Below are positions 1-46,505 of a stretch of 46,505 nucleotides of DNA, one piece after another. Source of the DNA: Minisyncoccota bacterium (GTDB lineage Bacteria > Patescibacteriota > Minisyncoccia > Phycocordibacterales > UBA918). The notes beneath the pieces were generated by a model, which had not been told where the DNA came from, searched no databases, and was given only the letters and a program-made list of their open reading frames with translations. The stretch covers positions 1 through 46,505 of the forward strand of contig JAJOLD010000001.1 of the NCBI GenBank assembly GCA_021129515.1, in the 5' to 3' direction. The position numbers and the translations under genes were made by a program. Numbering within the stretch: the first letter of the stretch is position 1; each line of letters opens with the position of its first letter.

Positions 1-5
1 AAAAC

Positions 6-491
6 ATGCTTGCTGTGGTTGTAGAAGCTATGAAGGAGATGTGGGAGGTTGTGACTGGCAACCAAGAAAAGATTGAGACCCTTGAAGGTCGTATAGAGGC
101 ACTGGAAGCCGCACTCGATGTTGAACCTCCTGAGTCAGACGACCAGGAAGACAATGAAGAAAGCGAAGAGGAGACTAATTCAGAAACCGAAACAGATGAT
201 GGTGGGGAAGAAAATACTGCAACAACTCCTGACGAAGTAGTGAACGAAGAAGAAAGTGCCGGCTCTGACGTATCAGAAGAAGATTCAGAGCAAGAAACTG
301 AAGACACTGAATCTGAGACTATTGAAGAAAATGAAGAAGATGCCGCAGAGGAAGAGTCTGAAGCAGATGAGGCGGAATCAGAAGCTGAAGAAATCGAGGA
401 GGAAGTAATTGCGGATGATTCTGAAGAGATTGAAGAAGGCGCAATAGAATCTGACGATGTTGAAACTGAAGAAGGGGAGTCAGAAGAGTAA
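6..491 (+). CDS. Short coiled-coil segment followed by a very acidic Glu/Asp/Ser-rich tail; may be the C-terminal end of a larger ORF cut by the window edge
   Basis: ORF 6-491; N-terminal heptad-like MKEMWEVVTGNQEKIETLEGRIEALEAAL, then a low-complexity E/D/S tail. Starts 5 nt from the window edge, so the true start is unknown. Confidence 0.5.
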   Translation: MLAVVVEAMKEMWEVVTGNQEKIETLEGRIEALEAALDVEPPESDDQEDNEESEEETNSETETDDGGEENTATTPDEVVNEEESAGSDVSEEDSEQETEDTESETIEENEEDAAEEESEADEAESEAEEIEEEVIADDSEEIEEGAIESDDVETEEGESEE

Positions 492-505
492 AAATATATA
501 GGTCA

Positions 506-538
506 CCAAGTGTCCTAGGGGACCCCTAGGACACTTGG
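506..538. repeat. Perfect palindrome upstream of the RAYT gene (REP-like hairpin)
   Basis: CCAAGTGTCCTAGGGG-A-CCCCTAGGACACTTGG: 16-bp arms around one central base; core TGTCCTAGGGG(A)CCCCTAGGACA shared with 1206-1246. Confidence 0.9.
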
Positions 539-565
539 AAAATTTAATACTCTGCAAGAAAAAAT

Positions 566-1222
566 ATGCAGCGTAGTATTACATTTGAACCAGGTGAGTT
601 TTATCACATTTATAATAGAGGCATAGATAAGCGTAAGATATTTTTTAGTGCGGGCGACTGGACACATTTTCAAAGATTGATGTGGGTACGAAACATAGAA
701 AATGTACACGTAAGAGCAGATAGATTAAAAAGCTTCGATGAAAAACTAAATGCATCAAAATCTACATATGTAGATATTTGTGCATATGCACTCATGGATA
801 ACCACTTTCATTTTTTGCTCAAGGAAAAGAAAGAGGGAGGTATAAGTAAGTTTATGGGTAAATTACTTACTTCATACTCGATGTATATGAATAAGAAATA
901 TGACCGAAGCGGTCCGCTTATGTGTAGGTCATTCAGGGCAAAACATATAGACACAGATGAATATTTACGATGGGTTCTTACCTATATACATCTTAATCCA
1001 GTAGGGAAATTGGAGTCAGATTTTGAAAAAGCAGGGATTAAACATGAAAAGGAGGCAATTAAATTTTTGTATGAATATAAGTTTACAAGCTATGCCGATT
1101 ATTGTATTGAGGAGAGAGACGCCAGTATGATACTGAACCAATCAGTATTACCGATAGAAACCGACTTGATGTGTGATATGGAATACTTGTTCACGACACT
1201 AAAAAACAACCTAATGTCCTAG
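566..1222 (+). CDS. REP-associated tyrosine transposase (RAYT / Y1_Tnp, TnpA_REP family)
   Basis: N-terminal FEPGEFYHIYNRGIDKRKIFF, HUH motif in YALMDNHFHFLLKE, YLRWVLTYIHLNPV; flanked by palindromes as typical of RAYTs. Confidence 0.9.
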   Translation: MQRSITFEPGEFYHIYNRGIDKRKIFFSAGDWTHFQRLMWVRNIENVHVRADRLKSFDEKLNASKSTYVDICAYALMDNHFHFLLKEKKEGGISKFMGKLLTSYSMYMNKKYDRSGPLMCRSFRAKHIDTDEYLRWVLTYIHLNPVGKLESDFEKAGIKHEKEAIKFLYEYKFTSYADYCIEERDASMILNQSVLPIETDLMCDMEYLFTTLKNNLMS

Positions 1223-1246
1223 GGGTCCCCTAGGACATTAGGTTGT
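1206..1246. repeat. Perfect 41-nt palindrome at the RAYT 3' end (REP-like hairpin)
   Basis: ACAACCTAATGTCCTAGGGG-T-CCCCTAGGACATTAGGTTGT; 20-bp arms; overlaps the RAYT stop codon (1220-1222). Confidence 0.9.
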
Positions 1247-1248
1247 AG

Positions 1249-1869
1249 TTAGGTTTGGGTGCGGTTTTTGAGTGCGTTTTTGATGGTTTCAGGGTCGGCG
1301 TATTCGAGTTCGGAGCCGGTTGAGAGTCCTCGTCCGAGTATGGCAATGGTGAGATTGTGCTCAGTAATGATGTTTTTGAGAAGTGCTTCTACGTATCGTC
1401 CAGTATTTTCACCATCTGGATTTACTGAAAAGCCAAGAATGAGTTCTGAAAGCCCTTCTGAGACACGCTGTGTTACCAAGTGTTTAAGTGCATCTCCGCG
1501 TACCTTGCTTGTACTCTCTTCATTCAGGAGTGGTACGGTGCCTCCAAGTATGAAATAGAAACCATTGTATACACCGCCGCGTTCAATGGCTTGCATATCG
1601 GTATCGTGTTCCACAATCATGAGCTTGCTATGGTCACGCGTGGTGTCGCTGCACATGCGGCAGCGGAAGCGGTCACCTTGTGCGGTAAAAAAACAATGAC
1701 ACATTTCACATTCAACAATGCTTGTGTGGATATGTTCTATGAGTTTTGCAAGTTCTTGCGTTTGGTTTGGGTTTTCTGAAAGGAGGTGATATGCAAAACG
1801 CTTTGCCTGCCGAGCACCGATGCCTGGGAAGCGTTCGAAGTGAATGATAAGTTTTTCAAGGGTGGTCAT
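1249..1869 (-). CDS. recR: Recombination mediator protein RecR
   Basis: FERFPGIGARQAKRFAYHLL, zinc-finger CEMCHCFFTAQGDRFRCRMC, Toprim-like LMIVEHDTDMQAIERGGVYNGFYFILGG. Confidence 0.95.
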   Translation of the reverse strand: MTTLEKLIIHFERFPGIGARQAKRFAYHLLSENPNQTQELAKLIEHIHTSIVECEMCHCFFTAQGDRFRCRMCSDTTRDHSKLMIVEHDTDMQAIERGGVYNGFYFILGGTVPLLNEESTSKVRGDALKHLVTQRVSEGLSELILGFSVNPDGENTGRYVEALLKNIITEHNLTIAILGRGLSTGSELEYADPETIKNALKNRTQT

Positions 1870-1900
1870 AGGGTAGTGAGTAGAGAGTAGTCCATCGGGT

Positions 1901-1925
1901 ACTTAATTAGTCGGACTAATTAAGT
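1901..1925 (-). terminator. Hairpin just 3' of dnaB, copy 1 of a shared palindrome
   Basis: ACTTAATTAGT-CGG-ACTAATTAAGT; the core CTTAATTAGTCGGACTAATTAAG recurs at 3473-3495. Confidence 0.6.
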
Positions 1926-3344
1926 TTAGAAGTCGTCATCTTTGCTTGCTGCAAATGCTGCGTCCATACCGGTATGGTTTTTGTCGAGGTCGACGAAACG
2001 GACGTGCTTTTCATCGAAGTAGAGTTCGGTCATGCCGACAGCACCATTTCGGTGCTTTTCTACCAAAATTTCTGCAATATTTGGACGTTCTGCCTCTTGA
2101 TCCTTGTTCATTTTGTCTTCTCGGTGAATGAACATGACCACGTCAGCATCCTGCTCGATAGAACCTGAATCACGAAGGTCTGAAAGGCGTGGCTTACCAC
2201 CACGTTGCTCAACGGCACGCGAGAGCTGTGAGAGGGCAAGGATTGGTACATCAAGCTCGCGGGCAAGAATCTTCAGGGAGCGAGAAATCTCGGTAATTTG
2301 TTGCACCATGGAGTCGCTGGCTTTGGTTGCCGTAGGATTCATGAGTTGGAGGTAGTCGACGACGAGGAAATCAAGACCATGTTCGTTTTTAAGTCGTCGT
2401 GCAGAAGAGCGCATTTTAAGAATATTTGCACCTGGCTGGTCATCGATAAAGATGGATGCGTCAGAGAGCTTGCCCATTGCACCTTGTACTGCTTCATATT
2501 CCTCATCGCTTCTAAGGTTTCCGGTGCGAAGCTTCCAAGCATCAACACCTGCTTCTGCGGCGAGCATTCTATCGACAAGCTGTTGATCACTCATTTCGAG
2601 TGAGAAGAATCCAACGCTAGCCCCATGTCTGAGAGAGGCATTGCGGACTATGTCGAGGGCAAAGGTTGTTTTTCCCATACTGGGACGCGCGGCAAGGATA
2701 ATGAGGTCTGATTTTTGGAAGCCAGCAAGGAGGTCGTCGAGTCCATGAAACCCACTCTGTACACCACGTATTTCATGGTCGGTAGAGTTGAGCATTTCAA
2801 ACCGCTCCCACGCTTCGGTTAATGAGCTTCCGATAGGGGTGAATTTTTGTGCGGTGGGCGCGTTGGTGACGTGATAAATCTTTTTCTCTGCAACGTCCAT
2901 TGCTTCTTCTACGTTTTCAGGATCTGAATAGCCGAGTTCTGCAATTTCATCGGCTGCATAGATGAGTCCACGAAGTGTTGATTTATGTTGTACGAGTTCA
3001 GCATAATATGCCGCGTTACTTGCCGCCGGGACGGTTTCAACGAGCTCAGTGATATAACTTGCACCACCAACGCGATCAAGAAGATCACGTTTTTTGAGCT
3101 TGGTGGTAATAGAGAGTATGTCGATGGGGTCACCCTTGGTGTGGGTATCGAGAATGGCACGATAGATTTCGCGATGACCATCGGTGTAGAAGGATTCGGG
3201 GTAGACGGAGACAGAAACATCGTGCATTGCCTCAGGCTTGAGGATGATTGCACCAAGGAGTGCTCGTTCAGCATCAATGTTGTGTGGTGGCGTGCGCATA
3301 GCCTTGTGCATCACCGGAGATTTTGCTGCAGTCGTGGTAGTCAT
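1926..3344 (-). CDS. dnaB: Replicative DNA helicase DnaB
   Basis: PPHNIDAERALLGAII N-terminus, Walker A AARPSMGKTTFALDI, VVDYLQLM, LRDSGSIEQDADVVMFIHRE. Confidence 0.97.
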   Translation of the reverse strand: MTTTTAAKSPVMHKAMRTPPHNIDAERALLGAIILKPEAMHDVSVSVYPESFYTDGHREIYRAILDTHTKGDPIDILSITTKLKKRDLLDRVGGASYITELVETVPAASNAAYYAELVQHKSTLRGLIYAADEIAELGYSDPENVEEAMDVAEKKIYHVTNAPTAQKFTPIGSSLTEAWERFEMLNSTDHEIRGVQSGFHGLDDLLAGFQKSDLIILAARPSMGKTTFALDIVRNASLRHGASVGFFSLEMSDQQLVDRMLAAEAGVDAWKLRTGNLRSDEEYEAVQGAMGKLSDASIFIDDQPGANILKMRSSARRLKNEHGLDFLVVDYLQLMNPTATKASDSMVQQITEISRSLKILARELDVPILALSQLSRAVEQRGGKPRLSDLRDSGSIEQDADVVMFIHREDKMNKDQEAERPNIAEILVEKHRNGAVGMTELYFDEKHVRFVDLDKNHTGMDAAFAASKDDDF

Positions 3345-3472
3345 GTATGGGCTATTGTATCACGCAAATGAGTTGTGATGAATTGTGCTAAAAAATGGCT
3401 TATTTCGGTTGAGTATCCACTGGATATCCTCGGTGTGTGATGTGTGTGCTCATGAATATAATGCCGCAACAG

Positions 3473-3495
3473 CTTAATTAGTCGGACTAATTAAG
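3473..3495 (-). terminator. Hairpin overlapping the cysS stop codon, copy 2 of the shared palindrome
   Basis: CTTAATTAGT-CGG-ACTAATTAAG, identical 23 nt to the core at 1902-1924; contains the cysS TAA (3491-3493, minus strand). Confidence 0.6.
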
Positions 3496-4939
3496 TTTTG
3501 GAGATTTTTTGTCCTTGGGGTGTGTCTTCGACGGTATATCCTTTGAGGTTGAGCGCTTCTCGGAGGGTATCGGCTTCTTCCCAGTTGCGGGCAAGTCGTG
3601 CTGCTTCTCGTTGTGTGAGGAGTGTCTGAATTGCTTCAGGAATGTCAGTGTCTTCGAGGACGCCGAGCTCTCGGATGACGGTATCGGGTGTATCATTGAG
3701 GCCAAGGGCGAGTACGGAATCAATCTCTTTGAGTGTTGCTACTTTTGCACCGGGTGTGAGTGATTTGTCTTTGACAATTTCCCACATAATCGCAATTGCT
3801 TGTGGTGTATTGAGGTCGTCGTTTATGGCATGGTGAAATCGGGTGCGGTATGCCTCGTCGACAGCGCCAGCTTCATTTTTGAATTCTTCAAATATGTATC
3901 GCTTGAGTCTATAGAGTGCTTGTTTTGCACCGTCAAGTGCGTCGAAGGTGAAGTTTGCCGGTGACCGGTAGTGACTTTGGAGCAAGAAATACCGGTAACT
4001 CTCTGGACTATAACCTCTATCTGTGAGGTTTTTGAGGGTGATGCCATTTCCTAGTGATTTTGAGATTTTTTGTTCATCAATACTGATGTGCGCGTTGTGC
4101 AGCCAGTATTGTACGTATGTTTTACCGGTAATGGCTTCTGCTTGTGCTATTTCGCCATTGTGATGGGTGTGTTTGAGGTCTTCACCACCTGTATGAATGT
4201 CAATTTGTTTACCAAGTGTGGCAAATGCCATAGCAGTACACTCGATGTGCCAACCAGGGAAGCCTTTGCCCCAATCACTTTCCCAGCCAAGGAGTCCTTT
4301 TTTCCAAAGGGCAAAGTCGGCAGGATGCTTTTTCTCAGGATTGACTTCGACACGAGCACCTTCTTTTATTTTTGCGATATCGACATTGCCAATCTGTCCA
4401 TAGGTGGGGAATTTTGTAACGTCAAAATAGACGCCATCGCTAATTTCGTAAGCGTAGCCTTTTTCGACAAGGGTTTTGATGAGCTCGATTTGCTCCCCAA
4501 CATATTCGCTTGCTGGTGCATAGGTGGTTGGTGGTGTGTTGCGAAATGCTCGCGTGTCTTCTTTGAATGACGTGATATAGATTTCAGCAAGCTCGCGCAT
4601 CGCGGTAAGGGTTACTGGTTTGCCTTCACGGTGAAGTGCACGCATCATTTTATCCTCACCAGCATCACCATCATCTGAAAGGTGTCCAAAATCGGTGAAA
4701 TTGATGGTGTGCTTCACGGTATAGCCGTTGTAGGTGAGTGTTGCTTTAACGATATCTGCCAATAAGAATGCACGGAGATTACCGATATGGATATGGTCAT
4801 AGACGGTTGGTCCACATGAATACATAGTTGCAACACCGGGTTTCAGTGATGTGAATTGCAGTTTCTCACCAGTGAGTGAGTCTGAGAAATATATTGGTTG
4901 GGCTGCGGTTTCTTCTTTTTTCTTTAATATGCCAAACAT
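3491..4939 (-). CDS. cysS: Cysteinyl-tRNA synthetase
   Basis: TMYSCGPTVYDHIHIGNLRAFLLAD (HIGH-type), GGEDLKHTHHNGEIAQAEA, KISKSLGN (KMSKS-type). Confidence 0.97.
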   Translation of the reverse strand: MFGILKKKEETAAQPIYFSDSLTGEKLQFTSLKPGVATMYSCGPTVYDHIHIGNLRAFLLADIVKATLTYNGYTVKHTINFTDFGHLSDDGDAGEDKMMRALHREGKPVTLTAMRELAEIYITSFKEDTRAFRNTPPTTYAPASEYVGEQIELIKTLVEKGYAYEISDGVYFDVTKFPTYGQIGNVDIAKIKEGARVEVNPEKKHPADFALWKKGLLGWESDWGKGFPGWHIECTAMAFATLGKQIDIHTGGEDLKHTHHNGEIAQAEAITGKTYVQYWLHNAHISIDEQKISKSLGNGITLKNLTDRGYSPESYRYFLLQSHYRSPANFTFDALDGAKQALYRLKRYIFEEFKNEAGAVDEAYRTRFHHAINDDLNTPQAIAIMWEIVKDKSLTPGAKVATLKEIDSVLALGLNDTPDTVIRELGVLEDTDIPEAIQTLLTQREAARLARNWEEADTLREALNLKGYTVEDTPQGQKISKT

Positions 4940-5080
4940 GGTTTAGGTAGCGTAGTTACGAATCAATAGTGGGGAATGCGGTTGTGGCATGGGTATATAT
5001 GCCACACGCTTAGTGGCAGCAGGGGATATGCGGTGTATGTGCAAATATATGCATATGCAGTTAATGTGTGTAGTGTATCA

Positions 5081-5117
5081 AAAAGCCGCGGGAACGCATA
5101 GCGTTCCCGCGGCTTTT
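5081..5117 (-). terminator. Strong intrinsic-type terminator downstream of the corA-like gene
   Basis: AAAAGCCGCGGGAACGC-ATA-GCGTTCCCGCGGCTTTT: GC-rich stem with A/T flanks. Confidence 0.9.
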
Positions 5118-5132
5118 GTCTGCATGTCTTAT

Positions 5133-6071
5133 TTATAGCCACTTTTTAAACTTAAAGAATCCAAAGAATGTAAAGGCAACCACGGTCATTGCACCAAGGA
5201 TAATCCAGAAGTCTCCATCGGCACCAATGATGGGTGTTGCTTTTGTATTCATGCCGAACATAGAAGAGAAGAGGGTGAGCGGGAAGGTGACAAACGCAAG
5301 AATAGTAAATATCTTCATAATTTCATTCTGTTTGGTGGTTAGGAGGGCAGAATTGGTTTCTTTGAAGTTGTGGAGTGTTTCAAAGAGTGCCATAGTGCGG
5401 CGAATGAGGTGATAGTAGTGCATGTGCACGTCTTGTATTTGGGCGCCGTAACTCTTTTTAAAGACATGCTCAAATAATGGTTTTGCATCCCGAAACACAT
5501 CATCATGGGCTTTGAGTGTTTGTTTGAAGTTGATGAGCTTGCGGTTCATTTCAGAAATATGGAACACCATCTCGCGCTCATTGCCGTCAAAAATCTCGGT
5601 TTCGATGTCGGTCAATCGGGTCTGGATATAATCGAGTTTTGCTGCAGTGGATGCATAGAGTGCGCCGATGAGTGAAAAAAAGAGATCTGCACCGTTGAGG
5701 CGTTTTTTGTTTTTTTTGAGGGCACTTTCGATTTCAAATGCGCTTCTGAATTTGTCGATAGCCTCCATATCTTCATAGCGTATGGTGATGAGGGTGTGTT
5801 GAGAGATGACAAATTTGATTTCGTGTGGATGACGCATGTCGGTGCGACGCACAATCGGGAAGTCCATGGTCATTTTAATGAAACCATCAACCTCTGAAGC
5901 GGTACTGCGCGGTACAGGAGTGACAAAGTCGTTGGCAAGTGTTGGAGGTAGGTTGTAGGTGTCAATAAGCTCACGCACCTCTTCATTGGTGGGTGATTTT
6001 ACATCAACCCAGGTAGTTTTACCTTGAATGTGTGTTTCAATCATACGTTGTAATTTTTGATATTTTACCAT
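5133..6071 (-). CDS. corA: CorA-family divalent cation (Mg2+/Co2+) transporter
   Basis: C-terminal FPLTLFSSMFGMNTKATPI with GMN motif and two TM segments; start chosen at MVKYQKLQRM (ORF is open to 6158). Confidence 0.85.
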   Translation of the reverse strand: MVKYQKLQRMIETHIQGKTTWVDVKSPTNEEVRELIDTYNLPPTLANDFVTPVPRSTASEVDGFIKMTMDFPIVRRTDMRHPHEIKFVISQHTLITIRYEDMEAIDKFRSAFEIESALKKNKKRLNGADLFFSLIGALYASTAAKLDYIQTRLTDIETEIFDGNEREMVFHISEMNRKLINFKQTLKAHDDVFRDAKPLFEHVFKKSYGAQIQDVHMHYYHLIRRTMALFETLHNFKETNSALLTTKQNEIMKIFTILAFVTFPLTLFSSMFGMNTKATPIIGADGDFWIILGAMTVVAFTFFGFFKFKKWL

Positions 6072-6137
6072 GTTGTTGTACGTCAAAAAGTTATTTTTTG
6101 TATAAATAGTGATGAATGTGCGATAATGCAACCATCT

Positions 6138-7433
6138 ATGCATACAACCCACACACAAACACCAGAGACCGGTGATACAAACGCGGAAGCACCGTCAACA
6201 ACACCTACAGAACAACGTGCTGCGCGGTGGTCACTGCTTGGTGTTGGACTTGCTGTGCTCTTTGCCTCAGCAACGTTTTTCTCAGGATTTCATATGGGGT
6301 CAGGTGCGCGACTGGAGGCGAGTATTGGTTCGTGGTTTGTGGGCGCGCATGCAGAAGAATCTTCATCAGAATTGGGTGAATTTTGGAATGTGTGGCAGTT
6401 GTTGGAGGATAAATTTGTCTCAGCAACTACTTCAGACGCACTCACCCATGAGGAAAAGATATGGGGTGCAATCGGCGGATTGGTAGATTCGTATGGTGAT
6501 CCATATACCGTGTATTTGCCACCTGAGGATGCAGAAATGTTTGATGAAGATATCTCAGGAAACTTTAGTGGTGTGGGTATGGAGGTTGGTATTCGTGATG
6601 ATGTACTGACGGTTATTGCGCCACTTCCTGATACACCTGCCGAACAGGCAGGACTCCATGCTGGTGATCGGATTGTGAAGATTGATGACACTACTACAGA
6701 CGGTATGAGTATTGATGCAGCGGTGCGACTTATTCGTGGTGCGCGTGGTACGGATGTGGTCCTCACCATTTATCGAAAAGGAGATGCTGAATTTACAGAA
6801 ATTACCGTCACTCGTGACACTATTACTATCCCAACGATTAAGACAGAAACACGAGAGGGGGTATTTATTATCTCGCTCTATAGTTTTAATGCGCTTGCTG
6901 ACAGTGAGATGCAGCGTGCGCTTCGCGATTTTGTACGGAGCGATGCAACCAAGCTCGTGCTTGATGTGCGCGGTAATCCGGGCGGATTTTTGCAGAGCGC
7001 GGTGTCCATTGCGAGTTATTTCTTGTCAACGGGTACGGTAGTGGTGCGCGAGAGCTTTGGTGAAGGACTTCGCGAAGATGTCTATCGCAGCAATGGTCGT
7101 GTATTGGGTTCATTTGCGCCTGAAGCAATGGTGGTCTTGATTGATGGTGGGTCTGCGTCTGCATCTGAGATTCTTGCGGGTGCACTCAGTGAACATGGTG
7201 TTGCGACACTTATTGGCGCACAAACCTTTGGTAAAGGGTCAGTGCAAGAATTGGTAGAGTTGAAGGATGGTTCGTCACTTAAAGTGACAGTAGCGCGGTG
7301 GCTGACCCCTGAGGGTGTTTCTATTTCAGAAGCGGGATTGACCCCAGACATCGAGGTGGAGCGAACTCCTGATGATCGTATGAACGACATCGACCCACAG
7401 CTTGATGAAGCTATTAATTTCCTCAACCGATAG
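6138..7433 (+). CDS. S41 family carboxyl-terminal processing peptidase with PDZ domain
   Basis: GVGMEVGIRDDVLTVIAPLPDTPAEQAGLHAGDRIVKID (PDZ), LDVRGNPGGFLQSAVSIASYFL, GGSASASEILAGAL (catalytic Ser), FGKGSVQELVEL (Lys). Start at 6126 also possible. Confidence 0.93.
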   Translation: MHTTHTQTPETGDTNAEAPSTTPTEQRAARWSLLGVGLAVLFASATFFSGFHMGSGARLEASIGSWFVGAHAEESSSELGEFWNVWQLLEDKFVSATTSDALTHEEKIWGAIGGLVDSYGDPYTVYLPPEDAEMFDEDISGNFSGVGMEVGIRDDVLTVIAPLPDTPAEQAGLHAGDRIVKIDDTTTDGMSIDAAVRLIRGARGTDVVLTIYRKGDAEFTEITVTRDTITIPTIKTETREGVFIISLYSFNALADSEMQRALRDFVRSDATKLVLDVRGNPGGFLQSAVSIASYFLSTGTVVVRESFGEGLREDVYRSNGRVLGSFAPEAMVVLIDGGSASASEILAGALSEHGVATLIGAQTFGKGSVQELVELKDGSSLKVTVARWLTPEGVSISEAGLTPDIEVERTPDDRMNDIDPQLDEAINFLNR

Positions 7434-7538
7434 TCTGGTAATGGATGTGCGCAGTACAATGCTTCTGCGCTGCATGTTGGACTCTAGCTCGTTCTTTGGT
7501 ATGATATCGCGAACTGAAGCGTTAATTTAATTGAAACT

Positions 7539-7979
7539 ATGAAAGTAATTCTGTTACAAAATGTGGCCCGTATTGGTCAAAAATTTGAAGTAAAGGATGT
7601 GCCTGATGGGCATGCGCTCAATTTTTTGATTCCACGGAAGCTGGCCGAACCAGCAACCGCACACAGTCTTCGCCGTCTCCAAAAAAAGGCTGATAAAACT
7701 GCTGCTGATACCGCAACTGCGGATGCTGCCTTTACGGCGTTGCTTGAAACGCTTGGTGGGGAGTCGGTATCACTTGCGGTCGAGGCAAACGAACAAGGAC
7801 ACCTATTTAAGGGTATTAAGGCAGAGGATATTGCTGCACATATGGCGACCTTGGGACATGCGGTAGCTGCAACTGCGATTGTGCTTGATACACCAATTAA
7901 AGAGGTGGGTGCGCATGACATTACATTGACACACGGAGCGCATACGGGAGTCTTTACCCTTACGGTAACTAAGAAATAA
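7539..7979 (+). CDS. rplI: 50S ribosomal protein L9 (bL9)
   Basis: MKVILLQNVARIGQKFEVKDVPDGHALNFLIPRKLAEPAT. Confidence 0.95.
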   Translation: MKVILLQNVARIGQKFEVKDVPDGHALNFLIPRKLAEPATAHSLRRLQKKADKTAADTATADAAFTALLETLGGESVSLAVEANEQGHLFKGIKAEDIAAHMATLGHAVAATAIVLDTPIKEVGAHDITLTHGAHTGVFTLTVTKK

Positions 7980-7981
7980 GT

Positions 7982-8680
7982 ATGGCAAGTAACACACAGG
8001 TGGTAATGGTAATTGTAGTCTCTGCTGTATTGATTGGACTCTTGGGCTGGTGGATTGATTTTCGTGCACAGCCAGCAGAAGTGGTCCTTGAAGGACATGA
8101 GATGCTTGATGGACCATTGGTCCCTGAAGAATTAGAAATTGCTAACCCTGTAATAACAAACGATATGAACCGTATTGCAACGATGCATACCAACAAAGGC
8201 GACATTGTATTAGAACTTTTTGAAGATATGATGCCAATCACAACTGGTAACTTTATTACACTTGCTGAAGATGGATTCTACAATAACACCAAATTTCACC
8301 GTGTGATTGATGGTTTCATGATTCAAGGTGGTGATCCTAACTCAAAGGGTGACGACACACGCATCTACGGGCAGGGTGGACCTGGATTTACCATTCAAGA
8401 TGAATTTGTGGCTGGTGAGCATCTCTCTAATATGCGCGGTACTATTGCCATGGCAAACACGGGACAGCCAAACTCAGGTGGTAGTCAGTTTTTCATCAAC
8501 ACCGTAGACAATATTGCGCTCGACTTTGACAAGGAGCCGCTCTCCTCAAAGCATCCGGTTTTTGGAAAGGTGATTGAAGGACTTGATGTCGTGGATGCTA
8601 TTTCAGGTGTTGCAACTGCACAGGCTGATGTGCCGGTAGAGCCGGTGGTTATCGAGTCAGTCACGATTGCGGCGCAGTAA
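7982..8680 (+). CDS. Membrane-anchored cyclophilin-type peptidyl-prolyl cis-trans isomerase
   Basis: N-terminal TM, then GDIVLELFEDMMPITTGNFITLAEDGFYNNTKFHRVIDGFMIQGGDP...GTIAMANTGQPNSGGSQFFI. Confidence 0.95.
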   Translation: MASNTQVVMVIVVSAVLIGLLGWWIDFRAQPAEVVLEGHEMLDGPLVPEELEIANPVITNDMNRIATMHTNKGDIVLELFEDMMPITTGNFITLAEDGFYNNTKFHRVIDGFMIQGGDPNSKGDDTRIYGQGGPGFTIQDEFVAGEHLSNMRGTIAMANTGQPNSGGSQFFINTVDNIALDFDKEPLSSKHPVFGKVIEGLDVVDAISGVATAQADVPVEPVVIESVTIAAQ

Positions 8681-8805
8681 TTTCTTCCAAAAATGAGTGC
8701 ATATGTACTAGCTGGAGATATTTTAGCGACTCAGACCTATATGTCATAGGGCGCTGAAGCAAAAATATTGAAGCTGGTGCAGATGTGCCATTTTTGGAAG
8801 AAATT
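8679..8805. repeat. About 127-nt foldback (imperfect inverted-repeat) element overlapping the PPIase stop codon
   Basis: Perfect 17-bp termini AATTTCTTCCAAAAATG / CATTTTTGGAAGAAATT; interior arms partly complementary (GCA..AT..AGCT..ATATTTT..GC); apical CCTAT-ATGTC-ATAGG. Confidence 0.7.
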
Positions 8806-8850
8806 TTTCCAGGAGATTGAGAGTATATAGAATGAGTATTGAGTATGGAA

Positions 8851-8890
8851 TATACGAAAAACCGCCGGCATGCCGGCGGTTTTTCGTATA
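8851..8890. terminator. Bidirectional terminator between the convergent PPIase and rpmA genes
   Basis: TATACGAAAAACCGCCGGCA/TGCCGGCGGTTTTTCGTATA: perfect 40-nt palindrome with A-tract and T-tract. Confidence 0.93.
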
Positions 8891-8901
8891 CGTGTACTCG
8901 G

Positions 8902-9186
8902 CTACTCAGTAGCTGGTACTACGTCTGCGACCTTCTTGGTACGCATACGCCCGTCAAATCGGAGTTTACGCATGGTGCGGAAGAGTACTTTTCCTGGCAT
9001 GAGTGCAAAGAGAGTATGGTCTTTACCAGCTTTGACGTTTTTTCCGGGTTCAATTTTTGTACCGCGCTGTCGTACGAGAATTTCACCCGCCTGCACAGCC
9101 TGTCCGTCTGCGCGCTTCACACCCAGATATTGTGGATTTGAATCGCTTAGGTTTTTTGCTGAACCACCAGCTTTTTTATGTGACAT
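8902..9186 (-). CDS. rpmA: 50S ribosomal protein L27 (bL27)
   Basis: [51 protein letters not shown]. Confidence 0.96.
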
Positions 9187-9271
9187 GGTTGATTATCTAA
9201 TGCATTACGTACGTGCGTTTGCGGGCACGATTGTCTGTACGTGTATCTCAGATACTGCGTACACACTCATG

Positions 9272-9277
9272 TATAAT
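9272..9277 (+). promoter_or_regulatory. Candidate -10 box (TATAAT), 7 nt before a GTG start
   Basis: TATAAT-TAACCGG-GTG. Confidence 0.5.
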
Positions 9278-9284
9278 TAACCGG

Positions 9285-9683
9285 GTGAGTATACAAGAGA
9301 AGTATAGGAATAGCAAGTCTCGAGCTGCTGAATCGCACAGTATCATACCGTATCTGCGTACCTACTGGCGTGAAGAACACTATATTGCCGTACTCTTGGT
9401 GTTCGTGGCATTGGTGTCGTTTGCCTTGGGACAATATTCGGTGCGAGGAATACCAATAGTTACTGAACATACCGCACATCATGCGCAGCGCATTCAGATT
9501 GCATCAAGTACTACAGATACGACACCGGTACACTATGTCGCATCAAAAAAGGGCACCAAATACCATTTACCGTGGTGTACAGGTGCTGATCGCATACATG
9601 ATGCTAATAAGGTGTTTTTTGCCTCTCAAGAAGCAGCGATAGCAGCTGGTTATACTCCTGCAGGTAACTGCAAGGGTATATAA
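9285..9683 (+). CDS. Small membrane protein with a C-terminal Ada-type metal-binding-like domain
   Basis: TM segment HYIAVLLVFVALVSFALGQYSV, then VHYVASKKGTKYHLPWCTGADRIHDANKVFFASQEAAIAAGYTPAGNC (two Cys, YHLPWC motif). GTG start at 9285 preferred; ORF is open from 9213. Confidence 0.75.
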   Translation: MSIQEKYRNSKSRAAESHSIIPYLRTYWREEHYIAVLLVFVALVSFALGQYSVRGIPIVTEHTAHHAQRIQIASSTTDTTPVHYVASKKGTKYHLPWCTGADRIHDANKVFFASQEAAIAAGYTPAGNCKGI

Positions 9684-9742
9684 GCCTGATATGCACATAC
9701 TGCAATGCCTTTCTATACCACGTGTACTGATTCGATGTCACT

Positions 9743-10768
9743 ATGCATACCATTGGACTGCTCGACTGTAATAATTTTTTTGTATCGTGTGAACGACTCT
9801 TTCGCCCTGATTTGTTGCATCGCCCTGTAGTGGTGCTTTCTTCAAATGACGGGTGTGTGATTGCGCGCTCTAATGAGGCAAAAGCGCTCGGTATACCCAT
9901 GGGTATACCGTACTTTCACGTGAAAGATATATGCGCCACAGAAAAAATAGTGGTGTTTTCATCGAATGGTGCCTTATATCGTGATATTTCACGGCGTGTC
10001 ATGCATATTGTGGCTGCACTTGGTACTCAATACGAGGTGTATTCTATTGATGAAGCATTTTTTACGGTCCCTACAGATGTCTGCACAAAGACGCTGGTAC
10101 GACGTATTCGGGATACGGTATGGACAGCGGTTGGTGTGCCTGTATCGATTGGTATTGCCTCAACAAAAACAATTGCTAAATACGCTAACACCATGGCAAA
10201 AAACGCTGATGATATCGGGGTTCTTGATGATGCGGCGTGGTATGTTGCGATGTCGAGTTGTTCATGTGGCGCACTCTGGGGGGGTGGTGGACGTACCGCA
10301 GCAACGTTGCGTACACATGGCATACATACCGCTGCTGATATACAGCAACGGGGTATTGGTACCATGCGCGTTGTGCTCGGCATCATCGGTGAGCGGCTAT
10401 ATTTAGAGCTTACAGGATCAGTAGTGGACCCTGTGGGTGCACCACATGAGGATATTGAGCAGCAAAGCGTTACTAGCTCACGCTCCTTTGCCCAAGTAAC
10501 CACAAAGCGGTCTGAGCTCCGGAGTGCCGTTGGGTATCACACGGTACGGCTCGCGGAGAAAATGCGTGCGCGGGGGAAGGTTGCAGGGAAGGTTTTGGTG
10601 CGTATCACCCCAGGCAGGCATGATCGGGAATACGACGCAGTCTATGCTGCTTCAGCACTCATGGCATATGCAACAAACGATACACGCAACTTACTCAAAA
10701 CAGCGCTCGCGTTATGTGCAGAAGTGTACACACCAGGGGTGCGTTATAAAAAGCGGGTTTCACCTTAG
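9743..10768 (+). CDS. umuC: Y-family DNA polymerase (UmuC-like), N-terminal and catalytic part; ends prematurely by a -1 frame disruption
   Basis: MHTIGLLDCNNFFVSCERLFRPDLLHRPVVVLSSNDGCVIARSNEAKALGIPMG, YSIDEAF, SIGIASTKTIAKYAN; ends ...TPGVRYKKRVSP*, while the UmuC C-terminal tail continues in the -1 frame. Confidence 0.93.
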   Translation: MHTIGLLDCNNFFVSCERLFRPDLLHRPVVVLSSNDGCVIARSNEAKALGIPMGIPYFHVKDICATEKIVVFSSNGALYRDISRRVMHIVAALGTQYEVYSIDEAFFTVPTDVCTKTLVRRIRDTVWTAVGVPVSIGIASTKTIAKYANTMAKNADDIGVLDDAAWYVAMSSCSCGALWGGGGRTAATLRTHGIHTAADIQQRGIGTMRVVLGIIGERLYLELTGSVVDPVGAPHEDIEQQSVTSSRSFAQVTTKRSELRSAVGYHTVRLAEKMRARGKVAGKVLVRITPGRHDREYDAVYAASALMAYATNDTRNLLKTALALCAEVYTPGVRYKKRVSP

Positions 10769-10773
10769 GCGAG

Positions 10774-10989
10774 GTGACAGTGTCGGAGCAAACGCCATCG
10801 TTGTTTGCACATACCCACGAAACGCAATCGTCACTCGATGATGTACTCGATAGTATCAACCGCGCACATGGCGCGGGCACCGTACGCCCTGGTGTGGTGC
10901 ATGCGCAGGGTATTGCAACACGGCGTCAGTATCGGTCACCTGCATATGCAACGCAGTGGAGCGATATCTGTACGGTAAAAGCCATATAA
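10774..10989 (+). pseudogene. Frame-shifted C-terminal fragment of the same UmuC-like gene
   Basis: SLDDVLDSINRAHGAGTVRPGVVHAQGIATRRQYRSPAYATQWSDICTVKAI resembles the UmuC C-terminus (LDxLNxxxGxGT...SPxYTTxWxDL); joining at TATAAAAAG gives RYKKAGFTLGEVTVSEQT. Confidence 0.8.
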
Positions 10990-11122
10990 CAGACACGTCT
11001 TTTATGACCGTAATGTGTCTGTAATACATACCATGTTCCATCCCCATACTATCGACATAAGTTATCAACACAAGGTCAAAGACATGGTTGTATAGGTCAC
11101 GTATACTGTAGTCAGGTCGATT

Positions 11123-11195
11123 GAGGTATATAAGTCAACCGATAGGTTATGAGTAAAACGGCTGTACATTTTTTGTACGATTCATAACATACCTC
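11123..11195 (+). promoter_or_regulatory. Candidate structured RNA or hairpin upstream of a (disrupted) surface-protein gene
   Basis: Nested pairing GAGGTAT(11123-11129)/ATACCTC(11189-11195), GTTATGA(11146-11152)/TCATAAC(11182-11188), GTAC(11164-11167)/GTAC(11175-11178). Confidence 0.45.
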
Positions 11196-11278
11196 TCCAT
11201 TGACTTTCTTCGATTGAGACGTATCTCGGCGAGGTCACCCAGATACAACAGTTATTTATTATTTATAATATAAAGTAC

Positions 11279-12407
11279 ATGTACGCTTTACATCTGCAAG
11301 CGTCTATGTACCGAGGGATCGCGACTCTCGTTGCACTAGCGCTTGTATATGGGCTGTAGGAACCCACATGTTCACTCAGAAAGTTGAGGCTGCGAACCTT
11401 ACCAGCATGAGTGACCTTCTTACAGACTCAGCACCCGGTGAGGATTCAGTTCACACGGTACCTTCACCACCCCTAATGGAATGTTAATCGGCGCAGATTT
11501 TGATGTTCAATTCCCAGTAGGATTTGATCTCACTGCACTCGCCATCGGTGATATATCGATGACCGTAGGAGGTGGCGCAGCAACACTTGCTGCAACCGCT
11601 GCTGCCGGCACATGGGGTGTTTCTATCGCAGGTCAAGACGTTACCTTTGAAACACCAACTGATGGGGGAGTCGCATCTTCAACAGAGCTTGTTATTACAA
11701 TCGGGCAAGAGGGAGGTAACATGATTACCAATCCAACTGCCACTACTTCGTATGAAATTACCGTCTCTGGAAGCATGCAGGATTCAGGACAGACACGAGT
11801 GGCAATTATTGACAACGTGCTCGTGACTGCGAACATTAACACAATACTGACGTTTACTATTAGTGGAACGTCCACTGGCGCAACAGTGAATGGTAGTGCG
11901 ACCACTACGTTTGCTGATTCGACCAGTACGGCACTGCCATTTGGGACGCTCAGTTCGGGAGTCTCCAAAACACTGGCACAAGACTTAACAGTTGCAACCA
12001 ACGCCATTAATGGCTATGTGGTAACTGTTGAGCAAGATAGTCAGCTGCAATCATCTACTGGTGCAGATATCGACGGATTCGCCGATGGTGCATGGGATAC
12101 TGATCCAGTAGCATGGACTGCTCCGTCAAATAGTATTACGGACGAAGACACATGGGGTCACTGAGGTCTCACCTCAACTGACGGTACTGCCAACCGGGGC
12201 GGTGGATCAAATGAATTTGGTTCAGACGAATGGGTTGCTGCAAGTACCACACCTATTAATGTGATGTACCATGACGGTCCTGCAGATGGTGTTACTGAAG
12301 ACATCGGACGCGCAACGGTTGGATATCAAATCCAAATTACTGCACTCCAGGAAGCGGGTGACGACTACAACACTACGCTTACATATATTGCAACACCTAC
12401 TTTCTAG
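11279..12407 (+). pseudogene. Secreted surface-protein gene disrupted by two frameshifts and an in-frame TGA
   Basis: MYRGIATLVALALVYGL* (tag 11357), then GTHMFTQKVEAANLTSMSDLLTDSAPGEDSVHTV in another frame, then FTTPNGMLIGADFDVQFP... (ORF 11481-12164) with TGA 12162-12164, then GLTSTDGTANRGGGSNEFGSDEWVAASTTPINVMYHDGPADGVTEDIGRATVGYQIQITALQEAGDDYNTTLTYIATPTF*. Confidence 0.8.
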
Positions 12408-12428
12408 AAAAGTGTCCGTTGCATACAC

Positions 12429-12454
12429 AAAAAACTCCCCTCGGGGAGTTTTTT
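12429..12454 (+). terminator. Intrinsic terminator
   Basis: AAAAAACTCCCC-TC-GGGGAGTTTTTT. Confidence 0.92.
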
Positions 12455-12512
12455 GTTCATACACATGTTGCGTATAAATATCGTTGCTATACATGCTATG
12501 CTTATAGGTACA

Positions 12513-14624
12513 ATGCAGAAATCATTCATTGCTACTGCGGTATGTGTATTGAGTATTTTTTTTGTACACCCCACACAGACAGATGCAGCAACACGATGTA
12601 GCCAGTATACCGGTTCGTCAAATACACCTCGTACCACACTTGGTGCACCGTATGATTTGTTTGATACAGCAAAGACATTGCTGTTTACCGCGGACTGTAC
12701 TGATGATACGCTCAGTATTACTCTAGGAAATACAAAACGGAATCACCTAATGTACAGTATTGTATATGCTGAGTTTGAAGCTGGTCAATATACACCACTC
12801 AAGCTGACTACAACAAATAACCGTATTAGCTCAACCGATTGGTTGCTCATCAACACGGTGCAGGGAGATATTGCGATTCCCCAAAGTGCGCAAGGGAAGA
12901 CTATTAATATCTATGCCTACATGTGCCAAGTGCGCGTAGGTGCAGAAGGAAAAAGCTTGAAATGTGGCTGCAATGAAAATAATCGTGATACGTGTGTGAA
13001 TCAGCATGGTACGCATCTTGGTACTTGGAATCATCAACGAGTAACATTACCAAGTTCGAGTGGTACTCGTGAAGGTGGTGAGAACTATGGTGTTGATACA
13101 CTTGGGCCTGATGTTGTAGAAGATGCGTGGCGACCACCGTATGATGTTGACAATATTATCAAGCCAGTAGACCCTGTACCATATTTAGAAAAGTTTGATT
13201 TACCAAGCTGTAACAGTAGCGACGCATTCATTATTGATAGCAATAGTGATTGGGGACAAATCAATAGCTCACAATATCGAGTGTTCTGTGTAAAGCCAGG
13301 AGATTATCGTGGTGTTGGAAGAATCACCCTCACTGCTGATGGTTCATCATCTAAGCCACGGGTTATCCGATTACTTAATAGCAATGTAACAACCGACAGG
13401 CATATTGTGAATATTGGTGCCGGTGATCTTGCCCGGGTGAAAAGCTTCTACTTTAAAAATGCTGATCACTGGATTATTGACCGTATGTTTATTTCGTATG
13501 GCGAAGCACCACCTGTGCAGTTCCATGGTTCATCGAATAACATTATCAACGGTATGCGGTTGGAAAATGAACATAGTGGTGTGCTGTTTCATCATGGTTC
13601 ACACTATAATATGTTCCAAAACGGATATGTGTATCGACGTGGCGTAGGGGAGAATGTGTGTTTCCACTGGCCAAGCTGGTTTGGTCCTAATGGTATGAGT
13701 CCTGTAATTGCAAAACACAATGCGGTGGTTAATAACGAAATACGTGACTGCGGCGATGGGTTTCAGCCACAGACACATGGAGTTCGAAATGGAAAAGATT
13801 TGAAAGAAGAGTTTGATGGTACAAAAATCATTGCCAATGATATATATCTCACCTCAGACAAGTATGCCGATTGTAGTACGGGACGTCGTACGCCATCGGG
13901 TAAGTGTGCTTGTGCTGAAAATGCAGTTGATATTAAAGTTGGTGGATCTGCGGCACATCCAATGATAGTCAAAGGAAATACCATGTGGGGATGGCGACAG
14001 GCGGTCAAGACGTGCGATGGAAAAGCAACTTCACATAGCGATTGGGGAAATGCTATGCATGCCCACCAAGTCGCCAAAGACATTATTGTGGAGGACAACA
14101 TTATGTTTGATTCTGATAGAGGGTACAGTAGTGTACGACATGCAAAGAATGTTGTGGTACGTAATAATCTCTTCTATAACATTAAAGATTATCCAGTATT
14201 GGTGTATCACGATACAACCAACTGTTCGAGCTTCCGCGGTTTTGGTAATACATCGAGTTGTGTGCTCAATAACTTCACTATTACCAACAATGTCATTCAT
14301 GGAGGAAGAAATTGGTTCTCTGGAGGAACGATTGGCCCAACCAATTCCCGGTTGAGTTGTAATGTGGTGCTCGATGCTGGTGGTGCTGTGGGAAAAAAGA
14401 ATGGCAGCACGCAGGTGTCTCAAAATTCATTTTATGACGCAAGTGCAGGTACGTATGGGGGGTCTGGAGATGTGCGCAAAAGCGGGGTAAGTGCTGCACG
14501 GCATGATGATGTGTGTGTCACGACACGATTCTTCTCAAATCCAACCAAAAAGTGTTTCAACGATGTAAAACCAACTGGGCAAAGTCCACATGCATGTACG
14601 GGAGTAGGGCTTACTAATTGGTAG
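12513..14624 (+). CDS. Secreted protein with a right-handed parallel beta-helix region (polysaccharide-lyase-like fold)
   Basis: Signal peptide MQKSFIATAVCVLSIFFVHPTQTDAA; DAFIIDSNSDWGQINSSQYRVFCVKPGDYRGVGRITLTADGSSSKPRVIRL, then repeated short turns (NNIINGMRLENEHSGVLFHHGSHYNMFQNGYVYRRGVG; NAVVNNEIRDCGDGFQPQTHG; NVVVRNNLFYN). ORF is open from 12453. Confidence 0.8.
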   Translation: MQKSFIATAVCVLSIFFVHPTQTDAATRCSQYTGSSNTPRTTLGAPYDLFDTAKTLLFTADCTDDTLSITLGNTKRNHLMYSIVYAEFEAGQYTPLKLTTTNNRISSTDWLLINTVQGDIAIPQSAQGKTINIYAYMCQVRVGAEGKSLKCGCNENNRDTCVNQHGTHLGTWNHQRVTLPSSSGTREGGENYGVDTLGPDVVEDAWRPPYDVDNIIKPVDPVPYLEKFDLPSCNSSDAFIIDSNSDWGQINSSQYRVFCVKPGDYRGVGRITLTADGSSSKPRVIRLLNSNVTTDRHIVNIGAGDLARVKSFYFKNADHWIIDRMFISYGEAPPVQFHGSSNNIINGMRLENEHSGVLFHHGSHYNMFQNGYVYRRGVGENVCFHWPSWFGPNGMSPVIAKHNAVVNNEIRDCGDGFQPQTHGVRNGKDLKEEFDGTKIIANDIYLTSDKYADCSTGRRTPSGKCACAENAVDIKVGGSAAHPMIVKGNTMWGWRQAVKTCDGKATSHSDWGNAMHAHQVAKDIIVEDNIMFDSDRGYSSVRHAKNVVVRNNLFYNIKDYPVLVYHDTTNCSSFRGFGNTSSCVLNNFTITNNVIHGGRNWFSGGTIGPTNSRLSCNVVLDAGGAVGKKNGSTQVSQNSFYDASAGTYGGSGDVRKSGVSAARHDDVCVTTRFFSNPTKKCFNDVKPTGQSPHACTGVGLTNW

Positions 14625-14781
14625 TGCTGTAGTAACTGTGTATGGTATGTGCAGTGTATAGTGAACCTGCAATGGGGTGCAGTTTCTGTGGTGTGTGTGC
14701 TCTGTCTATAATTTCTTTATGTATAGTGTTTTTCTAGAGATTCATACATTGGAGTGGTATTATTGAACGAAGTTTCAACGT

Positions 14782-15848
14782 ATGCACTATATTCACATAG
14801 CTGCATTTTTAGTATGGGTGCTTATTTCATTTTTTGATACGGCGTCTATTGCACATGCGCAAGGGGGTGCTGCAGGCATCACCCTTGTACCTGCGGTGCT
14901 TGAAACTGCGGCAAATCCTGGAGATACACTCACTGAAACACTCATCATCACCAATCATAACGATGAGGAAAAAGAATTTTTTCTTGTAACAAAGGACATT
15001 ACTGGTGTTGAAGCTGGTGGTGTCCCTATGTTTGCTGAGGAAGGTGCCGAGGTGACTGGATTTGAAATGACAGAATGGATTGCTTTAGACCGCACCTCGG
15101 TAGTGATTCCTGCAGGTGGGGAAGTGCAGATTCCGTTAGTGGTTACGGTGCCTAATGATGCGTCGCCAGGAAGTCACTTCGGTGGTGTATTTGCCTCGGT
15201 TGCCGCACCAAGGTTACGAGAAATTGGTGCGGGTGTTGGTTATGAGGTGGCTAGTATTATTAGTATCCGTATCAATGGAGATGTTATTGATAAGGCGCGC
15301 ATTCGTTCATTTTCCACAAGTAAGCTGATTTATGGTGAAAAGAATGTTGCATTTGAAGCAATGGTTGAGAATCAGGGAAACATTATGATTCGACCACGTG
15401 GTCCGGTCACAATTACAGGTATGTTTGGGAAGCCAGTGACATTTGTAGTGAACGATACCCTTCCGGGGTATTCCCAGGGGCACAACGTCCAATAACCTTT
15501 TCTTGGGAGGAAAAAGGTATTGGTTTTGGAAAATATGACGCAGTACTTGCGCTCGTCTATGATGGGCAAGGTGGGCAAAAAACAATTGATGCGCGTGTGT
15601 CGTTTTGGATTCTGCCGTCAAATATTGTAGTACCGATTCTTGCTGCGCTCTTTGTGCTGTTCTTGGCAGGATACATCTTTGCAAAACTCTATGTCCGACA
15701 AGCAGTTGCACGAGCAACTGGTGGCAGACGAGCTCGAAATGTCCGCACTCGACGGCGGAGAGGTGTATCAAAATTTGCATTTGTTATGGTGTCACTTTTT
15801 GCCGCTGCAGTGGTGTTCTTGATTGTGCTCTTACTGCTTACAGTATAG
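14782..15848 (+). pseudogene. DUF916-like secreted/membrane protein split by one frameshift
   Basis: ORF 14782-15495 (ITLVPAVLETAANPGDTLTETLIITNHNDEEKEFFLV...) shifts near GGGG 15465-15468; the +1 frame continues GVFPGAQRPITFSWEEKGIGFGKYDAVLALVYDGQGGQKTIDARVSFWILPSNIVVPILAALFVLFLAGYIFAKLY... to 15848. Confidence 0.8.
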
Positions 15849-15885
15849 CGTGGACGTGCTACTATGATGGGATACGAAATTGCAT

Positions 15886-16302
15886 ATGAAACAACATTCT
15901 ATGTATCACAAAATACTACGAGTAAGTGCGGTGGTGCTTGCAGTTGTGCTGCTTTTTGATGGTGGATTCGTAGCCCCAATGACCAAACAGCTATCTGAGA
16001 ACACCTCGCAGTATTTAGCGCAAAGTGTGGGGTTGTTTGCGTCGGTAGAGCAAACAGAATTAAATACCTATACCGCACAACTGACCGCAAAAGAACGTGA
16101 GCTTGCAGCACGTGAAGCGGCGCTTGTGGAGCGAGAAATTGCAAACCGCGATTTTGCAACCCCTGAACAACCTGATTATTCAATTTATATCCTTAGTGCC
16201 ATACTCTTTATTCTGACAGTACTTATTGTCTTGAATTATGCACTCGATTGGACTCGTGCTGCACGTCCACGGATGGCTGTGGCTGGAGCTGTGCAGAAGT
16301 AG
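15886..16302 (+). CDS. Small protein with two TM segments and a short coiled coil between them
   Basis: ILRVSAVVLAVVLLFDGGFVAPMT / LTAKERELAAREAALVEREIANRD / YSIYILSAILFILTVLIVLNYALDW. Confidence 0.75.
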   Translation: MKQHSMYHKILRVSAVVLAVVLLFDGGFVAPMTKQLSENTSQYLAQSVGLFASVEQTELNTYTAQLTAKERELAAREAALVEREIANRDFATPEQPDYSIYILSAILFILTVLIVLNYALDWTRAARPRMAVAGAVQK

Positions 16303-16338
16303 CGCTACGAGTAAGTCGTTTCAGCGTATAATGCATAC

Positions 16339-17166
16339 ATGAGACGAGTACTTGGAGGGCTCAGATGGCTTTTGGTGACGATGGGTATTGTCCTACTTAC
16401 GAGTATTACTATTGACGCAACCACCTCACATACCATTAGTCAATCAGCATTGGGCATTTTGGCTCGCACTGTCACGCAAACAACATGTCCTACCGGTATG
16501 GTAGAACATACCACTGCAGACCGTCGTTTTTGTATTGACGTATATGAAGTATCACCGAGCTGAGCCTGTCCGTTTGAGACGATAGCAAGTATTGAAGATA
16601 CTCGTGCAAATATCGATGAGCCAGATTGTATGCCTGTATCAATACACAACGTATCACCATGGGTATATGTCACCACACACCAGGCACGGGCACTGTGTGC
16701 TCGTGCAGGGAAGCGACTGCCGACACATGAGGATTGGTACACCGCTGCGCTCGGGGTGAGTGATGTTGCGTCTGACCCTGTGTGCAATGTTGCAGGACAA
16801 GCTGTGGCAGACACTGGTGCGCATGCGTAGTGTGTATCGGGGAGTGGTATCTATGACAGTATCGGAAATGTATGGGAGTGGATTGATGCATCGGTAACCG
16901 ATGGCAGGTACGGTGCGTCGACGCTGCCTGAAAGTGGCTATGTGCATGGCGTGGATCAGTATGGTGTTGCACTCCTCACTGGTGACACGGGTCATTCCGA
17001 TTATCATCATGATTATGTGTGGACACAGCCTGATGGTACATACAGTATGATGCGTGGTGGTTTTTATGGTAGTGGTACCGATGCTGGTTTGTATAGTATT
17101 CAGGCTGCTGTGGTGTCAGAGTTCTCGGGTGTGGCAGTCGGGTTTCGGTGTGTAAAAGATATCTAG
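16339..17166 (+). pseudogene. FGE-sulfatase/SUMF1-fold secreted protein with two in-frame stops
   Basis: One frame throughout with TGA at 16561-16563 and TAG at 16828-16830; TTHQARALCARAGKRLPTHEDWYTAAL, GIYDSIGNVWEWIDASVTDGRYG, MMRGGFYGSGTDAGLYSIQAAVVSEFSGVAVGFRCVKDI; paralog of the next gene. Confidence 0.85.
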
Positions 17167-17185
17167 TTGTGTATGCAGTAGGACC

Positions 17186-17989
17186 ATGAAAGCAATTAAA
17201 ATAACACTTATTATACTCTGTTCGGGCATTGTGACTGCGCTTGGTATTGATGCTGCGGATACCCTAAAAGGTGCAGAAGGCACCCTCCTTTCACAGGTCA
17301 TCCGCACCAGTGAGACTGGGTGCCCTGCGGGGATGGTGTCTGTTGCGCATGTTGTGGGTGTCCGGTGTGTTGATGTGTATGAGGCAGGTGCGAGTGCTGA
17401 CTGTCCCGTACAACATCCAGCAAATACGTTTGATACGGTTTCGAATCTAAACGATGCTTCGTGTCAGGTAGTGTCAGAGGTATCGGTCGTGCCGTGGCGG
17501 TTTATTACTCGCGATCAGGCGATGCAGATGTGTGCTCGTGCAGGGAAGCGGTTGCCTACAAGTAGTGAGTGGTACCAGCTGAGTTTAGATATGGTTGATG
17601 GAGAACAGCAGTGTAATACGAATACCTCACAAGTGCTCCCAGCAGGAGATACCACGGCCTGTGTATCTTCGCATGGCATATTTGATATGGTTGGGAATGT
17701 ATGGGAATGGGTAGGTGATGATGTGATTGATGGTGTGCACAATGGTCGTGCTCTACCACCTTCTGGATATGTGACCCAAGTTGATGCGGGCGGTATTGCG
17801 GTATATACCGCAGATACGCCATCGGAGGTATTTGGTTCAGATTTCTTCTGGTCAAATGATGTTGGTGCCTTCGGCATGATACGCGGCGGGTACTATGATA
17901 GTGATACTGATGCCGGTATATATACCGTGCATGCAGATACACCACCAAACTTTGCTGGTGCTGCTATTGGTTTTCGATGTGTTAAGTGA
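17186..17989 (+). CDS. Secreted FGE-sulfatase/SUMF1 (C-type-lectin-like) fold protein
   Basis: TRDQAMQMCARAGKRLPTSSEWYQLSL, GIFDMVGNVWEWVGDD, MIRGGYYDSDTDAGIYTVHADTPPNFAGAAIGFRCVK. Confidence 0.85.
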   Translation: MKAIKITLIILCSGIVTALGIDAADTLKGAEGTLLSQVIRTSETGCPAGMVSVAHVVGVRCVDVYEAGASADCPVQHPANTFDTVSNLNDASCQVVSEVSVVPWRFITRDQAMQMCARAGKRLPTSSEWYQLSLDMVDGEQQCNTNTSQVLPAGDTTACVSSHGIFDMVGNVWEWVGDDVIDGVHNGRALPPSGYVTQVDAGGIAVYTADTPSEVFGSDFFWSNDVGAFGMIRGGYYDSDTDAGIYTVHADTPPNFAGAAIGFRCVK

Positions 17990-18019
17990 CCAAACGAGCG
18001 TACGCGACTATTGGGAACC

Positions 18020-18215
18020 TAGTTCCCGATTTGCGGTATTCATAGCAAATCGCTGGAACTCGAAGTCTGAAGTATTGCTAAAGACGATGGTCTTGCGTTA
18101 GTTCTGGATTTTGCCCTTACCTAGGCAAAATCCCTAGAACTCGCGGTCGGCATTATCGCTACAGGTGATGGTACTATGTTAGCTCCCGATTTGCGGTTTT
18201 CTTACAGAAACTGTC
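18020..18215. repeat. Diverged tandem hairpin repeat (two full units of 79 and 81 nt plus a partial third)
   Basis: Unit 1 TAGTTCCCGATTTGC-ggtattcata-GCAAATCGctGGAACTCG (from 18020); unit 2 TAGTTCtgGATTTTGC-ccttacctag-GCAAAATCcctaGAACTCG (from 18099); partial unit 3 TAGCTCCCGATTTGCGG (from 18180). Confidence 0.8.
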
Positions 18216-18263
18216 TATATACTGGGGTTTTGAGGCTGGTTCTAAGGTTTCCATATACATAAC

Positions 18264-20126
18264 ATGGGAACAGCCGAAAAAACCTGTCGATTGGCTACGG
18301 TACAATACAGATATACCATGGTACATACGTGGGGTCGTATATGTATGCAGTTTATAGGTGCGGTGCTGAGTATCGTCGTGCTTTTTTGTATTGTTGCTCA
18401 TGTTGCTGGTGCTGCGGATATCAGGAACTATAGTGATACGCTGACTGACTCTGCACCAAGTGAATACTCAAACCATACGCTCAGATTTATTACCAAAGTA
18501 CCTATTCCGACCGGTGGCTATATTCGCTTCAGGCCGAGCCCTGGAGACTTTACCATTCCTACTACTAATTTTGGACTACGCAATGTTGCGCTCTATGTTG
18601 GTGATGTTCTGCGCAACACGGGTACTACCACGAGCACTTCTACCGACGGGGTAAGTATTACAACCGGCACCAATGGTGCAATTGAAATCACACTCAACAC
18701 ACTCACTGGTATTGCAGCGGATGCTGAGATTCTGCTACGTATTGGCTCGTCTACCGTACATGCCACCTCAAGTGATTTAGGTATCTTGAATCCGTCCTCA
18801 ATTGGTACCTATCCAATACATATTGAAACGGGTGGTGGCACTACCAGTGAAAGTGTTCGAGCCTTGGTGGCAATTGTGCATAACGTACAAGTGCCAAATG
18901 TCGATACTACTGAAACGGTACCGCCGCATCGGTTTAATGGTGCGCCATCGGGTGAGCTCTCGGGTACGTCACTCATTGTGCAGGTGTCACTGGAGACAGA
19001 TGAATTTGCGTTGTGTCGCTATTCGACGGCATCCGGCACACCATATTTTTCAATGACCAATCAATTTACAACTAATTTTGTCACGGTACACACCTTTGAC
19101 CTGGAGGTCGCTACGAGTACTGCATACGATTTATACGTTCGTTGTATTGATGACGAAGGAAACTTTAATACCGATGATTACCTCATTAGCTTCTCTATCC
19201 CTGAATATCCTGAGGGTGAACCAGGTACTGAAGGTGACAGTGATGGTGATGGGGATGCAGATCCAGGTGACGGCTCACCAGATGGCGATACCGACAGTGA
19301 TGACTCAGACACCGGTGACGGCAGTGGCTCCTCAGGTGGCGGCGGCGGGGGTGGAGATGATGGTGGAGGCTTTGAGGGTACCGAAAAGCCATACCAAAGT
19401 GGCGATGGGCGCGTCATTATAAACGGGTATGCATTCCCTGATAGCGATGTCACCATACTTGTTGATGGGACGGTTATTGAAACAGATGATGCTGATGGTA
19501 CGGGTAAGTTCTCAGTCACGGTTGATGAGATTGCACGCGGTGTCTATACCTTTGGTGTCTATGCAGCCGATGCAAATGGCATAAAATCCTCAACATTTTC
19601 AACGACCTTTAGTGTAACGGGATCACGAGGATCAACACTTTCTAATGTAAACGTCATGCCGTCAGTGCAGGTGACACCTGACCCTGTGGACCCTGGTGCA
19701 ACAGTGCAATTTTCTGGATACGCAATTCCGAACGCAACCATCACTATTGAAAATCAAAGCGACAAGTCGAGTGTCACCCTGAAAACATTTACCACAACTT
19801 CTGATGGAGATGGTGCTTGGTCATATGACGCGAGTACTGCAGGATTTCAGACCGGTACCTACAAAGTACGTGCAAAAGCAAAACAAGAGAGTGGTGTCTC
19901 AACCGATTATGCTGATTGGACGTTCTATGGAGTCGGGGAAGAAGCAGATACACCACGTGCTTCTGACTTGAACCGTGACGGCTCGGTTAACCTCATTGAC
20001 TTCTCTATCTTGCTCTTCTGGTGGGGTACCGATGGTGGGGAGTCTAATCCACCTGCTGATATCAATGCTGACGGGAGGGTTTCTTTGACGGACTTCTCCA
20101 TTATGATCTTTAATTGGACGGGCTGA
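18264..20126 (+). CDS. Secreted surface protein with Ig-like (Big-type) repeats, Asp/Gly-rich linker and C-terminal dockerin-like domain
   Basis: Signal-like MQFIGAVLSIVVLFCIVAHVAGAAD (likely start 18318 or 18345); linker EGDSDGDGDADPGDGSPDGDTDSDDSDTGDGSGSSGGGGGGG; C-term DLNRDGSVNLIDFSILLFWWGTDGGESNPPADINADGRVSLTDFSIMIFNWTG. Confidence 0.88.
   Translation: MGTAEKTCRLATVQYRYTMVHTWGRICMQFIGAVLSIVVLFCIVAHVAGAADIRNYSDTLTDSAPSEYSNHTLRFITKVPIPTGGYIRFRPSPGDFTIPTTNFGLRNVALYVGDVLRNTGTTTSTSTDGVSITTGTNGAIEITLNTLTGIAADAEILLRIGSSTVHATSSDLGILNPSSIGTYPIHIETGGGTTSESVRALVAIVHNVQVPNVDTTETVPPHRFNGAPSGELSGTSLIVQVSLETDEFALCRYSTASGTPYFSMTNQFTTNFVTVHTFDLEVATSTAYDLYVRCIDDEGNFNTDDYLISFSIPEYPEGEPGTEGDSDGDGDADPGDGSPDGDTDSDDSDTGDGSGSSGGGGGGGDDGGGFEGTEKPYQSGDGRVIINGYAFPDSDVTILVDGTVIETDDADGTGKFSVTVDEIARGVYTFGVYAADANGIKSSTFSTTFSVTGSRGSTLSNVNVMPSVQVTPDPVDPGATVQFSGYAIPNATITIENQSDKSSVTLKTFTTTSDGDGAWSYDASTAGFQTGTYKVRAKAKQESGVSTDYADWTFYGVGEEADTPRASDLNRDGSVNLIDFSILLFWWGTDGGESNPPADINADGRVSLTDFSIMIFNWTG
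19965..20123 (+). other. Dockerin-like domain A (two Ca-binding EF-hand-like loops)
   Basis: DLNRDGSVNLIDFSIL ... DINADGRVSLTDFSIM: paired DxNxDGxVNxxD loops. Confidence 0.85.
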
Positions 20127-20287
20127 TATAAAAATTAAATAGCAAAAATAAAAAATAAAAATTACATTGCAAAAATCAAAAATAGTGGCCAGTGACTGCT
20201 TTTTGTGGTTGCTTTGTCCATGTTGATTTTACCTTTCTGTGTATAAATCGACATAATGACGACGCGGTTACAGTAAGATATTGGTAT

Positions 20288-20758
20288 ATGTCTTTTTTAC
20301 AAAGACTCAAAGGGAGGGGTGCGCGCGCGGGACAACGACTGCAATCGAGTGAAGAAGAAAGTGCCGTCGATACCATTGCACAACTCGAGGTCGATGTGTT
20401 CCAAACTACTGACCTGATTGTTGTGTATGCGCACGCTGCAGGAGCTGATCTGTCTGATATTCATGTGTCTATCGAAGGCGACGCAGACATTGTGTTAATC
20501 GAAGGTAAACGATTGCGTCCTGAGTATTTAGCGTTCCCTAAGAAGAAACCTGATGGTGCCTACTTTACTGAAGAGTGTGTCTGGGGTGAATTTTACCGAC
20601 GTATTATTTTGCCGGAAAGTGTTGATATTACGCAGGCAGAAGCAAAGGTGAAAAATGGTGTCTTAGTGCTTGTACTGCCACTCTTGAAACCCGAGGTAAA
20701 AGAAAAAGTGAATCTTCGGGTCAAAAAGGCGAAAAGCAAGCGATCAAGAAAGAAATAA
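20288..20758 (+). CDS. Hsp20/alpha-crystallin family small heat shock protein
   Basis: LEVDVFQTTDLIVVYAHAAGADLSDIHVSIEGDADIVLIEGKRL...GEFYRRIILPESVDITQAEAKVKNGVLVLVLPLLK. Confidence 0.9.
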   Translation: MSFLQRLKGRGARAGQRLQSSEEESAVDTIAQLEVDVFQTTDLIVVYAHAAGADLSDIHVSIEGDADIVLIEGKRLRPEYLAFPKKKPDGAYFTEECVWGEFYRRIILPESVDITQAEAKVKNGVLVLVLPLLKPEVKEKVNLRVKKAKSKRSRKK

Positions 20759-20772
20759 TAGTAGGAGTTTGT

Positions 20773-22302
20773 ATGCAGGTTCTTTTACAACGTAAAAAAC
20801 AAAATATATATGCCATTGTCTGTATACTCTGTGTAGCACTTCTCTTTCTCTGTGCCACACATACGGCATTTGCAGCGCAATTGCTGGTTTCACCAACAAG
20901 TGGTGCCTACTCAAATGGTCAGACATTTACCGCAACGATACAAGTGGATCCGCAAGGGAAGAGCGTTAATGTGGTGGAAGCACAACTTGCCTTTGATGCA
21001 GCGCGACTGTCGGTCGTGAATGTTAGCAAAACAGGTTCAGTCTTTTCTCTATGGACCACAGAACCAACATTTTCAAACAGTGCGGGAACCATTGATTTTG
21101 GTGGTGGTAGCCCAACACCATTTAATACTCGATCAACCATAGCAACGGTGACCTTTAGAGTCGTTGCGCCAGGAGATGCAACCGTGTCAGTGAGCAGTGC
21201 TTCTGCATTGGCGGCTGATGGACTGGGTACCGATGTCTATGCTGGTAGCGTTGACGCAACCTACGCAGTGAGCGAAACGACAACTCCAGAGCCTGAAGTA
21301 CCAGTTGCATCAACACCAGAACCAGCACCCGCAGCAGAAGAGCCGTCAGATGCAGCAATCACCTTTGGCGATCCACCACGTGCACCAGAAGCTGGCTCTT
21401 CGGTATTCCTTGATCCTGAATTATGGTATGCAACGAAAGTAGGTGCCTTTGTGTGGGAATTGCCATTTGATGTTGATGCATTGCGTCTTGATATTGCTAC
21501 TTCTTCAGATGCTGAGCCAACGACCGAGTATGATCCACCGATTGAGGACTTTACGACCAGCGATGCAGTATTGCGTGATGGGGAACAGTATCTCATCATG
21601 CAGTTCAAGAACCAGGTCGGTTGGGGTGCTGTATTGCATCGTAAATTGCGTATTGACACCATGCCTCCGGAGGCATTCGCTATCAGTGTTCGTGCTGGAA
21701 ATTCACCAACCGCATTCCCACTCCTTACCTTTGAAGCAAACGATGTCACGTCAGGTATAGAGCGATATGAAATGACCATCGCCGACAGTGAGGCAATAGA
21801 AATTACACCTGATGAAGCAAAGCTTGGGTACCTCTTAGGAGAATTGAAGGATGGTACCTATACGGTGCGCGTCACTGCGTATGACTATGCAGGGAATAGT
21901 ACTGAGTCATCGGTACCCGTACTCATTACGGCAGGATGGTTGCCACCACTTGAAACAGTTGAAGAGCGATCAGTCTGGGAATTCTTTAGTGGTAAGAACT
22001 TGGTCATCATCATTTTGCTCGGTATCATTCTATTCTTGCTTATACACATGATGCTTGAACGCAAGCGGCATACACGCAAAGAAGAGAAGTTGCGTAAAGA
22101 GACAAAAGAAATTCAAGACCAGATGGAAAAGATATTCTCAGCATTGCGTGATGAAATCTACGAACAAATCAATACCATCACTAAGCGTCCTCGATTATCT
22201 AAGAAGGAAAAGGAAGCAGTCGAGGGACTCCATCAGGCACTTGAAGTATCGGAAACCTTGATTGAAAAAGAGATTGGAGATGTAAAAGAAATATTGAAGT
22301 AA
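20773..22302 (+). CDS. Membrane-anchored cohesin-domain protein with Ig-like ectodomain and cytoplasmic coiled-coil tail
   Basis: Signal peptide; cohesin-like AAQLLVSPTSGAYSNGQTFTATIQVDPQGKSVNVVEAQLAFDAARLSVVNVSKTGSVFSLWTTEPTFSNSAGTIDFGGGSPTPFN; TM NLVIIILLGIILFLLIHMML; tail KRHTRKEEKLRKETKEIQDQMEKIFSALRDEIYEQ. Confidence 0.88.
   Translation: MQVLLQRKKQNIYAIVCILCVALLFLCATHTAFAAQLLVSPTSGAYSNGQTFTATIQVDPQGKSVNVVEAQLAFDAARLSVVNVSKTGSVFSLWTTEPTFSNSAGTIDFGGGSPTPFNTRSTIATVTFRVVAPGDATVSVSSASALAADGLGTDVYAGSVDATYAVSETTTPEPEVPVASTPEPAPAAEEPSDAAITFGDPPRAPEAGSSVFLDPELWYATKVGAFVWELPFDVDALRLDIATSSDAEPTTEYDPPIEDFTTSDAVLRDGEQYLIMQFKNQVGWGAVLHRKLRIDTMPPEAFAISVRAGNSPTAFPLLTFEANDVTSGIERYEMTIADSEAIEITPDEAKLGYLLGELKDGTYTVRVTAYDYAGNSTESSVPVLITAGWLPPLETVEERSVWEFFSGKNLVIIILLGIILFLLIHMMLERKRHTRKEEKLRKETKEIQDQMEKIFSALRDEIYEQINTITKRPRLSKKEKEAVEGLHQALEVSETLIEKEIGDVKEILK
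20878..21276 (+). other. Cohesin-like domain
   Basis: NVVEAQLAFDAARLSVVNVSKTGSVFSLWTTEPTFSNSAGTIDFGGG matches the cohesin strand pattern. Confidence 0.82.
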
Positions 22303-22326
22303 TTGAGAGGCTCCCAATCCACACCA

Positions 22327-22356
22327 TAGCGCGCCAAACCTACGTTTGGTGCGCTA
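22327..22356 (+). promoter_or_regulatory. Hairpin immediately followed by a TATAAT box, upstream of the giant ORF
   Basis: TAGCGCGCCAAAC-CTAC-GTTTGGTGCGCTA (one G-T mismatch in the arms) runs directly into TATAAT (22355-22360). Confidence 0.6.
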
Positions 22357-22410
22357 TAATTACAATTGGCGGACATTCTATCCGGATGTTTCCGTCTAAT
22401 TGTTAGTGTG

Positions 22411-25400
22411 ATGAGATTTTTCTCAAAAACAACAAGAAAAAACAACATAATACCCTTATTTACAGCGCTATATGGTACTGCGTCGGCTTTTCGTAGTGGA
22501 CGACGCAAGATATTTGCAATCTATGGGCTCTGCATGTTGTGTGGACTTGGTATGTTTGCACATGCACAACTCGGACAATCAACCGTGACCACCATTGAAA
22601 CCGTGCATGTATTCCCAGAACAGGTCACTGCAGTTGGTTGGAAAAATGTTGAGTCAGTAGTGGTGCAAAACCTGGATGAGTTTGCGTTGTATCAAGAGTT
22701 CAATAAGATTAATTCCTCCTACCCTGATTCTGATTTCTTTAAAAAAGAGATTGCCACACAAGAAAAGAATCCTGACACTGAGTCTGAATCGGCAGAAACG
22801 CCTGAGCCTGTAGCAGTACCGCAAGACATAGAAGTCGAAAAAGAAACGGAACAATCAGAGGTGGCAGCATCTACCTCTGAAGCACCTGCAGTGGTGTCCG
22901 ATGATACAGAAGTGCAAGCAACCACTACTACTGAGCAGGTTGCGGAACCAGTGGCAGCGGGTACAACAGATGCTGTTTCTGATACGGATGCAGAAGACAC
23001 AGATACTGCTGAGACACCTGCTGCAGACGATACTGCGCCTGTGGCTGATACTGATGCTCTAGAGGTTGCGGAGGACGAAGAACCTGAAGCTGAAACTGAA
23101 ACACCTGCTGCATCAGATGAGCAGGATACAGTTGATGCTCCAGTTGCCTATACACCAGTGCCGTTTACCTCTGTATTTGCAGCGCTCATTGACCCAATGC
23201 CATTTGTATCGACTGCAACAACGGTGCCATTTATTGATATAAGCCAGGAGTCTGTCGCATACATTGAAGCAGATGCGGAGGTGGTTGAAGACGTTGTGTT
23301 AGTCGATAGTACTGTCGAGACGGAGGTGCCTGTGGATGCGTCTGAAGACACTCCTGATACTTCGGTAGGGACGGTTCCTATGGCAACCACTACTTCGTCT
23401 GAAGCAGATACAATACCTACTGTTACTACAGAGACACCGCATGAGGAGGTTGTAGCAACATCAACCATACCTACTGCATCCGAACCATCAGAGGCGGCAA
23501 CCACAACGGAATCTGTTGTGGCAGATGTAGACACACCGCATGCAACAACGACTACTGCCACAGCAACTCCAGTGCATGGTTCCGTTGCAGAAGAGGTGTA
23601 TGCATCGACTACTGTGAGTTGTGATGGTGCATGTGCCTTTTCAAGTATTACGCTCTCAGGTTTTGGATTGCCAATTTTTGATGAAGAGCGTGCATTACGT
23701 GGCGCACAGCTTCGCATGTCGTTTGCAGCACAACGAAAAGAAACGAGAGATGTTATACAAAATATGCATGTGCGGTATTCATTTGATGATGGTGCTACAT
23801 GGATTCCTGGTGGTGATGTGTTCATCCAAGAGGATGCATCAAACAGTCTCAATGGTGGCTACTTCTTGTTTGCATTGCCACAGATTGCGGATCCTGCATT
23901 GCTTGATAACCTCACTGTTGAACTAGTGTACCGAGATAACCCAGCAGTGCTGACCGGGCTGTTTGTAGATGCGGTGTGGTTGGAAGTGTTTACGGTGAGT
24001 GAAACTGTTGATCCGCTCCTCTCAGTGCAGGAGCTATTGAAAGATAATGGATTTGATGCACAGCCTTTGTCAGGAGATGTATTGGTACTTGATGATGGCA
24101 CTGCGTTGCAGTTTGATACCACGGATGAAAATGAAGATGAAACACTCATTATTAAATCGAACGATTTGATATATGAGGGATTGACCAAAACAACCACATA
24201 TTTCAATGTTACCAATACGAGTAACACTAAAGACACCTTTACCCTACAAACATACTTCCCAGAAGATGTTGGTACGGTACTCGCGCTCGAAGAGTGGAAC
24301 CAAAACAAAGAAAAGGAAATTGTCGTTCCAGAATATCGACCGTATATCTATCACTGTGAAGCTGGTTGGGAGCGATCTGATGGTTCCGTCGAGAGTACTC
24401 TCGAAGATCTCTCGCGTGCACTTATTGAAGCGGTTGCGGAGACTGAAGCTGACACTGCCACCAGCACTCCGGCGTCAGATGCCGCTACGACTACTGAAGC
24501 AATAGATGTAGCGGAGTCCCTAACTGCAGCAACGACAACCGATGATGCACCAGTGCCTGCACCGTTAGATACTGACGCTGATGACATCGATGTACCGCAC
24601 TCTGCAACAACGGAGATTGAAGCACCTGTCCCAGACGCGGTGCCGTTATTGCAAGCAAATCTCTCATTAGTATCGAGCGCTACAACCACGGACGATGCTA
24701 CAGCTACAATGGACGAGGCACATCCTGCTGATGAGGAAATACCGGCATATGTCTGTCGCAACACCACCATTGTTCGACAGTGTGATGTGATTGAAGGAGA
24801 CAATACCACCTGTCGTGTCAACAATATGAAGGTTGCGACACACGAAGTGACTCGATATTACGGTGGCTGGGAAGAGTCTGCAATTACAGCGGGTGCCGTA
24901 GAAAAAGATACGGGCGTGCTGCATAAGGTGAAACAATTCTTTGGCTTTGCGGCGCGCACTAAAGCAGTGCCTGATGTATTTGAAGCGCGCTCATACTCAG
25001 AAACCACCTACACCATCGAACCTGGAGAAACAAAATACTTTAAGATGGATATCGAGTTCCCGCCACTTTCACGCGGTGAGTTCTGGGTAGAGGCAATTGG
25101 TGCACGTGAATACGGACTCCTTGACCCATTCTGGTCGAGTGAATGGAAGTATCGTTTGCCAGTGATGCTTGATAATACACTGGGTAGTGACACGCTGACT
25201 GACCATCAGGTGCGCTTTACCATTCCAAGTACGGCAACTGATTTTTGGAGCAATGTAAATGCCGATGGAAGTGATGTGCGTTTTGTACAAGAGGTTCCTG
25301 GTACGTCAGATGATACCTGGTATGACACATCATGGAATACCCGTATGGCGATTACGGTGCAAGCATCTGAAGTGGATGCGACCTTAAATAATTTCCCCGT

Positions 25401-28400
25401 GTATGTAGACCTTGCCACACTGGGTGCTGAGTTCTTTGATGCTGTGCGGAGTGATGGCGGTGATATTCGTGTCACGGCAGCTGATGGTGTCACTGAAGTG
25501 CCATATGAACTGGTCGCTATTGATACAAGTGCAGAAACTGGTGAGTTGCACTTCCAGGCATCGTCGATAGCAAGCAGTGTTGATACCGTGTTCTACATCT
25601 ATTATGACAATGAGGGTGCACTTGGATATGCGCGCACTGATACCTATGGAAGTGAGCAGGTCTGGGATAGTAATTATCTCGGTGTCTACCACTTAGTAGA
25701 AACAAGTGCTGGGGTTGCTGGTGAATTTAAGGACAGTACCAGTAATGCGCATGATGGTGTCGGAGAAAATACGCTGCCAACACCCACAACTGGCTTCATG
25801 GGTGTGGGGCAAAATATGCAGTCGGGTCATATTGACTTGGGTGCTGCATCGCGATGGACGGATATTGGTACAAACGATGAATTCAACCTGTCTGCATGGA
25901 TTAATCTTGATAATTCTTCTAGTGATTATGCGATTGTGTCACAGTGGAGTGGTGGTGGCGCAGGTGTGTTGCTCTGGGCTGATGCTGGAGGATCGGGAGA
26001 TGGATTCTGTCTCTATGGTGGCAATTATGCACCGTCTGATTGTCAGGATCAAAATGATCAATCACCTGGAACGTGGCAGCATATTGTTGCACGCTATGAC
26101 AGCATTGATTGGTCGCTGTATATCGATGGTGCCATTAGTGGGTCTGGTGCAGTATCGCAAAGCTTAACGCAGCAGCCGGTTGGTTTTTCTATCGGTTCAG
26201 TACAAGCGGATGATAATACCCACGCCTTTGATGGACGAATGGATGAGATTCGTATTTCAAGTATTGATAGGGGAGAAAACTGGCTTGAATCAGAGTATAC
26301 CAACCAAAGTGCCCCAACAACATTTTATGCTACTTCGACTCCAGATGAGCTCGTGACCACACAGTATAGTGAGCTCGATTTCTGGATCCAGCACTTTAGC
26401 ACCACCACCAACGAAGCGGACGTCTGGGTGCAGGTAGACACGCTTGCTGCGGGCGCCTCGACTACTATCTATCTCTACTATGGTAATGAAGACGCAACCA
26501 TGGGCAGCGATGCCTTTAGTCCGTTTACCTATGACACGCTTACGCCAACATATTATGTGCTTGATGATATTGCCACCGGACCAATTCAAGTCTACAGCTA
26601 TATTGATAATAACCAGGTGCGTATTGATGATGGTACCCCGGTGTCGCTTGATGCGGGTGAAATGACTTCCTTTAGTACCTATAGTGGTTCTTCAACGATT
26701 AGCGCACTTGGTCCTATCGCTGCCACTATTGATGCTGCAGCAGCAGACTCTATTACCCCGGTTGCGTTTGCCTCAACTACACAGGCAGGACCAACTAATC
26801 GTAATACCTCACAATGGTTTGTGTTGTCACCATTTGCGAGCAGCTCGGTGCAAACCTATATTGCAAATAGTGGTACGCCAGATGAGAACTTTAGTGTGGC
26901 AACTGGTACGGTTGTGACTTCAAATACCGATGCAGGAGGGGGTCAGTCCGTGATTTTGGAATCATCGGACCCAATATTGGTGTACCACCGTGAATCAGGA
27001 AGTCGCGATAGTTTTGTGCTCTATCCACCAACTACTGATGATCTCTATGGTATTGATTCAAACAGTGTGTATGTCACGGCACTTGCAGATGATCCAGATC
27101 CAACGGTGTACTGTTCAAGTGGCTCAAGTGCTACGGTCACTGGTGTTACGCGGGGAGAACGACAAAACGTTAGTACCTGTGTGGCAGCGGGAGAGGGTGT
27201 CGGTGATGCGGTTCGGTTTACTGGTGCGAGCACGCCGTTTGCGGCTATTCAGCAGGCTGACTCTGATGGTAGTGAGTCAACGACATTCTGGCCTGAGTAT
27301 GAGTTTGGTACAACATACTATATCCCTACCGACATGGCGTATGCGGCGATTGTGTGTGCACCGCGGTATGGCACGACCACCCTTGAAATACAGCCAAATG
27401 GTGGTGGGTCTGCATTAGAATCTGCAACCTGTGTGCCTGGTGCAAACATACCAGGTAAAGCGTACTTTGATAATGGACGGGGGGGTGACACCTTGGCATA
27501 TGCAGCAGGGCATATGATAGTGTCGACCAATGACGTCCCGTTCTATGTCATCTATGAGGATGATGAGGAAGACAATGATGAAACCAATATTCTGACCAAT
27601 GTCCAGGGTCGTAAATTTACAAAGACACCTATCACGGCTGCATTTGGAGCACAAGAGATAATTATTGACGCTGAGTATACCCAACATTCATTTGGGTGGT
27701 ATGAAAACACTGATGCAGAAACCGTTACTGATGCGTGGTCACTTGGTGAAGGTGCCTATGCGACCGAAGGCGTGCATATTACCGGGCAAGGCGCGGTGAA
27801 CGATGATGATGTGTTGCGACTCCGTATCAATGCATTGGCGAGTGCGGCAACAGGCACGGCAACATCATCAGCATTTAAGCTGCAATATGCGGTGTCTGAT
27901 ACCTGTGCCGTGAGTAGTACGTCGTGGCATGATGTCGGTGCAATCGGTAGTACTACCGCACACTTTACCGGGTACGATAATGCTTCAGTGTCTGATGGTG
28001 CCACACTTGCTTCTACGACACTGGCATCAAGTACGGTCTTTGCAACCTATGAAGAAGAAAACCTATCAAGTCGTAACCCGGTAGATATTAATCCAGGTGC
28101 GTATGCAGAATGGGACTGGGTCATACAAAGCGCCAATGCATCGGTAAATACAAACTACTGTTTCCGGATGGTGCGCGAAGGTGGACAGCCGTTGGTTAGC
28201 TACACAACGTATCCAGAACTCTATACTGCGGGACCACCACTTCAGGCAACGACATTGGTCTACTTTGATAATGAACATACCGCAGACCTTGATTCGGTAC
28301 TCGATTTCACTGCAGTAGATGCTGCGGGTGATGATATTAATTACCAGGTGCAGATTGATACAGACCCTTCATTCGGTAGTCCTGTTGTCGACAGAAACTC

Positions 28401-31400
28401 GCTCACCAACTTCTTAGAATTTGAGAATATCAATACACCGTCTGACAAGGCACCATTTACCAGTGGTAACCGTATTCGGTTTACTTCACCAACAACGCTG
28501 ACAGCGAGCACTACGTATTGGTGGCGGGTGCGTGGTCGTGATCCTGATGGTTCTAATACCTATGGGACGTGGTCAGTACCAAGCAGTTTCACTACCAATG
28601 GCGCTATCGTGGTCAGTGAGTGGCATCAGACTACTGGACATCAATTTGATACGGACACCTTGGTCAATCTTGCAACGAGTACGGGTGCGGTGTCACTCAC
28701 GAGTAGTCCGGCGGTGCTTACCACATCAGCTATTGATTTTGACGATGCAACCGTGGGTAATGCATGGGGTGCGGTCACGTGGAGTGATACTGAAACGTCA
28801 GGGACGATTCTCTATCAGATAGAGTATTATGACGGTACCTCATGGGCGTTGGTGCCTGATAGTGCACTTGCAAACAACAGTATTGGTAATGGTACCGCAC
28901 CGCTCAATATCTTAGGACTTGATACAGATACCTACAATCAAATCCGTATCGTTGCAACGCTCACCGGCGCCACACTCTCAATTGAAGACCTCACCGTACA
29001 ATGGGGGCAGCGAGTGAACACACCGACACTGCTTGACCCGTTTGATAACGAAAAAATTGCAGACACCACACCTGAATTCACCTTTACTACCACCGATCCG
29101 CAACTCGATGATTTGGTCTACGAGGTGTCCTATAGTACCGACTATATATTTGTAAGTAGTACTACTGTCAACTCGAGTACCACACCGGCAGATTTTGCAA
29201 ATGTCTCGACACCGCTTGATACTAATCCGTACAATTCGGGTGATACCATTCGCTACACCATACCGGGTGGGGCAGCCCTCACTAACGGTGAAACTTACTG
29301 GTGGCGGGTGCGTGCAAAAGACCCAGCCGGAGGAGATGCCTGGTCACCATGGTCTGATGCTGATGCGCTTACCGTTGATACCTCGGTGACGGTCTCGACC
29401 TGGTTCCAAACGACCCAAGCACAGTTTGCACAAGGGGAACTTGATGGATTGGTTGCGTCGACCTCGGGCTCAGTGGGACTTAACACAGAAATTGGAGAAT
29501 ACGGAAAAGTAATTGTTGATGCAGAAGATTGGACAACGGTGAACACAACAGGCTCGTACAACACACCAGTGGTGGTAGCGTCACTCCGATATGCACCACA
29601 AGGTGAAACACAACGTGCCGTGCGTGTCCGTAACAAAACTGAAACCTCATTTGAAATAAAAGCAGATGATCCAAATGGTGTGTTGACGGGTACAACAACC
29701 GTTGATTATTTGGTGATGGAAGCGGGTGATTGGACCATGGCTGATGGTGCCGGCGGTACACGCGTTATTGCAGGTACGTTTAGTGAGGTGAGCGATGTGC
29801 AGGGAGGTGGCAGTTATGCAGGAAGTGGATATGGTGAAGATGTTGCCTTTTCTCCACCATTTGCAAGTGCGCCAGCAATTGTTGCAACCGTCTCAACTGA
29901 AAATGATGCGTCCTGGGTGGTCGCGCACCTCAACGACGGCAATACACGCTCAAACCCACCAGATGCAAGTAACATGGGTATATATCTTGGAAGGAGTGCC
30001 TTAAGTGCGGTGCATGATCCTGAAGATGTTGATTATATTGCGATAGAAAGTGGACACGGTACCAATAACGGTGGTGAATTTGATGCTGACGTAGGTTCAG
30101 ATTCACACAATGAGCCACCGGTCACTGCAGAGGCATATAACACCGCATTTAGCGTTGCGCCTGAAGTAATCATTGTGATGCAGGCGGCAGAACAAGACGG
30201 TAATGGTGCATGGTTCTCAGTGTATGAAGATACAGCACCAACTGCTGCAAACTATTATCCTGTAAGCGATGAAGCAGGAGACCGAAACCATACCCCTGAA
30301 CCGGTGTTTGCGATTTCATTTGAAAATGCATCGGGAGTACTGGTGCGTGAAGCATCATCGGGCGGTGGTTTGTCAGGTACAATCTATAGTGAACCTATCT
30401 ACTTTAGTGATGGTGCTGGTCCAAAGTTTGAGGAGTTCCTTTGGAGTGATAGCACGCCAGGTACGAGTACTATCCGGTATCAGCTTGAGTATCTTGCGGG
30501 TGGGTCTACCTGGACGCTCATTCCTGATACCGATTTAGCTGGAAACAGTGTGGGTACTACTACTGCACCAGTTGACTTGACGGGGCTTGATGTGGTGACA
30601 TATGACACCATTCGTATTGTTGGTACATTGGCGTGTGCAAATGGTACTTGTCCTGAGTTACACGACTGGACCATTGCATGGTCTGAAGGGGTGACTGTGT
30701 CAGGTACTGCACAGGAATATGACCGAGCCACGGCAGTGACTTCAGGGACGGTGCGGATTGCGGTAAACGGTGTGTTGAGTGCTAATACCGGCACTATTGC
30801 AGGTGGCACCTGGAGTATCAACAACATCACTGCATTTGCAGGCGATGTAATTACCGTGTTTGTCGATGGAGCCGCTGAAGCACAAGAAGCAGTGAATGTC
30901 TTTGTATATGACGGCATCGGTGACATGACGGGCGTCGCACTCTATGAGCAGCATCTCGCACTTGATGCAGATGAAACAGCGACCACAACGCTTGCACATC
31001 TCAGTACATACGATAATAGCGTGTCTGGTGATGAAGACATCTTCTTTGATGTCGACGGGTTAGGCGATTTGACGCTCTGTACTGCTGGTGCGTGTAGTCG
31101 GATTAATCTGTACATTGGTGCGGGCAATAGTTTTGTGCCCGCAACATCAACGGCTGAAACACTCCGTGTACACGACTATGTCAACGATGGATTTGTTGCA
31201 CTTGATGGTAATACGCTTGAGGTAAGTGGATCGTGGGAAAATAATGCCAATACGCAGATTGATACATCGACCGTTATATTTACTGCATCCTCGACGGTTG
31301 AGACACTTGCTGATGTGTCAGGTACACTTTCTTTCAATAACCTCACTTTTGGTAATGCGGCAAGTACAGCACAGTGGCAATCAGCGTATCCGTATAGTAT

Positions 31401-34400
31401 TGCCGGTGATTTGTCAGTGCAGTATGGAACATTGGATAGAGCGTCGTCGACGATAACGGTGTCGGGTGATATTACGACGGGTGCAGCAGGTATCTGGTCT
31501 GGTGTAGCAACGACCACCTTTGCAGGAACAGCACCGGCGCAATGGACCGATGCAACTACGCTTGGACAGGATATTGGACATGTGGTTATTGATGGACCAG
31601 CGCTGACCGTTGCTGCACAGAGTAATGTACGTGCGTCATCGATCATCATTGGTGCTGATGACACCTTTGATGCTGGTGGTACCTATACCATTGCCGTGCT
31701 GGGCGATGTTACTAATAACAACATATTTACCCCACGCACGAGTACCTTGGCATTGGTTGGTGCGTCATCGGTGGTGACTATGAACAATTCGTCACTCTAC
31801 ACCGTGCATGCGTCTGCAACTATGAGTGTTGCATTTACTGATACCAATATCGTCGTGTTGGATAATTTCCAAATTGCGACAGGTACGGTGACCTTGCCAA
31901 CGGGTACCACAACCATTGGTGGCTCCTTTAGTAACATCGGAGGTAATTTTGCACACAATAATGGTGCGGTGGACATGGTTAGTACCGGTGCTGAAACGAT
32001 TGCGCAACAAGGTACCAATTTCTTAAATGCATTCTACAATCTGTCATTTACGGGTTCTGGTAGCTGGTCATTTGTCGATACTGCAGCAACAACCACAAAC
32101 GATTTTATTATTACCGATGGTGCGGTGACGCTCCCAAGCAGTCAGCTTACGGTTGGTGGTGCATATCGTACTGAGGGTTCTGGTTCATTTGCGCACAATA
32201 CTGGTGAGGTCGTGCTCTTGGTCACTGCAAGTGATGCGGTGACGACAAACGGTTCTGCCTTTGAGGATGTCCGTATCCGTAACGCGGCAAGTGGTGCCTG
32301 GTATGACTTTGACTGGACAAGTCGAAAAGCAATTACTATTGATGCAAGTGTGATTGACGCAACACTGACCAATTTCCCAGTCTATGTTGATTTAGCGGAC
32401 TTGGGTTCTGATTTCTTCACTGAGGTCAATGCAGACGGTGGCGATATTCGTATCACACAAAGCGATGGGGTCACTGAGGTTGCGCGCGAAGTGGTGGCTA
32501 TTAATACCGGTGCTGAAACAGGAGAATTGCACTTCAATGCAACCAGTATTGCAAGTACGACCGATACCACCTTCTATATCTACTATGGAAATAGCGGAGC
32601 GTCGGAACCTGCAGCAAGTGCAACCTACGGGAGCGAGAATACCTGGAATAGCAATTATGAAGCGGTGTATCACTTGAGTGAATCCGGATCGACGTATAGT
32701 GATAGTACCAGTAATGGGCACGATGGTACGGGTGAAGGTACCAATCCAACCGTAACCACTGGGGTGCTCGGTGATGGGCAAGATATTGCCAGTGGGCGCA
32801 TTGACCTCGGTAATGGCATGAATACGGATCTTATTTCCGCAGGTGCGTATGTAGTATCTGTGTGGGTGAATCTCGACACCTCAGCAAGTGACCAGTCACC
32901 TGTCTCACAATATACTGCTGCAGGAGATTTTCTCTTCTGGGCTGATGCAGGCGGAGGTGGGACGGGATTCTGTCATTACAACGGTACGTATATGCCAAGT
33001 GACTGTGTGGATTTGAATAATCAAAATGTAAGTACCTGGCAATATCTTGTTGCTCGACACGATGGAAGTGTTGGTTCGGTGTATGTCGATGGACAGATTA
33101 CAGGCGTGGGTGATACATCGTCAACGTTTGCCGTTGATGCAGGTGTGCGGTTTTCTATCGGTACCCAAAATGGTGACAGTACCGCCCGGCAGTTCAATGG
33201 ACAAGTCGATGAAGTGCGTATTGTATCAAGCGCACTCTCTGCGGAATGGATTGCCGCAGAGTACCAAAACCAAGCAACCACCACTGATTTCTATACGATT
33301 GCTGCTTCAGAAGATGTCTTTGCGCGCACCTTTACTGAGGCTGCCGCTACGGTGCTCGGTGACATCACTATTGAAAGTGGTGAGGTGGTATTTCCATCAG
33401 GAGTACTCTCAGTAGGTGGGTCGTTTGATAACGATGGTACGTTTGCTGCAAATAACGGTACCGTGCTCTTTAACTCAGCTGCAGGGAGTGAAACTATTGC
33501 TGCGGGTGTGTCTTCGTTTGCGACCGTGCAGTTTAACCATGCCGCAGGCGACTTTACAATTACAGAGCATGCCACAGCAACTGATGCACTTGCACTGGTA
33601 GATGCTGCATCCTTTACGGTCAATAGTGGTTTAGTACTTGCATCACAAGGTGCCTTTACCAATACCGTGGGCGGTGCAAGTACGACTTGGACGGGTACAA
33701 CGCTCAAACTCTCAAGTGGTGGGGATGTTCCTATAAATACTACTGCTGACGCCGGTGACACCTATGCAACCCTGCTAACGACAGGTGATACCAGCGTTTC
33801 TATGTGGAATTCAGCTGCAGGTACGTACACCACCATGGATACTGCATCTATTTATTCACAAGATCATGCGGGTGTTGATGGTGATCTCTATATCTTTGGA
33901 ACATACACACGAGACAGTGGTACAGAATACTGGAGTTATGCGACTGATTTTGACGGTACCGACCTCGGCACCACATCACCGCGTGCCGTCTCCGTACATG
34001 TAGAAAACGGCGCGTCGGTAACTATTGCAACATCTTCGTTCGAAATGCGCGGTGTTGCAGGGGCATCAACTACGGTCGATGCACAAAGCGGCAGCTTTGC
34101 TATTACTGCAGCACATGCAACGGTCACGGCAGAATACTTTACGATGACCGGTACTGATGCAGACGGACTTGCCTTGACGAGTTCAACAACCGTCACTACC
34201 TTTGATCGCTTTATGTTCACCATCGGTGCTGGGGTGTCTGCAGTCACGGTAGATGCGTCCACTATTGATACGAATCCTGCTGCACAGTTCTTTGAAACAG
34301 GATTTGTCAGTGGTGGTGGGTCTGCCAACGTAACGCTCAGTGGTAGCCCCACTTCATTCTGGTGGTTCCGCGATGGTGCGGGTGACCGATACGGAGAAGC

Positions 34401-37400
34401 CTTTGATAACGCTGATGGTAATCCTGGTGCATTACGCTGGGATGATAGTAATTACACTATCGATATTTCGGGTACCGTGTATGCCGATGATGGTACCACT
34501 ACACTCGGTGGTCCAACCTGTGACGGTGTCACCAATGTCGTGCGTGTGGTTGTTGATGGTGGTACCTATACCGATAGTGTGCCGTGTAGTGATGCCAGCG
34601 GAGCATACACATTGAGTAATGTTGCGTATGTGGGTGATGCTGATTTGGTAGTGTATCTCGATACAAATGGTGGTGTGCTCGGCAGTGTCTATACAAAGAC
34701 ACCAACGGGGAATATTACCGACCTCAATATATATGCACATCGTGTCATGACTCGACACGAAGATACTGCTGCAATGACTATTGCCGATATGGTGCATTAT
34801 GATGAAGACGATGATAGCGACCTGCGTGTGTCTACCGCGACGGGCTCACCAGATACAGTGATTGTACGTGCTGACACTGAGCTTATCATTGCATCAAGTA
34901 CCACGTTTGCACCGAGTGGTACCGTTACGGTGGAATCGGGAGGTAGTGGTATGGCATATGATGGCTCATTCCATATCGATGACAACGCGACCTTTACTGC
35001 TAGTGGTACAGAAACACATCGTGTTGGTGGTAGTTTCTTCCGTGATACTGGCTCGAGTTTTGATGCAGCATCGACCACATTTATCTTTACTGCCACAACC
35101 AGTGGTAAGGCAATTACCAGTGTGGTGAGCGGTGATACAGCATTCCATGCAGTGCAGTTTACTGGCGTTGGGGGAGCCTGGAATCTGAATACCGATATTG
35201 CATTGACTGCAGACCTGACACTTGCCACCGGTACGCTTACAGGAACTGGCAATATTACGCTTACGCAAGGCGCATTTACTGGTGACGGTTCGCTGTCACT
35301 TGGTGGCGGTACGGTGAGTATTGCGGAGGGGAGTGTGCTTGGTGGGGTCAATCCATGGACATTCCACAACATAACGCTTGGTACCGGCACCACATACGGC
35401 ACGACAACCAGAGCATCGCTCGCGACGACGACGGTCGGTGGCGTGCTCACCGTTACTGCAGGGCATGTGCTCGACATGGGTGGTTCGCACTGGGAGCTTG
35501 CTGGCGCAGGAACGCCATTGGTGCTGACGGGAACACTTGATACAGCAACCAGTACAGTACGGTACAGTGCATCTGCGGCAACCAATATTGTGAGTGGTGC
35601 GTATTACAACCTCCTTTTGAGTGCAAGTGGTAATGCACCAACATATACGGCAATCGGTCCTGGTATTACCGTTGGTAATGCGCTCACGATAGGTGGTGCA
35701 ACTACAACCAATGTGACCTTTACCACCAACGATACCGCTCTCGATGTTGCAGGGGATATGACCATTGCAACAACAGGTGTCTTTGTGGCAAGTGACAGTG
35801 GCAGCTTCACCCTTGCGGGGAGTTATGATAATAACGGCACCTTTACCGCAGGTGATGGTACGGTCACCTTTGATGGTGTCGGGAGTGCAACGGTTGCTGC
35901 GGGAAGTTCGGCATTTGCGACGGTGCTACTCACCGGTACCGGTGACTATACGTTTAGTGAATATGCATCAGCAACGGAAGCATTCAGTATCGGAAGTTCG
36001 GTGGGGTCGTTTACACTTGCAAGTGGGGAAACCTTGGCGGTTGGCGGCACCTTTACCAACGCACTTGGTGGCGCATCAACAACATGGAGTGGTTCAACGC
36101 TTGAGCTTGCGGGCGGCAGTAATTACGCAATCAATGCAAAAACTATCGCAGATCGGTACAACACGTTGGTCGTAGCGGACGGAACACAAATTCGCATGTG
36201 GAATAGTAGTGCAACTACTACCATGGTACTTGATACGAGTTCACTCTATTCAATGGATCATGCCGGTGTGGATGGTGCGGTGTATGTATATGGTACCTAC
36301 ACTAAAACGGCTGGTACTGATTATTGGAGTTATGCAACTGACTTTGATGGTACCGATTTGTCTGGTGGTGATGAGCGAGCCGCATCGGTGTACTTTGCTG
36401 AGTATAGTACTACCACATATACCGGTGGTGGATTACAGGTGCTTGGTACGGCATCGGCAACCACGACCCTCCAAAAACAACCACCACTTGCATCTGGGGT
36501 GACCATTGTTGATGGCTTTACTTCGGGCACCACTAAAACCATTTCAGCAGGCATTAATCGACTATTGGTGGTTGGTATTTTTGCTGAAGATAGTGCAACA
36601 AATGCAGATATAGACACCGTCACGTATGGGGGAGAAACAATGACTGAAATACATGATGAGCAAATCACCACCGTCTTTACCAATGCAGTATGGGTTGGGT
36701 ATCTCGATGAAACAGGGATGAGTGCTGCTATTGGAAATACCATTAGCCCAACATGGGTTGGCGGTACACCTGACTCTTCCGTGCTCTATAGTTCGGTGGT
36801 GCTCGGGCATGTTGATCAGGTTAACCCAATTTCTGGCTGGAGTGCAGATAGTGCGGCAAGTGTTGCAACACTGCAGGCGACGTCATCACTCTCTGTGGCA
36901 GATGGGGACCGCACGCTCTATTTCACGGGTGTTGGTTCGGGTGGGGTAACGCATACCCCTTCCAGCGGCTATACCGAAGGTACTGAGGAAGACGATACCA
37001 GTGCCGTTGCAGCAACTGCCCACCGCGCAATTACGGGAAGTGGTACAGAGTACCCAACCGCAACATGGTCGAGTGCTGTCAATCATGTGGTAATGCTTTC
37101 ACTCAATGTCCGTTTTGCAACACCACTGGCGAGTACCTACGGGTTGCGTATTGGTGGTACGGCATCAACCACATGGTCCTACTATAGTATTCGCGAAATT
37201 GATGCAGATGGGCTTACCTTTAGTGGTACACCAAACGTCACCTCATTGTCATATGGTGATTTCCTTGTCGCACATGATGGTGGTTCAGCGCTCACTATTG
37301 GAGGTACGGTGATTAATGAAAATCCAGCAAAGAACTTTGTTGCAAACACCTTTGCAACGTCGAGCACCTTCGCGACTGCATACAATGTCACTGCAACGGG

Positions 37401-40400
37401 TACGGCAATCAGCTCATGGCGCTTTGTGAGCCATGTCGGTGATCTTGCGGGTGAATCATATGATAATGATCTGGGCGGTGACCCTGGGTACGTGGTGTGG
37501 GATGATAGTGCGGCTAATATTACGATTTCAGGAAACGTCTACAGCGATGAAGGAAGTACTGTGTCTTCAGTGTGTGATGGTGCAACCAACAACATTACAC
37601 TGCGGGTTGCTGGCTTAACCAGTTACACTACAAGCTGTAATGCAACCACAGGCTTCTATCAAATTACGGGTGTTGCCTATGGTCCAACCGATACCCTCAC
37701 ACTCTACATTGACAACGAGCCGGAAAACGCGGCAAACGTGACGGTAGCCCCGGTATCATCAATTGGTGATATGCATTTGTATGAAAATCGTGTCATTGTG
37801 CGTCATGAAAATACTGACCCGCTCACCATCGCAGATATGTCTGTATGGGATGATAGTGATGATGGTGATATTCCATTCACTGCGGTCGATGGTGGTACCG
37901 ATACCCTGACCCTCCCTGCAGATTACAAACTCATTGTATGGAATAACAAAACCTTTGCACCAGCAGGTAATATAACGCTCGCAGGCGGTGGCGCAGGTGC
38001 CGCGTATGATGGTACGCTCGCACTCTTTGCAGATGCACAATTTGCCGCAGCAGATGGAGAAAATCATTCCATTGGAGGCAGTATGGTGATGGATGCCGAT
38101 GCAGTATTTGATGCACAGGAATCAACAATGACCTTTACCACCACAGCTGCAGCGCGCACTATTGATACCAATGAGCAGCCATTCTATAAACTCACCTTTA
38201 ACGGCACTGGTTCATGGTCCATTGCAAATACCGATCTGGCAGTCGATAGTGATTTGAGTATTACGCAAGGTACGCTCACACTTCCAAGCGGTACCACAAC
38301 CATCTCAGGGTCTATGAATGCGGGTGGTGGTTCATTTGCACATAATAATGGTGTGGTGGTCTTTGATTCAGCAGGTACCGGAGAAGTGCTGTTGACTGGC
38401 GGATCCGCATTTAATGAACTTATATTCACGGGTGATGGTTCATGGAATATGAATGATACACATGCCACCGCAACTGACCGCGTGCGTATTGCCAATGGAG
38501 CTGTTCGATTCCCATCAGGTTCTATGGCAATTGGTGCAGATTTGACCGTACATGCTACAGGAACTCTGATGCACAACAATGGTGCTGTGTGGCTCACCTC
38601 AACTGCACCGACTACAACCGTGACACTCACTGGGTCCGATTTGTACACACTGGTTGCAAACGGTGATAGCGAGCTCGTGTTTGCCGATACTAACGTGGCA
38701 TTGCAAGGTGACTTGACCTTGCTCCAAGGCACCACAACGGCAGCGACCGGTACACTCTCTATTGGTGGCTCATTCCAAAATGATGCATCGTTTAGTCATG
38801 CTTCAGGAACACTTTACTTCAACTCAGGCGACACTGGAGAAACGGTGTCAGTTGGTGGTGATGCACTACACAACGTGCTCTTTGCATCAGCGGGCGGTGG
38901 TTGGACTATGGTGACGAGTGCAACCACAACGGGTAATTTCTCACTCACCAATGCAACGGGGTATGTACAAACATCAGGTACCACACTCACGGTTGCCGGT
39001 GTATTTACCAACACAGTGGGTGGTGCTGCAACTACCTGGACTAATACCACCCTTCGACTCACCTCTGGTACCGACTATGCAATCAATACCAAGGCAGCAG
39101 GAGGGGATAGTTACGCAACCATAGCACTTGCGGATGAGATGGATGTGCGTTCATGGAATTCAAGCTACACCACGGTCACGCTCGCGACATCATCACTCTA
39201 TTCTCAGGACCATGCATCGGTTGATGGTGACCTCTATATCTATGGTGACTTCACACTTGCAACAGGAACCGCATACTGGAGTTATGCAACGGACTTTGAC
39301 GGTACGGTGCTGACTGGTGGTAGTCGCCGCGCGGTTGATGTGTTTATAGCATCAGGATCAACCGTCAGTGTTGATGGCGGCTCGCTCTATATGGTCGGTG
39401 ACGCAACAGCAACCACTACCGTGCAGGGCGTGAGTGGCTATACCTATCCATTTAGCGTTGCGAGCGGTCTCTTTGATGCACAATATTATGCATTTAGAAA
39501 TCTCAATGCATCAGGACTCCATTTTGCAGATACACCAACCATTAATGCACTCTCATATGGAGATTTTGTCTTGGATGTTTCAGGCGGCTCTTTGATTACT
39601 CTCAGCTCAACCACCTTAAATGCAAACGCCTCAATGGTTATTCCGGGTGTACGCTTTGCAACCACATCGGCAATTTCTGGTGTTAACGTTACGCTCTTGG
39701 GTACTACCACTAATGCATGGCAATTCATTGGACACAGCGGCAATATCAGTGGTGAGGCATATGACAGTGACGATGGTACTAATTGTGGTTCAATTCGATG
39801 GGACGATAGCTCATGTTTGCTCACGCAGCAGACTGGGTATCGATGGCGTACTGACGATGGCGGGTTGGGCGTGCCTGATGATGAATGGCTTGATACCGAC
39901 TGGAGTAAGCGTCGGCAAATTCGAGTACGTAATGATGATGCAACGACCTATACCAATATGCCAGTACGTGTAGAAGTATCTTATGACAGCGACATGCAGA
40001 CTGACTTTGAAGATGTACGCTTCACCGATGCAGCAGGAACGACCGAACTCTCATATTGGGTTGAGCGATATACCGCAAGCACCGATGCAACTGTGTGGGT
40101 ATTGGCACCGTCATTGGCAGCATCAGACATTACCACTATCTATATGTACTATGGGAATGCACTAGCAACCTCATCGGCTTCTGGCACCGCAGTCTTTAAT
40201 GCATTTGATGATTTTGAAGATAATGATATTGCTGAATATAGCGGTGATACAACCCTCTTCCAAACCGATACCACCTTCAACTATAACGGGAACTTTGGTC
40301 TTGAAGCGTCAGACACCAACGAAAAAACAGATAATGGACTCTATGATACAACCGATGTTGCAGGGCAGGGTGAGATTATTCGCTACCTCCAATATATCGA

Positions 40401-42081
40401 TACCAGTGCTGGTTCAGGTGATGAAACCTGTACGTACTTTGGTGTACAAGGCATGGGGAGTAACTACGGTATCTGTCTTGCACTCTTTGGTATTGACCGT
40501 ATGGCATTGGTTGAAGATGTCGAGTTTAACGATAGTAGCGGTACGGTGCTTGCGAGTACCACTGTCAGTTTTGTGACAGGATGGCACGAAGTAGAAATTG
40601 ACTGGCAAACCAGTGGCACTATGGATGTCACCCTTTCACGTAGTGGAAGTGTCGTTGCAACAACATCTGCAACCGATAGCACCTATACATCAGGTGGTAT
40701 TGGATTTGGATTCTGGTTCCAGAATGGTGGTTGGGATAGTTATACCTCTCGACCGCGCATGCAGACCGCACCAACTGTGTGGATTGGTGATGAATCAGTA
40801 GCAGGTGGTGCGTCTTGGGCTGCCGCACAAGATACCGAGGTGACCACACTGTCTATTGGTGATACCGCACGCGTACGATTCTTAATTGAAAATACTGGTC
40901 TTGATATTACCAATCAAAACTTTGAAATCGAGTATGCTGCGAAAGGAACTGCACCAAGTTGTGAAGCAGTGGCTGGCAACACCTATACGGCAGTACCAAC
41001 ACAAGCGTCATGTGGTGCAAATGCTATCTGTATGAGTACGTCAACGCATGTGGTAAATCTTGCTGCAACCGCTGATTTGCTCACGGGTGCAGCGGGTGAC
41101 TTCACAGCAGGTCAATTTGTAGAGGACGCCTCAACACAAACGAGCAATCTCGATGTCCTGACCGATGAATTTACCGAACTTGAGTACGCACTCACTCCAA
41201 CAAGCAATGCCATTGATTCAAGCTACTGTTTCCGAGTGACCAATGCGGGTACCGATTTGGATGCATACATTAGTGTTGCGGGTATGGTGCTCCGCTTTGA
41301 CCCCGTTATTACTGCACTCAGCTTGAATAATGGAGACGATATTGTATTAAGTCCCGGTGCGACCACCACCGTTTACGCAACGGGTACCGTCACTGACCTC
41401 AACGGTTTTGCCGATTTGGATGTTGCCACAGCAACGATATACAGAAGTGGGGTGGGAGAGACCTGTACTGAAGATGCTAATGATTGTTATCGAGCGGGCA
41501 ATGCATCTTGTACTTTGAATAGTTGTGGCGGTACTGCTTGTGCATTGGAATGTTCGGTTGATATGTACTACTTTGCTGACCCAACCGATATTGGTACCTA
41601 TGCCGGTGAAACCTGGCGGGCATTTGCTGAAATTGCCGACGTATCAGGCAGTACCGCAACCGCAACCGCACCATCTATTGATTTGTTGACCCTGCGCGCA
41701 ATTACGGTTGACGATAGTATTGCATACGGTGCTCTTGCGCCATCAAGTGATACCGGTGCCGTCAATGCGTCAACAACTGTTGAAAATATTGGTAATGATA
41801 ATATTGATATTAGTATTTCTGGTACAAACTTAACGGATGGTGCGACCTCAGAAATTCCAGTGTCTGAACAACGCTTTGCAACCTCGACCTTCACCTATGC
41901 GTCGTGTGTGATTTGTTCCACGCTCAGTACCACCTCGTCCAGCTATGAAGTTGACCTGTGGAAACCAACCACGACAACACCAGGAGTCACTGATGAAATC
42001 TACTGGGGTATTAACATTCCATTTGGTGTTGCCGGTACCGCACATTCCGGAGAAAACACATTCTCCGCAATCGCGGATTAG
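22411..42081 (+). CDS. Giant modular secreted surface protein (about 6,557 aa from ATG 22411, 6,571 aa from TTG 22366): DUF2341, LamG, Fn3-like, lectin-like modules and large repeats
   Basis: Single open frame with no stops over 19.7 kb; signal segment KIFAIYGLCMLCGLGMFAHAQ; three DUF2341-like modules, two LamG-like modules, repeated YWSYATDFDGT and WWRVR(A/G)(K/R)DP motifs. Confidence 0.93.
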   Translation: MRFFSKTTRKNNIIPLFTALYGTASAFRSGRRKIFAIYGLCMLCGLGMFAHAQLGQSTVTTIETVHVFPEQVTAVGWKNVESVVVQNLDEFALYQEFNKINSSYPDSDFFKKEIATQEKNPDTESESAETPEPVAVPQDIEVEKETEQSEVAASTSEAPAVVSDDTEVQATTTTEQVAEPVAAGTTDAVSDTDAEDTDTAETPAADDTAPVADTDALEVAEDEEPEAETETPAASDEQDTVDAPVAYTPVPFTSVFAALIDPMPFVSTATTVPFIDISQESVAYIEADAEVVEDVVLVDSTVETEVPVDASEDTPDTSVGTVPMATTTSSEADTIPTVTTETPHEEVVATSTIPTASEPSEAATTTESVVADVDTPHATTTTATATPVHGSVAEEVYASTTVSCDGACAFSSITLSGFGLPIFDEERALRGAQLRMSFAAQRKETRDVIQNMHVRYSFDDGATWIPGGDVFIQEDASNSLNGGYFLFALPQIADPALLDNLTVELVYRDNPAVLTGLFVDAVWLEVFTVSETVDPLLSVQELLKDNGFDAQPLSGDVLVLDDGTALQFDTTDENEDETLIIKSNDLIYEGLTKTTTYFNVTNTSNTKDTFTLQTYFPEDVGTVLALEEWNQNKEKEIVVPEYRPYIYHCEAGWERSDGSVESTLEDLSRALIEAVAETEADTATSTPASDAATTTEAIDVAESLTAATTTDDAPVPAPLDTDADDIDVPHSATTEIEAPVPDAVPLLQANLSLVSSATTTDDATATMDEAHPADEEIPAYVCRNTTIVRQCDVIEGDNTTCRVNNMKVATHEVTRYYGGWEESAITAGAVEKDTGVLHKVKQFFGFAARTKAVPDVFEARSYSETTYTIEPGETKYFKMDIEFPPLSRGEFWVEAIGAREYGLLDPFWSSEWKYRLPVMLDNTLGSDTLTDHQVRFTIPSTATDFWSNVNADGSDVRFVQEVPGTSDDTWYDTSWNTRMAITVQASEVDATLNNFPVYVDLATLGAEFFDAVRSDGGDIRVTAADGVTEVPYELVAIDTSAETGELHFQASSIASSVDTVFYIYYDNEGALGYARTDTYGSEQVWDSNYLGVYHLVETSAGVAGEFKDSTSNAHDGVGENTLPTPTTGFMGVGQNMQSGHIDLGAASRWTDIGTNDEFNLSAWINLDNSSSDYAIVSQWSGGGAGVLLWADAGGSGDGFCLYGGNYAPSDCQDQNDQSPGTWQHIVARYDSIDWSLYIDGAISGSGAVSQSLTQQPVGFSIGSVQADDNTHAFDGRMDEIRISSIDRGENWLESEYTNQSAPTTFYATSTPDELVTTQYSELDFWIQHFSTTTNEADVWVQVDTLAAGASTTIYLYYGNEDATMGSDAFSPFTYDTLTPTYYVLDDIATGPIQVYSYIDNNQVRIDDGTPVSLDAGEMTSFSTYSGSSTISALGPIAATIDAAAADSITPVAFASTTQAGPTNRNTSQWFVLSPFASSSVQTYIANSGTPDENFSVATGTVVTSNTDAGGGQSVILESSDPILVYHRESGSRDSFVLYPPTTDDLYGIDSNSVYVTALADDPDPTVYCSSGSSATVTGVTRGERQNVSTCVAAGEGVGDAVRFTGASTPFAAIQQADSDGSESTTFWPEYEFGTTYYIPTDMAYAAIVCAPRYGTTTLEIQPNGGGSALESATCVPGANIPGKAYFDNGRGGDTLAYAAGHMIVSTNDVPFYVIYEDDEEDNDETNILTNVQGRKFTKTPITAAFGAQEIIIDAEYTQHSFGWYENTDAETVTDAWSLGEGAYATEGVHITGQGAVNDDDVLRLRINALASAATGTATSSAFKLQYAVSDTCAVSSTSWHDVGAIGSTTAHFTGYDNASVSDGATLASTTLASSTVFATYEEENLSSRNPVDINPGAYAEWDWVIQSANASVNTNYCFRMVREGGQPLVSYTTYPELYTAGPPLQATTLVYFDNEHTADLDSVLDFTAVDAAGDDINYQVQIDTDPSFGSPVVDRNSLTNFLEFENINTPSDKAPFTSGNRIRFTSPTTLTASTTYWWRVRGRDPDGSNTYGTWSVPSSFTTNGAIVVSEWHQTTGHQFDTDTLVNLATSTGAVSLTSSPAVLTTSAIDFDDATVGNAWGAVTWSDTETSGTILYQIEYYDGTSWALVPDSALANNSIGNGTAPLNILGLDTDTYNQIRIVATLTGATLSIEDLTVQWGQRVNTPTLLDPFDNEKIADTTPEFTFTTTDPQLDDLVYEVSYSTDYIFVSSTTVNSSTTPADFANVSTPLDTNPYNSGDTIRYTIPGGAALTNGETYWWRVRAKDPAGGDAWSPWSDADALTVDTSVTVSTWFQTTQAQFAQGELDGLVASTSGSVGLNTEIGEYGKVIVDAEDWTTVNTTGSYNTPVVVASLRYAPQGETQRAVRVRNKTETSFEIKADDPNGVLTGTTTVDYLVMEAGDWTMADGAGGTRVIAGTFSEVSDVQGGGSYAGSGYGEDVAFSPPFASAPAIVATVSTENDASWVVAHLNDGNTRSNPPDASNMGIYLGRSALSAVHDPEDVDYIAIESGHGTNNGGEFDADVGSDSHNEPPVTAEAYNTAFSVAPEVIIVMQAAEQDGNGAWFSVYEDTAPTAANYYPVSDEAGDRNHTPEPVFAISFENASGVLVREASSGGGLSGTIYSEPIYFSDGAGPKFEEFLWSDSTPGTSTIRYQLEYLAGGSTWTLIPDTDLAGNSVGTTTAPVDLTGLDVVTYDTIRIVGTLACANGTCPELHDWTIAWSEGVTVSGTAQEYDRATAVTSGTVRIAVNGVLSANTGTIAGGTWSINNITAFAGDVITVFVDGAAEAQEAVNVFVYDGIGDMTGVALYEQHLALDADETATTTLAHLSTYDNSVSGDEDIFFDVDGLGDLTLCTAGACSRINLYIGAGNSFVPATSTAETLRVHDYVNDGFVALDGNTLEVSGSWENNANTQIDTSTVIFTASSTVETLADVSGTLSFNNLTFGNAASTAQWQSAYPYSIAGDLSVQYGTLDRASSTITVSGDITTGAAGIWSGVATTTFAGTAPAQWTDATTLGQDIGHVVIDGPALTVAAQSNVRASSIIIGADDTFDAGGTYTIAVLGDVTNNNIFTPRTSTLALVGASSVVTMNNSSLYTVHASATMSVAFTDTNIVVLDNFQIATGTVTLPTGTTTIGGSFSNIGGNFAHNNGAVDMVSTGAETIAQQGTNFLNAFYNLSFTGSGSWSFVDTAATTTNDFIITDGAVTLPSSQLTVGGAYRTEGSGSFAHNTGEVVLLVTASDAVTTNGSAFEDVRIRNAASGAWYDFDWTSRKAITIDASVIDATLTNFPVYVDLADLGSDFFTEVNADGGDIRITQSDGVTEVAREVVAINTGAETGELHFNATSIASTTDTTFYIYYGNSGASEPAASATYGSENTWNSNYEAVYHLSESGSTYSDSTSNGHDGTGEGTNPTVTTGVLGDGQDIASGRIDLGNGMNTDLISAGAYVVSVWVNLDTSASDQSPVSQYTAAGDFLFWADAGGGGTGFCHYNGTYMPSDCVDLNNQNVSTWQYLVARHDGSVGSVYVDGQITGVGDTSSTFAVDAGVRFSIGTQNGDSTARQFNGQVDEVRIVSSALSAEWIAAEYQNQATTTDFYTIAASEDVFARTFTEAAATVLGDITIESGEVVFPSGVLSVGGSFDNDGTFAANNGTVLFNSAAGSETIAAGVSSFATVQFNHAAGDFTITEHATATDALALVDAASFTVNSGLVLASQGAFTNTVGGASTTWTGTTLKLSSGGDVPINTTADAGDTYATLLTTGDTSVSMWNSAAGTYTTMDTASIYSQDHAGVDGDLYIFGTYTRDSGTEYWSYATDFDGTDLGTTSPRAVSVHVENGASVTIATSSFEMRGVAGASTTVDAQSGSFAITAAHATVTAEYFTMTGTDADGLALTSSTTVTTFDRFMFTIGAGVSAVTVDASTIDTNPAAQFFETGFVSGGGSANVTLSGSPTSFWWFRDGAGDRYGEAFDNADGNPGALRWDDSNYTIDISGTVYADDGTTTLGGPTCDGVTNVVRVVVDGGTYTDSVPCSDASGAYTLSNVAYVGDADLVVYLDTNGGVLGSVYTKTPTGNITDLNIYAHRVMTRHEDTAAMTIADMVHYDEDDDSDLRVSTATGSPDTVIVRADTELIIASSTTFAPSGTVTVESGGSGMAYDGSFHIDDNATFTASGTETHRVGGSFFRDTGSSFDAASTTFIFTATTSGKAITSVVSGDTAFHAVQFTGVGGAWNLNTDIALTADLTLATGTLTGTGNITLTQGAFTGDGSLSLGGGTVSIAEGSVLGGVNPWTFHNITLGTGTTYGTTTRASLATTTVGGVLTVTAGHVLDMGGSHWELAGAGTPLVLTGTLDTATSTVRYSASAATNIVSGAYYNLLLSASGNAPTYTAIGPGITVGNALTIGGATTTNVTFTTNDTALDVAGDMTIATTGVFVASDSGSFTLAGSYDNNGTFTAGDGTVTFDGVGSATVAAGSSAFATVLLTGTGDYTFSEYASATEAFSIGSSVGSFTLASGETLAVGGTFTNALGGASTTWSGSTLELAGGSNYAINAKTIADRYNTLVVADGTQIRMWNSSATTTMVLDTSSLYSMDHAGVDGAVYVYGTYTKTAGTDYWSYATDFDGTDLSGGDERAASVYFAEYSTTTYTGGGLQVLGTASATTTLQKQPPLASGVTIVDGFTSGTTKTISAGINRLLVVGIFAEDSATNADIDTVTYGGETMTEIHDEQITTVFTNAVWVGYLDETGMSAAIGNTISPTWVGGTPDSSVLYSSVVLGHVDQVNPISGWSADSAASVATLQATSSLSVADGDRTLYFTGVGSGGVTHTPSSGYTEGTEEDDTSAVAATAHRAITGSGTEYPTATWSSAVNHVVMLSLNVRFATPLASTYGLRIGGTASTTWSYYSIREIDADGLTFSGTPNVTSLSYGDFLVAHDGGSALTIGGTVINENPAKNFVANTFATSSTFATAYNVTATGTAISSWRFVSHVGDLAGESYDNDLGGDPGYVVWDDSAANITISGNVYSDEGSTVSSVCDGATNNITLRVAGLTSYTTSCNATTGFYQITGVAYGPTDTLTLYIDNEPENAANVTVAPVSSIGDMHLYENRVIVRHENTDPLTIADMSVWDDSDDGDIPFTAVDGGTDTLTLPADYKLIVWNNKTFAPAGNITLAGGGAGAAYDGTLALFADAQFAAADGENHSIGGSMVMDADAVFDAQESTMTFTTTAAARTIDTNEQPFYKLTFNGTGSWSIANTDLAVDSDLSITQGTLTLPSGTTTISGSMNAGGGSFAHNNGVVVFDSAGTGEVLLTGGSAFNELIFTGDGSWNMNDTHATATDRVRIANGAVRFPSGSMAIGADLTVHATGTLMHNNGAVWLTSTAPTTTVTLTGSDLYTLVANGDSELVFADTNVALQGDLTLLQGTTTAATGTLSIGGSFQNDASFSHASGTLYFNSGDTGETVSVGGDALHNVLFASAGGGWTMVTSATTTGNFSLTNATGYVQTSGTTLTVAGVFTNTVGGAATTWTNTTLRLTSGTDYAINTKAAGGDSYATIALADEMDVRSWNSSYTTVTLATSSLYSQDHASVDGDLYIYGDFTLATGTAYWSYATDFDGTVLTGGSRRAVDVFIASGSTVSVDGGSLYMVGDATATTTVQGVSGYTYPFSVASGLFDAQYYAFRNLNASGLHFADTPTINALSYGDFVLDVSGGSLITLSSTTLNANASMVIPGVRFATTSAISGVNVTLLGTTTNAWQFIGHSGNISGEAYDSDDGTNCGSIRWDDSSCLLTQQTGYRWRTDDGGLGVPDDEWLDTDWSKRRQIRVRNDDATTYTNMPVRVEVSYDSDMQTDFEDVRFTDAAGTTELSYWVERYTASTDATVWVLAPSLAASDITTIYMYYGNALATSSASGTAVFNAFDDFEDNDIAEYSGDTTLFQTDTTFNYNGNFGLEASDTNEKTDNGLYDTTDVAGQGEIIRYLQYIDTSAGSGDETCTYFGVQGMGSNYGICLALFGIDRMALVEDVEFNDSSGTVLASTTVSFVTGWHEVEIDWQTSGTMDVTLSRSGSVVATTSATDSTYTSGGIGFGFWFQNGGWDSYTSRPRMQTAPTVWIGDESVAGGASWAAAQDTEVTTLSIGDTARVRFLIENTGLDITNQNFEIEYAAKGTAPSCEAVAGNTYTAVPTQASCGANAICMSTSTHVVNLAATADLLTGAAGDFTAGQFVEDASTQTSNLDVLTDEFTELEYALTPTSNAIDSSYCFRVTNAGTDLDAYISVAGMVLRFDPVITALSLNNGDDIVLSPGATTTVYATGTVTDLNGFADLDVATATIYRSGVGETCTEDANDCYRAGNASCTLNSCGGTACALECSVDMYYFADPTDIGTYAGETWRAFAEIADVSGSTATATAPSIDLLTLRAITVDDSIAYGALAPSSDTGAVNASTTVENIGNDNIDISISGTNLTDGATSEIPVSEQRFATSTFTYASCVICSTLSTTSSSYEVDLWKPTTTTPGVTDEIYWGINIPFGVAGTAHSGENTFSAIAD
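25318..26331 (+). repeat. DUF2341 + LamG-like module, copy 1 in the giant ORF
   Basis: WYDTSWNTRMAITVQASEVDATLNNFPVYVDLATLGAEFFDAVRSDGGDIRVTAADGVTEVPYELVAIDTSAETGELHFQASSIASSVDTVFYIYYDNEG...FDGRMDEIRISSIDRGENWLESEYTNQSAPTTFY. Confidence 0.9.
28240..29460 (+). repeat. Two consecutive Fn3-like modules in the giant ORF
   Basis: TTYWWRVRGRDPDGSNTYGTWSVPSSFTTNGAIVVSEWHQTTGHQF and ETYWWRVRAKDPAGGDAWSPWSDADALTVDTSVTVSTWFQTTQAQF. Confidence 0.8.
29494..30350 (+). other. Inserted tandem H-type-lectin-like region in the giant ORF
   Basis: GKVIVDAEDWTTVNTTGSYNTPVVVASLRYAPQGETQRAVRVRNKTETSFEIKADDP...VDYLVMEAGDW; second unit AFSPPFASAPAIVATVSTENDASWVVAHL...VDYIAIESGHG. Confidence 0.6.
30684..34450 (+). 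repeat. Superrepeat copy A of the giant ORF
   Basis: Starts VTVSGTAQEYDRATAVTSGTVRIAVNG; ends GEAFDNADGNPGALRWDDSNYT. Confidence 0.75.
32299..33300 (+). repeat. DUF2341 + LamG-like module, copy 2, inserted in superrepeat A
   Basis: WYDFDWTSRKAITIDASVIDATLTNFPVYVDLADLGSDFFTEVNADGGDIRITQSDGVTEVAREVVAINTGAETGELHFNATSIASTTDTTFYIYYGNSG...FNGQVDEVRIVSSALSAEWIAAEYQNQATTTDFYTI. Confidence 0.9.
34451..37512 (+). repeat. Superrepeat copy B of the giant ORF
   Basis: Starts IDISGTVYADDGTTTLGGPTCDGVTNVVRVVVDG; ends GESYDNDLGGDPGYVVWDDSAAN. Confidence 0.75.
36498..37128 (+). other. About 210-aa domain inserted in superrepeat B
   Basis: VTIVDGFTSGTTKTISAGINRLLVVGIFAEDSATNADIDTVTYGGETMTEI...VVMLSLNVRFA, absent from the matching position of copies A and C; bounded by PLAS on both sides. 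Confidence 0.7.
37513..39825 (+). repeat. Superrepeat copy C of the giant ORF
   Basis: Starts ITISGNVYSDEGSTVSSVCDGATNNITLRVAG; ends GEAYDSDDGTNCGSIRWDDSSCLL. Confidence 0.75.
39886..40213 (+). other. Third DUF2341-like module in the giant ORF
   Basis: WLDTDWSKRRQIRVRNDDATTYTNMPVRVEVSYDSDMQTDFEDVRFTDAAGTTELSYWVERYTASTDATVWVLAPSLAASDITTIYMYYGN. Confidence 0.85.
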
Positions 42082-42148
42082 GTACGTGTTTATAAGACTA
42101 TCAGTGCAATACCTTACATGATGCTACACTTATGTATATACGGTATGA

Positions 42149-42394
42149 GACGTTGGTTTTTTGGGTGGACTTTCGGGGATAGTTATGGGGGTAACCTTTG
42201 GAATAACTGTGAATATTCTGCTGAATGTCGTTGCGGGGCAGTTTGGCGGTCAGGCAGTTAATCTGTTTTCGTTTCCATTGCAATTCCTCTTATTTATTAC
42301 CATTTTCTCAGCAGCAGTGGGGTATTTAACCGGTATTTTCCCAGCACGACGCGCATCACAATTGAACCCCTCGGATGCGATTCGGTATGAATAA
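42149..42394 (+). pseudogene. Orphan C-terminal fragment of an FtsX/MacB-type ABC transporter permease
   Basis: DVGFLGGLSGIVMGVTFGITVNILL...FITIFSAAVGYLTGIFPARRASQLNPSDAIRYE; in-frame TGA at 42146-42148 just upstream; no permease N-terminus or ATPase nearby. Confidence 0.75.
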
Positions 42395-42469
42395 GGTTCT
42401 GTGCATAACTCTCGTACAGAATTGTCAACAGTTCGATACAATAGTGGGTAAGTATATATTAATCATTGT

Positions 42470-44308
42470 ATGTCATATAACACAGATTATTTACGTACGG
42501 CGGGTAAAATAACTGTGTACACAACACTTGTAGGTGTATTGGTATTCGTGGCGGTGTTTATCTTTAACCTTGGTGCGAAAGAAATTCATGTCGTCGATGC
42601 GCAAAGCTCTGCAACAACAACGGTAACGGTGCTCAACATTGCTCCGGCATGGACCATAGACGCACAGGAAGAAATTGGTTCTTCCACAACCACGCCAACC
42701 AACGCTGGTGATGAAATTGCATGGGCTGCTGTAGGTACTGACTCTAATGCAGAACCATACTATTTGCTCGTGTGTAGCGACAATGCCACACCAACGGCAA
42801 ACTCTGGTGCTGCACCAGAGTGTGACCCTAGTGCAACGCAGTGGGCAGTGTCCACCTCAACGGTGAGTGGTACTCAAGCACGTGCCGCAACGACAACCCA
42901 AGATAGTTGGGCTGAAGTAAATACCTGGTATGCATGGATTTGTGACGACAACGCGGTCAGTCCACGATGTAATGGTACGACCACACAGGGTACGGGTACC
43001 ACCTCATCACCATTTGAGGTGAATCACCGTCCGTCATTTACACTCTATTCTGACGACTCTCCTGCAGATCCTGGCTCAGTAGTGACATTTACGGCAACCT
43101 CATCAGACACTGATGTTTCAGGTATACAGGACTCCGTACGGTTGTTTGTGTGTGCAACTGCTGGGTTTGACACGGTAACCGATGACTGTACGGGCGATAC
43201 ACTTGCCAGCACGACGTTACCTGGCTCCACCAGTGGTGTCGCAACCGCAAGCTATACCGTTGTTATTCCAACACAAGACGCCGACTTTAACGCGTACGGA
43301 TATATTATCGATAGCCACGGATTTGAAGCATCAGGTGGCGCACAGGGTACTGATGCAACCCTTACCGTCAACAATGTAGCGCCAACGGTAGACAGCTCTT
43401 CTATTAGTGTCAACGGGGGAACCGATATGGCACTTACCGTGGAGGCTGGGGAAACCACCGGATTCACGCTCTCATTTACCTCAAGCGACAACAATAGTTG
43501 TGATGCAGTTGGAGGAGGCGCTGCTGATGAAATTACTGATTATCAGTTGTCACTCTATCGTTCTGGAGTGAGCTCAACCACCTGTACACCAACAGGCACC
43601 TATAATGCAAACAATTGTTATCCAAGTGCTGTAGCGACAACGACATGGGACCTTGCATGTACCGCATCGACTACCTCATGTACGGGTGCAACTGATGCAA
43701 CTATGGATTGGAACTGTACATTCCCACTTTGGTACATTACTGACCCAACCGACGGAACAGCAACCTCAACGCAATACAATACTGAAAACTGGCTCGCGCA
43801 GGTACAAGCAATTGACGACGACTCTGCAACAGGAACACTCTCAGAAACTGATACTGGTGTTGAAGTAAACAGCTTCCTAGCATTTGCACTCAATACACTT
43901 TCTATTCCGTATGGTTCACTTGAACCAGGGCAACAAAACGACCCACTGGTTGCTACAACCACTATTACGGCAACTGGTAATGTCGGACTTGATAAAGATG
44001 TGGAAGGTGAGTCGATGTGTACCACCTACACCTCAGCAACTGAGTGTCCAAACTCTGCAAGTTCCACTATTCCAGCATCAGAACAACGATTTAGTACTAC
44101 GTCATCAACCTACGCTGCAGCGACTGCACTATCCTCAACAACACCGCAAGAAGTTGAAATAAACGTACCAAAATCAACCGCAACCTCCTCAACCGCAACT
44201 GCAGATGCATACTGGGGTATTCGAATTCCCGTATCCATCACCCATGCAGGTGACTACACCGGTGAAAACACCTTTACGGCAAAGGTCGGTGAGTCTGTAG
44301 ACTGGTAG
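42470..44308 (+). CDS. Secreted surface protein with a C-terminal module paralogous to the giant protein's C-terminus
   Basis: TM/signal TVYTTLVGVLVFVAVFIFNLGAKE; YRSGVSSTTCTPTGTYNANNCYPS, WYITDPTDG, PASEQRFSTTSSTYAAATALSSTT...YWGIRIPVSITHAGDYTGENTFTA. Confidence 0.85.
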   Translation: MSYNTDYLRTAGKITVYTTLVGVLVFVAVFIFNLGAKEIHVVDAQSSATTTVTVLNIAPAWTIDAQEEIGSSTTTPTNAGDEIAWAAVGTDSNAEPYYLLVCSDNATPTANSGAAPECDPSATQWAVSTSTVSGTQARAATTTQDSWAEVNTWYAWICDDNAVSPRCNGTTTQGTGTTSSPFEVNHRPSFTLYSDDSPADPGSVVTFTATSSDTDVSGIQDSVRLFVCATAGFDTVTDDCTGDTLASTTLPGSTSGVATASYTVVIPTQDADFNAYGYIIDSHGFEASGGAQGTDATLTVNNVAPTVDSSSISVNGGTDMALTVEAGETTGFTLSFTSSDNNSCDAVGGGAADEITDYQLSLYRSGVSSTTCTPTGTYNANNCYPSAVATTTWDLACTASTTSCTGATDATMDWNCTFPLWYITDPTDGTATSTQYNTENWLAQVQAIDDDSATGTLSETDTGVEVNSFLAFALNTLSIPYGSLEPGQQNDPLVATTTITATGNVGLDKDVEGESMCTTYTSATECPNSASSTIPASEQRFSTTSSTYAAATALSSTTPQEVEINVPKSTATSSTATADAYWGIRIPVSITHAGDYTGENTFTAKVGESVDW

Positions 44309-44335
44309 CGCACACTGAAAAGTGTCACACAACAC

Positions 44336-44365
44336 AAGAACCACTGTTATGCAGCAGTGGTTCTT
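44336..44365 (+). terminator. Hairpin downstream of the 42470 gene
   Basis: AAGAACCACTG-TTATGCAG-CAGTGGTTCTT followed by GCTTTTGC. Confidence 0.75.
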
Positions 44366-44428
44366 GCTTTTGCGGCTTAGGTATTTGATAATTAGGAAGT
44401 GTGCGCGTCATGCACCAGCTTTTTTTGA

Positions 44429-45367
44429 ATGATGAAAACCATTCGCTCATTCTTTTATATATGCTTGCTCTTTGTGTTATGCGCCCGTGGTGTTGATGCC
44501 GGCTTTGGTATTACGCCGCCGTATCTGACAAACACAAGTCTGACTCGTAACTCTGTGTATGAACAGACTATTCTTTTGGTGCGTAGTAACCCGGTTGATG
44601 ATTTGAAGGCAACCATTACACTCGATGTTCCTGGTGTTAATGAATGGTTTGAAATTGTGGAGGGGCAAGAATTTCTCTTGCCAAAAGGCGAGCAAAAAGT
44701 GCCTATGACGGTGCGAGTGACCGTGCCTGGTGACGCTGACTATAAAAAATACACCGGTGATATCCGTATCAAAACAGGTGCCCCAGATGACCAAGTAACC
44801 TCGGGTGCGGTGAGTATTTCTTTGGGTGCACAAGTCGACGTTGATATTACCGTTATAGATAAAGTTATTAAAGATTTTAAAATTAGAAAGATTGGTATCT
44901 CCGATTTAAATGAAGGGCACGCCGTGGGATGGCTCTACTTCCCAGGAAAGATTCGATTTGAGATGAAGCTCGAAAACCTCGGTAACGTACCCGTTGCGCC
45001 TTCAGAGGTTGTATTCAGAATGTATGACTCTTCGGGAACGGTCCTCATTGAGGAAACAAAAAATAAAGGTCGTATTGCTGAGGTAGATCCATTTGAAATT
45101 GATACTGTATATGCAGAAATACCAACTAAACTACCAGCAGGAAATTATCTCGCCCGGTTTGAAATTAAAAATGAGGATGACATAAAACGAGAAGGGGAAT
45201 TGAGTGTGAGTATCTTGCCCTATGGTACATTGCAAACAGCAGGATTTGGATTCACGGGTCTTTCGTTACCACACAAATTATCAGTCATCCTGCCAGTACT
45301 CTTCTTGCTCGTACTCATTGCACTCTTTAGTGTACGGGTAGCCTCTGGGCGTAAGCGACGGCGTTGA
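44429..45367 (+). CDS. DUF916-like membrane-anchored Ig-like surface protein
   Basis: Signal peptide, GFGITPPYLTNTSLTRNSVYEQTILLVRSNPVDDLKATITLDVPG..., C-terminal TM SVILPVLFLLVLIALFSVRVASGRKRRR. Confidence 0.8.
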   Translation: MMKTIRSFFYICLLFVLCARGVDAGFGITPPYLTNTSLTRNSVYEQTILLVRSNPVDDLKATITLDVPGVNEWFEIVEGQEFLLPKGEQKVPMTVRVTVPGDADYKKYTGDIRIKTGAPDDQVTSGAVSISLGAQVDVDITVIDKVIKDFKIRKIGISDLNEGHAVGWLYFPGKIRFEMKLENLGNVPVAPSEVVFRMYDSSGTVLIEETKNKGRIAEVDPFEIDTVYAEIPTKLPAGNYLARFEIKNEDDIKREGELSVSILPYGTLQTAGFGFTGLSLPHKLSVILPVLFLLVLIALFSVRVASGRKRRR

Positions 45368-45368
45368 T

Positions 45369-46490
45369 ATGCAGGCATATACACAGCATTATGTCGGCTA
45401 CCTTATGCTCGTATGCGCTTTCTTTGTTGGTGCATATGAAGCGCATGCACAGGTGTCTATGGCGACCACAACACTGACTGTTAGTATTTGTGGTGACTTT
45501 ATTGTAAACGAAAATGAAGACTGTGATGTCGCTGACCCCTTAGACCAGTACAGTACAACGATTGCTGGACGCACCTGTACGGCTGCTTGTCAGTGGGCGC
45601 CGTATTGTGGTGACGCCATCCTACAAACTATTTATGGCGAGGAGTGTGATGATGGTAACAATATTGATGGTGATTTCTGTGCTGCTGATTGTACTGAGGA
45701 GGATGTTGATTCTGGTGGTGGGTCATCTGGGGGCGGTGGAAGTTCTTCGTCTGGTGGGTCAAACACGGAGCTTGGTGATACGGAAGTGGTAGTTGAAGGA
45801 AAGGCATACCCACAGAGTACCGTGCGTGTCCTTATCGATGGTGTGCAAGATGGTACGGTACGTGCAAATTCACAAGGAGAGTTTTTGTACACCACCGATA
45901 CTGAGCCAGGTACTACTTCGTTTAGCTTTTGGGCAAACGATAGCGAAGGTACTCGGTCGTCAACATTCAATACCACCTTTGATGTGACGCAAGGTGCGGT
46001 GACGAATGTAAATGGTATTTTGATTCCACCAACCCTGCGGGTGAGTGAAACAGAAATTGACCCCGGTGATCAGGTGACCTTGTCGGGACAATCAATCCCT
46101 AATGCAACTATTGAGATATCTATTGATGATGATGCTGATGTGTTTTCCGTCACCACTGATAGTTCGGGTAATTGGTCCTTTGGTTTAAATACCGCGCAAC
46201 TATCCATTGGCACGCACACAATAAAAGTGCGGTTTGTAGAGGGATCAAGTACATTAAAAACAGAAAGTAGTTATGGAACCACCGTGTCATTGTTCGTGGG
46301 GGTAGAAGGACAACCTGCTAATAATTCAGACCTTAACCGAGATGGTTCGGTGAATCTTGTGGACTTTTCTATTTTGGTATTTTGGTGGGGAACAAATGGA
46401 GGAAATTCAAATCCACCTGCTGATATTAATCAAAACGGCAATGTAGGACTCGAAGATTTTTCTATTTTGCTGTTTAATTGGACGGGCTAG
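45369..46490 (+). CDS. Secreted protein with Cys-rich DUF4215-like repeats, Gly/Ser linker, Ig-like repeats and C-terminal dockerin-like domain
   Basis: CGDFIVNENEDCDV... YCGDAILQTIYGEECDDGNNIDGDFCAADC; GGGSSGGGGSSSSGG; DLNRDGSVNLVDFSILVFWWGTNGGNSNPPADINQNGNVGLEDFSILLFNWTG. Confidence 0.9.
   Translation: MQAYTQHYVGYLMLVCAFFVGAYEAHAQVSMATTTLTVSICGDFIVNENEDCDVADPLDQYSTTIAGRTCTAACQWAPYCGDAILQTIYGEECDDGNNIDGDFCAADCTEEDVDSGGGSSGGGGSSSSGGSNTELGDTEVVVEGKAYPQSTVRVLIDGVQDGTVRANSQGEFLYTTDTEPGTTSFSFWANDSEGTRSSTFNTTFDVTQGAVTNVNGILIPPTLRVSETEIDPGDQVTLSGQSIPNATIEISIDDDADVFSVTTDSSGNWSFGLNTAQLSIGTHTIKVRFVEGSSTLKTESSYGTTVSLFVGVEGQPANNSDLNRDGSVNLVDFSILVFWWGTNGGNSNPPADINQNGNVGLEDFSILLFNWTG
46329..46487 (+). 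other. Dockerin-like domain B
   Basis: DLNRDGSVNLVDFSIL ... DINQNGNVGLEDFSIL, near-identical organisation to domain A (19965-20123). Confidence 0.85.
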
Positions 46491-46505
46491 TAGAAAAAGT
46501 AAAAA

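Follow-up and report, generated by a model that had tools for sequence, protein, structure and literature searches.

Giant proteins with DUF2341 modules have been described from the Patescibacteria before. Patescibacterium danicum encodes giant FhaB/DUF2341 proteins for which no full-length homologs were found, and 82 of the 149 NCBI Patescibacteria proteins longer than 4,000 amino acids are of such a kind (PMC11809585). Giant surface proteins have also been reported from Vampirococcus (PMC8080830), poorly conserved giant open reading frames with laminin_G_3 or dockerin modules from Omnitrophota (PMC10066038), and a group of very large extracellular proteins, Giant1 to Giant5, from Apilactobacillus kunkeei (PMC12863079). 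In archaea, DUF2341 has been proposed to be located at pilus tips (PMC4858521). How episymbiotic Patescibacteria attach to their hosts is still largely open, and the giants described earlier lacked full-length homologs.

Here we analyzed a window of 46,505 nucleotides from a Minisyncoccota bacterium (positions 1 to 46,505 of contig JAJOLD010000001.1, assembly GCA_021129515.1) that carries a giant gene of this type. Patescibacteria were already known to have giants of the DUF2341/FhaB-like type; what looks new is the orthogroup, conserved as described below, and its cohesin-dockerin locus. We found no description of a cohesin-dockerin locus in Parcubacteria in the open-access literature searched. 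An orthogroup that is conserved and keeps the same partner genes offers a candidate attachment machine that is defined and can be tested in many genomes. Natural losses are available for comparison, namely, that of the giant in one relative (G098) and that of a transporter in the genome studied here. If borne out, such a machine would mean that cohesin-dockerin pairing also serves as a surface scaffold among ultra-small bacteria.

An uninterrupted 19.7-kb reading frame in a reduced genome

The giant gene occupies positions 22411 to 42081 of the + strand, where, as originally predicted, a frame of ~6,560 codons runs for ~19.7 kb without a stop. It encodes 6,556 amino acids from an ATG to a TAG ending at 42081 (~687 kDa, pI 4.05, very low lysine). 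The other five frames have 160 to 632 stops across the gene, and the chance of an open run of this length, calculated from base composition, is ~10^-151. The frame is also open from an alternative start, TTG 22366; ATG 22411, which is backed by ortholog N-termini, is favored because the resulting MRFFSKTTR aligns with MSFFSNKTR of an ortholog. The gene accounts for 2.3% of a genome of 857,174 bases (24 contigs, 99.55% complete), bearing out the expectation of a very large coding investment. No RNA families were found in the window.

That the giant is an assembly or gene-model artifact might be suspected from the MAG-type data and from a scaffold gap (46506 to 46605) just beyond the window end. 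However, orthologs of similar length are present in many independent assemblies, and the longest exact direct repeat inside the gene is 16 nt, with no tandem arrays except one weak 35-nt row, so that collapse of short reads is not credible. The largest DNA repeat family consists of three 129-nt copies with 67 to 71% identity. A collapsed or chimeric assembly, the outcome named as refuting in the original prediction, is very unlikely on the strength of the 16-nt repeat maximum and the full-length orthologs in independently assembled genomes, and was rejected as an explanation; artifact in any form is scarcely credible.

Modular architecture and predicted folds

The protein begins with a basic stretch followed by a hydrophobic segment (residues 34 to 52; 22510 to 22566), a signal peptide or anchor, and then a cleavage-like AHA|Q site, the A-x-A of which is kept in several orthologs although not in all. 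Directly after the hydrophobic segment, an alignment of 12 ortholog N-termini revealed a conserved mature N-terminal motif, FPxxVxxxxWxxxEnvxxQdl...ALyqeFnxxNsa (22594 to 22716). Two acidic T/A/E/P-rich linkers come next, linker 1 at residues 114 to 404 (22750 to 23620) and linker 2 at residues 674 to 777 (24430 to 24740). Their composition (56 to 58% T+A+E+P, 23% D+E) sets them apart from the rest of the giant, where no 290-residue window exceeds 36% and 17%, respectively. Both the signal-like N-terminus and the pair of acidic segments had been anticipated from the open frame and were recovered here.

Pfam identified four DUF2341 domains (25453 to 25623, 26359 to 26523, 32434 to 32610, and 40003 to 40230), three of which exceed the cutoff in the genome search, two Laminin_G_3 domains (about 25864 to 26262 and 32830 to 33255), and two Fn3-like (Ig_Rha78A_N) domains (residues 1947 to 2121 and 2206 to 2382; 28249 to 29556). 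Pfam and self-comparison delineated two DUF2341-LamG units, unit 1 (residues 923 to 1321; 25177 to 26373) being 50 to 52% identical to unit 2 (residues 3254 to 3643; 32170 to 33339). The DUF2341, LamG, and Fn3-like modules of the original prediction were hence all confirmed, while its lectin-like module was matched only weakly, by an H_lectin hit after the Fn3-like domains with an E value (0.025) that falls below the cutoff.

Residues from about 3645 to 5801 (33343 to 39813) consist of three super-repeat copies of ~800 to 1,000 amino acids, 38 to 50% identical, each with beta-helix coils and an Ig/carboxypeptidase-regulatory-like domain. AlphaFold modeled one copy as regularly spaced short strands forming a parallel beta-helix plus an Ig-like domain (mean pLDDT 85), in agreement with the beta-rich repeats of the original prediction. 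The top solved match of the beta-helix model in Foldseek was the secreted adhesin EtpA (E=4.6e-5). Because the TM score is 0.23, the likeness of the modeled beta-helix to EtpA is one of fold class, not of close kinship.

The most conserved part is a C-terminal module of 756 amino acids (39811 to 42078) comprising DUF2341, an L-lectin/thrombospondin-type jelly roll, Ig-like domains, and a C-terminal domain ending in YWGI. The predicted jelly roll (pLDDT ~90) resembles thrombospondin and Emp46 lectin domains, and some structure matches of the module are the S-layer proteins SbsC and EA1. Model confidence is low for the final ~130 residues, and a search of solved-structure sequences with the profile of the module gave no match. 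No catalytic domain was detected in the giant by Pfam or NCBIfam, and genome-wide domain searches placed no cohesin or dockerin inside its frame. The protein is not of the LPXTG type, as it ends in ...ENTFSAIAD with no C-terminal hydrophobic segment; the genome encodes one sortase.

Orthologs in at least five families and evidence of purifying selection

Orthologs of 5,500 to 7,800 amino acids, with 45 to 60% identity across thousands of residues, occur in Paceibacterota that represent at least five families of the order; the longest open frame has 7,791 amino acids, and several of the smaller ones end at contig ends. Named matches include Kaiserbacteria, Adlerbacteria, Sungbacteria, Elulimicrobium, and other Paceibacterota MAGs, and the close full-length matches are all Paceibacterota/Parcubacteria/Kaiserbacteria MAGs or MAGs labeled only "bacterium." About 4,700 residues of the orthologs align in colinear order, for the most part with 35 to 65% identity; what varies is the part N-terminal to residue 1,800 and how many beta-helix insertions there are. 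Judged by these alignments, the giant is a member of a conserved orthologous family and not a one-off. Pairwise comparison of orthologs gave pN values of 0.22 to 0.37 and pS values of 0.75 to 0.79 (pN/pS 0.29 to 0.49), with synonymous sites saturated in every pair; pN and pS are reported here instead of dN/dS. The low pN relative to a saturated pS indicates at the sequence level that the giant is under purifying selection.

The C-terminal module is present in some 30 genomes; with the thresholds used, it was matched in 22 of the 49 genomes of the family and in 11 of the 247 sampled from the order. Two genomes of genus g6 (G005 and G011) have 10 to 17 matches each to the C-terminal ~250-amino-acid module, in frames of 227 to 1,073 amino acids, a multiplicity that represents a lineage-specific expansion.

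This distribution bears on whether the giant might be a structural coat or matrix protein, i.e., an S-layer-like sheath or stalk in which the lectin-like folds serve assembly, and not a ligand-specific adhesin. Its plentiful beta-sandwich and beta-helix modules, very low lysine content, and acidic pI would suit a coat, as would the matches to SbsC and EA1 and the proposal that the Vampirococcus giants form a fibrous surface (PMC8080830), and its jelly roll and LamG domains could alternatively be structural. Yet a presence as patchy as that found in the family and the order would be odd for an essential coat, and G098 has cleanly lost the giant while keeping its neighbors. We consider this interpretation rather unlikely.

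A conserved locus with cohesin and dockerin partners

In relatives, the giant is preceded, in this order, by genes for a WxLIP-like membrane protein, a small transmembrane (TM) protein, a dockerin protein, HSP20, and a 509-amino-acid protein, and followed by those for an Fn3 protein, an ABC ATPase, a MacB/FtsX permease, a 612-amino-acid protein, a 312-amino-acid TM protein, a dockerin protein, a 381-amino-acid protein, and cohesin proteins. The tightest core, HSP20-cohesin-giant, persists in four families of the order (f1, f51, f71, and f72). Family f71 lacks Fn3-ABC-FtsX genes on the downstream side of the giant.

In the window, the + strand upstream of the giant encodes a secreted Big-domain protein of 620 amino acids (18264 to 20126) with a C-terminal type I dockerin (19962 to 20108), the small heat shock protein HSP20 (20192 to 20758), next but one to the giant and conserved in place across families, and the 509-amino-acid membrane-anchored cohesin-like protein (20773 to 22302). 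The latter has a signal, a cohesin-like domain, a Big/Fn3 region, a TM segment at 410, and a charged cytoplasmic tail; three of its orthologs score above the Pfam cohesin cutoff, whereas the copy in this genome is below it. Downstream, on the same strand, are the 612-amino-acid protein (42470 to 44308), which has an N-terminal TM segment and a C-terminus paralogous to that of the giant, the 312-amino-acid protein (44429 to 45367), conserved in the locus and with a C-terminal TM segment, and a secreted Big_6 protein of 373 amino acids (45369 to 46490) with a C-terminal dockerin (46326 to 46469). A further cohesin of the same locus lies at contig positions 49535 to 49852. A third dockerin of the genome is on contig C14. 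Two other genes of the locus, encoding a NosD/beta-helix-like protein of 723 amino acids (12453 to 14624) and an FGE-sulfatase-like protein of 267 amino acids (17186 to 17989), have no counterpart at that place in the relatives examined.

Across 247 genomes of the order, a full-length cohesin of the 509 type and the giant occurred together in 10, the giant only in 2, the cohesin only in 1 (G098), and neither in 234. In one of the two giant-only genomes the contig begins inside the giant, and in the other the giant matches partially. The nominal P value of the association (4e-15) overstates independence, as the genomes share ancestry and one of them (G257) was added after inspection of its neighborhood. 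In G098 (contig C51), dockerin, HSP20, cohesin, Fn3, ABC, and FtsX genes are all kept and the giant is cleanly absent, with ~55 nt between the 509-amino-acid and Fn3 genes. Membrane-anchored cohesin-like proteins related to the 509/594-amino-acid family are much more widespread than the giant, being found in 89 of the 247 genomes.

With both partner domains encoded, the locus as such strongly suggests a cohesin-dockerin scaffold. Because the giant itself has neither a cohesin nor a dockerin, we infer its place in that scaffold from gene neighborhood and co-occurrence. One could also envisage a secreted polymer-processing system, in which the giant would be the carbohydrate-binding scaffold of a cellulosome-like cohesin/dockerin assembly, given that LamG_3 modules can bind carbohydrate and that dockerins, cohesins, the NosD-like beta-helix gene, and the FGE-type gene are all nearby. 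The lack of a Pfam or NCBIfam catalytic domain in the giant argues against it, as does the domain content of the dockerin proteins in the locus, which have Big-type domains only and no enzymes, making such a role distinctly improbable.

Gene loss and lesions around an intact giant gene

The whole Fn3-ABC-FtsX gene set is absent from the locus in this genome. What is left is a scar on the + strand (42152 to 42394), where the final 80 codons survive of an otherwise missing MacB/FtsX-type ABC permease; they are 72 to 85% identical to the intact gene in relatives. A search of the genome for MacB_PCD gave no match. Other locus genes are also damaged. The gene for the WxLIP_PGBD-like membrane protein (weak match; 14782 to 15850, + strand), in relatives one intact frame of 347 to 364 amino acids with C-terminal TM segments, is frameshifted near 15440 to 15495. 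Both copies of the 381-amino-acid family seen in the locus are broken, one being a pseudogene (11455 to 12407) with an upstream frameshift and an in-frame TGA (12162 to 12164) at a conserved tryptophan and the other (contig C1, 47027 to 48190) having an in-frame TAG (47375 to 47377) at a tryptophan position. Stop codon recoding was considered and rejected, since TAG and TGA each fall on a tryptophan of the relatives and look like nonsense mutations, not a code change.

These losses raise the question of whether the giant depends on a MacB-like ABC transporter for its export or release and is, in this genome, a nonfunctional relic starting to decay. The Fn3-ABC-FtsX genes are indeed directly downstream of the giant in most relatives and lost here, and small neighboring genes have in-frame stops or frameshifts. 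However, all 19.7 kb of the giant are intact although shorter neighbors are broken: the other locus genes carry ~5 lesions in ~15 kb and the giant carries none (P of about 0.001 for zero lesions under a uniform rate, a post hoc estimate), and family f71 retains the giant without those genes downstream. This reading is highly improbable, and the contrast in lesions suggests recent selection on the giant.

Proposed function

The original prediction was right in describing a modular surface protein of very large size from a reduced patescibacterial genome. As to what that protein does, the reading that we favor, with moderate confidence, is that of a Sec-exported, cell-surface adhesive fiber, probably one dedicated to attachment. 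Adhesion is plausible, fitting the modeled EtpA-like beta-helix and L-lectin-like jelly roll, and both the activity and its target are inferred.

The giant would leave the cell through Sec via its N-terminal segment, the neighboring HSP20 possibly preventing aggregation of the long chain. Acidic linkers and beta-helices would extend it outward, and the DUF2341-LamG and jelly-roll modules may attach to carbohydrate or protein carried by a host cell or a polymer. The surface complex would be kept together by a Ca2+-dependent scaffold built from the membrane-anchored cohesins and the secreted dockerin proteins of the locus. The MacB-like transporter would be an accessory and not the exporter of the giant, because this genome keeps the giant without the transporter and f71 has no such genes beside it. 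Taken as a whole, the locus may encode a dedicated modular host-attachment apparatus of Paceibacterota, in which a giant beta-helix/lectin fiber is exported together with its own HSP20 holdase, a noncellulosomal cohesin-dockerin scaffold keeps it at the membrane, and a MacB-like transporter is optional, a broader proposal that we put forward tentatively, as possible more than probable.

Comparison with known systems

The long beta-helix predicted in the giant is shared with the two-partner-secretion (TPS) adhesins filamentous hemagglutinin and EtpA. These have a TPS secretion domain, whereas the giant adds DUF2341, LamG, and Fn3 modules and gave no Pfam or NCBIfam match to that domain in residues 1 to 1000. 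Membership in the TPS class was rejected, its defining N-terminal domain not having been found; a search for TpsB/ShlB had no match in this genome, nor in the control genomes. Patescibacteria are not known to possess an outer membrane.

A likeness to the Gram-positive WxL/WxLIP surface complexes lies in the weakly matching WxLIP_PGBD-like membrane protein of the locus. Membership in that system was also rejected, as a search for the WxL domain (PF13731) at E<=10 was negative for this genome and positive for the control Lactococcus. A place in a type IV pilus locus, as for a tip protein of the PilY1-like DUF2341 type, was not supported either, with no pilus gene among the annotated neighbors of the giant here or in the loci of relatives. 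The locus does qualify as a cohesin-dockerin system, type I dockerin and cohesin domains both being present, but not as a cellulosome, since no dockerin-bearing catalytic enzymes are found among its dockerin proteins.

Among other giants, those of A. kunkeei are likewise surface proteins of 3,000 to 8,000 amino acids that take up a few percent of a small genome, but they belong to another organism group and the likeness drawn here is one of description. Omnitrophota giants are similar in size, LamG_3 modules, dockerins, and symbiont lifestyle, and differ in that the dockerins of the present locus are on separate neighbors and have cohesin partners. Closest are the FhaB/DUF2341 giants of Patescibacteria, which the present protein resembles in size, phylum, DUF2341 modules, beta-helix character, and proposed adhesion and with which it belongs by its length of >4,000 amino acids, its possession of at least one DUF2341 domain, and its Patescibacterium host. 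Unlike the P. danicum proteins, for which no full-length homologs were found, it is part of a colinear orthogroup with a conserved locus in at least five families.
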